DNA of 64,000 nt from Vitis vinifera (taxonomy: Eukaryota > Streptophyta > Magnoliopsida > Vitales > Vitaceae), in assembly GCF_030704535.1 (NCBI RefSeq), contig NC_081820.1, positions 16,793,501 through 16,857,500 on the forward strand. Direction: 5' to 3'. Of this stretch, positions 1 to 64,000 are shown one piece after another. The notes beneath the pieces were generated by a model. The model saw only the letters and a program-made list of their open reading frames with translations. It was not told the DNA's origin and ran no database searches. The position numbers were made by a program, and so were the translations under genes. The stretch's first letter is position 1. Each line of letters begins with the position of its first letter.

Positions 1-1241
1 TAACAAAAATAAATAAATAAATATATCAATTACAGTTTTAATTCATACCCCATTTTGAATTAGATTGGTAATACAAACTTACCTTAGTTAGAAGATGGTG
101 TGAGTCTTGGAGTTCATAGCTACACAAGGGCAGAAAAATTTGTTAGTATATAATTAGTAGGGTTTTCTCCATTGTCACTACTAAATTATAATGTTTACTT
201 ATACATTATTCTTTGTCTTAAATAGCTTATATTCTTCAATTTGCATGCAGGGCTATACTAATTAAAACTCGTGAAGCGTGATCGTCTTAAATGGTGGGAT
301 ACATGTATGGACAATCCTGTACACCATCTCCAAACTCTTCATCAAGTCTGATTGCAGGACTCTCATTGAATCTTCATTACAAAAAACTTCGATATTCTTT
401 TTCTCTATTTCTATAGGTTCATATTTGGGTTTAGGACATGTGAACATTTAAATAATAGGTTCACAATTCTTATATGTCCCTTCTAATTGGTTGGTTAGAC
501 CATCCTTGATAATTGATATCGATAGAGGTGGAATATGATTATCCGGCACTTAATTAGGACCCATGTAGTTAGGTATACCTTTTCCTTCGTGGTAACAAAT
601 TGATTTTTTATTAGGATATTAGGGCAAGTTGTCCATTACCTCCATTTTTTATTAATGACAATCTGCCTTTTAATTAAAAAGGTAAGCTGAAGGAATGGTG
701 GTCAATTTATTGTTATAAAATAAGAAAGTAAATTAAAAATACACGCAAACATTTAAATATTTTTGTATGGTTTCGATGGGTGGATACCATTATAAAACAA
801 CATTTAGAATGTCTCATTTGACTGAAAATGGATTATTGATAAATAGTATTAGTACTTACCGATCTAGACCATTTAAATAAACATTTAAAGGCAGTGGTTG
901 AAGGGGAACTCGGGGAACCCAACTGAGACGGACGGTTATCCGGCCGGCCAACATTTGTGTCAACATTTTCACAGCAATAAAAATAGAATGCCGAGTGCAT
1001 TGTTATACTTCATTCACCATATAATTCAACTTCTTAAAGTAAATAACATATAATAGAACTTCCGAAATTAAATCTTAAATCTTCCGAGTGTCAACTAGGC
1101 TTTTTAATCCCAATTCCCATATGCTCATCAAGTAACCCCTACAAATAAAAATTTGTATAATGAAACTTTCTAAACTTTATAACATGAAAATTTCCTTATG
1201 CCATACTTACTTTGCCTTCTCAGGTAGAACATCTCTTAGCC
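1..1241. other. Intergenic, AT-rich, no gene assigned
   Basis: No recognisable gene. A 61-codon open frame on the minus strand (262-447) has fairly ordinary amino-acid composition and ends in its own stop. It could be a terminal exon or relic of a gene lying left of the window, but it resembles nothing I know. The rest is AT-rich non-coding DNA. Confidence 0.4.
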
Positions 1242-1715
1242 ATTCCAAGTATAGATGGCAATGGGACGAGTTTTTTTCGGATACCCGCCCATCCCCACTC
1301 CTAATGAGACGATATCCCATCCCCACTCCTAATGAGACGAGTTTTAATTTTAACTAAACGAGTTTGAATTTTTTTTTTAAAACTTGGGATAGGTTCGAAT
1401 ATTGCCTTATCCTACCCGCTCCAATTATATATAAAATTAATTTTTACTTTATTGTTTTTAATATGTAGATAATAATAAAATATAATAATTTAATTATTTA
1501 TAAATTATATTTATTTTAATGTAATTAAAAATTTTTAAAGTAATTTAAAAAAAAAAGTTAAACGGGGCGGGGGCAGGGCGGTATGAGATATCCGTCCCAC
1601 CCCGTTTAATTTTTTAAATGAGACAAAAATGAGAATTATTTTTAATAAACGGGACAAAATTGGGATGGAGGTGATCTCGTCCTGAACCCGTCCCATTGTC
1701 ATCCCTAATTCCAAG
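1242..1715. mobile_element. hAT-type MITE with 8-bp target-site duplication
   Basis: A 458-bp element (1,250-1,707) is flanked by a perfect 8-bp direct repeat, ATTCCAAG (1,242-1,249 and 1,708-1,715). Its ends are imperfect inverted repeats: the left reads TATAGATGGCAATGGGACG, and the right on the reverse strand reads TAGGGATGACAATGGGACG. GC-rich terminal blocks flank an AT-rich core with no coding capacity. The 8-bp duplication and this terminus type fit non-autonomous hAT elements. Inside the left end the phrase CCCATCCCCACTCCTAATGAGACGA is repeated as two ~28-bp units. Confidence 0.85.
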
Positions 1716-2758
1716 TGAAGCCTACCATGATCTCATACCGGGGATCAAGGAAATCCTGCAAAAACAACTCTAATTAGCTTCCACTAGAGTGATAATTTCA
1801 CTTAAATGTCTTAACGAGTACTTCAATTATATACCTTGATTCTTACACAAGAAATACATTATTCATTCATCTTGCTGAAATAGCCTTGGCTATATGGGTA
1901 ACATTTGCATGTCTAACTGCCTCCCAATCAAGTGAATCCTTTGCATCATGGATTCTCTACTTTTTCACCCTGTATTGAAATAAAATCCCCCCAAACTATC
2001 CCGATCAAAAGAATTATCTTCGGCCTCCCCCATCGCATTGCATTGTTCTAAGCAACTAGTGGAACTTTCCATACCATAAGGATTGGATTCTGTTGTCATA
2101 TTTGCTTTCAACTTGGAGGCAGAAACAAATTGAATTTGATCCCTAGTTTGACAATATTCTTCCTCATCCTCCTTATCCTCCTCTACCAAGTTTCATGCGC
2201 TATCATTCCTTGTTGAAGGAAGGGGAAATAGAGCAACCAGGGTCATGCATTCAGTACCATGATCTTAGCATTTGATGTTATAGAATAAATCCTAGCCAGA
2301 GCCAAATATAAGAAAACCATGAATAGAATGCATTGCTATATCATCATTCAACAAAACAACAAAACTTATTTGTCAACAAAAAAAATTGGACAGTATTTTG
2401 AGATTCATCTTTTGTATGGTTAAGTTCTGATCCCAGCAGAAACCTTCTGCACATCCAAAGGAACATAGACCAGTTCAAGTTTTGGCACCTAAGTCATGGC
2501 TAAAAATAATCTTATGAGCTACTAAGGACATTGCTATAGTACTCTGAAAACTTCTGAAAGAGTAAAATTAACCTTAGGAATTATTTGCAAATTGGTGAAA
2601 TCCCAATTAAACATGTCACATTTACGAAATTGATATTGATCAATCAAACAAGTATTGCATATATCAAGACCAATGGCCAAATATGATGAATTTCACTTCG
2701 GCTCCGGGTGGTAAACATTGTACACAATATGATGAAAAAGAAACAACATTGATTGTCC
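1716..2758. other. Intergenic, downstream of the receptor-like gene
   Basis: Holds the 3' flank of the receptor-like protein gene, transcribed leftward. A 74-codon acidic minus-strand frame (1,965-2,189) starts with a run of Glu/Asp residues. It has no recognisable domain, and I treat it as possible relic coding sequence only. Nothing else is supported. Confidence 0.4.
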
Positions 2759-5700
2759 TCAATGTCTACTCTTTCTTTTCACCCACAATGATCTATCGAC
2801 AATTTTGTCTACAAAAAGGAAGTAGACATCACCCCAAGGTTTCTTTATAGCAAAAATAAGAAAAGGAACTAAAATACCCACTGCAAATCCCAGTCCCATG
2901 CTCAAATAAAACCACCCATCAATGAAACCATTGCCATTTTCTTCATCTTCAACTGGGCCTCCTTTGTCTGAATTCGCATCTTGGCATTTTACAAGGAGTG
3001 GAGCTCCACAGAGACCTGGATTTCCAGCAAAAGATGACTCAGGGAGAGTATCCCATTGTCCCCCAGTAGGGATTTCACCCGAGAAGTTATTATTTGACAG
3101 ATTTAGAGAAGCCAAAAATGTTAATGAAGACATGCTTGTAGGAATAGCACCTGAGAGCATATTATTTGAAAGATCAAAAGATAACAACTCACGTAACTTC
3201 GAAATGCCTTCTGGAATTTGGCCAGTCATGTAGTTTCTTGACAAATTCAGGACTATCAAGCCAAACAAATTCGTTATCTCCCCAGGAATTGTACCATATA
3301 AACTGTTGCCCGAAAGATCCATGCTAGTAACCAGGGAAAGAGTCTTGGTATATTTTAGAGATTGGCCTTTCATATTCACAAGCAAGCTCTCCTCATAGTA
3401 TCGACTTCTGTATGTCCCATACAATAGATACTGGTTTACTTTTTGCTGTTGAGCCATGGCTTTAAAGTTACCAAAACTAGATGGAATGCTGCCAGTAAAA
3501 TTGTTTTCAGCAAGGACCAAGACTTGCAGTGGATTTAAATTTGAAAGCTTAGAGGGAAGCCCTCCAGAAAATGCATTGGACCTCAAGTTAAGAATTCTAA
3601 GTCCCACAAAACCATCTCCAAACCATGGTGGAATGTTTCCTGATAATCTGTTGTTTCCGAGATCCAAAGTTTCCAAACTTGATAAATTTTGGAAGGTCGG
3701 GGGGATCATTCCTGAAAGACTGTTATTGTTCAGGTGTAGTGATTGAAGCTGTTCCAACTGACCCAAAGCTCCAGGAATCAAACCTGTCAAGTTGTTGTTT
3801 CCAAGGTCTAGAACCTTTAGGTAAGAGCAATTCCCTATTGTTGAAGGGATGCTTCCTTCCAAATTGTTGTTTGAAAGATCAATGACTTGAAGAAACAACA
3901 TATCTCCTATAGAGGCTGGGATTTCTCCAGTTAGCTGGTTAGCTGAAAGAGAAAGGAAGATCAAGTTTGGCATGGATTCAGCAATTTTCAAGGGGATAGG
4001 ACCCGAGAAATAATTGTTGGTTAGATCTAGTAACTCGATCTCAACTGTTGGAATGGGAATAGGTCCTTCAAAGAGGTTGAAGCTGAAATCAATATCAGCA
4101 AAAGAGGCAACATCTAATGGATCTGGTAGCTGGCCCTGCAACTGATTGAGAGAAACATTTAACAGTGACAGATTAGAAGAAATATCCCAAAACCAGTTTG
4201 GTAGGGGACCTGAAATGCTAGCATTTGAGAAATCAAGATACATGACCTCCTTCTGAGACTTTAACCAAACTGGAAATGTAGGACCTAAATGGCATGATCC
4301 CATATCAAGATACCGGACCTGGAAAGGAGGAACCCAATTGGAACTGACATTCAAAGTAAAAGAATTGGAGGCCAAGTGCAAAAGCTTCAGCTTACTGAGT
4401 TTTGAAAAATGGGCTTCCGAGACAGCTCCTTCCATATGATTAAACGACACATCAAAGGTATCCAGTTCATGGAGCTGCCCCAAACTTTCTGGAAGAGTTC
4501 CACTTAGTTCATTCCCTCCAAGTCCAAACATTTCTAGATGTTGCAATGTCCCCAAAGAAGCAGGGATGGGACCTTGAAGTAAGTTGTAGTTGAGACTGAG
4601 TTCCAACAGATTTTCAAGCTGACCCAACCATTCTGGCAATTTACTGGCTAACCTGTTATTGCTCAATCTCAAATACATCAGACCAGGCAAAGGTCTCTTA
4701 GAAGGACAGTTTTCAGTTCCTTCCAAAATCTCCGGTAAACTTCCTGTCAAGTTATTTCCCGAGATATCTAAATACATCAGATTGCAAAGTTTTCCAATGG
4801 AGCCTGGAATCCCTCCTTCAACATTATTTTCGAACAGACCAAGATGAGTAAGGAATGTCATGTTTCCTATGGAAGCAGGAAGTTTCCCATGTAATTTATT
4901 TGAACCCAACTCGAGAAACTCTATTTTTTTCCAGTTTCCTCTGAACAGCTGAAAGCAACTAGCTGTAAGATCATTGTTCATGGAAAGATCCAAGTACTTC
5001 AAATTAGGTAGCTGACTGAGACCAAGAGGAACCCTTCCATATAAGCTGCTGCTGCTTATATCGATGGATACAAGGCTACTAATGTTCACAAGCCACACAG
5101 GGAACTTTGAGTTAAAGTTGTTACCACCAATGGCTATAACAGCAAGTGATGTAAAGTTTACATAGTCAAGAGATGAAATGGAACCAGATAGACCACATCC
5201 TGATAGATGCAGATCAGTTAAGAAGGGAAGCTTGTTTAATATCTGAAGCCAGTTTGACCCTATCATTGAAAGGTCAACTTGGTTCATCTCAAGATGCTTC
5301 AAGGAACCAAGACCAGCCATCCATTCAAGATCATCAGCGGTTAAACTTCCAGAAGAAACATCAAGATACTGTAAGTTAGAGAGATTTCCCAAATTTGAAG
5401 GAATTGCACCACTAAACCCAGCATTGGATAGGTTCAGATACTGCAAACTCTTCAATGATCCAAAGAATTTTGGAACTGGGATGCTTTGAAATTTGTTGAA
5501 GCTCAAATCTAAATGTCTCAAGGACTTGAGTTTTAATAAAGAAGGTCTAATATCTCCACTTAAGTTCCAATATCCGTACCTGCTAGTGGAATCAGCAAAA
5601 TTCAATGGATATGGGTTGTGCAGATCAATTCCAATAACAGCTCCAGTACTATTTTCACAAGCGATTCCTCGCCATTGGCAGCAATTGCTCCCACTCCACG

Positions 5701-5869
5701 ATGAAAGCCGGTCCTCGGGATCTTTGAGACCCCTTTTGAGATCGATGAGAGCCTCTCGATCATACTCTAGACAAATTACCAACTGAGTTTCACCTTTGCA
5801 AACAAATTCTCTTGTCACTAAACAGAGAATTGCTACAACCAAACTAGAAACCGAAAATCTCCCCATCAT
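2759..5869 (-). CDS. LRR receptor-like protein (RLP, no kinase)
   Basis: Intronless 1,036-aa cell-surface receptor-like protein. A signal peptide (about residues 1-25) is followed by an N-terminal LRR cap with the Cys pattern C33, C63-C64, C71 around a W-R-G-I motif. About 30 plant-type LRRs (L-x-x-L-x-L-x-x-N-x-L-x-G-x-I-P) carry many N-x-S/T glycosylation sites. A non-LRR island (about 830-865, including YYEESLLVNMKG) precedes the last four repeats, and the C-terminal cap has LCGAPL. A single membrane helix (about 987-1008, with small-residue G-x-x-x-G spacing) is followed by a 28-residue basic tail beginning KKPWGDVYF. There is no kinase domain, so signalling would need a partner such as SOBIR1/BAK1, as is known for this class. 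The architecture matches the EIX2/Cf-type RLPs, which act in pathogen-pattern perception. The ligand cannot be inferred. The frame is complete and undamaged, and the start is the first Met before the hydrophobic leader. Confidence 0.93.
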   Translation of the reverse strand: MMGRFSVSSLVVAILCLVTREFVCKGETQLVICLEYDREALIDLKRGLKDPEDRLSSWSGSNCCQWRGIACENSTGAVIGIDLHNPYPLNFADSTSRYGYWNLSGDIRPSLLKLKSLRHLDLSFNKFQSIPVPKFFGSLKSLQYLNLSNAGFSGAIPSNLGNLSNLQYLDVSSGSLTADDLEWMAGLGSLKHLEMNQVDLSMIGSNWLQILNKLPFLTDLHLSGCGLSGSISSLDYVNFTSLAVIAIGGNNFNSKFPVWLVNISSLVSIDISSSSLYGRVPLGLSQLPNLKYLDLSMNNDLTASCFQLFRGNWKKIEFLELGSNKLHGKLPASIGNMTFLTHLGLFENNVEGGIPGSIGKLCNLMYLDISGNNLTGSLPEILEGTENCPSKRPLPGLMYLRLSNNRLASKLPEWLGQLENLLELSLNYNLLQGPIPASLGTLQHLEMFGLGGNELSGTLPESLGQLHELDTFDVSFNHMEGAVSEAHFSKLSKLKLLHLASNSFTLNVSSNWVPPFQVRYLDMGSCHLGPTFPVWLKSQKEVMYLDFSNASISGPLPNWFWDISSNLSLLNVSLNQLQGQLPDPLDVASFADIDFSFNLFEGPIPIPTVEIELLDLTNNYFSGPIPLKIAESMPNLIFLSLSANQLTGEIPASIGDMLFLQVIDLSNNNLEGSIPSTIGNCSYLKVLDLGNNNLTGLIPGALGQLEQLQSLHLNNNSLSGMIPPTFQNLSSLETLDLGNNRLSGNIPPWFGDGFVGLRILNLRSNAFSGGLPSKLSNLNPLQVLVLAENNFTGSIPSSFGNFKAMAQQQKVNQYLLYGTYRSRYYEESLLVNMKGQSLKYTKTLSLVTSMDLSGNSLYGTIPGEITNLFGLIVLNLSRNYMTGQIPEGISKLRELLSFDLSNNMLSGAIPTSMSSLTFLASLNLSNNNFSGEIPTGGQWDTLPESSFAGNPGLCGAPLLVKCQDANSDKGGPVEDEENGNGFIDGWFYLSMGLGFAVGILVPFLIFAIKKPWGDVYFLFVDKIVDRSLWVKRKSRH

Positions 5870-8327
5870 TGATTCACCTTTGGAGTGACCAAAGACACAC
5901 TAGATTTCACCTTATACTGTCAGATTTCTTGTCTTGCAAGAAAATGTTGTTTTCTAGAGAAGACTTGGGAGATGAATAAATTGCATGGAAACTCATTTTC
6001 CAGAGAAGAATTGAAAAAGATTTCATGGATGAGAAAAGTTGAGGAACTGATTAACAAGTCAAAGAACTGTCCATATTTTAGTAGAGTAGATAAGCTTTGC
6101 CACCTAAAGTATTGAGATTAGAATTTAAAAGTTTTTAGACCTTAGAAAATCAGACATCATTTGTCTTATTAAATTCATAATGACAAGCACATGCAAACAC
6201 ATAGTTGATTAGAGTATAAGAAATTAGGCCAGCTGATGTAGTAACCATTTGACTTAATATAGATAATCTGTTTCAAGGGGATCGTATTGATATTCAGGTT
6301 ACTTATTTTATTTTTATTATGAATAGGAAATAAGAGTTAAAAGTAATATTTTCAAAATCGGATTGGTCATTAAATTGAAAAAGATACTAATTCATAATTC
6401 AATGGTCGGACTAGTAGTTGAACCTTGATCAAATCGGTGACATCATAAATATATAATTTATATTTTATTAAAATTAAAATTAATTTTAAAAAATAAAATA
6501 TATATAATTAATATTTTTATAATATTTTATTTTTAAAAATTGATATTCCAAATTAAATTCTAAAGATAAAGTTGAATATATTAATATATAAAATAAAATA
6601 TGTAAATATTTAAATATGAAGATATATTTAAGATGCAAAAAAATTATAATATTTAAGTTTATCTATGTATTTTATTATTTTAAAATTTTAAAATTATTAT
6701 ATTAATTAATTATGGTATTTTCATCTTATTATTAACAATTATTATACAAATCAACTTTAACGTAAATAACTAAATAATTATATTTGTTTAAATATTTTAT
6801 ATGATAGAATTTTGAAAAGAGCATTAATATATAAACGTTACAATATCATATGAAAACGGGTGACTACCACGCAGGTTTCTAGCTTTTTTTGTGATTTTTA
6901 TTATTCAACCAAATCCCACATCAGGATTTCATAAATTATCTTGCAACATATATATAACATATCCAATACTAAGGTAGCCCAGTTGATGGTGAGGGGCTTG
7001 GCAGTCGGTCCAATTTTCGGCTGCATGAAAGGTAAGCCCATTGAATGTTTTGGTCTTGACCGTTTTTACAAAGACGGTCCGACCTGTTGGACAACATTCG
7101 ACACTAAGATTCAATTTCTTCTTGCACTTCTATCAGGGTTCTAGATGTACTTTAGTTGGTACACTTTTTCCTTAGTAAATATACTTTATCTTCATAATAC
7201 TTTTTCCTAATACTTAGTAAATATTATCCCCAAATATTTTGGAAGTAGAATTGATAATTTGAAATATGCGAAGTAGATTATTTTCAACTACATCTCTTCT
7301 AAATTCTTGTTTGTCACAAAACTTATTTCATCCACGAATCAATATGTTTTTATTTTAGGAAGAAAATCCAATATTTTGACTTTTAAATTTTTAAATTTTA
7401 ATCCTTTTTAAATTATTTTTATTTTGACAATTAACATAATTTTTCATGGTTTTAAAAACCGAATTGGATGGATCGGTCCGATCATTGACTGGTCACTATT
7501 CCGATTGGATCCGATCAATTAGACCAGAGGTTGAACCGGGATCGGATTGGTTGAACCGACGATTCGATCAGTGAACCGAACGGTTCGATTAATTTTTTTT
7601 CTTTTTTTAGCATCAAAACGACGCTGTTTTGAAGGATATAAAACCTCATTACAAACCCTCCCTCTTCAAACTACAGCTGTCGACGCCCGCACTCCCGACC
7701 TGTTCCCAACGTGCTGTGATAGGCTCCCACCGTCAACCGTTTCACTGTGCAAAATCTTTTTCCACCGACCATAACACCTTCGCCTAAGTCGCCTCTTTCC
7801 CGCTGTGTCGTTGTAAGCCGACAAGCCACCCCCTGCCGCTATAAACCCCCCACTTGTAAGCAAACTCATGCTTGTACAGTTCAAAATTTTGTTTGATAAG
7901 GAAATAGGTTATTAGACCTCCAATTCTCTATAATAATGGTAATTTAAACTATACTATAATTAAGTTTTATTTATACCAATTCATATATCAAGAACTTAAT
8001 TTTCATTTAATTAGAAAAAGTATGATATTAGAAAAAGAAATAGTAAACCTAAGCGGAGAGAAAAAAATTTGATATGAGCAATAAGATATAAATTAAAAAT
8101 TGAGAGAAATAAATTAGGAAATAAATAAAGAAGGATGAAAACATTTAAAATGAGTATTTGAGGAAGGAAGGAGACTCCGGGTGGGAGATTGGGAGCTGAT
8201 AAAGTAAAAACTAAAAAAATGCCTTTTATATATATATGAGATATGATTTAATGGTAAAAAAGAAAAGTTAAGAAAATGAGATGTTTTTAAAAGAAACATT
8301 GAAGTATTATGAGATATCAAAGTATTA
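5870..8327. other. Intergenic between RLP and the 8.6-kb gene
   Basis: Begins with the RLP promoter side and becomes extremely AT-rich (6,430-6,850). Around 6,350-6,430 and 7,440-7,590 are phrases built from GGTTGAACC, CGGTTCGAT and GATCGGAT, some in inverted orientation, typical of degraded DNA-transposon ends. 7,600-7,870 is relatively GC-rich and contains an AAAACGACGCTGTTTT-like palindromic motif (7,615-7,632). No gene is supported. The open frames here overlap each other on both strands and lack domain signatures. Confidence 0.4.
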
Positions 8328-8433
8328 TTAAAATACATTTGATAGTGATTTTATGAACTATTTTTATTTTTTTTAATACTTAAAATATAAATTAAAAATA
8401 CTTCCTATAATCACCGTCAAACACACTCTTAAT
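8328..8433. mobile_element. Short fold-back MITE, copy 1 of 3
   Basis: About 105 bp with inverted ends: the left has TTTGATAGTGATTTTATGAA, and the right on the reverse strand has TTTGACGGTGATTATAGGAA. The same ends occur at 38,742-38,865 and 53,033-53,518, which defines a small family. The core is AT-rich and non-coding. Boundaries are approximate, and no target-site duplication was resolved. Confidence 0.6.
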
Positions 8434-8635
8434 GCCTTAAAATCCGCAACCCATCACACACATCAAAGTTGGTTAATGATTTCATTGGCTATTGGCTATA
8501 TGTCAAATTAATTCCTCGCTTTAATTTTAATTTATTTTTATTTTTGTGAGACGGTTGAGGCTGATACTGAACCGTCAAAATCCCTTGAACGAACTCAACG
8601 CGACTCTCTGAAAATCAGAAATAACTGAAACTGTG

Positions 8636-9247
8636 ATGCGGAGTTCCAACATGGCGAAGAGATACGCAATTTTGCAGAAAAAACTTCAAGAACTCGAATC
8701 ACAACTCAACCAAGTCATCTCTCTTCCCTCAGAGACACCCTGCCACCAACTCCTGGCGGAGAGCATCCAACAAAGATTCCTCTTCTTCAACAACCTTTTG
8801 TCTGCAGAAACCGTTTCGCACCCCAAAAGGCCTCACCACTTGCGCCACATTGCGCAGAGACTCACCGAACTCGAGTCCGCCTTTCATGCCTGGGACGAGT
8901 TCAGAACCTCGGCGCCGGACCATGTGGAAACGGGGTCAGCATGTTCTTGCACCGAATCGTGTCTCAATGATGATGCAGGAGATGGCTGTTGGGAGATGGG
9001 GTCGCTTGTTTATGAAGACCCGGAAGGCTTTTTCGAAGGAGCGGGTGAAGAGAAGAAGGAGGCGACGGAGGCGGTGGCCAGAGAGGCCGAGAGGGATGAG
9101 AGGGATGTGAGGAGGGAGGAAGGGGAGAGAGTTTTGATTGGGGGAGGGTGTGGGGTTCTGGTAGTTGGGGTGGCTCTGGTGAGTTTGGTGATTCTGCAAT
9201 TTTCTAGTTTTGATTACAGACATGAATTTTTTCTTGCCCCTACTTGA
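8636..9247 (+). CDS. Uncharacterised plant protein with C-terminal membrane helix
   Basis: A single-exon frame of 203 codons from the ATG at 8,636; a second Met (MAKRYAIL) five codons further on is also a plausible start. The N-terminal ~85 residues are helical and heptad-like (LQKKLQELESQL, then a second helical stretch ending in LTELESAFHAWDEF). A short Cys-rich patch (CSCTESC) follows, then an acidic and highly charged segment (EEKKEATEAVAREAERDERDVRR). A strongly hydrophobic Gly/Val/Leu helix lies at about 166-189, with a short polar tail. The shape suggests a coiled-coil protein anchored by its C-terminus. I recall similar short plant proteins grouped as a domain of unknown function, but cannot assign one. 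It converges on PAM68 with 159 bp between stop codons. Codon use is GC-richer than the surroundings, supporting a real gene. Confidence 0.75.
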   Translation: MRSSNMAKRYAILQKKLQELESQLNQVISLPSETPCHQLLAESIQQRFLFFNNLLSAETVSHPKRPHHLRHIAQRLTELESAFHAWDEFRTSAPDHVETGSACSCTESCLNDDAGDGCWEMGSLVYEDPEGFFEGAGEEKKEATEAVAREAERDERDVRREEGERVLIGGGCGVLVVGVALVSLVILQFSSFDYRHEFFLAPT

Positions 9248-9406
9248 AAGTAGATGGCCAGTTAATGATTTCTGGGATGAATTCTGTATACCAATTTTGA
9301 TATTTAAATACAATAATTCGCAAGGAAGATCTCAATGATGGAAGCATTATGATTCTTAATTTTTCATATAAATAAAAAATTACATGAAATTAAAAACAAA
9401 ATCATA

Positions 9407-9997
9407 CTATTTCTTACCAGATCTGCCCCAAAGAGACTGCCAGAAAACAGGCCAATTGTTCTGAGCCTCAGTCCAACCCAGAAAGGAGCCTTCCCTCAAT
9501 GGATCCCAACTGGAGGACACAATCCCATAACTCACTCCCAACAGTGCCGACCCAAAGAAGAAGAAGGAGACAATGAAGGGCACCCATGTCGGCACATCAA
9601 TTTTCAACCCCACCTTCAAATAATAAAAGAAAGGGAAGAACAACAGCCCTATCATCAGTGGAATCCCCACTGAAAACCCCATTCTGCTTATCATCCTGTT
9701 CGTCACTATCTCAGGAATTACGCCCTCCTCTGCTTCTGCGCCTTCTTCTTCTTCTTCCTCCTCGTCTTCATCATCACTGTAATTTTTCTTTAGCTTCTTC
9801 CTCTTCTCTGTTTTCCTGGGTGAAGGCCCAAACCCTTTAGGCCGGTTCAAGCTTGCACAGGGCGGCGTTGAGTGTAACAAACGGTTTTTTGAGTATAATT
9901 TAGGGGTTGAGATTGGGAATTGGGAGATGTAGAGTGCTGGAGTCGATGAAGGTGGGGATATTAGCGGCGTGGTTGTTGAAAATGAGCAGCATTCCAT
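9407..9997 (-). CDS. PAM68: PAM68, photosystem II assembly factor (chloroplast)
   Basis: Intronless protein of about 196 aa. A Ser/Thr/Pro-rich, acid-poor N-terminus (about 1-45) looks like a chloroplast transit peptide. It is followed by the motif NRPKGFG, a basic stretch (RKTEKRKKLKK), a long acidic run of Asp/Glu (about 75-91), and the conserved block VTNRMISRMGFSVGIPL leading into two membrane helices (about 107-128 and 137-158). The C-terminal segment SSWDPLREGSFLGW is a signature of the PAM68/DUF3464 family. In Arabidopsis, PAM68 sits in the thylakoid and helps early PSII assembly with the D1 precursor; a paralogue, PAM68L, serves the NDH complex. The long acidic stretch favours PAM68, but the two cannot be separated with certainty from sequence alone. 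The gene is complete. Its promoter side faces 10,000-10,100. Confidence 0.88.
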   Translation of the reverse strand: MECCSFSTTTPLISPPSSTPALYISQFPISTPKLYSKNRLLHSTPPCASLNRPKGFGPSPRKTEKRKKLKKNYSDDEDEEEEEEEGAEAEEGVIPEIVTNRMISRMGFSVGIPLMIGLLFFPFFYYLKVGLKIDVPTWVPFIVSFFFFGSALLGVSYGIVSSSWDPLREGSFLGWTEAQNNWPVFWQSLWGRSGKK

Positions 9998-11640
9998 TGT
10001 CGCTCTTTGCAGAACTTTCCAAACGCCTGGTTATGATATTTACTCACAAAACCTTATCTACTTTGGACATTAGAAGCACAATTACCAGAATGCCCGTCAG
10101 TTTATTTTTCATTTTTACAACTTTTTAGTATTTGTGGTTAAAAATATAGTGCAGCATCATAGAAATTGTATACATATATTTACTCTGTAATAAAAAAATC
10201 TAGATACAATATTACATATTTTCTAATTATTTAATAACAATTATAAAAAAATTATTTAGTGAAAAATAAAACAAAATTTTAAAACTTTTAAATATATGTG
10301 TTTAAAAATATATTGTAATATCATAAAAACTCTATACATACATATGGTTACACTGCAATAAAAAATTTAGATATAAAATAAAAAGTAATTAATTACTTTT
10401 TATTTTATATCTAAATTTTTTATTTTTTAAAAAATTAATTAATCATAATTAATATAATGATATTTAATATAATATAATATTTATATTATTTAATTAACAA
10501 ACATGGTGATGAATATAATCTAATTAAATAGACTTTGTTTGACAAGATTATCACTGCCATATATACCTTTTCTTTTAGGTTATATTAAGAACATGTTTGA
10601 TTGTATTGTAAAAAATTATGAAAAAATAAAATATGATTAAAATTAATTAGAAACTTATAATTTTTAAAATTGAGAAGTTAAAATAAGCTAAATGAGTTTG
10701 AATTAGTATATAAATTTTTATACCTAAAAAGACCCTTTAAAAGAAAGTGAAAATGCAATGGGATTTGGGAAGTAGCTGTGTATCCAAGTGTTATGTGTGA
10801 TGTGCATGAGTGCAATGAGAGGCCAAGTGGAGTTTTGACCAAAAATAACCCATTTTAGAAAAAAAAAAAAGTTACAAACTAAATCTGAGTGTAAAATAAT
10901 GTTCAATTTAGTGTGTCTTTACCATGTAAGTATCCACATCATAAAACCATAAAACCGTAGTTAATGACTAGAATTTTGGGTTTTTTTTTTTTGAAGTGGT
11001 CAAAACCATAATTACCAACTACTACTTTAACGTTAAGCAAACGGTAGTTGGTGACAATGACCATTTTAAAGAAAATTTAAAACCTTAGTCACTAACTATG
11101 TTTTTAAGTTTAAAGTTAAATCCACGGTTAGTGATTATGGTTTTGAACTTGATTTTAAAGTCGTAGTGGCCAACTATGGTGTTGACTTAAATTATATATA
11201 TATTCACTTGAAATATTTAACTTTGTTTTTTAAGTAAATTTATTATATTATTTTTATTTTATATTTATTAAAAATATGTAAGTGGTTAATAAACTTACAT
11301 GATTATTTAAAATAAATAATTAGTATTTTTAATTTGATATAAAAATATTTTTGTTTAATTTTACTAAAACATTTGACATTATATTTAATATAAATTATAA
11401 TTATTTAATTAAAAATTAAATATAAAAAATTATATTTATTTAAAACCAATAAAATATGAAATCATATTTGCAAATATATATATATTATACTATAATGTAA
11501 GTGATATATAATATCACATATATACAAGTTCAATTTAAGTTTAAAATTTATCATAATTTCATTTCAATATACAATAATAAAAAAGTAAACATTTAAAGAT
11601 GATTGTCTATTAATTATAATTTAAGAAACCATTTATAAGT
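9998..11640. other. AT-rich intergenic with degenerate repeats
   Basis: Starts with the PAM68 promoter region. A ~70-bp phrase at 10,136-10,205 recurs imperfectly at 10,303-10,372, next to a perfect palindrome (separate entry). 10,930-11,180 holds several imperfect copies, in both orientations, of phrases such as GGTTAGTGATTATGG and AACCATAATTACCAACTA, which looks like a degraded fold-back element. No coding region is supported. Confidence 0.4.
10357..10424. repeat. Perfect 68-bp palindrome without spacer
   Basis: Base-by-base comparison outward from the centre (between 10,390 and 10,391) gives 34 complementary pairs with no mismatch and no loop. The central sequence is AAAAGTAATTAATTACTTTT. 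Only two bases per arm-half are G or C, so this is an AT-rich cruciform-capable sequence. Pairing stops at C10,356 against T10,425. Confidence 0.95.
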
Positions 11641-12129
11641 CAAAAAATCTTACCAACAACTAAGTGGTTGTTGTTGTAGTACCTCATTTGATCCCTATAA
11701 AAAGGAGATGTGATTAAATGTCATGTAATGCGTCGATACCATTCCATATATGGATCATGGAACTACTTAGTACTCATCATAAGTGGTGTCATTGCAATAT
11801 GCTCCACACGATTAGCCCATAAGGCAACTCACTTAGAGTCTCTCCTAAGACCACAATTGGATAAAATATAACATTAATAATGTTACTTAAATTATAAACT
11901 TGAAGCAACTAGAAATTGTTATATAATATGAACAATTAATTATACTTGCAATAGTGTGACACATCCAACAATATTTATGGCACCATCCAAACTTGTTGGA
12001 CATAACCCCCTCTATAGGAATGCTATGATTGCACTGCCCCAACTATACATAGATGTTTGAGTCAAGTCTCTAAGCAATGGGAGATAACACTTATGGATGT
12101 GTGTACCCTTCTTGTTTGTAAATAGTGTT

Positions 12130-12924
12130 GAACCTAATAGTGCTAATATGAAAACTCATGTATATCGTTCTGTTCATCCACCCTATATTGTCGAAGTTTT
12201 GGCTTTGGAGATAGTCAAATATATTCATGATACCAGAGATAGTGATCATATATATTATTAGATGGAACATTCACAAATGACATAAAAATTATGTAGACAT
12301 TTGGTGCACCATTCCCTCAAAGAAGATAAATGCACCGAGCCCCACCAATGGAGATGCCCCCATCATATTTCGCATCATCATGATAGCAGTTGATACGACA
12401 CCTAATGATAATGAATTATCTTTATGTATATTAATACATAAAAACGTTTATCACGAAAGAATAGTGATAGAAAGAAATATAAAAAAAAAAGTTTTGGTGA
12501 GGGAATGAATCAACAAAACGAACATATAATCGAATAGGGTATCTTGTCCACTAATTGTTTTATTTCATAACTCACAACTCATTGTAAATATTTCAACTTT
12601 GATTTTATTTTATTTTTAAATTAAAGGTAATATTTTATTTTATATTTGTTAAAGTTAAAGTCTATATTTTGTAAGTTATTTCATGTTAAAGTAGTATTAT
12701 GGCTAAAAAAATATTGTTGTAAAACATTTTTATTTGTTAATTATTTATTATATTTTAATCCTTTAATTCTTTTAAATTAAATTAGCAGATTTGAAGCTTT
12801 ATGGCATTTTAAAATCTTTTGGATTTTGGCTCAACATAGAACCACTAATTAAATTAAAATGGATTAGACATACAATTCAAGTGCACTTCAATTCAATAAG
12901 TAGATCTATATGTAAAAATGTATA
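12130..12924. repeat. Left part of a ~1.65-kb tandem duplication, split by the retrotransposon
   Basis: This stretch is clearly similar to 32,510-33,263. Shared phrases include CATTTGGTGCACCA, TAATGATAATGAAT, ATCGAATAGGGT.TCTTGTCCACTAAT and TTTTGGATTTTGGCTCAACATAGAACCA. The copy continues on the far side of the retrotransposon at 31,624. No protein-coding frame survives. 11,640-12,130, just upstream, is unassigned non-coding sequence. Confidence 0.8.
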
Positions 12925-13819
12925 TGTGGACCCTGCATTTCGGCTCATGCGTTTTTCACTCAATGGCGAGCTCGATTTTGATTTGAAAATGATTTTATTT
13001 ATTAAAAAAAAATGACTTGGAGTCGCCACTTATTTTTGTTTCATTTTTAAAAGGGTAAACAAAATAAGAAAGAAAACCCTAAATGTGACTCCTTATTTTG
13101 AAAAAGGTGGTCTGTGAAAAATCGAATCGGGCTTGGGGTTAGGTTACTTATCCGAAAGGTACGGTAAAGACCGTAGCACCCCTCTAAGTCCCTAAAGTCG
13201 GGTCTCTACTAATTAAAATGAAGCTGACATGACAATCAATAAGAAAATCAATGGATACTCAAATCAATCATGCACATATGGGAATCGAAGCATGCACATA
13301 GAATGACCAAAATGGGAGTGGATGCATACCTGGACCACAAATGAGCAATGTGCTACCATAAAAATGGGGTCAGTGTACAATAAAGAGCACAAAACATATC
13401 ACATGCATCACCAAACAGAAATTAAAACTATTCGAAAGAAAACTGGATTTTTGAAATTCGTTTGAAAATTTGAGTCTTAGGGATTATTTGAAAATTGGAT
13501 TTTAAGAAATTAAATGTAAGAATGAGAATTTTAGAAATTAAATTTGAAAGAAATTGGAATTTTGAAAACTATTTGAGAGTTTGGGGATTTTAAATAAAGG
13601 GATAAGTGAATAAATAAACCAATGAAATAATAATAATGACGAAATAAAAACGATTGGATAAATAATTGCGGAAGTTAGGATTTCGGAAATTGGAAATTGA
13701 ACTTAGAGATTGGAAATTTAAAGAATTATTTAGAGATGGAATTTTAAATATATGAATAAGTGAATAAATGAATAAATGAGATGATAATAATAATAACGAA
13801 AATAATCACTAAGCAACTG

Positions 13820-14840
13820 AATGTGAATAGTGGAATTTTTTATATTGGGAATTAAATTTGGAAGTCGGATTTTTGAAGAACTAAACTTTAACGATTGAGA
13901 TTTTTTTAAATAAATAAATAAATAAATATGGAATAATAATAATAATTAAAAAAAATGATATTTAAATGAATGAAAGTGAATAGTGGAATTTTTTATATTG
14001 AAAATTAAATTTGGAAGTCAGATTTTTGAAGAATTGAACTTTAATGATTGAGATTTTTAAAAGAAATAAATAAATAAATGTGGAATAATAATAATAATAA
14101 TTAACAAAAATGATATTTAAATGAATGAAAGTGAATAGTGAAATTTTTTAGATTGAAAAATTAAATTTGGAAGCCGGATTTTTGAAGAATTGAACTTTAA
14201 TTATCGAGATTTTTAAAAGAAATAAATAAATAAATATGGAATAATTATTAATAATTAACAAAAATGATATTTAAATGAATGAAAGTGAATTGTAGAATTT
14301 TTTGAGATTGAAAATTAAATTTAGAAGTTGGATTTTTGAAGAATTGAACTTTAATGATTGAGATTTTTAAAAGAAATAAATAAATAAATGTGGAATAATA
14401 ATAATAATAATTCACAAAAATGATGTTTAAATGAATGAAAGTGAATAGTGAAATTTTTTAGATTGGAAACTTAAATTTGGAAGTCGGATTTTTGAAGAAT
14501 TAACTTTAATGATCGAGATTTTTAAAAGAAATAAATAAATAAATGTGGAATAATAATAATAATAATTAACAAAAATGATGTTTAAACAAATGAAAGTGAA
14601 TAGTGAAATTTTTTATATTGAAAAATTAAATTTGGAAGTCGGATTTTTGAAGAATTGAATTTTAATGATCGAGATTTTTAAAAGAAATAAATAAATAAAT
14701 ATGGAATAATATTAATAATTAAAAAAAAAATATTTAAACGAATGAAAGTGAATAACGGAATTTTTGAAATTGGAAATCGAGTTCGGAAATTGGAAAGTTG
14801 GAGAATTGGATTTTAATATTAGAATATGAAGGCGCAAATG
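13820..14840. repeat. ~153-bp minisatellite in the 3' LTR
   Basis: About seven imperfect units, with starts near 13,823, 13,974, 14,127, 14,283, 14,437, 14,594 and 14,745. Each carries GAAAGTGAATAGTG, AATTAAATTTGGAAGTCGGA, TTTTTGAAGAATTGAACTTT and a run of AAATAAATAAATA. The same array is in the other LTR at about 28,415-29,410, with its own unit-to-unit changes. Confidence 0.9.
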
Positions 14841-14951
14841 AATAAATAAATAAAATGATGAGTGGTGATGGACTGTATGCCAAGGTGGCCATGCGAAGTG
14901 TGGGCCCTTGGTTGATTGTGAAGGCTTCCCATAAAAAATTGTAAGATCCTA

Positions 14952-15730
14952 CTATCCATTAAAAGGTTGAAAGGGAAGTGTGAGCTAATCAAGGAAGGTG
15001 GTCACTGGCGTGGCAAACCTAGGCTCATATGCAAAGTCGTGCAACTCACAACCTACTCCACTGCTACTGTTGCTGCCGCCGCTCCCACTAAGGAAAGGAC
15101 ATGGAGGAATCCATTGTCAGATCTTTCCATAGATGTTAAACAATAATGCATTGTCTGAACCTCAAATCATAATGGCAACGAGCTCTCCATGACCTACACA
15201 ATCAAACCCTTAGTTGTTTTCAACCTCTGCAAATTGAAGGTAGAGTTGTTGTGGCATTCTCTCAATCTCCACCCATGTTGTTCCACAAGCTTGTAAACCC
15301 CAAATCCTCAAGCTTTTTGGGCACGTTAAGCTTGCTCTTCTCCACTGTTGCAACTAGAATGAGTCTCCCTCTACTCTCCACCAAGCTTAGGGACCAGAGA
15401 AATCTTCTCATTAGAGCTTGAATCCTCCACCAATTGTTGGTTGCAATGTCATATGCCAAAACACCGAATGGGTTGTAGTTCATGTAGTAGAATCTCCCTT
15501 GGACGTGAATCATTCGCCCGGATTCAAGGTTGCAAAGCCTTGGTAGAGAAGAAGTGGTGCCCCATATTAAATAGAACCCACCCCCATCAATGTGAAAGCT
15601 TTTTATGGTCAGATTCTTGATCACATATGAGGAAATCAAATCATCTCCAACAATAACTACGTCTATGGATGAGGAAGTGACTGTTAAGCCGATGGATGGG
15701 AAGAGACGAGGTCTCAGGGTGGGAAGGATA
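14952..15730 (-). pseudogene. UFO: Captured UFO (F-box) gene fragment in the 3' LTR
   Basis: Minus-strand translation matches, in order, the C-terminal ~60% of UNUSUAL FLORAL ORGANS, the F-box partner of LEAFY in flower development. Visible blocks are TLRPRLFPSIGLTV, GDDLIS, SSLPRLCNLESGRM, VQGRFYYMNYNPFGVLAYD, SLVESRGRLILVA.VEKSKLNVPK, TTWVEIERMPQQLYLQFAEVE, QWIPPCPF, FAYEPR and LTLPFQ, then a stop codon at 14,952-14,954. Damage includes a one-base insertion after LNVPK that shifts the frame, an in-frame TAA after AEVE, and further stops. The F-box N-terminus is absent, so no functional product is expected. UFO is intronless in plants, so the fragment does not show whether capture was from RNA or DNA. 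Confidence 0.88.
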
Positions 15731-16369
15731 GGTATAAAAGTGAAACAATATGCATGAAGGATGGACATGCAGGACTAGAAATAGGTTAGTGAGATGGTTG
15801 GAGTATAGGTATAAAGGGCACGTGGTGTTAAAAAGAAAGGTGATATGCATGGGAGGTTATGAAAGACAAGTATGGAAATGGGTATGAGAAGGTCGGCAAT
15901 GAGCTTGGGCGTGGGTATGAGCGGTAATATAGAGAGAGAAAAGGTGGTGATGGGTATATAGGATGAGTTAGGCGGGTTTGCATGGGACAAAGCTGTTGGG
16001 TAGGAAGGGTAATAGGTTTTGCAAAGGTTTGGCTTGATGGGTATGGGACACAAACTGATGGTTCAGGCTACTAATGTTAAGTGATTGGCTTGGGCTCATA
16101 TTTTGCTGAACTTGAGCTACATCTTACCCTTGATTTGAACCAGAAAAGGAATCAGCAAGATCGGGGACTGAATTGAGATGGGCATCTTCCACTAGCAGAG
16201 CAACATTCTGATATAACTCAACTTGAAGTAAATCAATATTAATCTCAACATAATGCTTTCTCCTGTGCCAAAATTTGCTACTCGTTGTTGTTCTATTTTC
16301 ATCATTCTCAGAAGACTTTTGACTTTTCTAATTTCTTTAAACCAACCAATGCTTTAATCTACTTCCCTG

Positions 16370-16750
16370 AGACTTCTATGTTGTCCTTTTCAGCAAATCT
16401 GCCAACAACCGACTGAACAAGCCTTTCACACTTTATGATTGCATTTGCACATGTTGGGGAATGTCTGGTTGTTGCAATAAGTACAGAAATCATGCATTCT
16501 TCCAAAGCTACTGTAGGATCGGTCTCCAACAGATAACAAATCCTAGGAAGGATTCCCATCCTAACTAGACCTGCAGCAAAATCTTGTCCAGCAACAACAA
16601 TATCATCTTAAATGGTGAGTTCTTCTTCATTCTTGGCATCCATGATATCCTCACTTAAAGGAAAAATATTATAAGGTGTGGTGTTGTATTTCCAAAATCC
16701 ACCATGAAGGAAGACAAGCTCAATCTCTAGTCCACTTCGGAACACCGGGG
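16370..16750 (-). pseudogene. IYO: Captured MINIYO/RPAP1 gene fragment in the 3' LTR
   Basis: The minus-strand frame runs from [19 protein letters not shown] through [14 protein letters not shown], a stop, DDIVVAGQDFAAGLVRMGIL, LLETDP, LEECMISVLIA, RHSPTCANAIIKCERLVQ and VVGRFAEKD. I recognise this as an internal segment of the plant RPAP1 homologue MINIYO, a nuclear factor linked to RNA polymerase II and transcriptional elongation. About 120 codons are present with one nonsense change (where LTIQ is expected). The gene family is named from memory of these motifs. The piece abuts the ABCE1 fragment directly, with no spacer visible near 16,750. Confidence 0.78.
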
Positions 16751-16955
16751 CAGTAGATTTTCTAATACCATTAGTTCCAACCAAACCCAGAACTTGGCCT
16801 GACTTGGGCACTGGTAGTCCCAGCAATTTAAAAGCGCTTGGTCCATAACGGTGAGTGGTATCTTTATCCAAATCTTTTGGAAGATTGATGATCTGAAGTG
16901 CTTCAAATGGGCATTTCTTGATGCAAATACCACATCCAATGCATACCATGGATGA
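16750..16955 (-). pseudogene. ABCE1: Captured ABCE1/RLI fragment in the 3' LTR
   Basis: Minus-strand translation gives the second ferredoxin-like cluster of ABCE1, C-x2-C-x2-C-x3-C-P ([15 protein letters not shown]). It continues with [38 protein letters not shown] and the Walker A lysine region KST. ABCE1 (RNase L inhibitor) is the essential ribosome-recycling ATPase. Here the Walker A glycine is replaced (NGIRKST), whereas the other LTR copy reads NGIGKST. Homology stops abruptly at the Walker A motif, where MINIYO sequence begins. Upstream in sense, 16,956-17,040 does not match the expected ABCE1 residues and may be intron, which would mean DNA-level capture. Confidence 0.88.
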
Positions 16956-17798
16956 ATACCAAGAGCAGGGGAAAATGGCAAAATAGAGTACAGATAATTG
17001 AAACAAAGTGAACCCATACAAGCCTCATGTCATGCACCAATCACTGAGCTCAGATGAAGGTGAGTGAAATCAAAGGATTTTAAACAAGAACACAAGTATT
17101 ATTAAGACATTTTATAGGAGAGTTACAGTAGAGACAAATTATGCTTAAACAGAACTAAAGGAAATGAGACAGAAATCAACTATAACTAAAATCACAGCAA
17201 CCAAGAGATCAACAACAAGTCTATGGCCTATGATCATCCACACCCAAACCAACAACAAATTATACTCAAAATCAACAATAACAGAGAAGGAAAACGGAGA
17301 AATCCAAAGTAAAAAAATCCATAGTGGCCATACCTTACCGGAACTTCTCAAGCAGTGCTTACTCAGCTTTCCGTATTTTCCCTTCCTCCCCAGATAAAAA
17401 AACCCCCTCCTCTTCTACCTTGCTTCTATTTTTCCTCTCAAAACTAACTTCCCAAAAAAAAAAACGTTTACTCTCACTCCCCAGCCAAAGGATAAAAATC
17501 TCAACTAAATGTCTCCTTCCATGTTCCTGTCTTCTTCCGCAAGCCATTACCCACTCCCACTATGCATCACTCAGAAAGTGTGTCATCTTCACCTACCACC
17601 ATGGGCGAGCCATGCTCTTGGTTGTGTCCATGCAGTTGGTCTTCCTCCAAAAAGGGGTTTCCCCTCTACTTAAAAAATGGAAAAAATTTCATTCTCTCGG
17701 ATGGTCATGAAATGTCTTTTGTTTCAACTTATAAAAATAGTAATAATAGAACAATAACAACAACCCATTAACACTTGGCTTGAAAAGAGGGGTCTACA
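16956..17798 (-). other. Leader-like first part of the 3' LTR
   Basis: In sense this begins at the LTR 5' end (17,798). It includes a TATA-like TTATAAG sequence near 17,730-17,740, then pyrimidine-rich transcript-like sequence, then a CCG|GTAAGG-type donor near 17,335 followed by T-rich intron-like sequence to about 17,000. It could hold the LTR promoter, and possibly a captured untranslated exon and intron of ABCE1. That reading is inference. No protein is encoded. Confidence 0.4.
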
Positions 17799-18439
17799 AA
17801 TATGCCCCTCTTCGGTAGAGTTCACAAGTGTAAAGAATATGAACATCGAAATGAAATGAGAGTGTGAAGGATGAGTAGAATGAAGTGAACTCTACCGAAG
17901 AACCAAGGAGACCCCCACAAGGACACCAGTGAAACACAAACTCACTCAGACCAACAGACAAACACAAAGGCTCTGATCCTAAAAGAAAAGGTGGGTGTCT
18001 CAAAATGTCTCTGAAGCCACATTGAGGGTCTAAATTCCCTCTAAGACGTCTCCAAAAGTGACTTGAAAGACCGTATCAAAGATGAGTAATGGTAAAACCA
18101 CTCTGGAGTACAATAAAGAGCGTGTCCTAAGAAGACTGCCCCAATGGAACGACATGAAAGTACCAAGTGTAGGGTGCCCAACAACATGACCAATATAAGT
18201 GGCATGACCTCGAAGGACCATGACATGTGCAGTGAAAGGAGGAATCTGGACGAGCAATGATGAATAAGCGATAAGCACAGGGTGATGAGGTGAGGACAAT
18301 GAGGGTGAATATAAGACCCTGAAGGTCAAATGTGTAATGTCAGTGGATATGAATGCCAAGGACTGTGACTCTGAATGATATGGGTAAGGAGGAATGACTT
18401 TAAACGTCAACGGGAGAAAAGAAAATGGTGACTTACAAT

Positions 18440-19470
18440 GCATGCATGGATATGTATAACGGCTTTGAACGCCAAACTAAAAGAAAAATGTGATAGTGGC
18501 ACTGAACGTCAAATAGAATAGTGGCTCTAAACGCCAAAACTAAAGAAAAGAAATGACTTAAGATGCATGAATGGGTATGAAAAAAAAACGGCTCAGAACA
18601 CCAAAACTAAATAAATGAAATGACTTAAAAAGGCCCGAAGGAGTGTGTCTAATGGCTCTGAACGCTGTAATGGAGGAAAATGGTGATGTATCGAATGAAA
18701 GATATACATGAGGACTCCAAGTGTCGTACTGAAAACATGGCTTTGAGTGCCAAATAAAAGACAAGTAATGGCTTTAAACGTCGAAAGGAATGATATGGCT
18801 CTGAACATCAAACTAGAAGACAAGTAATGGCTCTAAATGCTGAAATGAAGGTGTGGCTCTAAACACCAAACTGAAAAGAAACGGTGGCTCTGAATGCCAA
18901 ACTAGAAAGGGATGGTGACTCTAAACGCTAAACTAAGCATAAATGGTGCCTCTGAACGCCAAAATGAGAAAGGATGGTGGCTTCGAACGCTGAAACTAGA
19001 GATGCAGTACTGAACGCCGAAACTGTGAAACGATGATGACTTCAAACGCTGAAACCGAGATGATGGTGGCTCTGAACGCTGAAACTAAAGGCGTGGCTCT
19101 GAACACCAAACTAAAACTAATAGCTATAAGGGTCAAGCTAAGAAAGATGACTCTGAGCGTCATAAACGAGAAGACATGGTGGCTTTGAATGCCAAGCTGA
19201 AAAAATGATCAACGACTCTAAACACCAAAATGAAAATGAACACTCTGAACGCCAAACTAAAAGAAACATCGATGAATGCCAAGCTAAAACAAAAGCTCTG
19301 AATGTCCAACTAAACTAGTAACTAGGAATGTCAAGCTGAGAAATATGACTCTGAACATCGTGACTGAAAAGACATGGTGGCTCTTAACGCTAAGCTGGAA
19401 AGGGGTGACTTTGAATGTCGTAAACCGAGAATGAATAGTGGTTCTGAATGCCAAACTACAAGGAAATAAT
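18440..19470. repeat. Degenerate short-unit minisatellite (GGCTCTGAACGCCAAA)
   Basis: Several tens of imperfect copies of a unit of roughly 25-50 bp centred on GGCTCTGAACGCCAAACT, separated by purine-rich spacers such as AAAAGAAATGGTG. Unit length is irregular. Lies in the retrotransposon tail and is non-coding. Confidence 0.85.
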
Positions 19471-20479
19471 GAAGGAGTGGAATATGCCCTAGTGTAGCAT
19501 GCTGCTGTAACTCTTAATCCAATGGAAATGGTGGAAAAGGACTCCACGAGTCTCGAAATATGCTCTACTAGCAAGTCAGAATGATCAAATCGACTGCGAA
19601 CATAGTCTCATAACCCATCCGACTTGATCACGATGCCTGACGAGATGTCATGATGAGTCAGACAACTCTAACTCGAAATACCCTACTGTCGGAGTCCATC
19701 GTCATTTGAAACGAATAATTCGACAGAGTCTCAAGAGAATAATCTAAATGTCATGCTCCGCTGAAAACCCGTCTCGATAAAAAACATGAGAATAGTGACC
19801 AGCAAAGCAAATACAATATCTCTCGGCCGAGTGATGAAAAACTATAACAAATTTGTGAGAGAACGATCGTCTCCGCAACTGAATGAGGGAAATATGCCCC
19901 AGTATAAAGTCAAATATATCAGGTCAGTCCTGATAAGTCGAGAATAATTCCATGGGGGACATATAAAGGATCTAAGATGTACTCCGCTGAAATGGTGATG
20001 TGGGAATCCACGCACCTGAGATAACTCTGTCCAAGAATCACGACTATATCAGAAAATGTGAATCTGGCTTAAAGACTCAAGAGAGGCTCCACGGAGTATC
20101 AGGACACAATGAAATCAAATCATCAACCTGATGTGTATCTCAAAACTGAGGATGATCATGCAAATCAGTGGGGAATCTACAAATCTCGACTGAAATGGGG
20201 AATACGCCCCAGTGTAGCATAAAAAATGTGACAGGTCGGAAAATCAGATGAGCTCAAATCATCCATCATCGAATGCACGATCCAAGTCATCCATGTCTAC
20301 AACTGAATCAGACCCATAGATTAAAGGGCGTCTCCCGGAAGAAAGCATAATGACATCTAAGTGTCTAGAAGTGCAGGCCTAATTAGGCAACTCCCGAGAG
20401 GCTCCACTTAGGAATCATCGTAAAGATAGCGAATAGATCATCGTCTCAACATACGTCTCGCAAATGGGGATAAGCGAGC

Positions 20480-21290
20480 AACTCCACCAAGATCTGTAAA
20501 TCTCATCCAGAACGGTAATATGCCCCAGTGTGGCATCGAATGTATGATAGGTCGGAGATCGGGCGACATGAAATCATCTATCATCGAACATGTGACCTTC
20601 GTGAAGATCCATAAATCTCATCTGAAATGGAAATATGCCCTAGTATGGCATCGGATGTACGACAAGTTAGAAGAATAGGTGACATGAAATCATCTATCGT
20701 CGAACATGTGACCTTCGTGAAGATCCGTAAATCTCATCCGAAATGGAAATATGCCCCAGTACGACATCGGATATGTGACAGGTCAGAAGAACAAGTGACA
20801 TGAAATCATCTATCGTCGAACATGTGACCACTGTGAAGATCCATAAATCTTATCCGTAATGGAAATATGCCCTAGTATGGCATCGGATATGTAACAGGTC
20901 GGAAGAACAGGTGACATGAAACCATCTCTCATCAAACGCATGATCCTGGTCATCCAAATCCATGACAAAATCGGGTCCAAGCGTCCAAAAGGCATCTCAC
21001 AGAGGAAAGCATGGTGACATTGGAATGCCGAGAAGTGCGGGCCTAACCGGATGGCTACCAAGAGTCTCTACTTAGGAATCATCATAAAAATGGTGAATAG
21101 GTCATCGTCCTGATGCACATCTCACAAGTAAAAATGATCAGATGACTCCATGAAGATCCATAAACATCATCCGAAACGGAATATGCCCTAGTATGGCATC
21201 AGATGTACGACAGGTAAAAAAAACAAGCGACATTGAATCATCCCTCATCAAACGCGCGATCCCGGTAATCCAAACACAATTGAATCAGAT
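20480..21290. repeat. ~116-bp tandem repeats in the retrotransposon tail
   Basis: Three well-aligned units start with CATGTGACC near 20,589, 20,705 and 20,821. Each contains GTGAAGATCC.TAAATCT, AATGGAAATATGCCC.AGTA and a GACATGAAATCATCTATC block. More degenerate related units extend to about 21,290 and upstream to about 19,900. Confidence 0.85.
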
Positions 21291-22615
21291 CTAAACATCA
21301 AAGAGGCGACTCCCAAAAGAAGAAGCATAACGATATCTAAATATCAACCAGATCTCAAACATCTGTCCAAGTAGAGGTTGTCGAATACGACATCTGATCC
21401 CATGGCCTCAGGGTGGTCTTAAGATACGGGACGTAACATAGGCTAGGGTGATAGGGTAATAGAAATGAAAGGAAACTAGGCCCAAATACCCAATGATAAA
21501 AAACTCATGCCCTCATGTATGAAACACAACATGTATAGAAAAGTCCGTGAGCCATAGACCTGAGGGTGCCCAACACGAACATAATATCAATAATAAGATA
21601 ATGAGGCAAATCAAACTGATAATGAGATATGCAGGAACGATGGAAGAGAAATATCAAATCTGGAATAGGTCAGTGTAAGAAAAGACAAGGGAGGTGAAGC
21701 GAATGGGATGAATCACAAGCAATGACGAAGATGACAGCGAAACAATAAATATATGAAGAAATGTGGTGATTAACTCAAATCAAACATGAAGTGAAGTCAC
21801 ATCAATAATGAATGTAATGATGGAAATGACAATGACCCGGAGTCCCTAGGAGAAGGTCATTCATCTCACTCTCAAAGAGATATGACAAAGCAAATACAAA
21901 TAACATAAGATTTCAGAGAGCTCACATACGAACTCTCAACAACAAACATACTCGATAATTTGGATATCAATATACACACTCAATGATCGAGAATACTATG
22001 CACACACACATGTGCTTATTTTTCTTTTCATTTTCATTTTCATCATTTTTTTTTTTTTTACATATATACAAATGTACACACCCCAAACATGAACCAAATA
22101 AGCCCCAAAGATGATATCAATAATGGATAAACACACTGTCAAGTGCTAAGGTAATAAAAACTATCTCTGATGAGATAACCTTCTCAAACTGAGGAACCCT
22201 AGATCAATGTTCGTGGGATAAATAGTGGAAATGACATGACTACCCTCAATGTAATGAACTGAGGAGGATCACCACTCGGTGTGGGAGAACATGATGCTAG
22301 ACAATTAGCAGATAGAATAAAGAAAAAGAGACGAATAACACAACCAATGAGATGAGATGAAATGCAAGGATGCAGTGATGAGAAAAGATAATGAGAAGAA
22401 TGCGCCCCTAGGTCCAAGGCTCATGGAACTTCTAAACAATGAATGCATACACTAAAGGGCCCCTATCCCGGTGTGAAAATGTGAGCAAAGCGATAAGAAA
22501 GAAAGACTATAACGCGCGCACGAGGCTCAATGGGCTAGCAACAGACTATACATCAAAATGGTGAAAGGGTGTATGGCTAACCAAAACGATGGTCACCCAT
22601 CCTGCAACCATGGTC

Positions 22616-22879
22616 TCAAACATAGTACCTCTTTAGTTGATCCACATTGGTCGGCTCCGAGACTTGGTTTCCATCTAAATCCATCAACCATGAAGCGCCC
22701 TCTCGGGTCAACTCCTTGATGAAATAAGGCCCGCTCCAGTTGGGTCTGAATTTCCCTCTAGGATCTTTGATCAATCCCTTGATGACCTTTAGAACCAAGT
22801 CACCTATCTGTAATGATTTGGGTTTGACCCGCTTTTTGAAGTACATCAAAAGCAATGATTGAGAGGGAGGAGTGATCAA
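22616..22879 (-). pseudogene. Integrase C-terminal remnant of the retrotransposon
   Basis: The minus-strand frame reads KRVKPKSLQIGDLVLK, PRGKFRPNWSGPYFI, ASWLMDLDGN and NVDQLKRYYV, then a stop. This is the typical C-terminal end of a Ty3/gypsy integrase/polyprotein. The catalytic integrase core, RNase H and reverse transcriptase that should precede it are absent; upstream sequence switches at about 22,870 to a duplicated scar. It cannot encode a working integrase. Confidence 0.88.
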
Positions 22880-22975
22880 CGCAGAAGTACATCCGATGGT
22901 GCTTGTGGCTCCGATGCCCTCACGAAGTACATCACAAGCAATGATCGAGAGGGAAGGGCGATCAACGCAGAAGTT
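22843..22975. repeat. Duplicated scar at the pol deletion
   Basis: A phrase of roughly 35-40 bp (TACATCA.AAGCAATGAT, GAGAGGGA.G, GATCAACGCAGAAGT) occurs at 22,843-22,888 and again at 22,927-22,973. GATGGTGCTTGTGGCTCC also occurs at 22,894 and again near 23,070. The scar sits exactly where reverse transcriptase, RNase H and the integrase core should be, so it probably marks the rearrangement that removed them. Confidence 0.75.
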
Positions 22976-22999
22976 GAAGTGTCAGGGGCTCGTCACTCA

Positions 23000-23960
23000 A
23001 TATTTACTATTGGACGAGGCGTTGAAGCTCAGTCTCTTGAGTAATACTGAGTCCCCCAATGATACCATCCGATGGTGCTTGTGGCTCCAATGCCCTCACG
23101 AAGTAACCTGTCAAGCTCAAGGTGTACGGGCGAACAGGATAATCAAACGATGTGTGAGTTAGCCGAACCCTCACCCTCTCCTTGCGCAATCGCACCATAT
23201 ATCGATAATCGGCCTCAGTGGGAATGAATCAGAGTCTGAATGGTACATCGTGATCCGGGAAAGCCATGAACTCACTAGGCCCGTGCTAATGTCGCCCCAA
23301 ACCTATGCCGGGAAGATAATACATGCCCATCATCATGTCGAGCACCACCGTGCTACTGTGCTGATCAAATGACATGGCCACAAAGTCTCGACATAAATCC
23401 TCTATCTCTAGGGTCTGCACCTCGTCGAATGTGAATCCGGTCAAGAGTAGGTCGTCATCACTGTGACTGATCTAAAGTATCGGCTCGGCAGAAATATACA
23501 TGTCTCCCACGGACTGCACTACGACGACCTAGCCATCATGAATGAACTTCACCTTCTAATGAAGGGAATAAGGAATGGTCCCAGCTCTGTGGATCCAAGG
23601 TCAACCCAAAAGTAGGTTAAAGGATGCAGGAATCCTCAAAACATGGAATATAGCAACAAATGTAGCTGGACCTATCAGTAGCTCAATCTCCAAGGTGCCC
23701 ATAACCTCCCTCCATGTACTGTCGTATGCTCAAACGGTCTGAGTAGAGGGACCAAAATCAGAAGGTGCATAGCTAAGGGCGATGGTAGTGGCCAGAGGAC
23801 AAACGTTCAGGGCCGAGCCATTGTCCAAAAGGACAGATGGGACTCAACGACCTGAACAACCAATAGATATATAAAGGGGACGAGTGTGGCTCGAGCCCTC
23901 CGATGGCAAGTCGTCATCAGAGAATACGATGCATGTGGCTCTACCAACTGTCACCATATG
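23000..23960 (-). pseudogene. Retrotransposon protease and downstream linker, decayed
   Basis: Minus-strand translation across several broken frames shows the aspartic-protease active-site motif VLLDNGSALNVCP (about 23,796-23,835), then IELLIGPATFVA, FHVLRIPASFNLLLG and PWIH. The linker segments FDEVQTLEIEDLCRDF, SSTVVLDMMMGMYYLPG and IPTEADYRYMVRLRKERV follow. The D-N-G-S form of the active site is common in plant Ty3/gypsy elements. Frameshifts and at least one stop interrupt the frame. Confidence 0.8.
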
Positions 23961-24249
23961 AATCAATCCCTCAAGAGTAGTAGTGGTCTCAACTCTAATC
24001 TTGCTCAAGACTCAAATCAATGCATCTCGGTGAGTACTAAAAGATGCCAACAAACTCCAGATAGAAATGCGAGCTTGAGTGCTTTATAACTGCCTCAAAA
24101 TCTCATCATCCTCCCTCCTGACCTTCTCTTGGGATGACGTCACCTCCAAGGGTCTAACGGCTGTGGGGGGCTGCTGTTGTACCACCCTGCCCCCGCGGAT
24201 AACATACTGTACATTAGAAGTGTGAACATCATCAACATGCGGAACCTGA

Positions 24250-26023
24250 ACCTCATCGACATCTGGAAGCAAAAAACAAAAGGCGTCTGAACACTGTAAT
24301 GCGGGAAAGCTGAACATTATAATGCGGGAAAGTCAGTGGCTCAACAGTGGTCGTCTGTACTAATGCCGCCTTGAGAACTAATCTGAAATGAACGAGCATC
24401 CGAGGCCCCAAAGTCACTCCGCTCATCTCACAAATCCCATCTGACACTATGGGCTCTGCCTCAGAATCATCCCAGCTAAGGATACGAATATGATCATCAA
24501 ACTCAACAAAATCGATGGAGTGCATGCTATTGGCCGGAAGGGGAACCGCATGAGTAGTATGAGCCGGTAATGGGTTCATGGTTACACTTGGATGACCCAA
24601 GTGAACCAAACCCTAGTCGATCAGATCCTGGATGGCATGCGTGAGAGCGGTACAACGATCGGTCTCATGTCTAGGCCCCTGATGGTATGCACAGTCCAAA
24701 TCCATCCTGAACTGAGGTGAAATAGGCTGGGGTGGTGACTTAGGAGTGAGAGCAGTCAATTACTCGGCCTCTATAAGCTTCCGAAGAGCCTGACTCAACA
24801 GCATGCCCAACCGTGAGAATTGTCTCTATGTCCTCAAAGCGAATGGAGCAGAAGTCTGCTGAGCTCTAGGTCTAGGATAGGGCGTCGTAGGTCTCGCGAC
24901 GAACTGAGCAGCATAGCATGGTTGTCCCATGGCCGTATATGAGACAAGTGGTCTCTCAATGCCCTGGATGGCATAGTAAGGCAAAGCTAGTGTCTGAGGC
25001 ATGTAAGTTTGATCATAAGTCGGACGAGGTGCTCGTGACCTGTACTGATGAGGCACATAAGAAGGATGAGTCCCGGGAAGCTGTGGAACTAGCTTATGGC
25101 ACCTAGGAGGCCTCTGATTGGAAGAACTGATGGCGCTCACATCAACTGACCTCTGTCCTCCGAATGGTTTCTTCCCCTTAACATCACTAGGGGAAGAATC
25201 TGACCACAATCCTCTCGAGATGTCGTCCTCGACATCATATAAAGCCAAAACCAGAGAACCGAAATTTGTGAATGGTACCCCAACCACATGCCTGGAAATC
25301 CTAAGCTGTAGGCTCCTCAAAACCATCTGTATCTGATCTCTCTGAAGGCCTATCAATGATCTCAGCAATCTTCCCGCGTCAGCGGGAAATGAATGACGAA
25401 ATGGACTCATCTATCCTTTGTCTCAGAGCCTCGAGCTCTTTCCTCGATACATCTACGATAGTGTTAAATGAAAACTATCGTAAGAACTCCTGGGCCAAGT
25501 CGTCCTATGTCCGGAGTCATGAGGACTCCAAGGATGCAAACCAGTGTTGGGTCGTCCCACTCAGAGATAGTGGGAATAAAGTGATCATCTGTGACTCATC
25601 TAATTCGTGTGCTCTCATCACTGTGCTGTAGAGTCTAAGGTGGATGTGAGGACAACCAATGCCCGTGTACCTCTCAATGTTGGGCATCATGAACTTAGCC
25701 GACAAACTGGCCACCGGCATACCCTCGAGATCATCTCAAACAGCGGAGCAATTAGATACTCTCAACTGTCTCATGGGCTGCTCAATACGGTCCATACGTG
25801 CATGAGCGTCATCAACGACTGTGGTTTGAACGACTACAGGTGGAGTAACCTCATAATGCCCATGCAATACATAAGGTGAGGCTTGAGGCACTGTCGAAAC
25901 AGGTGGTGGCGGTAGAGGTGGTAACGAATCATGAAGTGTCTCATCCTGAACTACTAGCGATCTGCTCTGCTGGTTGCCAATCTCCTGCCTGAGACTAACC
26001 AGAGCCTCCTGGATAGAAGCCAT
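24250..26023 (-). pseudogene. Retrotransposon gag, decayed
   Basis: The N-terminal frame starts at 26,023 (MASIQEALVSLRQEIGNQQS) and breaks before the capsid-like block MPNIERYTGIGCPHIHLRLY, MITLFPLSLSGTTQHWF (25,517-25,720). It resumes as DRPSERDQIQMVLRSLQ, DISRGLWSDSSPSD and a Pro/Tyr-rich region (24,826-25,410). Near 24,650-24,720 lies a C-x2-H-x4-H-x4-C zinc-binding motif (CAYHQGPRHETDRC), the form I associate with Tat-type elements, followed by a premature stop. Frameshifts and stops make it non-functional as one polyprotein. Confidence 0.88.
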
Positions 26024-27473
26024 GGTGGCCGTAAACTAATCAAATGTAATGACCTGCTGATCCATACTCGATCTCTCTAAAAATCGAACCAATCTCCCCT
26101 TTACTCTGATCCAAGAAGGTAAATCCAGACTGAGAACAAAGATCTGATCCTACAAAGCATGAAGAAATGAATAAGGATATGGCCTGGGGAAAACATGGAA
26201 GAAATGATAACCTAAACGGAAACAAGCAAGGTATCCAAGTGAAGACGGACTGTCTGACCGTATTCAAACTCATACTGATTTTCGTGCACTCTCAATTGGA
26301 GACTAAAGAAGGAGTATCGGAATCCAAATTGTGACTATAGAGGCTCTGAAAGCCCTCGGATGCACCCACGTGTAGAAAGCGAGTCCTAATCGAAGGATCT
26401 ACGGCTCAACCTACAAGGTCAAGGTGGCTCTAAAAGGATAAGGGTGGACTTTAAAAGATCCCTAGCAGAAGCGATCATAGCCTCCGGTGGTACGCAACCT
26501 CCTGCATGCCTCCGAAGAGATGAAGCGCTTCCATGCAAGGTGGTCCTCACCTCCACACATGCACTACCTCGACATCCCAGGGGGTTTCCTATGGTGAAAC
26601 CTCTCGAACTCTCAATGCTCAATGGTCAATTAGAGTGCATAGTGAACGGTGTGGGTGCATCCGAAAACCCTAGGAAACTAAAACAAAAAAGGAAACACAC
26701 CGACCACACAAATATCCACGAAACCTAGCTTAAGACTATACAGGTTTTCAATGATCGGACTCCAATCGACATCAAAGTGTCGGTCACCTCCAGAATGCTC
26801 CCAAACATCGGTATAGCCCGTCGCTAGACCCTACTCCTAATCTCTAGCTCGGTCATAATAACAAGCACACAAAAGGCCTCACACTTGCAATAGTGAGAAC
26901 CGGAATGAAAGGAATGACCAAGACCAAGAGAGTTGGAGGTAAGTGGATAGATGTGCGGCTCACATGGACAGGCAACATGCAATCATGTAGAAGGAGGACA
27001 GTCATGCAACATGCAGTCAAGCAGAGTATAGGATATATCACTCAGGTCCACATACAAACTATGACAATCAGATGAAAAGTGATACAGACATCATGCTCGA
27101 AGATGATCGAGATAATATACGAGCAAGGGAATCAATATGTCGAATCAAACGGTATATAAAAATTAATCTATACATGCAAGACGATCAGAACAATCATGGC
27201 AAAAACCAGAATCACTACGCTAAGCAAAGCAAGATAAGCAAACGATGTAATCAGCATGTCAAGTATCTTAAACAAATATATCAATGAAGCGCAAAAAGAA
27301 ATACTATATTAGAATCCTCAATCAAGACGATCAACAAACACGATCAACATGTTAATGTCCAAAGTGAAAACTCAGGAGCTCTCAATATGCAATCAAAAGA
27401 CAAGTACCCATTGATCGACTCATCAAACGCCACATTTGCTTCATCTTAGGTTCAAGTTTGACCCTCTTTCGAT

Positions 27474-27492
27474 CCCCAGTGGAGTCGTCATT
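27474..27492 (-). promoter_or_regulatory. Candidate primer-binding site
   Basis: Immediately inside the 5' LTR, the sense strand reads TGACGACTCCACTGGGGA. It resembles the TGGCGACTC.GCTGGGGA site that I recall as complementary to an arginine tRNA 3' end in Ogre/Tat-type elements, with a G-to-A change near the start. Its position, two or three bases from the LTR end, is as expected. Confidence 0.65.
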
Positions 27493-28414
27493 TTGTGGAC
27501 CCCGCATTTTGGCTCATGCGTTTTCCACTTGATGACGAGCTCGATTTTGATTTGAAAATGATTTTATTTATTAAAAAAAATGACTTGGAGTCGCCACTTA
27601 TTTTTGTTTCATTTTTAAAAGGGTAAACAAAATAAGAAAGAAAACCCTAAGTGTGACTCCTTATTTTGGAAAATGTGGTCTATGAAAAATCGGATCGGGC
27701 TCGAGGGTCAGGTTACTTATCGAGAAGGTACAGTAAAGACCGTAGCACCCCTCTAAGTCTCTAAAGTCGGGTCTCTACTAATTAAAATGAAGCTAACGTG
27801 GCAATCAATAAGAAAATCGATGAATACTCAAATCAATCATGCACATATAGGAATCGAAACATGCACATAAAATGACCAAAATGGGAATGGATGCGTACCT
27901 GGGCCACAATGAGCAATTTGCTATCATAAAAATGCGGTCAGTGTACAATAAAGAGCACAAAACATATCACATGCATCACCAAACAGAAATTAAAACTATT
28001 CAAAAGAAAACTAAATTTTTGAAATTCGTTTGAAAATTGGAGTCTTATGGATTATTTGAAAATTGGAGCTTTAAAGACTATTTGAAAATTGGATTTTTAG
28101 AAATTCAATGTAAAAATGAGAATTTTAGAAATTAAATTTGAAAGAAAATGGAATTTTGAAAACTATTTGAGAGTTTGGTGATTTTAAATAAAGGGATAAA
28201 TGAATAAATAAATGAATGAAATAATAATAATGACGAAATAAAACGATTGGATAAATAATTGCGGAAGTTAGGATTTCGGAAATTGAAAATTGAACTTAGG
28301 GATTGGAAATTTAAAAAATTATTTAGAGATGGAATTTTAAATATATGAATAAGTGAATAAATGAATGAATGGGATGATAATAATAATAACGAAAATAATC
28401 ATTAAGCAACTGAA

Positions 28415-29410
28415 TGTGAATAGTGGAATTTTTTATATTGGGAATTAAATTTGGAAGTCGGATTTTTGAAGAACTAAACTTTAACGATTGAGATTTTTTT
28501 AAATAAATATGGAATAATAATAATAATTAACAAAAATGATATTTAAATGAATGAAAGTGAATAGTGGAATTTTTTATATTGAAAATTAAATTTGGAAGTC
28601 AGATTTTTGAATAATTGAACTTTAATGATTGAGATTTTTAAAAGAAATAAATAAATAAATGTGGAATAATAATAATAATTAACAAAAATTATGTTTAAAC
28701 AAATGAAAATGAATAGTGAAATTTTTTAGATTGAAAAATTAAATTTGGAAGCCGGATTTTTGAAGAATTGAACTTTAATGATCGAGATTTTTAAAAGAAA
28801 TAAATAAATAAATATGGAATAATTATTAATAATTAACAAAAATGATATTTAAACGAATGAAAGTGAATAGTAGAATTTTTTGAGATTGAAAATTAAATTT
28901 AGAAGTTGGATTTTTGAAGAATTGAACTTTAATGATTGAGATTTTTAAAAGAAATAAATAAATAAATGTGGAATAATAATAATGATTAATAAAAATGATG
29001 TTTAAACGAATGAAAATGAATAGTGAAATTTTTTAGATTGAAAAATTAAATTTGGAAGCCGGATTTTTGAAGAATTGAACTTTAATGATCGAGATTTTTA
29101 AAAGAAATAAATAAATAAATATGGAATAATTATTAATAATTAACAAAAATGATATTTAAACGAATGAAAGTGAATAGTAGAATTTTTTGAGATTGAAAAT
29201 TAAATTTAGAAGTTGGATTTTTGAAGAATTGAACTTTAATGATCGAGATTTTTAAAAGAAATAAATAAATAAATAAATAAATAAATATGAAATAATATTA
29301 ATAATTAACAAAAATTATATTTAAACAAATGAAAGTGAATAACAGAATTTTTGAAATTGGAAATCAAGTTCGGAAATTGGAAAGTTGGAGAATTGGATTT
29401 TAATATCATA
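28415..29410. repeat. ~153-bp minisatellite in the 5' LTR
   Basis: The same unit as at 13,820-14,840, about seven imperfect copies. Two neighbouring units near 28,706-28,860 and 29,010-29,160 are unusually alike, suggesting local homogenisation after insertion. Confidence 0.88.
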
Positions 29411-29538
29411 ATATGAAAGCGCAAATGAATAAATAAATAAAATGATGAGTGGTGATGGACTGCATGCCAAGGTGGCCATGCGAAGTGTGGGCCCCGGGTT
29501 GATTGTGAAGGCTTCCCATCAAAAATTGTAAGATCCTA

Positions 29539-30310
29539 CTATCCATTAAAAGGTTGAAAGGGAAGTGTGAGCTAATCAAGGAAGGTGGTCACTGGCGTGG
29601 CAAACCTAGGCTCATATGCAAAGTCGTGCAATTCACAACCTACTCCATTGCTACTGCTACTGCCGCTGCTCCCACTAAGGAAAGGACATGGAGGAATCCA
29701 TTGCCAAGTCTTTCCATAGATGTTAAACAACAATGCATTGTCTGAACCTCAAATCATAATGGCAACAAGCTCTCCATGACCTACATAGTCAAACCCTTAG
29801 CTGCTTTCAACCTCTGCAAATTGAAGGTAGAGTTGTTGTGGCATTCTCTCAATCTCCACCCATGTTGTTCCAAAAGCTTGCAAACCCCAAATCCTCAAGC
29901 TTTTTGGGCACATTAAGCTTGCTATTCTCCACTGTTGCAACTATAATGAGTCTCCCTCTACTCTCCACCAAGCTTGGGGACCGGATAAATCTTCTCATTG
30001 GAGCTTGAATCCTCCACCAATTGTTGGCTGCTATGTCATATGCCAAAACACTGAATGGGTTGTAGTTCATGCAGTAGAATCTCCCTTGGATGTGAACCAT
30101 TCGCCCGTATTCAAGGCTGCAAAGCCTTGGTAGAGAAGAAGTGGTGCCCCATATTGAATAGAACCCACCCCCATCAATGTGAAAGCTTTCTGTGGTCAGA
30201 TTCTTGACCACATATGGAGAAATCAAATCATCTTCAGCAACAACTACGTCTATGGATGAAGGAGTGACTGTTAAGCCAATGGACGGGAAGAGATGAGGTC
30301 TCAGGGTGGG
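29539..30310 (-). pseudogene. UFO: Captured UFO fragment in the 5' LTR
   Basis: Second copy of the UFO C-terminal fragment, ending at the same stop codon (29,539-29,541). It keeps blocks such as SLPRLCSLEYGRMVHIQGRF, YCMNYNPFSVLAYDIA, WWRIQAPMRRF and VESRGRLIIVATVENSKLNV. It shares with the other LTR the one-base insertion after LNVPK and the TAA after AEVE. In several places it is closer to the expected protein (for example QAPMRRF), so the two copies have decayed independently since insertion. Confidence 0.88.
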
Positions 30311-30499
30311 AAGGATAGGTATAAAGGTGAAACAATATGCATGAAGGATGGAGGTGCGAGACTAGAAATAGGTTAGTGAGATGGTTGGAGTATAGGTATG
30401 AAGGGCACGTGGTGTTAAAAAGAAAGGTGATATGCATGGGAGGTTATGAAAGACAAGTATGGAAATAGGTATGAGAAGGTAGGCAATGAGCTTGGGTGT

Positions 30500-30572
30500 G
30501 GGTTTGCATTTCCAAAATCCACCATGAAGGAAGACAAGCTCAATCTCTGGTCCACTTCGGAACACCGGGGTA
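30500..30572 (-). pseudogene. IYO: Residual MINIYO fragment in the 5' LTR
   Basis: Only [20 protein letters not shown] remains before the internal deletion. The adjoining residues come from the sequence on the far side of the deletion. It shows that the ABCE1-MINIYO join existed in the parent element. Confidence 0.72.
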
Positions 30573-30775
30573 GTAGATTTTCCAATACCATTAGTTCCAA
30601 CCAAACCTAGAACTTGACCTGACCTGGGCACTGGTAGTCCCTGCAATTTAAAAGCGCTTGGTCCATAACGGTGAGTGGTATCTTTATCCAAATATTTTGG
30701 AAGATTGATGATCTGAAGTGCTTCAAATGGGCATTTCTTGACGCAAATACCACATCCAATGCATACCATGTATGA
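30572..30775 (-). pseudogene. ABCE1: Captured ABCE1/RLI fragment in the 5' LTR
   Basis: Same extent as the other copy: C-x2-C-x2-C-x3-C-P iron-sulfur motif (CIGCGICVKKCPFEA), [35 protein letters not shown]. The Walker A motif is intact here. Homology ends at the same base as in the 3' LTR, where MINIYO begins. Confidence 0.88.
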
Positions 30776-31623
30776 ATACCAAGAGCAGGGGAAAATGGCA
30801 AAACAGAGTACAGATAATTGAAACAAAGTGAACCCATACAAGCCTCATGTCATGCACCAATCACTGAGCTCAGATGAAGGTGAGTGAAATCAACAGATTT
30901 TAAACAAGAACACAAGTATTATTCAAACATTTTATAGGAGAGTTACAGCATAGACAAATCATGCTCAAATAGAACTAAAGGAAATGAGACATGAATCAAC
31001 TATAACTAAAATCACAGCAACCAAGAGATCAACAACAAGTCTGTGGCCTATGATCATCCACACCCAAACCAACAACAAATTATACTCAAAATCAACAATA
31101 ACAAAGAAGGAAAGCGGAGAAATCCAAAGTAAAGAAATCCATAGTGGCTATACCTGAACTTCTCAAGCAATGCTTACTCAGCTTCCCGTATTTTCTCTTC
31201 TTCCCTAGATCAAAAAACCCCTTCCTCTTCTACTTTGCTTCTGTTTTTCCTCTCAAAACTAACTCCCAAAAAAAAAAAACATCTGCTCTCACCCCCTAGC
31301 TAAAGGAAAAAAATCTCAGTTAAATATCTTCTCCCCTATTCCTCTCTTTTCCCGTAAGCCATTACCCACTCCCACTGTGCATTACTTAGCAAGTGTGTCA
31401 TCTTCACCCACCACCATGGGTGAGCCATGCTCTTGGTCGTGTCCATGCAGCTGGTCTTTCTCCAAAAAGACCCCTCCTCCCCACCCTACTTAAAAAATGG
31501 AAAAAATTCCACTCTCTCGGGTGGTCATGAAATGCCTTTTGTTTCAACTTATAAAAATAGTAATAATAGAACAATAACAACAAGCCATTAACACTTGGCT
31601 TGAAAAGAGGGGTCTACAGTATA

Positions 31624-33588
31624 GTATAATGAGCTCTACATAACTCAACATTTTGTTTATAGATTAATATGTTACCGATTAAATTATATTAAGATGTAAT
31701 CACATATGCTATAATGCAATAAATCAATCTACTAGGAAAAATGTATAAGATTAGCTCCACAAAACTCAAATATTTCTTATAAACTAATCTATTACTTAAT
31801 AGTCTTTATAGTGCATGTTTTCCTATAGACTAACTAATATAATTATTTGATTTTTTTTTTATGTTTTAAAATATTATTGACCATAATTAGAAAAAGAGCA
31901 TAGGTATATTTTCATTTTCTTTAATTTCATTCAACTTTTCAAATTTAAACAAAAATATGTTATTATAAAAATAACTTTACATCCTTCCCCGACATTAATT
32001 CATTAATTTCCTCCTAAATGAATAATTCTAAAAAAATGCTAATAAAATGTCTTGGAATTCTACTAGACATTTGTTAATAAGTAGACAAGATGCTCATGAC
32101 TATCATCTCTACAGGTCATAGTGCAACAACCACTTATCCTAGAGCATCACGTATCCCCATTGTCATAATCTTTCACTGACCAATGTGATGCAACCACCTT
32201 TAAATTTTAAGAAAAATGTTAAATTTTAATTTTTAGCATATTATTTTATTGTGTTAGAAATCCAAATAAAATTATTTTTATTATTTTTTTAGTATTATTA
32301 ATTATTTAGAAAATCATTTTTAAAAATATCAATATCTTGTGTTGGAGTGTGGGATCGAGGTCTTTTTTTGCAAAAGTGTTGTAATATGAAAGCATTTTTC
32401 ATCCCTATTACTTATACTGAAGCATCCTACATCCCTGTTGTCATCATCTCCACAGCCACAATGTAGCTATCACCTCCATTAGATCAGTTGTATTTGCATC
32501 AACTTCAATTGGAGCCACCTCCACCATCATCATTCATCTATCTTATACTGCTAAAGTTTTGGTTAGTATATGGTAAATTATATTCATGATACTAGGAATA
32601 GGGATCTTATCTATTATTAGTTGGGACATTCACGTATAACATAAAAATGATGTAGGCATTTGGTGCACCACTCTCCCAAGGAAGGTAATGCATCGAGCCC
32701 CATAGAAAGAGATGTGTTCATCCTCGTTCGCATTATCATTGTAGTAAATGATGCAACACCTAGTGATAATGAATTGTCTTTTTATATATTAATACAAAAA
32801 ACGTTATCACAAAAGAAAAAAAAAATAGTTTTGGTGAGAGAAGGAATCAACACAATGAACATATCATCGAATAGGGTGTCTTGTCCACTAATCGCTTTAT
32901 TTCAAAGCTCACAACTCTTTGTAATTATTTCAACTTTGATTTTATTTTATTTTTAAATCAAGAGTCATATTTCATTTTATATTTATTAAGGTTAAAGTTT
33001 ATATTATATAAGTTATTTCATGTTAAACTAGTTTTATGCTAAAATAAATATTGTTGTAAAATAGTTTTATTAGTTAACTATTTATTGTATTTTAATCTTA
33101 TTTTCTTTTAAATTAAATTAGTGGATATGAATCTTCATGACATTTCAAAATGTTTTGGATTTTGGCTCAACATAGAACCATTAATTAAATAAAATTGGAT
33201 TAGGTGTGCGATTCATGTGCACTACAATTCAATAAGTTGATTTATAGGTAAAAATGTGTAGTATAATTAACTCTACATAACTCAACAATTTTTTTATAGA
33301 TTAATACGTTACCAATTAAATTATATTAAGCATGCGACCATATGTACTACAGTGTAATAGATCATTCTACATGAAAAAATGTTTAATATAATTAGTTTCA
33401 CATAACTCAAATATTTCTTATAAACTAATCTATTACCAAGTAGTCTTTGTAGCCCATGTTTTCCTATACACTAATTAATATAATTATATTTTTCTTTTTA
33501 TGTTTTAAAATATTATTGACCATAATTAGAAAAATAATGTAGATATATTTTCATTTTCTTTAATTTCATTCAACTTTTCAAATTTAGT

Positions 33589-33642
<54 letters not shown>

Positions 33643-34110
33643 ATAAAAATAATTTTACATGTTTTCCTGTCATTAATTTGTTAACTTCCTCCTAAATGAA
33701 TTATATTTTAAAAAAATGCCAATACAAACCAAACATTTGCTAATAAATAGACATGATCTCCATTACTATCATTTCCACGGGTCACAATGCAACAACTACT
33801 TGTCCTAAAGCATCATATATCCCAATTGTCATCATCTCCATAAGCCAATGTGGAGCAACCATAAGAAAAATGTTAAATTTTAATTTTTATCATATTATTT
33901 TATTGTATTAAAAATTCAAATAAAATTATTTTTATTATTTTTAATATTATTTATTATTTAGAAAATCATTTTAGAAAATATCAGTATCTCATGTTGGAGT
34001 GCAGGATGAGCCCTTTTTGGAAGAAACAAAATGCAGTAATATTAAAGCATCCTACATCTCCATTACTTGTACTGAAGTATCCTACAATCCATATGTTGTT
34101 TTTTTTGTAC
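31624..34110. repeat. Remainder of the split copy and complete second copy of a ~1.65-kb tandem duplication
   Basis: 31,624-32,510 completes the copy interrupted by the retrotransposon, and about 32,510-34,110 is the second copy. For example, GTTGGAGTG near 32,341 recurs near 33,993, and CTCTACATAACTCAACA near 31,635 recurs near 33,270. Divergence is considerable, with many small indels. Frames such as 32,660-32,956 carry no domain signature. The original nature of the unit is unknown. Confidence 0.78.
33590..33639. repeat. (AT)n microsatellite
   Basis: About 24 uninterrupted AT dinucleotides inside the second tandem copy; the first copy lacks this run, so it expanded after the duplication. 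Confidence 0.95.
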
Positions 34111-35989
34111 CATACTATAGGTACTGTAGACCCTTTTTTTTTTTTATAAACCAAAGGGTTTTAGTTTTTTTTATTATTGTTTTGTTGGCTTTCATTAAGA
34201 AGCCAGGGAGCATTTTCAGTGAGGGTGGGGGGACCTCCCATAGAGCTCCATGCATGGACATGTGGTGATCCTTCAGCAGCTGACCCATGATGGTGGTTGA
34301 GGATGGAGATTGATGAGGGGTGCATAGGAAAGCAGGTAGAGGGCTGCCAGGAGAAAGATATTTTTTCGGAGGGGGAGTTTCTGGTGGGGGAGGGGGGGCA
34401 AGAGATATTGAGAGTTGGAGAAGAATAGGGAAAGATGGAGAGAGTAGGAAAAAAAACGTTCAGGACTTTTTGGAGAAGGGGGGTATTCATTATTGTGGAG
34501 AGATTACTAGAGGGGGTGAGGTTGTTGGGATTTTTTATGACTGAGAGGGAGAATCAGAGAGGTGGCTGGGGGAAAAGAGAGGAAGAGGAAAAAACGAGTA
34601 AAGAAGCGAGTGAGGAGCCTAAGGGGATTGGACCAGAGGGGAGAGCTTTTACAGAGAGAACGAGGAACATATGACAGTTTGCTGGAAGCCAAGCCACTTT
34701 TGCTCGAAGGGAATTACTCAGGCAACAACAAATATCTCTAATTTGAAATCACTTTTGCTTTCTGATCGAAGGGGAAGGCTTACGTCATAGCGTTTGCCAC
34801 TACGCTTAAAGGTTTCTTGTGTTGCGAAACCAGAGACGGTGGAGAAGGTGTGCCATTGTCAAGAAACAGCTTGCATTACCAGAGGACTCTGCAATTACTA
34901 GTGAATCAAAAATTTGCAACGCTTAGAGCTGATTCTCTTGATACGGTATTTGACAATTATCCATAAGTACCCTAACTGTTTTCCTTGAGCTATTTTCTGT
35001 GAAATATTCATCCTTATGTAATCATGATGGTTCTTTCTCTGGCTGGTTGAATGAAATGTATTACCCGCTATTTTTTATTTTTTATTTTTTGCCATGTCTA
35101 TTGTCAAATTCATACTGCCAATTGCTTCCTCTTGATTTTCTCAAGCAACAATGCGAGGTGAGGCAGTCAAGAAGAAATAGGAAGACTAGATTTTCTAATT
35201 CACTTTGTTACTCCTCTAAAATAGCATATCTTAACCATTGAAACAGTTTGGCTTTCTTCTCTCTAGAAATTGCTGGCATGTACATGCTATTCCAAATTTT
35301 TAGTTTAGTGGATCTTCAAGGAAGCAATGGTCTTTATTGACTTACAAAAGGTATATTATAGGTTATTTAAACACATTGGTGTGGATGTGCTCCAGGAGGT
35401 GATGGAGCTATCAGAAACGTGGAGTACTAGTTGAGTTATATCTTGAGGCTTTTAGTGGAAGCTAGCTACCTAATAGCTAAAGCTTTTGGATTAAAATGGT
35501 AGTTTAATTTTGGTATTAAAGCCTTCATGTGTGATAGGATGCTACGTGTAAAAAAATGTTAGGATATTAGCCTAATTGTTGGTTGGCTTGATATATACAT
35601 TGTTTATTGATTATAGGCTTTTAGGTCAGAATGGTAGTTTTAACATTAAAATTTAATTTCCAATCATGATACATTTTCACTGTATAGTTGTTTATGCTTC
35701 CTGTCAATCAATATATAGCTAACTGTGCTTATATTAGAAGTGATTTCAAGGCTTTTAATGTTTGGTATTTGTTGTTTGTCAAAGACATGGTTGTGATGGT
35801 TGTAGGTAAGTTACATGTGAGGGAGATGTCTGCGCCTCAATATTAAAAGGTTTCAAATCTGCATTATATTGTCCTTTAAAAAAAAAAAAAAACTTTGTGG
35901 TGCCTTTTATTTTATTTGTTTATTCCTTAAGTGACATGCTTTACACGTTTCGCCATGCTAAGGCCATTTCTTCTTTTATTTTCTTAGTT
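34111..35989. other. Gene-poor stretch with a possible gene relic
   Basis: 34,200-34,680 is purine-rich and comparatively GC-rich, with overlapping frames on both strands and no domain. 34,778-34,966 holds a coding-looking segment (separate entry). 35,240-35,990 is AT-rich and transcript-like but without supported genes. Confidence 0.4.
34778..34966 (+). pseudogene. Unidentified coding-like segment
   Basis: A 62-codon open frame lacks a start Met but has convincing protein-like composition: AYVIAFATTLKGFLCCE, TRDGGEGVPLSRNSLHYQ, RTLQLLVNQKFATLRADSL, DTVFDNYP, then TAA. A related phrase seems to precede it out of frame (34,690-34,777), suggesting an exon relic with a frameshift. I do not recognise the family. 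It could be another captured fragment or the remains of a host gene. Confidence 0.4.
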
Positions 35990-36722
35990 CTCTCCAACTT
36001 TTAATGCCAAAGACTTCATTTTCAAAATTTTAATTGTAAACTCCAATTTCAATTTGATTTCTCAAAGCTACAATTTTAATTTAATTTCTAAAATTCTCAT
36101 TCTTATATTTAATTTCTAAAAATCCAATTTTCAAATAATCTCTAAAACTCAAATTTTCAAATAATCTTTAAGACTCCAATTTTCAAATAAATTTTAAAAA
36201 TTCAGTTTTCCTTTGAACAGTTTTAATTTCTATTTGGTGACACATGTGATATGTTTTGTACTCTTTATTATACACTGACCCCATTTTTATGGTAGCGCAT
36301 TGCTCGTTCGTGGCCCAAGTACGCATCCATTCCCATTCTGGTCATTCTCTATGCATGTTTTGATTCCCATGTGTGCATGGTCGATTTGAGTATCCGTTGA
36401 TTTTCCTATTGATCGCCACGTCAGCTTCATTTTATTAGTAGAGACCCGATTTTAGGGACTTAGAGGGGTGTTACGATCTTTACCGTACCTTCTCGATGAG
36501 TAACCTGACCCTCGAGTCTGATCCGGTTTTTCACAGACCACCTTTTCCAAAATAAGGAGTCACATTTAGGGTTTTCTTTCTTATTTTGTTTACCCTTTTT
36601 AAAGTAAAACAAAAATAAGTGGCGACTCCAAGTCATTTCTTTTAGTAAAGAAAATCATTTTCAAACAAAAATCGAGCTCGTCATCAAGTGGAAAATGCAT
36701 GAGCTGAAATGCGGGGTCCATG
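35990..36722 (+). mobile_element. Truncated LTR fragment of the same retrotransposon family, opposite orientation
   Basis: The reverse complement of this stretch aligns with the first ~650-700 bp of the plus-strand LTR sequence (12,925-13,600). Shared phrases include GGTCCA at the terminus, CGAGCTCG, GTGGCGACTCCAAGTCATTT, TTTGTTTACCCTTTT and AGTAGAGACCCGA. The terminus is at about 36,722. The other end fades in the minisatellite-adjacent region, and the rest of the LTR is missing. Confidence 0.85.
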
Positions 36723-37136
36723 GTACATACTTAATGTCATTTTATACCACAAGTATAAAATGTGATTTCATACATCTTGAACCATTTAGGTTGTATTTGG
36801 TCTGAAAAATGTATTATAGTTTTATTTTTTAAAATAACATTTATGATAAAAAGCAATATAATTAAAAATTTGCATACACATATCATGTTTTTTACTATCA
36901 ACCCTTGGATTTGGAGATTTTAATCTCTAATGATAAGGACTCTATGGAATTGGGGAAAAATAGAGTTGGGAAACAAAGGTAAGAAGACTATGGATGCCTA
37001 AGAGGAGAACCAAACTAGGATATTAAAATATTTTTAATATTGATATTACCATTTTTAAATTAAAACCTTAGTTTGATTTAAAAATGCATTATTTGTTTCA
37101 TTGTTGAAATAATTAAAATATTAAATCAACAATTAA

Positions 37137-37461
37137 AGCTTTGTTTGGTTCCCATAAATGTTTGAAGGAAAATAAGAGGGAAAAAAATTGAGAGGAAAAT
37201 TAAAAGAAAAGAAAAGGTGAAAAAAATAAAAAATAAATTTAAAAGTCAATAAATTATTTTTATGTACCCCTTCAACTTTTTTTTCCACTTATTTAACTCT
37301 TTTATATAAAAATTAAATAATTTAAAAATATATTAATTTTTTAATAATTTTAATTATATTTAACTTTTCTTCGTATTTTTCACAATAACATCAAACATAA
37401 GAAAATCATTTTTTTTAATATTTTTTTCTTTTTTTAAAACTTGTTGGGAATCACATAGCCT
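37137..37461. mobile_element. Probable MITE (GGCT.TGT..GGTTCCCA ends)
   Basis: The left end reads GCTTTGTTTGGTTCCCA; the right end on the reverse strand reads GGCTATGTGATTCCCAAC. The interior is A-rich then T-rich and non-coding. A related interior occurs at 54,981-55,500. The target-site duplication was not resolved. Confidence 0.5.
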
Positions 37462-37589
37462 AAAATTATCGGTTTCTTTCTTTCCTATTCCTTTAAGTTT
37501 TATTTTCTTTTGGGAATATAGTGTAAGTTGGATTAATTTCAAATTTTATTTCATTTTACTGGGCATATGATTGGTTCACTAATATGATC

Positions 37590-38230
37590 ATGTGAAAAAA
37601 ATTTGTGATATATCACATAGGTATTAAAGTACAATAAATGCTGCCTAAATAAGGTACAAATGATAATATAAATAATATGATCTAGTATTAAGATACAAAT
37701 AACGTGAACTACATATTAAGGTATCAAAAAAATAACATAGATAATAAGATATGAAAAAAATGATTGAAGTATTAAGATGTGAAAAAATAACCTAAATACT
37801 AGGGTACGAATAATGTAACTTAAGCTAAGATACTAAATTGCGAATAATATGACCCAGTATAAAGTATGAAAAATATGACCTAAACACTAAGGTATAAAAA
37901 AAAAAATGTTAGTACTTAGGTATGAAAAAATGACCTAGATACTAAGGTATAAAAAAAATCGACTAAGTATTAAGGAATGAAAAAAGTGACTTAAATACTA
38001 AGATACAAAAAAGATAACTTAGGTAATAAGGTACATATAATGTGACTTCAGTATAAAGAATATGACTTAGGTACGAAAAATATGACCTAAATAGTAAGTT
38101 CAAAAAATGTGATTTAGATATTAAGGTACAAAAAAAAATGACTTAAGGTATGAAAAAAGTAACCTAAGTACTAATATACAAATAATGTAATTTAGGTATG
38201 AAAAATGTAATTTAGATATAAATAAAATGA
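37590..38230. repeat. Degenerate ~30-bp minisatellite
   Basis: Some twenty imperfect units combine TACTAAGGTA, TGAAAAAA and TGACCTAA/GTGACTTA phrases. Spacing is irregular (about 25-40 bp). AT-rich and non-coding. Confidence 0.75.
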
Positions 38231-38741
38231 ATTGTGTAAAAATAAAATCATCGAATTTTAAAAAAAATGTTATTAAGGTAAAAAATAAATGCATGAAAAG
38301 AAAAGTCATTTTTTATCAACCCTCTTTCCCATTGGGAGATAAACTCCAATGTATAGCAAGTCAATCTAAAACACGTTTCTTAGTATGTCGCTATTGCCAT
38401 TACCATTTAACTCCAATGTATGATTACTGGCTAAGTAAATGCTTAATAAAATAACATGTTCAAGAGACAAAATTTAAGCTCCCAATTACATCAAGCTTTT
38501 TTACTCTTACTTTTGTACTTGAAAACTTAATATTGAAGCTTCTATTAAATCAAAATATTTTGAATAAAATACTATCTAAAAACATATTGATATGGATCAT
38601 ACAAAAATATAAATTCATTAAGGGTGAAACATGGTTGGGTTGACCCGACTCAATTTGAACCTAATCTAACATTTGGATAGGATTTGGGTAATCATTTTTA
38701 AGGCTTGGGTTTGACTTGGATTAAGTTTTTTCAATTCAAAC

Positions 38742-38865
38742 TTAGAGTATGTTTGATGGTAATTCTAGGAAATGTTTTTGGTATTTCTAAAATTGAAAGA
38801 TAAAAATTTTCAATTGTAAAAAATACTATAAATACTTTCTAAAATCACTGTCAAACGCATTCTTA
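38742..38865. mobile_element. Short fold-back MITE, copy 2 of 3
   Basis: The left end has TTAGAGTATGTTTGATGG; the right on the reverse strand has TTAAGAATGCGTTTGACAG. Same family as 8,328-8,433. The AT-rich centre lets the ends pair. Confidence 0.65.
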
Positions 38866-40640
38866 ATTTGGGTTGGGTTCAAATTAAGGTTTAACAAGTT
38901 GAGCCCAATTTGAACTCGATTTAATATTTATAATGTATAAGAGTATCTATTTTCTTTTTAATTTTGTTTTAAAAATTATTAAATTATATTATATCATCTA
39001 TTATAAAAATATATAAATTTGTTTTTACTTTTTTGTTATTATTTTAAAATTTTATCCCATTTTACTATTTAAACTTTTTTCTATAAATATGTAGAAAAAA
39101 AATATTTTTTTAAAAAAACTATTACAAAGTTTGAATTATATAACTCAATCAACCCAATCAACTTAAGTTTAATCCAATCAGTCTAATTTCAACCTAAACT
39201 TATAAAAATGAGGTTGAGTTGAACTTAGGTCAAGTACCTCATGTTAGAAGTCGGGTTGAGTTGAGTGGATTCTGATTTGTTGTTTTTTAATTCGAGTGAA
39301 GTCGGATTAACCATCAACACAATCAACCCATTCAAGTTGCAATAATATAATTCAAGTAATATATGAATTTAGATTCATTGATCGAATTTATCGAAAAAAT
39401 AAATTTTTATACATAAAAAAATTAAACTGTCTCTCAACCATGTGGGCGTCCATGTGATCAAATTATTTGATAAAATTATAATATTGTCAATGATTTTGAG
39501 CTTAAAGTATAAATCATGGTTACTAATTATAGTTTTAAGCTTAAGTTGATAACACCGATTCTGAATTTAAGTTGATATCATATTGGTCCAAAACTCTTCA
39601 TGGACTAGCAGCCATAAGCACGTGGGCCCACACCATTTGTTTTGTTTAACTTTCTACCATGCGGGCCCTTATAAATTACCAATGTCGGATTCTTTATTTC
39701 GAGGAGTAAATACTTTGGAGAGAAAGTAAACAGCCCAGCTGTAACTTTAAACACGTACAGACAAGGAAGTCAATATCTGATTTCTTTTAATAAATTATTT
39801 TTAATTCCAAAAATTAAAATTAGGAAATCCAATTCCCATTCATCTTTGTCTACTTGTCATGACAACATGGATATGGGTTGGCATTTTTAAAAAAAAATTT
39901 ATTTATATATTAACTAAGAGAAATAGCTCACTTCAGATGTTTACGTGGCACTTGAAATGCCCTTTGTTTTTTAAACAATTATATTTTATGCCACTTTGGG
40001 ATGTTTTCAATAAACTAATTCAATATATATCTGAAGAAATTATTAAATTTGAAAATAAAAGTTTGTGATTGTTTGATTTTTTGTTTTTAAAGAGTTTATG
40101 ATTTTGAAAAAAGTTTAATATTAAAGGTAGAAAAATATTATTTTTTGTAAAAATTTATTTTAATTTATAAACTTTTTATGTTTAATAATATTTTTATAAT
40201 ATTAAAATTACCCTTATGTTATGTTTTTATAATATTAAAATAATATTTTAATATTATATTTATAATAAAAGTAATGATAGGCCTTTTGACAAAAGTGCAA
40301 TAATATTTCTAACAAAAAAAAAATCGTTCCCGCAAACACCATTGCCTTTCGGCTAATTTGTCCCGTTGTGCGGCTGTACAGTCAAAAAGTCTGAAAACCC
40401 ACTCCCCCACATGCTCTGCACTCCACTCTCCTCCACTCTGTCGATCATCCAAAATCGTACCAGCTGGATCCCTGTCCCTGTAATTTCTGCTTTAATGTGG
40501 GTTATTTCTGTCAATAACCTCATCCGCTTCTCCACATCACGGACGCGGCGATCCCTTATCCAAGACTCACCAAACCCAATATTCCTAATATTCCTTCTCC
40601 TAGCTGGCGATTTCATCACGTGAATTCCTAAATTTACCCC
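38866..40640. other. AT-rich intergenic before BAG7
   Basis: Contains scattered TTGGGTTGG/CAACCCAA phrases in both orientations (38,630-39,330), suggesting degraded repeats, and otherwise AT-rich non-coding DNA. From about 40,330 base composition becomes C-rich, as expected for the promoter and leader of the next gene. A TATATTT sequence near 40,722 is a weak TATA candidate. Confidence 0.4.
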
Positions 40641-40775
40641 TGTCAGCTATCTTTTTGACCCTCCTCGGATCCCACTCCTCTTTTAATCCTCCCTTCTTCC
40701 TCTTCTTCTACCTCACAAACCCTATATTTCATTCCCTGTCCATATTCTCTCCTAAACGCGGCGTTTTAGACCATC

Positions 40776-43700
40776 ATGAGCAGGTTCAGTCGAATCGAGT
40801 TCTTCGAGCCCTATCCAAGTATTTCCCGCTGGGAAACCTCCATTTTCGCCCCTAAACCCTTGTTCTTTGCTGAAGATGATGACGACCTTTTCTACGGTCT
40901 CGATCTCTTCAAACCTGGCCCCGACCCCTATGAACTCTTTGACACCGTCACTGATCTGATTCAGATCAAGAAAACGACGCCTTTCTGCTCCTCCTACAAG
41001 AGGATTCACCGCCGAGTCGGGAGTGAACTCTACTTGCAGAGCCTCACTGACCGCGTCTCTGCGCTGGAGCTCAGCTTCGATCGCCTCCTAAAAGCCCGAA
41101 CTTGTGGAGGAGATCGCAAGTACACCTGGACGGCGGAGATCAACAGTCCGGCGAAGAACGGTTTTGATAGGAAGTACAAATGGATGGCGGAGATCAAAGA
41201 AGGGAAAGCTAAAAAGAAAAGAGAGGAGAAGGTAGTGGAAAAGAACTACAAATGGACGGCTGAGATTAAGGGGAAAGGAGATGAGGCTCCGATCCTGCGG
41301 ACGTACACGTGGAAAGTATCGAGTGGCGCGGCAGGGGAGTGCAGTGGAGTTGTGAAAGAGAAGAAAAAGGAGAAATGTAAGAAAGAGCTGGGAAGGACGC
41401 GTGTGGTGGAGATTGAAGAGGCTGCTGATAATGGGGCTGTGGTTTTAAGACAGGTTCGTTAGTGTATAGGCTGGATTTGATCCTCGCTCTCTATTCATTC
41501 TAAATGCCATCTTGGTGCAGGTTTATGGTCCTAGTACGTAGTTCTTTTTCATTTCATTACTTGTCATCTGAATCAGAGACCAATTCTGAGTTAATATTTC
41601 ATAGTCTCACATAGTGACCTATTTAGCAATGTGGTAAGTAGTAATGTGGTATTAGGGGTCTCCAACGGGTGGGCCGGGCCGGGCCGTAAATAGGAGGCCC
41701 GCGGCCCAGCTCAGGCCGGGCCTATGGGCCCATTGACTAGTCAACGAGCCGGGCCGGGCCCATGGGCTTTTTGAATTAAGCCAAAATGGCTTTCAAAAAA
41801 GCCAAGGGAAGGGGGGATTCGAACCCCTTCCCTCATGTTTAAACTTTAAGCTTCTAACCCGTTAAACTATATTTTTTTTATGTTTATTAATTGAGTTAGT
41901 TATATATATATAAAAATAAAGTATATTATTTTTTTAAAAAAAAATTAAAGGCTCCAGCCCATGTGACTGGTGGAGCTAAGCTTCCAACGGTCACATGACC
42001 AATTATTTTGAATTTTGATTTTTTTTTTTTTAACCTTCCTATAAATACATTTTCTTCCTTTTCATTTTTTCATCAAATTCTCTCTATTTCTCTCTCATTG
42101 TAATATTTCAAATTCTTTTATTTTTTCCTCAAATTATACAATATTGTTGGTGGTGCAAAACAAGCATTGGTGGCTCCAAGAGTTCAAATTTGCTAGGAAT
42201 TTCTGTATCGGTTCTCTAATTAAGTAACATACTTCACTCCTACTATATTTTTTTGTTACATTTTTTTTTTATATTTATTACTTTATTATTTTTGACATAA
42301 TATTTTAAATAATTATAATATGAAAAGTGCTTCTTCGTCTGGTCCATGTGATGAAATATCATCAAACAAAAAATTTACTTCAAATATATGAAATTTTTTG
42401 ACATAATAGAAATAATTTTAGAAAATAATAAAAAAGAAATAAAAGCAAAATGTAAAATTTGTAATAAATTTCTTACTGGTAGCTCAAATGCAGGTACAAG
42501 TCATTTAAAAAAACGTCGTGAAAATTGTAAAACTAAAAATAATGTAGATATTAGAAATTATATGCAATTAGGTAAAAATGAAAGTGAAAATTTAAAAACA
42601 TTTTCTTATGATGAATCTAACTGTCGTGAAGAAATGATTGATTATATAATAAGAGCAGAACAACCTTTCAACATGATAGAAACTCATGATTTTGTAGGAA
42701 CAATTCAACGAGGTATTAATCCTCAATTTAAAGGTTGGTCTGGAAATACGGTTAAAAGAGATATTATGAAAAAAATTTATACACAAAAAGAAATTTTAAA
42801 AATTTTTTTTGCAAATTTTGAAGGAAATATTTGTTTAACATCTGATATTTGGACATCTTTAACTCACACTGGTTTTTTATATATAACTGCTCACTACATT
42901 GATAATGAATGGAAATTAAATAAAAAAATAATTTCATTTAAATTAATAAATGCTCCACATAGTGGTAAAAATATAACATCTTTAATAAATGATGTTAAAC
43001 TATGTGGAACATTTATTAATTTAAATGAAATTATTCTTTTATTTAATTTCCATTCATTATCAATGTAGTGAGCAGTTATACATAAAAAACCAGTGTGAGT
43101 TAAAAATGTCCAAATATCAGATGTTAAACAAATATTTCCTTCAAAATTTGCAAAAAAAAATTTTAAAATTTCTTTTTGTGTATAAAATTTTTTCATAATA
43201 TCTCTTTTAACTGTATTTCCAAACCAACCTTTAAATTGAGGATTAATACCTCGTTGAATTGTTCCTGCAAAATCATGAGTTTCCATCATGTTGAAAAGTT
43301 GTTCTACTCTTATTATATAATCAATCATTTCTTCACGACAGTTAGATTCATCATAAGAAAATGTTTTTAAATTTCTACTTTCATTTTTACCTAATTGCAT
43401 ATAATTTCTAATATCTACATTATTTTTAGTTTTACAATTTTCATGATGTCTTTTTAAATGACTTATGCCTGCATTTGAGCCACCAGTAAGAAATTTTACA
43501 TTTTGCTTTTATTTCTTTTTTATTATTTTCTAAAATTATTTCTATTCTATCAAAAAAATTTCATATATTTGAAGTAAATTTTTTGTTTGATGATATTTCA
43601 TCACATGGATTAGATGAAGAAGCACTTGCCATATTATAATTGTTGATAAAATATTATGCCAAAAATAATAAAGTAATAAATATAAAAAAAAATGTAACAA

Positions 43701-44057
43701 AAAATTAAAGTAGTAGGGGTGAAGTATGTTACTCAATTAGAGAACCGATGCAGAAATTCCTAGCAAATTTGAACTCTTGGAGCCACCAATGCTTATTTTG
43801 CACCACCAATAATATTGTATAATTTGAGGGAAAAATAAAAGAATTTGAAATATTGTAGAATGTGAGAGAAATAGATAGAGAATTTGATGAAAAGGAAGAA
43901 AATGTATTTATAGGAAGGTTAAAAAAAATTCAAAATTCAAAATAATTGGCCATGTGACCGTTGGAGGCTTAGCTCCAACGGTCACATGGGCTGGAGCTAG
44001 GCTCCAATGGTCACATGACCGTTGGAGCCTTTACTTTTTTTTAAAAAAATAATATAC

Positions 44058-44100
<43 letters not shown>

Positions 44101-47100
44101 CTCAATTAATAAATATAAAAAGAATGTAGTTAGAAGCTTAAAGTTTAAACATGAGGGGAGGGGTTCAAATCCCCCCCTCTCCCTTCCCTTGACTTTTTTG
44201 AAAGTCATATTTTGGCTTAATTCAAAAAGCTCGTCGGCCCGGCCCGCGGGCTCATAGGTCGGGCTGCGGGCCTAGCATTTTAGCATGGCCCGGCCCGAGT
44301 TGGGCCACGGGCCTCCTATTTACGGTCTGGCCCGCCCGTTGGAGACCCTTAAAATACTTCCCATATTTGTGAATTTATCCTTTCCCACCCTTTTATTTGA
44401 AGGGTAATCTTTTTTTGACATAAATGTTTTTAACTATTTCAAGTATTTACACTATGTTTTAAAGAAATAATCTTTTTTATAAGAAAATAATAAGGGTATT
44501 TATGTCAAAATAAGATGAAAGATTAGATTTCAAAATTGGGTTTTCAATGAACCTGTCAATCAAATAATCCTTAAATAAGAAATATGGAAAATACTATGGT
44601 ACCCTTTCACCCAACTCTCCCAATCAACCATTGAATGTATGTGGTGACTGCAAGTACAAACTAATGAACAAATGGAACCATTGTATAAGGTACAAAACAT
44701 GGATTTCGGGTATAATGGAATGGCACCCGAAGCTGTACACGTGACACCACCTGATTGGTGATGCTTTTTTGGTACATATTGAAAAGGGTATCTTTCGATC
44801 CTATAGTATGATCAAACCCGGAGTATGCTTATATCAGTATCTATCGAAAAGGCATCATCAATCAGGTAATGCCACGTGTGCAACTCAGGTCTCATTGTTT
44901 TATACCCTGATCTTATTTGGTTTGCGCCATACATGAGGTCCCATTATCTTGTATCTTGGTATCATCTAATGGTACTTTGGTTCCATTAGTTTGTATTTGG
45001 CCTTGTTCCTTTGTACATTGGTCCCATTTATATGTACCTTGTTCCATATATTTGTACCTTTGTTCAATGACTAGATTTCATCATATATTTTCAATGGTTC
45101 ATATTCAAAGTTTGGTGGGTATTGAATTGGTACTGTAGTATTTTCCATAAGACAAAGTAATGTGTTGATGTGATAATGTCATATTAGTTGTCAGGTGATA
45201 AAATGGATGGGGAGCAAATAAAAATGCACAATTGATTTGGTTAAAGGGTTATATTTTTCATATTCTTGTGTAGAATCCTCAATGGTCATTAAATTTGGCT
45301 CTCAACATGGAATAATGGGTGATATGATTGTGTTACTTCCAAAGATATGTAGATTATTTAGTTCCTTTTGGCGACTTCCAATGCTGTGTGGATTCCTTAC
45401 TGCTTTTTTGTGACCATACGTCATTTGTCTTTCCTTTATTTGAAATACAAATTAATATATGCCAAGAAGAAGAAGCATAAAATGTGAAAACGTGAAGAAT
45501 TGCAACAAATGTTTGTTCAACTTATATAATTACTTGTAAAAGAATCAGCTTGATTAAATGAGTTTTAGCTATTCAATTTTAGTTAAATATTTAGACCATA
45601 CGTCATTTGTCTTTCCTTTATTTGAAATACAAATTAATATATGCCAAGAAGCATAAAATGTGAAAACGTGAAGAATTGCAACAAATGTTTGTTCAACTTA
45701 TATAATTACTTGTAAAGGAATCAGCTTGATTAAATGAGTTTTAGCTATTCAATTTTAGTTAAATATTTAGAACAAGCTGTAGAATCTTGAAGAATCATGC
45801 TAAGTGTTTGTCACATACCCTCAAGTGGGCTTTGTATTAGCTTGGTTGAATGACTTTTGGTTGTTAGTTTATCATAATCTTATTTTCTTTTTAAAATTCT
45901 ACGGCACCAATAAGAATTTGATTGTAATTGAATGGCTAAAACGTATCCAATTAGGATGACTTTCTTTCTATTGATTAGTTGCCCTGTCATATGCTGGCTC
46001 CAAATTATTAATTGCTAACATAGCCTGACAACTAAGAACCATACAAGAGGAGATGAAACTCAACTTTAGCTATTTGGAATTAAGGTCCTCTCCTGAAAAT
46101 TCTCACTAGTTAGTGGCCATTGAATCCTACCTTGGCATCCTAGGAAGAGTTAATAAGAACTGTTTCCTCACATATAAACTAATGTAATAGACATTAGATT
46201 GATTACATGGGTTGCTATTCAATTTTGGTAAAATATGTTCATGAGCTTGGAAAATTATGAAAAAACTAAAAATTAAGCTTATATTTTCTGAACTAGAAGC
46301 TAATCATGTCAAGCAGCTCCTTTTAATTCTTTTTTTTCTCAATTAAATGGGGGTACATCAAATGGTTGGTGCTTGTCCTTCTGATGCTGACATAGCAAAA
46401 TTTGAGACTTTTGAGGACTATGAGTGAGGAGATGAACTCTACAACTTCAATATGCTGAGGCCTTGTTTTCTGTTGTGGTTTGGAGGAAGGCCTTTGCCAA
46501 GAGAGTTGGAGCTGTGAAAAGCAAGGGAAAGAAAAAGGAATTGTCGCCACAAGATGCAGCAATTATGATCCAAATGAGCTTCAGAGCTTATCTGATACGT
46601 AGATCTCAGGCTCTTCGTGCCCTTCGAGAGCTGGCAGTTGCTAAGGCCAAGTTGAAGGAGATCAGAGTATTGTTTAACAACTATCGCCGTCGTGTAACTG
46701 ATGATGCAGAGGAGCGCCAGAGGATCTCTGAGAAGATCATTGTCCTGCTCATACATGTAGATGATATTGAGGTAAGAAACCTTCTTTTGCTTATCATTAC
46801 ATTTTATGAAGCTGGTAATACTTCTCAACCATCAGTGATGTGAAAGATGATCTGTTGTTATAAATCTGTTGTAGTTGCCGTTGATTAGTACTTGATCAGC
46901 CAGCTAGATCGATTTGGGCTTTGGGAGTATATGGCATCCCACACATGAAATTTCTTATTTATTAATTACTCTGATGTTTGTTTTTTAAGAAGTATATCTA
47001 GTTAAAATATTGGGGGGTTAAGGCTAATGTTAGGATGTGTGGTAGAGGCTTGCAGTCCCAGCTTTGAATCCTGCCATTGGTTAAATACCTTGATTTACTC

Positions 47101-48275
47101 GATGCTAGTTGTTGTGAGCGTGGTTAGCACCCTAAGGTTTGGGTCCCCATGGAGAGTCCTAAGGGCTTGGCCATGAAAGGATTTATATATATATATATAT
47201 GTATGTATGTATGTATTTTGGGGTATAAGTATTTGGACATGATATGATGTGTACATGTTCTTGGCTGCTCATCTGTTCTTAGTTTTAGTTGGTGTTGATT
47301 AACATATTATTAGTCTGTGAGTCAATGATTTATCTTGATTGAAGTTATTGCTTCTATTTTTGCATTTAGAGTGGAATAAAATCAATATGTTCTTAAAAAC
47401 AGATTCATCTATAATTTTCTAGAACGATGGGAAGTAGCTAAATATTTGGATGACCTGAATATGCCTGCAATTATGATTACCATCACAAATCATTCAAAGC
47501 TTATGCAGTACTCCAGCAGTACTGCTGAATTACGTTTCCTAACTTTATTTGATTGCTATTTTTGGCTGTTATCTAATTTAGTGGAGATACAATTGGTAAA
47601 AAGAGTGTGTCAATGCTAATAAATGAGATTCCTACCTATCAAAAAAAAAAGCCAATAAATGAGATACCCCTATGTACCATAATTGTAGTGATGAAACCCT
47701 GCATCTAACTAGTCTTTTTTCAGAGTTCACTTCACACAGTGGAGGAACATCTTCATTATAGTGAAGAATTACACCTTTCATTCTCAACAAAGCATATAAA
47801 CCTTTCAGTGTTCCAAACAACCAAAGACTGGTTGGTTTTTCCAACCATTTCCTGATGATACCTTTCTATGGCTGTTTGTCTTGATAGCCATAAGTCGTGG
47901 GAGAAAAACCTGAACCTAAGGATCTTACAATAACTCGTTTCAATAGGAATATTCAGAGTTTTCAACCCTTCTGCAACTAATCAGACCATTAAAGGAAGTT
48001 TATTCTTTATATGAATTTTTTATTTTTGTTGGTTTGCACTATATTAGGGAGCTGATCTCATGGTGCGAGCTGCAAAGAGGTCAATAGTGGACGAGCTGGA
48101 AGCAATGCTTGAGGTGGTGGACCCTCTGCCTCCTGGGAGGACTCTTTCAATGAGGAGGAGGATGTTTGATATGCCCAGTCGTGTCATTCAGAAGGAACTT
48201 GCTGAAGGTGTGGCACAGGTTGTCCAAATGCTAGATCAAGAAGAGAATGGTGCTGCCTTCGAGGCATGCTTGTAA
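40776..48275 (+). CDS. BAG7: BAG family molecular chaperone regulator 7 (three exons)
   Basis: Coding exons 40,776-41,453, 46,490-46,771 and 48,048-48,275 join in phase 0 to give 395 aa. Donors are CAG|GTTCGT and GAG|GTAAGA; acceptors are AAG|GCC and TAG|GGA. The N-terminus begins MSRFSRIEFFEPY. Exon 1 contains four spaced copies of a Y-x-W-x-A-E-I-like motif (about 115-122, 133-140, 158-164, 177-182) in a Lys-rich setting. Exon 2 carries a calmodulin-binding IQ motif (about 251-270, AAIMIQMSFRAYLIRRSQ) and starts the helical BAG domain (about 276-350). Exon 3 completes the BAG domain with LMVRAAKRSIVDELEAML. BAG domains bind Hsp70. Arabidopsis BAG7 is an ER protein that moves to the nucleus in heat and unfolded-protein stress. 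The second acceptor was chosen because it restores LR-x-AFAKR, while an upstream AG (46,458) would add ten residues. Intron 1 (~5 kb) is packed with mobile DNA, but both splice sites are intact. Confidence 0.9.
42388..42960 (+). pseudogene. hAT transposase N-terminal fragment, left arm
   Basis: Plus-strand frame with a BED-type zinc finger (AKCKICNKFLTGSS...TSHLKKRRENC) in which one expected His is replaced. It then reads EEMIDYIIRAEQPFNMIETH, RDIMKKIYTQKEILK and LTSDIWTSLTHTGFLYITAH, the start of the RNase-H-like region typical of plant hAT transposases. It stops at the palindrome centre. The catalytic remainder and dimerisation domain are absent. Confidence 0.88.
43010..43560 (-). pseudogene. 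hAT transposase N-terminal fragment, right arm
   Basis: Mirror copy of the left-arm fragment: EEMIDYIIRVEQLFNMMETH, NPQFKGWFGNTVKRDIMKKF, LTSDIWTFLTHTGFLCITAH. In this copy the zinc-finger end reads HLKRHHENC, keeping the His lost on the left, but the upstream frame is broken near 43,495. Not a functional gene. Confidence 0.88.
44584..45149. mobile_element. Fold-back MITE in BAG7 intron 1
   Basis: The terminal inverted repeats are TATGGAAAATACTATGGTACC at the left and TATGGAAAATACTACAGTACC on the reverse strand at the right. Internally, ACACGTG.CA..ACCTGATTG and a GATGC/GCATC block are also inverted (around 44,735-44,790 versus 44,845-44,885), so much of the element can fold. The right half repeats GGTACC.T.TATTTGTACCTT phrases. 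Flanks TAAGAAATA and TAAGACAAA agree at 7 of 9 bases, which could be a decayed 9-bp MULE-type duplication. Confidence 0.7.
45412..45771. repeat. 182-bp tandem duplication in BAG7 intron 1
   Basis: 45,412-45,593 is repeated almost exactly at 45,594-45,771. The main difference is one GAAGAA (6-bp) unit missing in the second copy (CCAAGAAGAAGAAGC versus CCAAGAAGC), plus an A/G change in TGTAAA(A/G)GAATC. Near-identity implies a recent event. Confidence 0.95.
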
Positions 48276-50900
48276 GAAAATGGTAAACATGACACAGTCT
48301 ACCTCTTTCTGGGATTCTCTTTGTTGTCTGCATGTTGTTATAGAGGAAAATGTAGGTCTAGTCATCAATGCGGAAGATGTAGAAGACTAACTTGTTTCTC
48401 TCTTGGAGGGAAATTTTGTTCCATCTCTCCTATTCATCCATCCGCTGTTAGGATTTTAGGAGAGTTGTTGACTGTGCTATTACTTTTGTGCCTGTAGTGT
48501 TTGAAACAGAGCTGTGTACTTTGTGAACCTCCTGGTGCAGTTAAACTGGTTTTGGGTTTTATTCTTGGTCCTGGTTGACCTGAATCAATCTGATTAGTAG
48601 TTAATCCTAAATTGTATGTTCTGAAATGCATTTCTGCATTAATTTGTTTCTGACAACTTGGCTTGAGGTTGGGTTGTTCCAACTTGCCTCAACCCCGACC
48701 AAAAAACTAGGCAGGCAGTTTTTGTAGCCTTTTGTTTTTCTCTTATACAGCGGCAACTTATGGAGCAGAAGATGTATTTGGAATAATTTTCAGTCAAGAA
48801 TTCAATTAGTGATTAAGATGGGTTTTGGTGGGATGAATGGTATAGGGAAATTCAAGGATTTTGCTGCAGTGCTTCACCTGTATCATTGAAGACGTTATCT
48901 ATCTAGGAGCCCTTAAAAGTATGCAATGAGTACCCTAACTATTGGAAGTCAATGTCACAACATGGGCATGTATGGTGGTACCACATCGGTGAGTGCTTGC
49001 GTGAGGCAAGCCTTGAAGGATTAAAGTCGGCTACGCACAAGATTGCATACGCATGTTGAATGACTTGTGTGCGTGGTGTATGATATAGCATCATGTGATG
49101 TGGCATGCTTAGCGGAGCTACCAAAAATGGGGCCACTAGGAGAGTGGTCTACCTCAAGACCCGATGATGCACAAATTTACCTCTTCCCAAAATAAGGACC
49201 ATGAAAAGAAACAACTTTCAAAGAATCCAAACTTGCAAGTTGATTTGACCGGTCGACCTACGTCCGACAAAATGAGCCTAACTATTATTGTCCTCGTATG
49301 CCAAAAAGTTGACAAAGTTTGCAGAAAAGCCAACCCCTTCATAAAAAGACATGCACCTACATGGAAAAATCACAAGCAACAAAAAGAGATTGAGTCCTCC
49401 CCGTATGAAAAACCCACTCTTTATTCAAAAACAAGAAGACTAGGAATTTTTTAGCATCTTCACTTAGGCTTTGACAAAAGTTATAGGTTTGGGCACTTCC
49501 ATAATTTTCCTCACTTGCTAAAAGTCTAAGATGAATGTTCCAGGTAATTGGGCATTTTTCTAGATTTTCTATAATTAGAGAAAATTCATTATGTGGGCTA
49601 TGGCATGGCATGGACGAGTGTAAGACACCATTAGAAGTACGCAATGGTTTGGGCAAAGGCATAGGATGAACATAGAGCTGGAGCTATGACCAAAGCATGA
49701 CACAAATCAGATGTAGTTTGAGTGTTTGAATTAAGGTGGGCCGCTTATAACATGGAGCTATGAGCAAAGCAGGACAAATACAGAAAAACATGGTGCTTAA
49801 TTACTCTGGCATATGTTGGGCTTGGCCCACAACAACTTTTATATAGACAAAGCCCAATTATGTGCATGGGCTGTGGGCTTGAACTACCACTTCAGATCTA
49901 ATTCTTGGCTAAAAACTCGTTCCTTATCTTATCTTTAGAAAATAGTGACACATTCTTTAGGATTATCCGACCAACCAACCGAATTGCTGAGTTGGTTAGT
50001 ATTGAGTCTAAGAATCAGAGATTTTAAACTGTCTGAAAGAGGCAAATTCTAATTTGAATGCATTCTGGGCCTATAAGCTCGGCCCCACTCCCCCACTTTT
50101 GTCTACACATGCAGAAAGCTATACTTATTTTTCTTTTTAAATGGACTGTTACACTCCCAATTTGCTAAATCTTTCCCAATCTTATTCAAAATATTTTTTT
50201 TTTTTTAAAAAGAAAAAAAAAAAAAAGAAGGAAAAAACAAACAAACAAAGAAAGACAGTTACAAGACCAAATAAGAGGGGAATGAGGCAATTGAAGAGGA
50301 TTCTTTAGTAGTCGATTTGTGGTGGTCCTCTGACAGTCCCCTAAGGACCACCAGAGATCACTATTATGGGGTTACAATAACTTTGACAAGCTCCATGCAT
50401 TCACCCAGATTTTTCCAAAATCGTTTTATTTCAATTTCCACTTCAATCCCCACTCACTTTTGTCCTCATTTCACCCCAAGTTGCATATTTTTAAAATTTT
50501 ATAAAAATAAAATAAAATTCTCATATTTTAATTTGTCAATTCTTTTCATTGTCTCTATTTTATGATTTTAATAGACGTTGAAATTGTGATGAGAACGTGA
50601 AAATTTGTAATATACAAGATGAAGTTAAAATAATGAAAATTATAAGCATGTAAAGGAGTTATAAACGTAGAGAATTCATTTAAAAAAAAAAAAAACAAAA
50701 TACAATAGGAAAAATTTAGGACAAACCCTTATTTTTTGGTACCTTACTAGAGAGATTTTTTTTTTTTTTTGAAAAAATATATTTACAAAAATTATATAAT
50801 TTTTGTATATGACTAATTAATGAAAATATTTTCATAAATATCAAAGTTATGAATTTTTTGTTATTAAAAATTAAAAATTACGATAATAAATTAAGATGCA
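48276..50900. other. BAG7 3' flank and gene-poor DNA
   Basis: 48,276 to about 48,700 is T-rich transcript-like sequence consistent with the BAG7 3' untranslated region. From there to 50,900 nothing is assigned. Frames at 49,164-49,454 and 49,357-49,662 overlap on opposite strands and lack domains. 50,190-50,260 is an A-rich run. Confidence 0.4.
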
Positions 50901-51471
50901 ATTTAGATGGACCAGTACTATCCAACTCCAATTTAACCTGATTTTTGGATCGACTCATTTTTAATACTTTAGTTGGATTTAGTTTAAGTTTTTCAATTCG
51001 AACTTAATTTGGATTGGGTTCGAATCAAGATTCAAAGTAAAGTTACTAATAGAAAATCTCCAAATCAATTAAAAGAATTAGAACGATTTTTTAGATGATG
51101 GATCTCTTGGATTCTATTTTTTTTATTATTATTATTAGTTTTCATTTCTATATATATTTGATTTATTTGAAATGGAAAATAATGACAAATTCCATTAACA
51201 AAGACGAGAATATTATGGCTAGTTGAAAGGAAGAGGGCTTGGGGGTAGGGATGTGAAGATTGGACATAATTTGAGGATGTGAGCCACTTGGAAGTTGTTC
51301 TCGATTCTGAAAATTCCGAATGAGAAAGGAAATTAAAAACTCAAAGACTTTGACCACAAACGTATTAAATGGACTGGTGAGAAGTCTTCCAATACAAGAA
51401 GATTCGTAGGTGACTTCCGAAACATGACCAGCCACTGCCCCACCCCCCATTCTTAGAATCAACCCCTTCCA

Positions 51472-51985
51472 ACCAATCTCACTATCATGCATAGAAACTT
51501 CTCCTCACTTTCCTCTTCACCCTTCCATTTAAAATCACTGATAAAATATATCTTTTATAAGTAATTTCATGCAAGTTTCTTCTGAAATTATATCATTTCT
51601 TGTAAAGATTCGGGGCCTTTCAATTTCTTGTAAAGAATTGTGATTTTTCGTGTAAATAGAATTATCTTCCTTTAACGGGTGTTAGATATCACAATCATTT
51701 TTATTAAAGTCATTCGAAAAACAAATTCTTCCGTTATTGTCTTAATCTATGTAGATATTATTCATTGTAGATCCAATGAGTATTCGATTGTTTTAAAACA
51801 TGTCTATATCAAATTGACCCATTTTTAGAATCAACTATTTTCAAACTCAATCTCACCATCATGCATGGAAATTTGGTCTCACTTTCCTTTTTATCTTTCA
51901 ATTTAAAATTATTGATAAAATATATCATTTATAACTAATTTTATGCAAGTTTGTTTCCAAACCATATCATTTCTTATAAAGATCG
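51472..51985. repeat. ~140-bp direct repeats about 365 bp apart
   Basis: 51,472-51,612 and 51,840-51,985 share CTCAC.ATCATGCAT.GAAA, CTCACTTTCCT.TT, TTTAAAAT.A.TGATAAAATATATC and ATATCATTTCTT.TAAAGAT. A phrase from just upstream (GATTCGTAGGTGACTTCC.AAACAT) also has a counterpart near 56,305. These look like dispersed non-coding repeat relics. Confidence 0.65.
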
Positions 51986-53032
51986 ATTTCCTCCCGTGTA
52001 AATAGGAACCTTTTCCCCTAAAGACCTATCTCCTCTTACATGAATAAAAATTTCTTTAATGATCTATTTCCTCTAATATAAATAAGAATTTATTCCCTTA
52101 AAGATTCACTCTCATATAAATAGAAACTTTTTTTTCCTAATCAATATCACAATAACTCGTATACAACATGGAGATAATCACTCTCATACAACATCATTAT
52201 AAAATCTCATAATGGGCCTTCCTTCTATATAGATTATAAGTTATTCTAAACTCCATAGACTTTTACTTCTTCAAAATACAATTAAAAAAGTTGACTATGT
52301 ATAATGAAATTTCTTCCCTTTCAGTGATGTGGGATATTATATTTCTTTATTAACATTTTTTTTAATTTATTTATTTTCTTAATAAAAATCTAATTTTTGT
52401 ATTTTCTTAATAAAAAATTTAAATGGACTTTAAAAATAAAAATTGAAAGAAATGGTTGAAACATAAATAATAAAAATGACTTTGAATTTTAAAAGGGTAT
52501 TTTGGTTCATTTCTTAGGAGCCACTCACAAAATGAAAATAAAGATTGAATTTTAAATTGAGATCATTTCCGTTTTGTAAAGTTATTTTCATTATTGTAAT
52601 GGACTTTATTAATAATTATGACTTTATCCAAGATTATTGATTCCAACATTTAATATTCCAAAGGTTAATTTAAATATTATTCTATTAAATTTATTTTATT
52701 TTTACTTTAAATATGTCTTTTTCATCATCAATCATTCAATTAGATCAACTTTCTAATCTACTTGTCACTCACAAAGAAAAATTGTGGAAAGCACTCATTT
52801 TTGTATCATTGAGGGTTGAGTAGACAGCATGTGTAAAACGATCTTGTTAGGTTAATCCTAATAATTGAGTTATAGCTTATGAAATCTATTTCATATCTTA
52901 TTGAAATCACTGAGAACCAATAAATAAATAAATTATACTTCTTATCTTAAATATTTTTTTGAATATTTTAAATTTATATTTTTTTCGGTTGATGAGTCAT
53001 CTTATAATATACAAAGGATATTTGAAAATTAC
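51986..53032. other. AT-rich intergenic, nothing assigned
   Basis: Short recurring phrases (AATAAGAATTT, TCCCCTAAAGA, CTCTCATATAA) between 51,990 and 52,200 suggest a weak degenerate repeat. The rest is AT-rich without coding signal. Confidence 0.4.
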
Positions 53033-53518
53033 ATCGCGTTTGACAATAATTTTAGGAAGTGTTTTTAGTAGTTTTAACACTTCTCAACTAGTCGAGATGG
53101 GGCCGAGTGCATGGGAAGGGCGCTTGTTGCATGGGGGGAGGGGCATCCATGTGCCTTTCGATGGGCAACGTCGGGCAGAAGGCATGGGTGAGCCCCCGGG
53201 GTGAGCTGCGACATTGACATACTCGCTTGAGGGCTTGAGAGCTTCTCGACGAGCTGAGACGGGGTCGAGTGCACGAGGAGGGGCATCCGTGTGCCTTTTG
53301 ATGGGCAATGTTGGGCGGGAGGCATGGGTGAGCCCCTTAGGGTGAGTCACGATGTTGGCCATTGACACGTTTTTTCGAGGCAACATGCTCCCTCGAGGGC
53401 TTGAGCCGAGACAGGGCCAAGTGCACGGGGAGACTGTTGTTGTGTTGAAAATTTTTATCTTTCAAATATTATAAATATTATAAAAACACTTCTTAAAATC
53501 ACTATCAAACACATTTTT
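53033..53518. mobile_element. Fold-back MITE, copy 3 of 3, carrying a GC-rich insert
   Basis: The ends match the other two family members: GCGTTTGACAATAATTTTAGG on the left; GTGTTTGATAGTGATTTTAAG on the reverse strand at the right. Between them, instead of ~40 AT-rich bases, lie ~350 bp of strongly GC-rich DNA (53,088-53,440). That insert contains two to three imperfect units of ~150 bp with GAGACGGGGTCGAGTGCACG, GAGGGGCATCC.TGTGCCTTT, GATGGGCAA.GT.GGGC and GGCATGGGTGAGCCCC. Open frames on both strands through it are by-products of GC content. Confidence 0.75.
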
Positions 53519-54650
53519 ATTCTTAACAATTCAAATTTAATGATTAAAATTAATTTCAAATATTAAATGACTTGGATTTTGGAAATACTTATATATTTGT
53601 TTCAATGATCTCACAAAATAAAACAAATACTAATACCTGTTTTGCCCTTTACTATGTTGCAATAGACCATAAGAATAATAAGAAGAAGAACACGAGCAAC
53701 ATGCTATTACTTGATTAAAGTTTGTTTATTAATTTAATTAATTTTATCAATCTTTTCGTGACACTAACACGCTATATTCCATATTATTTGTCAACGTCTT
53801 TGTTTAGTGTTGGCATGATGTGTTAAGAATTACGACCCCCTTTTTTAATAATTAATTGGGGCGGCTCGTAATCAACCATAAGTCTCATTCACTTAATTTG
53901 ATTGAGTCATGTCGACTATGTTGGTTAGTTAGATAGTTGAATAGACAATATGAGAAGACTTAATGACTAAGTTAATAGAAAATGTGTTGTAAATACATTC
54001 AAAAAGCTTTGGAAGTTTTAAACTAGGGTTAGTAGACGTTATGGACACGCATAGAACTCGCTTTAAAAGGGGAAAGAAAATAACTTGTAAAGTGACTTAA
54101 AGACATTTTTAAAAGTAGATGACAACATGTGGTAGTAGGTAGCATATGAGAAAAAGCAACACCTTATTTAAATTCAGACCTTTTTTTTTTTTTTTTCTCC
54201 TTTTTGAATGACTTTGGAGACAGGCTATAAATGTTGAAGATTGTGAACCCAATTTCATTTTTGAAGTTTAGAACCTAAAATCATTAAAAAATGTGTCTAT
54301 TTGAATTATTCTAAATTTGACTTTTTTTTTTTTTTTCTATTAAAAAATTTCACATTGAGTTAGTTGTCACCCAACCACAATTTATGGAGGGTCCAGTCAA
54401 ATCACCCTTGGGTTATTGAATAGTTTGTTCATATTCACACCATCACTTGTGGGATCCAACATTATTTGCTAGATCTGAATTGGTAGACCAATTTTCCTTT
54501 TAACCCTCCTCAAGTTTCTCTCAATAATGGCCTAAAAAATGTGTAAAAAAAAAAAGGAAAAATAATTAAGGTCATATTTAAACTCAATAAGAATTTCTAT
54601 ATTTACTTGACTATTTTTTTTTTTTGAGAGAGCCCATTATTTAAAAAACA
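53519..54650. other. AT-rich intergenic, nothing assigned
   Basis: No coding signal. Several long T runs (54,180, 54,322) and ordinary low-complexity sequence. Confidence 0.4.
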
Positions 54651-54657
54651 TCAATAT

Positions 54658-54891
54658 AAAAGTATGGACCCCGCATTTTCGGCTCAATGTGTTTCCCACT
54701 CGATGACTCCTTCTAGAAAATTCTTTTCTTTTAGAGGTGTCTTTCCCTGATTGGTCCATCAATTCCACTATAGTGATTCCACAGTGACCAATCCTAAGAA
54801 GGCACGTGGCCTCCTAGAAGAGTGACAACCGGCCAGAATGAGCTGTAGGAAATGGTAAGAAAATGTGTCCAAAATGGGGGTCTACAAAAAG
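54658..54891. mobile_element. 224-bp solo-LTR-like element with 5-bp duplication AAAAG
   Basis: Element 54,663-54,886 is flanked by AAAAG (54,658-54,662 and 54,887-54,891). It begins TATGGACCCCGCATTTTCGG and ends GGGGGTCTACA, the same termini as the 4-5 kb LTRs (with the first G mutated to A). Only the extreme ends match; the ~150-bp interior is different sequence (CACAGTGACCAATCC, GGCACGTGGCC). It is either a severely shortened solo LTR or a short relative using the same ends. Confidence 0.82.
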
Positions 54892-54980
54892 TTAGAAAAA
54901 TATTATTTCTCTTATATTTTGACTTTGTAAGAATTCAATATTTAACAAAATTTTTAGCTCTTCAAAATTTATCACTTTGG

Positions 54981-55500
54981 TTTTAATTTCAATTTCAACT
55001 TGTCAAAACAAAAATAAAAGGATATATTTGATTCTAAAAAAAAAAGGGGGGGAAAATGTAAGGGAAAGAAAATAAAGAAGAAAATTAAAAGAAAAAAAAG
55101 TTAAAGAAAATAAAAAATAGAGTTAAAATTGATAAATTAATTTTATTTGTTACTTCAAATCAAATTATTTATTCTAATTCATCGATATAAAGATTAAATA
55201 ATTTGAAAATGTATAAGTTTTTAACTAAATTTTATTATATTTGATTTTAATTTCAATTTCAGTTTGTCAAAACAAAAATAAAAGGTTATGTTTGGTTCTA
55301 AAAAAAATATTGGGGGAAAATACAAGAGAAAAAAAATAAAGAAAAAAAATATAAAAAAAACATGAAGAAAAATAAAAAATAGAATTAAAGTTGAGAAATT
55401 AATTTTATTTGCTACTTCAAATCAAATTATTTATTATAATTCTTGATTTTCTATGAAATTTTTCGTAAGATAATCGAATATAAGAGAATTATTTTCTTTA
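54981..55500. repeat. 264-bp tandem duplication
   Basis: 54,981-55,244 recurs at about 55,245-55,500. Shared anchors are TTTTAATTTCAATTTCA, TTTGTCAAAACAAAAATAAAAGG, AAATAAAGAA and TACTTCAAATCAAATTATTTAT. Divergence is mostly in A-rich runs. Its A-rich interior resembles the MITE at 37,137-37,461. Confidence 0.8.
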
Positions 55501-56460
55501 ATATTTTTTTTTCTTTTTTTTTAGTACTTTCAAGAACAAAACACAACCAAAAGCTCTTCCATATGAGACCTTGACAAATGTTTAAATGTCTCAAATTTTG
55601 TAATCATTGAATGTTTATTAAATAAAATAAATTTCCAAGCATTTTCTTACACTCGAAAGCAAAAAAAACATCAAAATTTGAGAAAAATTAGCCATAATTA
55701 GAATTATTAGGAGTAGAAATCAAATCTGCAAGTTTAAAATGAAATTTAGAAGGGCATAGGCATAGCAAAGTCTAATCAATTACTTTTTCTTTTTGGAAAA
55801 TTTGATTAAAAAAAGAAGAACATGAGGTAGTGTAACCCAATCATAGGTCATTGAACTCCCATCATGACTTTTGGGACATGCCCTAAAGTCTCCCTCTAAG
55901 AACTACCTAACACCTTCAGTCAATTAAAGACAATAAGAAATATCATTCATGGGTACCTCAACACACCTTTTGGTACAATCCTATTGATCTTAAATGTGTC
56001 ATCATCTACTAGGCCTATTAAAAATAGCCACCCCTATATTAATATGTACTTAATTAGTGGAATAAGTAGTAGGTGTGACACAGCCAACCCAAAAAGAAGT
56101 CTTGGTAAAGTAGGGGGAAAGTACTCAAAAAGGAAAAAGTAGATGATTGGAAAGTGATGGCGTAGTTTCTCAGAGACAATGATCCTACTTTTTAAGTTTT
56201 CACTATGACTTTTCCCACACCACTGGATTTTTTTTACCATTCCATTTTTATTAAAAAATTGAGTAAAATAAAACAGGCCACAAAAGTCCTTTGAAAAAGA
56301 TGATTCGTATGTCACTTCCAAAACATCACCAACCGTCACTGGATCCCACCCAAAGCACCTCCCCCTCTTAAATGGCAATCGCACTTTCCTTTTTCCCACC
56401 CCACCATTTTTTTTCCCCCTCTCGAGTCATTTTCCTTTTGTCTTCTCTTGTCTACGTCTT
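55501..56460. other. Intergenic before the TPP promoter
   Basis: AT-rich to about 56,300, without supported genes. The minus-strand frame 56,034-56,399 has a stretch (DVLEVTYESSF) resembling one at 51,163-51,492 (HVSEVTYESS), which shows only that both descend from the same repeat. Confidence 0.4.
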
Positions 56461-56489
56461 TGACCCGGTAAAAACGAACCCCGTTTCGG

Positions 56490-57130
56490 TCCACTTCCTA
56501 CCCGCACGTGTTCCCCCTCCTACAGCCTTATACGAAGACAGCGACAAACTTTTCCAGATTCCCCCCCCGCACGTGACACCCTGCCCCAGCCCCCTCCCAC
56601 GTCCGCAGATCATGCGGCTCAGCCTTCCTCCGGCCCCAATGTGGCCGGGTGGACAATCCCAACACTCACCGACGACCACCCAGCTGTCACTGAAAGCGAC
56701 ATCACCTTCAAACTCGACCACCCCTACATGGCGGGTCCCGCCCAAAACGTGGCCACGTCAGCCTCGAGTAATCACCAGGTGTCTTCACGCGCATGGCCCG
56801 CGACAGCCTCCCCGACACGTGTCCTCCCCTCCCCCGGTGGTCCCGGTAACCATCCCCATTTTCTAATTCAAAAAAACTAATAGTAAGAGAGCGAAACGTT
56901 ATGGCGCATCCATTATGAACAAAAATGGTCTATTCTCTCTGCCATTCCACGCGCCTGAGACAATCGCGGGGTCCACGTGGCCAAAGGTTGGAGGGTGGAG
57001 TACACGCTCCACCGGAGAGAGTTTGGGGCCTTGAAAGTTTCCCGTGGTGTTTCCCGATTCAACAACCGAGTTTCCTTGTTGAGCACGTCATTGGGAGAAC
57101 GAAACTCTATAAATACCCTAGCCCTGATGT
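56490..57130 (+). promoter_or_regulatory. TPP promoter with clustered ACGT elements and TATA box
   Basis: A CTATAAATACC TATA box lies at 57,108-57,118, placing transcription start near 57,140. Upstream, in a C-rich region, are four CACGTG G-boxes (56,505-56,510; 56,570-56,575; 56,816-56,821 inside the palindrome GACACGTGTC; 56,974-56,979 inside CCACGTGG). Further ACGT cores lie near 56,747-56,758. G-box/ABRE elements bind bZIP and bHLH factors; pairs of ABREs are typical of abscisic-acid or light/sugar-responsive genes. The regulatory outcome is inference. Confidence 0.72.
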
Positions 57131-57139
57131 AGCCTTCTC

Positions 57140-60100
57140 TTCTTCCATTTTCTGCAAGTTTTTCTGCATTTTGCTCTCTGCATTTCTCTCTCTCTCTCTC
57201 TCTCTCAAACTCTCGTTTCGTCTCTCTTTCTTCCATTTCTAGCGTTTTCTTCTACTCTTGGCTTAAAGGTAATGAATTTTTGGCTCCATTGTTGAGTTTC
57301 TTGTCTTCAATCGTTGTCTTTCGTCGTCTCCATTTGTTTTACTCATTTCCTTTGACGTTTGTGTACTATCGTTTGTTCTTGAAGATTTTGGATCGGATAC
57401 CCGCATTTTCGAAGACTGTATCTTGATTTGGACTCGCGAATCAGGTGCGTGACTGTTTATGGTTTTCTCTTCTTTTTAGAGTATTCTAGGTGTGGAAGCT
57501 TTGTTATTGCCTTATTGGGGTCAATTAGGGTGGGTTCTGGTGTTAATATTGAATCACATGCGTGTCGGATTGTTTGATTACGTACGAATCTTTGACTCTC
57601 CTGTTGTTTGCCTTTTATATTATCATCTTAATTTTTTTTTCATTTTTCGACATGCATTATGGCATCAAATTGTAGGACATTCAGTGGTTTTTTCCCAATT
57701 GTGATTTTATGAAATTCTGAGTTATAGTTTTGTGTTTTGGTTATGTTTTTTGCCTTTGTAGAATCAAAATGACTAAGTTTGACGTTCGATTAAATGGGAT
57801 TTAAATTTTCTTTTTGGGTATTTTTGAATTGTGGGTGTTGGTTCTATAATTGGTTATTTCAGTTTTTTCCGTTTTTTCCCTAACCGCAAGAGGACTGCTG
57901 TCTACATTCAGACTAATTTGTCCGCAGTAGAGCTGTGCTTGTGTAGGTTGATGTGATATGGTTTGTTTTCATCTTTGATTTTTCCAACTCTTAAATGTAT
58001 TGTCGACCGCTGTACATTACAGAATGCATGGTAGGTCAAATGTCAATATGGGCCAAAAGCCAGAAAAAAAGAGAGAGCGACATATTCTTCGATGGTGAAA
58101 ATTGACCCAGAATGGCTAATTCCACGCTTGCTTACGTTTTGATCCTAGGAGACATTAGTGACTATGGCCGGAAAAAATACCTAGATTTACTAATATTTTA
58201 CACAGATTAATAAAGTAAATATATAGTATTTTTAGTTTTTGTTATTTCCAGTGGTCCATTGGATGATATTAATGGTTTATTGTGGGATAGCAACAGAAGT
58301 ATGGTGATTTCTGAAACTTTCAATTTTTGCATCCATAATTGTTTATGAATAATTATTTGTCGGGTCCATATGTTTAATGATTCCCATGCTTCCATGTAGG
58401 CCCGGGATGTGTGGTAGCATATGGTGTGTGGGGCAGGAGTTCTTTTAATCATAATACAATAGCCCATTGCAAATTTTCCTCTGCTAAATATCAATTCTAT
58501 GGGTCATCTTTTAATGCTGGGTACTGTTTCAATCACTTGTTCGCACTCGGAGACCCAAGCAAGTGCACATGTTCACTTACTTTTTCTATCTAATTGCAAA
58601 AATGCATGATAAAATCATTATTTGCATCTTCTTTTTTTGCTGCTAGGATTGTTTATTCTTTAAATTTTATGTCTGATGTGGGTGATAAAATAAAATGTGT
58701 TTAAATTATCTTTTTCATACAGGTAGATGAAATATTTTATGTTATAGCTTGTAGAAATTTGGTCTTTATGGTGGCTGAGTATGAGGAAAACCATAATTGC
58801 ACTGATACAAGTGATTTTTTGGAATTCTGATGATGCGTGCTTCAGTTTAACATTCATGCTTCATTATAAAAAAACTAATAGATATTTAATATATTGGTCT
58901 TGTATCTGTGTGGGGTTTATTCCTAGGTCTGATAGATTGTTAGGGTTGGATGCCCCATGCACACAAAATAATTATACTAAGGCAATGGGATTTTCACCTT
59001 TGCTATTATCACTGTCATCAGCTTTGTTTTCCTTAAAGCATTTAACTTCTTGGACTAATAAGGATTTATTCTGTCAATAATATAACAAATTGGATCTATT
59101 AACTAAATGATGCAGGCAGTTGTTGGAGGTGGTGAAAATATCATCACCACCATGCTCAGACGAGTCCATAATGCTCATCTCAACTTGTTAGGAACATCTG
59201 TTTTAAATCTGGAAATAATATACTACATATAATGTAATAATGATTGTTAGTGGTACAGTTACTAAAGATAATTTAGGCCTCACATGATTTCTATTGAACA
59301 TTATGTCATTTTGAAATGACACTAATCCTGAGTGTCTAAATCTTTAGGTTCTTATATGGAACACCCCATATGTTGTCTGGACTTTGTTGGATCATCAAGT
59401 TTCCCATATGTCGCCCTATTATTTGTTTATAAATTTATTTTTTTGCCTTGTATGTTAGATAAACTAGATGAATTTCTACCTTTTTCGTCAACAATGATAC
59501 TCAACAAGTTCTTCTCCCCACCCCCCCTTTTTCCCTCCTTTTTCCCTTTTTACCTTCTTGTTATTTGGGTGGAGGTGAGGTTGGTGCTTGTGTGGATGTT
59601 TAGGTTTGTTTTGGTTTTGAGTTTTTGTTGACTGATACAGCAGACAAGTTCCAGGATATGGGATGTTGCTACTGTTACTACAATTTAGTGAAATATCACA
59701 ATTAGAAGATGACCAATGACATGGTTGTTGGTGTTGTTGTTGTTGTTGTTTTTTTGTTTTTTTTTTCTTTTATCTTTTATCTTTTTTCTTTTTTTAAATA
59801 TGTATTATCTTTGTAATCTATACCTAAATAGAAAACTTAGGCGGGTTGTGTTAGGTTTAGGTTTCTTGTAAAAGTATAAAAAAAAGTCAATGATTTGTGT
59901 GATCTTATACTGCATGCTTCTAACTATATACTAACCTGATGTATTGCGAACAAGACTAAACTATGAAAAGAAAAAAGGAAAAAAAAATCCTTGGGGAAAA
60001 AATTATCCGAGCACAAAGATTATAATTTGGGAAATGATGTGGAATCTCATTTTGATGTAGTCAAGCATCACAACCAATGATGACCAATAACAAGATTTCC

Positions 60101-61249
60101 CTTATTTGTTTTATTATCATAAGTAACTAGAGCACTTTTGTCTTTATCAATAATAAAATCTTCTGTCTACAAATTAGCTTGATTTGTCAAGGGGATGACT
60201 AAACAACAAGATGAAGAAAGCTAGGAAGCGCAAAAGGTGATGAAAAGTGGAACCATATGTTTTTCCTCCTTTAACTCCTATAGCAAAGCATTTTATCACT
60301 ACATGCCTGTTTAGATATTGTGAGATGTTCATTGCTTGGAGGTTGCATTAGGATGGAAATCTGAAACACTGAGTATTTTTTATTAATGGCATATGTGGTG
60401 ATCTGTAGCTTTCTTGAGTTGATAAGTTCTGCTTTTCCATGAACCTAAAATTTTTCTAGATATTGTGCTCCTGGGGCCTGGCTCAATTAGTAACAGTTTG
60501 GGGGAAGGGTTTTAGGAAGGTTCCAGGTGCAAATATGTGTAATAGCAGGAAAAGTAAAAGGTTATAAAGGTTCTATTTTTCAATTGCAATTTTTTGTTGT
60601 ATCGAATTTACTTCAATGTTTTTTATTCATATTTATCTTTTAGGACTTCTTGTCACATGTTATTCATTTGTCAATACCAGTTCTCATTAAAGCCTTTCTT
60701 TTGCTGCTACATGACCTAAGTTTCAATGGATTGATGTATTCATTGTCTTTCTATTTTTTGTATCTTTAAATACTTTGATTTTGTACACATCACATTATTT
60801 ATTTGTTTTGTGATCCTTGATGTAGAAGACCTGAAGAGCTCCTTTATCAGACACATTCTTTTGTCAGATAGTTTTTGGTTGCCTCATCCTTTATGCATAG
60901 AGCTAGGGAGATGTGCAGGTACAAGTAGAAGTGAACTCTTGCTCTATATGATGTTTTTTTTTTTTTTGTAATTAATTTTCATTGTATACTTAATTCACTC
61001 TTTTTTTTTTATATTTTATGATTATTAGTCTTCAGGAGCCTTCCGCTTGATGGACTGCTCACCAAACAGCAATGACAAGAAAAATTTGAAGAGGTGGTTT
61101 TTTATAGACAAGAGGGTTGGTTAAAGAGGATAACTAGGGAGTAGGGATTGATATTGCAGCTTGTTAATTTGCAATATTTGGGCTGTTCAGCTGTTAAATA
61201 TCTCGAACTTCATTTCCTCTTTATATACTGCGTTACAAGTCTGGATCCT
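57140..61249 (+). other. TPP 5' leader with long intron(s)
   Basis: The presumed first untranslated exon runs from about 57,140 to 57,268 (TTAAAG|GTAATG), with a (TC)n tract at 57,185-57,207. A second candidate leader exon is 57,384-57,444 (GAATCAG|GTGCGT). The next intron would extend about 3.6 kb to an acceptor such as ATTAG|TCTTC (61,028) or TTGCAG|CTTG (about 61,158). No other gene is visible inside. Exact leader splicing cannot be fixed from sequence alone. Confidence 0.55.
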
Positions 61250-63533
61250 ATGGATCTGAAGTCCAATCATTCTTCTCCTGTTCTTACTGATCCTCCACCT
61301 GTAAACAAGTCAAGATTTGGCATCCGTTCCAATTTGTTGCCATACTCTCCCCCAGGAGCAGCATTCTCTTCTACCCTGTTCCTAACCATTCCAAGGAAGA
61401 AGAATGGAGTACTGGATGATGTACGTTCCAGCAGTTGGCTGGATGCCATGAAATCCTCTTCTCCTACTCATAAGAAGATAACCAAGGATTTCAACACTGT
61501 GCTTGCATCAACTGACACTGATGTTACTTACCGCACCTGGCTGGTAAATTTTGCCCCCTTTGTGTTGTGTAACTTTGGAGGCTCATCTTTGATGGAACCC
61601 TAGATGGCTGACTGACTTAGTTCCTGCCCTCTTTTCTTGTGATTTTGCAGCTTAAGTATCCATCAGCACTTAAATCTTTTGAGCAAATCACGAACTATGC
61701 CAAGGGAAAAAGAATAGCATTGTTTCTGGACTATGATGGGACTCTCTCACCTATTGTAGACAACCCTGACCGAGCCTTCATGTCTGATTGTGTGAGAATC
61801 CTGTTTGCTTGAGTTCATCTATAATTGAGAATGTTAAGATTCTTTTTATTTTCTTTGGAAAAGATTTTCACTTTCTTTTTTGCACTGATATTCTTGTGCA
61901 TGTTGGCAGATGCGTGCTACTGTGAGAAACGTGGCTAAGTTTTTCCCAACCGCAATAATTAGTGGAAGAAGTCGGGATAAGGTAATTGGCAGGCTTTTGA
62001 GTGTGTGCTATTATTTTAAAATCATTATGGCAATTTCCTCCCATTTATATCAGTTTTCCTTCTATAGATGGTTTTTCATCTTCACTGACTTGTTACGTAA
62101 CCTACTATTCATTTAGGTGTATAATTTTGTGGGACTAACAGAGCTCTACTACGCTGGTAGTCATGGGATGGACATCATGGGCCCTGTCAGACACTCCATT
62201 TCTAATGACCATCCAAATTGTATTAGGTTAACTGACAAGCAGGTACCCTAGCCTAGAAACTCTTTCTCATGAAATATATATATATATATACTATCTCTTT
62301 CATATGTTATGTTATTTATTTGGTTTTACTTATTCACCCTTTTATATTATTTTCTTATGAATGTAGGGTAAGGAAGTTAATTTGTTCCAGCCTGCGAGTG
62401 AATTTTTACCCATGATCGATGAGGTATGCCAATGTCTCCTCCACAATGACATGTAATGTGATGCAACAAATCATTTGTTGTACCTTGTATTCCCTAATAT
62501 AATTAGATTTTTTGGTTTATTTGTGTTTGAGCAGGTTTTTAGATCCCTTGTCAGGTGTACTAAAGAAATCAAAGGAGCAGAAGTAGAAAATAATAAGTTC
62601 TGTGTCTCTGTACATTACCGCAATGTGGATGAGAAGGTAGGGTTGTTGTGAGCACCTGAAGCTCATTAAATTATCTGGTTATTCAGTAGTATTGTTTGGC
62701 TGACAGACTCTCTTTTGTTCTCTTCAATTGGTTTGTCAGTATTGGAAGACAATAGCACAGTGTGTAGATGATATTCTGAAAGACTACCCTCGTCTGCGAT
62801 TAACTCATGGCCGGAAGGTAATCTTTGGAATGATGTTGTAGATTTTTCAATATATTATCTTCAGCTTGTCCTTTTCTTTTCTGAACCCCACTTATTAATG
62901 ATTAGGTTTTAGAGGTCCGACCTGTGATTGACTGGGATAAGGGAAAAGCTGTTGAGTTTTTACTTGAGTCACTTGGTGAGTAGATTTTTGGCTTCTTTAT
63001 GTGAACTTCAACACCAGACTTTTTTTTTTTTTTTGTCTTTTCCTTGTAAAACTTCACTTCCTTTTTCATGAAATATAATGGTGAAAAAAATCATTGTAGG
63101 GCTGAATAATTCTGATGATGTACTGCCAATTTATGTTGGAGATGACCGGACAGACGAAGATGCCTTCAAGGTAATTGGCAATGAACAGAAAATTTGGGTG
63201 TTATGATGACTAACCACCATGTTGGAAATTTCAAACATCTAATGGTTCAAATTAATTATTGGAAACAGTTTTTGAGAGATGGAAAACGTGGTTATGGCAT
63301 TTTAGTGTCTTCTGTGCCCAAGGAAAGCAATGCATTTTACTCACTCAGGGACCCATTAGAGGTATAGCTTATTCTCCAATAAGACCATATTTCATTTTGG
63401 AAATTCACACTGCCTCAATTGTAAGAGACATCACAAAAATAGTTCAATTACATAGTGTACTGTTGTGTTATTTATGTAGGTCATGGAATTTCTCAAGTTA
63501 CTGGTGATGTGGAAGAAGTCAAGTGCACTATAA
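61250..63533 (+). CDS. TPP: Trehalose-6-phosphate phosphatase
   Basis: Dephosphorylates trehalose 6-phosphate to trehalose, controlling a key sugar signal. Eleven coding segments: 61,250-61,543; 61,651-61,791; 61,910-61,981; 62,117-62,242; 62,367-62,423; 62,535-62,636; 62,740-62,817; 62,906-62,975; 63,100-63,170; 63,269-63,361; 63,480-63,533. All have GT-AG sites, and all introns are phase 0 except the eighth (phase 1). The product is 385 aa, normal for plant TPPs. It has a variable Ser/Pro-rich N-terminus, then HAD-superfamily motif [10 protein letters not shown] (nucleophile D125, acid D127), ISGRSRDK (about 162-169), [10 protein letters not shown] and motif [14 protein letters not shown] (G327-F336). 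It lacks the glycosyltransferase domain of TPS proteins. The start is the first Met of the conserved frame. All catalytic residues are present. Which TPP paralogue it is cannot be told without a tree. Confidence 0.95.
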
Positions 63534-63564
63534 ATATATATAACATAGAGATGAGAACCATACA

Positions 63565-63628
<64 letters not shown>

Positions 63629-63641
63629 GTATACACACACA
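63565..63641. repeat. Compound microsatellite (CT)n-(TA)n-(CA)n just after the TPP stop
   Basis: About 20 CT repeats with one interruption, then about 10 TA, then a short ACACACAC run, starting 32 bp after the TPP stop codon and so probably within its 3' untranslated region. 63,642 to the window end looks like 3' untranslated and downstream sequence. Confidence 0.95.
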
Positions 63642-64000
63642 TGTATACCGTAAAATAGAGTTTATGTTTTTGTAAGTTGTGATGAAATTAAGCCAATAGT
63701 TTCTGGAGCAGAGTTGCGGAAGGAGCTCTTAGTCGCTGGTATTGTTTGTGTTGCTCAAGCTTCCTGCCTTTGTAAATCCTTTCCTTTAACCCCTTCTGCT
63801 ACTGAGGCTTAAAGCTATGATTCCTGAGTTGTATTAATCATATGTTCCTTCTTTGCTTCACTCTGCCTTTGTCAGTTTTGGTCCCTATTATCTCCCCATG
63901 GGAGGTGTTTATAGAAATATATGTTGTAATTTGTTCATTCTATTTAAATAGAAATTTATATGTTTATAAGCTCCTTCACGCTCCCTTGCTTTTTTGTTAT

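Follow-up and report, generated by a model that had tools for sequence, protein, structure and literature searches.

How fragments of unrelated host genes came to lie inside the long terminal repeats (LTRs) of a retrotransposon is the question raised by this locus. To our knowledge, gene capture by LTR retrotransposons has mostly been described for the internal region. The original prediction for the window (the whole stretch of 64,000 bp from Vitis vinifera that was analyzed) was that both LTRs of an element with TG...CA ends and a GTATA duplication carry adjoining pieces of ABCE1, MINIYO/RPAP1 (IYO) and UFO in the sense orientation. We suggest, with a probability of roughly 80%, that U3 of the LTR holds pieces of four spliced host mRNAs in a mosaic, which arose through repeated template switching.

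The element and its insertion

The LTR retrotransposon spans 12925-31618 and reads on the minus strand. The predicted ends and duplication were found, together with paired direct LTRs, and the duplication falls in the 4-6 bp class of target-site duplications (TSDs). A paralogous empty site inside the window supports a precise insertion. The features are as follows.

12920..12924, no strand: TSD GTATA, left copy
12925..17798, minus strand: 3′ LTR (LTR1), 4,874 bp, from TG..CA ends and pairing with LTR2
12925..13429, minus strand: conserved 505-bp tail at the LTR 3′ end, with 4,024 candidates across the genome at first look (40 of them scored)
13430..14850, minus strand: stretch with about 154-bp tandem repeats in LTR1
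17799..17813, minus strand: purine-rich tract GAAGAGGGGCATATT, adjoining the 3′ LTR, read from the sequence
20489..20937, no strand: tandem repeats of about 116 bp, in the interval from the pol remnant to the 3′ LTR
22616..22981, minus strand: putative integrase C-terminus-like piece, by motif, without a Pfam match
24826..26035, minus strand: broken, putatively gag-like pieces, without a transposon Pfam match
27494..31618, minus strand: 5′ LTR (LTR2), 4,125 bp, without 767 bp present in LTR1
31619..31623, no strand: TSD GTATA, right copy
33256..33260, no strand: paralogous empty site; the alignment of both element flanks reaches and crosses it

The purine-rich stretch before 17798 and the gag-like and integrase-like pieces identify the minus strand as the element sense. 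Directly after the 5′ LTR, at the candidate tRNA primer position, stands TGACGACTCCACTGGGGAT, which may resemble an Arg-tRNA primer site. No transposon Pfam domain was found in the pieces of this element or of two relatives, which gave only sub-threshold matches to YqgC and G-patch. A search that was not exhaustive recognized no reverse transcriptase piece in this copy; the element is therefore probably non-autonomous, and the enzyme would have come from elsewhere or been lost later. The element is probably a Ty3/gypsy retrotransposon of the Tat/Ogre type, a lineage name that we presume from motifs and the long LTRs. Its region 24000-26100 has 818 first-look relatives in the genome (40 scored).

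LTR1 and LTR2 differ at 229 of 4,079 aligned sites, and their divergence varies among segments from 3.5% to 8.6% (chi-square p about 0.001). The sequence P0130 has the appearance of a mosaic that combines LTR1-like with LTR2-like stretches. Both observations indicate that later recombination blurs the history of the copies.

Pieces of four host genes in the LTRs

The predicted ABCE1, IYO and UFO blocks are real, lie on the minus strand and match host DNA, but a fourth captured gene had been overlooked. All four pieces are in the element sense.

16748..16943, minus strand: ABCE1 piece, LTR1, 91.8% to host locus L011 over 171 bp
16370..16758, minus strand: IYO piece, LTR1, two exons joined, 94.0% and 93.6% to host locus L010
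16095..16385, minus strand: fourth gene, presumably IQD-type, LTR1, two exons joined, 87.0% and 86.8% to host locus L012
15708..16094, minus strand: spacer, LTR1, of which 15832-15907 and 15708-15763 recur in the L016 LTR
14924..15724, minus strand: UFO piece, LTR1, covering residues 181-436, the position of the stop codon and 28 bp of 3′ UTR, 93.0% DNA identity to host locus L009 over 801 bp
30568..30763, minus strand: ABCE1 piece, LTR2
30495..30578, minus strand: IYO remnant, LTR2, 28 codons
29511..30311, minus strand: UFO piece, LTR2, 94.3% to host locus L009
29849..30769, minus strand: ABCE1-IYO-UFO chimera, LTR2, publicly annotated as gene model VitviT2T_024730 (P0003)

Ordered blocks of each gene had been described in both LTRs, but in LTR2 they are incomplete. 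The 5′ LTR lacks 767 bp, corresponding to 16683-15917 of LTR1, so that the fourth gene is gone and IYO is reduced to its 28 codons; this deletion is a later event in the 5′ LTR copy. The pieces had also been described as adjoining. This applies to ABCE1, IYO and the fourth gene, but UFO lies about 370 bp apart from them, across a gap that is partly LTR sequence found in L016 too. The stretches 30769-30523 and 30267-29849 give the 221 aa of VitviT2T_024730 exactly, with the model's intron at 30522-30268 between them, and the UniRef name of this model begins "4Fe-4S ferredoxin-type domain-cont...". Public databases thus already list one such LTR as a gene.

The 67-aa piece at 16327-16124 gave no clear protein match and was identified as part of the fourth gene only via genome DNA; the IQD-type name of that gene (16385-16095) is our assumption from motifs. 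A PDB search with the UFO piece gave no match at E up to 0.001, and one with the IYO piece gave only armadillo-repeat proteins (best E 1.1e-6) and not RPAP1.

Spliced mRNAs as the sources

Each of the four source genes is located on a different contig of this Vitis genome, none of them the contig of the element, and the captured pieces show 87-94% DNA identity to them overall. Three host introns are missing at exact GT-AG sites: 122 bp of ABCE1 at 16917/16916, 1,205 bp of IYO at 16524/16523 and 5,376 bp of the fourth gene at 16295/16294. This exactness indicates that the sources of capture were spliced mRNAs, and the absence of introns together with the sense orientation points to an origin at the RNA level. 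The IYO exon boundary has independent support: 51 of the 57 scored relatives (62 listed) leave the exon there, with V (GT donor) next in 50. The element therefore contains host gene DNA with identifiable sources, and the predicted capture of unrelated host genes inside an LTR is borne out by host DNA identity and exact intron loss. The joined genes might instead represent an ancestral locus outside any LTR; no such locus was found among the scored candidates (40 of 47 and 26 of 26).

Spliced, sense cargo could also be produced by readthrough transduction, in which element RNA extends into a neighboring gene and the spliced extension is incorporated, as in some retroviral oncogenes. This may account for a first event in one gene. 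However, the UFO piece starts partway through the coding sequence of its gene, and with four sources on four different contigs readthrough would need four successive neighborhoods, which makes it a very unlikely explanation of the whole mosaic.

Sibling LTRs and other copies

Three siblings, L014, L015 and L016, appear to be solo LTRs and are flanked by the TSDs CCCGT, CAAAC and ATCCT, respectively. The L014 LTR contains pieces of ABCE1, an O-fucosyltransferase (O-FucT), LRAT and a cap methyltransferase, the last without 5 introns. A ubiquitin hydrolase piece in the L016 LTR and a piece of a C18 gene in the L020 LTR have each lost 2 introns; L020 also lacks another 118 bp of host sequence, which has no clean splice signals. 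No recognizable captured gene was found in L021 and L022, so capture is not universal. The DNA search for captured genes covered siblings other than L017-L019. The L017 LTR looks short, at about 1.9 kb. A Pfam scan of eight ORFs of L018, L019, L020, L021 and L022 and of one fourth-gene host exon gave nothing, but Pfam is a weak test on broken ORFs, since the DNA search later found the captured gene in L020. A search of IMG/VR and GTDB for sibling-copy DNA confirmed nothing.

Nine distinct captured genes were found across the LTRs, all nine in the sense orientation; 12 introns have been removed across six genes, and two LTR loci hold four genes each. In P0297 and P0301, ABCE1-IYO is joined to a SURP-domain gene instead; this genome lacks that chimera (all 26 candidates scored). 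P0240, like P0301, hints at copies that this assembly does not contain. These observations suggest repeated acquisition of host mRNAs by this region of the element. Helitrons and Pack-MULEs typically produce chimeras of several genes, and such an element nested in the LTR, or gap repair, could have captured genes at the DNA level. DNA-level capture normally keeps introns. The 12 missing introns and the sense orientation of all pieces found make this explanation extremely improbable.

Junctions and the proposed mechanism

ABCE1 and IYO meet at a shared 8-nt word, TACTGCCC, and the IYO/fourth-gene junction is similar at 13 of 16 nt; clear microhomology is absent at the ABCE1 entry, the fourth-gene exit and both UFO junctions. 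None of the four blocks has a poly(A) run at its 3′ end. These features bear on the possibility that LINE-type processed pseudogenes were inserted into the LTR by chance and then carried along. Such retrocopies do exist in this genome, as seen in L013 on C5, an intron-less IYO copy covering several exons. L013 was rejected as the source because the IYO piece is 88% identical to it and 94% to the gene. In addition, the block ends lack poly(A), the two host-host junctions lie inside exons at shared short words, and two loci with four genes each, every piece in sense, would have to be explained. We consider LINE-type insertion quite unlikely.

Template switching, as judged from its end products, would proceed as follows. 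Reverse transcriptase would copy U3, the part of the LTR in which the mosaic appears to lie, from the 3′ end of the element RNA. During this copying, it would jump at short similarities onto host mRNAs, presumably co-packaged with the element RNA, and jump back. Normal strand transfer would then put the altered U3 into both LTRs, so that each later copy would carry the cargo twice, and further jumps in later cycles would add or swap genes.

Decay of the UFO piece

With the host taken as ancestral, the two LTRs share 27 UFO changes; a further 28 occur only in LTR1 and 18 only in LTR2. By codon position 1/2/3, the coding changes are 9/6/8 (shared), 9/11/7 (LTR1) and 4/6/8 (LTR2), and 56 of the 73 changes are C>T or G>A, the pattern expected of methylated DNA. 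The piece also contains one frameshift and three stops common to both LTRs. Selection for a captured UFO protein was therefore rejected; for this piece, which was the one covered by the codon-position test, the lack of position bias and the mostly C>T/G>A changes indicate decaying cargo. It would ride along as sequence transcribed in the 3′ noncoding end.

Comparison with known systems

In the maize LTR retrotransposon Bs1, the cargo reportedly lies in the internal region and belongs to a protein-coding ORF. The grape cargo instead lies in the LTRs, is doubled per element and differs between siblings, and the UFO piece, broken as it is, shows no coding constraint. Bs1 (Elrouby and Bureau 2010, as cited in PMC7264820 and PMC11963269) is among the closest known systems. 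In rice and sorghum, 672 and 1,343 LTR-captured genes, respectively, have been reported; here too host genes are carried and multiplied by LTR retrotransposons, but the relevant passages place them in full-length elements, with no mention of pieces inside the LTR (PMC3726574). The Cassandra, Helenus and Ajax TRIMs are described as having host-derived sequence inside the LTR that is inherited in both copies, their cargo being a gene for a small RNA that is preserved around promoter motifs (PMC10886601), whereas the grape cargo consists of several mRNA fragments without visible kept function. A new LTR formed by abnormal template switching is described for BARE-2, whose LTR contains Wis-2 sequence (PMC13317346); the donor there is another retrotransposon, but the grape donors are host mRNAs.

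Implications

The recipient of capture here is a terminal repeat with promoter and terminator, and the cargo it holds varies from sibling to sibling. An LTR series of this kind would let copy-choice mRNA capture be dated and counted per junction in one genome. The captured blocks share identical 21-mers and 24-mers with the host genes and are a possible source of small RNAs. We tentatively propose, as an idea somewhat short of even odds, that the U3 of this family gathers host mRNAs serially, with reverse transcriptase jumping onto spliced transcripts time after time, so that successive LTRs accumulate changing strings of unrelated exons. These strings could give rise to small RNAs directed at several host genes simultaneously; the hot-spot status and any silencing effect are putative. 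The mosaic in this LTR predicts element transcripts with ABCE1-IYO-fourth-gene-UFO sequence, and 21-24-nt RNAs that may match UFO, IYO and ABCE1.

Results

Element and captured genes

The element is read on the minus strand, as judged from coding pieces on that strand, which we take to be gag-like and integrase-like, and from a purine-rich stretch directly before the LTR at 17798; Pfam scans of these coding pieces gave no transposon match. The window occupies C16:16793501-16857500 in a genome of 495.6 Mb (21 contigs, C-numbers below).

Features of the element and of LTR1 (window positions)
12925-31618, sense minus: whole element, LTR pair with TSD GTATA
12925-17798, minus (orientation of element): LTR1, the 3' LTR
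27494-31618, minus (orientation of element): LTR2, the 5' LTR
16943-16748, minus: ABCE1 piece in LTR1, 91.8% to the host gene on C2
16758-16370, minus: IYO piece in LTR1, 94.0% and 93.6% to the host gene on C3
16385-16095, minus: fourth-gene piece in LTR1, 87.0% and 86.8% to the host gene on C6
15724-14924, minus: UFO piece in LTR1, 93.0% to the host gene on C1

The sense order in LTR1 is thus ABCE1, IYO, fourth gene, a spacer partly common to the LTR of the sibling locus L016, and UFO. The fourth gene is presumably IQD-type, a name based on its translated start and an IQ-like exon, and the one exon scanned had no Pfam match. The UFO piece starts at residue 181 and ends 28 bp beyond the stop codon; the host UFO protein shares 432 of 436 residues with its V. 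riparia counterpart. LTR2 holds ABCE1, 28 codons of IYO and UFO (94.3% to the host gene on C1), with the 767 bp between missing. The public protein P0002 has an LTR2-type ABCE1 part and a longer IYO part than LTR2, which suggests that a copy lacking the 767-bp deletion exists. Two stretches of LTR2 exactly reproduce the V. vinifera protein VitviT2T_024730 (P0003), whose gene model in public databases is 5' LTR sequence (29849-30769), built on captured fragments. From this match and the UFO identity to V. riparia we take the genome to be that of V. vinifera. In P0130, a public UFO-type ORF, the first half is by eye LTR1-like and the second LTR2-like, a sign of recombination between copies.

A paralogous target copy aligns across the insertion junction, and the 5-bp site (GTATA) is single there. 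Between the two LTRs, 229 of the 4,079 aligned sites are different, 178 by transition and 51 by transversion. The K2P distance is 0.059, which at a plant rate of 1.3e-8 substitutions per site and year gives an insertion age of about 2.3 million years, a rough date because LTR segments diverge unequally (3.5-8.6%, p ~0.001).

The window also contains a related LTR-end fragment (36078-36720, 87-90% identical, inverted relative to the element) and, at 41652-44352, a long inverted repeat of a coding region that we take to be hAT-like. Its inner arms (498 nt, 96% complementary) lie 35 nt apart, its BED zinc-finger match is under the Pfam cut-off, and it is a possible source of long hairpin RNA. Host genes near the element, assigned by Pfam, are:
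2762-5869: LRR protein gene
8633-9244: DUF7610 protein gene
9410-9997: PAM68-like protein gene

RNA origin and junctions

Introns of 122 bp (ABCE1), 1,205 bp (IYO) and 5,376 bp (fourth gene) are missing exactly at GT and AG. The IYO loss is also visible from protein relatives. Of 62 listed protein relatives of IYO, 57 were scored and five were not; 51 of the 57 depart from the reading frame at the exon end bordering the IYO intron, with V next in 50. One of the six that read on, P0240, is an element-type chimera in its own right, and another, P0245, is similar to the IYO copy in L013. The latter (L013 4616-5991, on C5) is an independent intron-less retrocopy; in the 9.9 kb analysed there, nothing but the IYO piece matches this LTR family.

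At the ABCE1/IYO junction TACTGCCC is common to both genes, and at the IYO/fourth-gene junction 13 of 16 bases are shared; the remaining junctions of the window copy have no clear microhomology. The ABCE1/O-fucosyltransferase junction of the sibling LTR L014 likewise falls at a similar stretch, and captured-block ends carry no poly(A). Given these junction similarities and block ends, we suggest as the best explanation, inferred from end products, that reverse transcriptase would have switched template among host mRNAs while the putative U3 was copied.

Fate of the captured pieces

One frameshift and three stop codons in the UFO piece are common to both LTRs. Its changes have no codon-position bias and are C>T or G>A in 56 of 73, which argues that it is not maintained as protein. 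Exact 21-mers shared with the host number 140 (UFO), 105 (IYO), 34 (ABCE1) and 13 (fourth gene) for LTR1, and 184, 5, 5 and 0 for LTR2; with the reverse complement as control, every count was 0. On the strength of these matches, RNAs from the LTRs could in principle silence host genes in trans.

Discussion

Sibling LTRs, of the same family as those of the window element, carry other gene sets.

L014:3722-9137, TSD CCCGT: ABCE1, O-fucosyltransferase, LRAT and mRNA cap methyltransferase pieces
L015, TSD CAAAC: ABCE1 and O-fucosyltransferase piece
L016, TSD ATCCT: three exons from a C7 gene, joined together

For L014, the host counterparts are on C13 (O-fucosyltransferase, 85%), C8 (LRAT protein, PF04970, 94%) and C19 (cap methyltransferase, PF03291, six exons with five introns removed); the PF10250 match of the O-fucosyltransferase piece, in L015, is slightly below the curated cut-off. 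Exons 1-2 of the C7 gene match ubiquitin carboxyl-terminal hydrolase (PF00443). L020 holds a piece of a C18 gene, presumably DIS3-like, with two introns removed and a further 118-bp host stretch missing without clean splice signals; copies of the stretch holding this piece lie on C3 and C10 (93-94%). No host gene was recognisable in L021 or L022. The public proteins P0297 and P0301 have ABCE1-IYO fused to a SURP-domain gene, a chimera not found in this genome (26 of 26 candidates scored); here the SURP part is matched best by host sequence on C19 and C12.

The cargo of Bs1 is reportedly internal. Bs1 is the nearest known case to the window element, and is cited in PMC7264820 and PMC11963269. 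Among the open-access papers listed by our literature searches, no title or abstract opening describes a series of spliced host genes within plant LTRs; PMC13317346, PMC2774510, PMC3726574 and PMC10886601 were also consulted.

Captures are present in five of the seven LTR loci counted (the window, L014, L015, L016, L020, L021 and L022, and not L017-L019). Since L014 and L015 were included because they have ABCE1 in common, the loci picked independently of captured genes are L016, L020, L021 and L022, with captures in two of four. All nine distinct captured genes found in this genome lie in element sense, and 12 introns have been removed from six of them. The differing gene sets suggest that LTRs of this family have captured host genes repeatedly.
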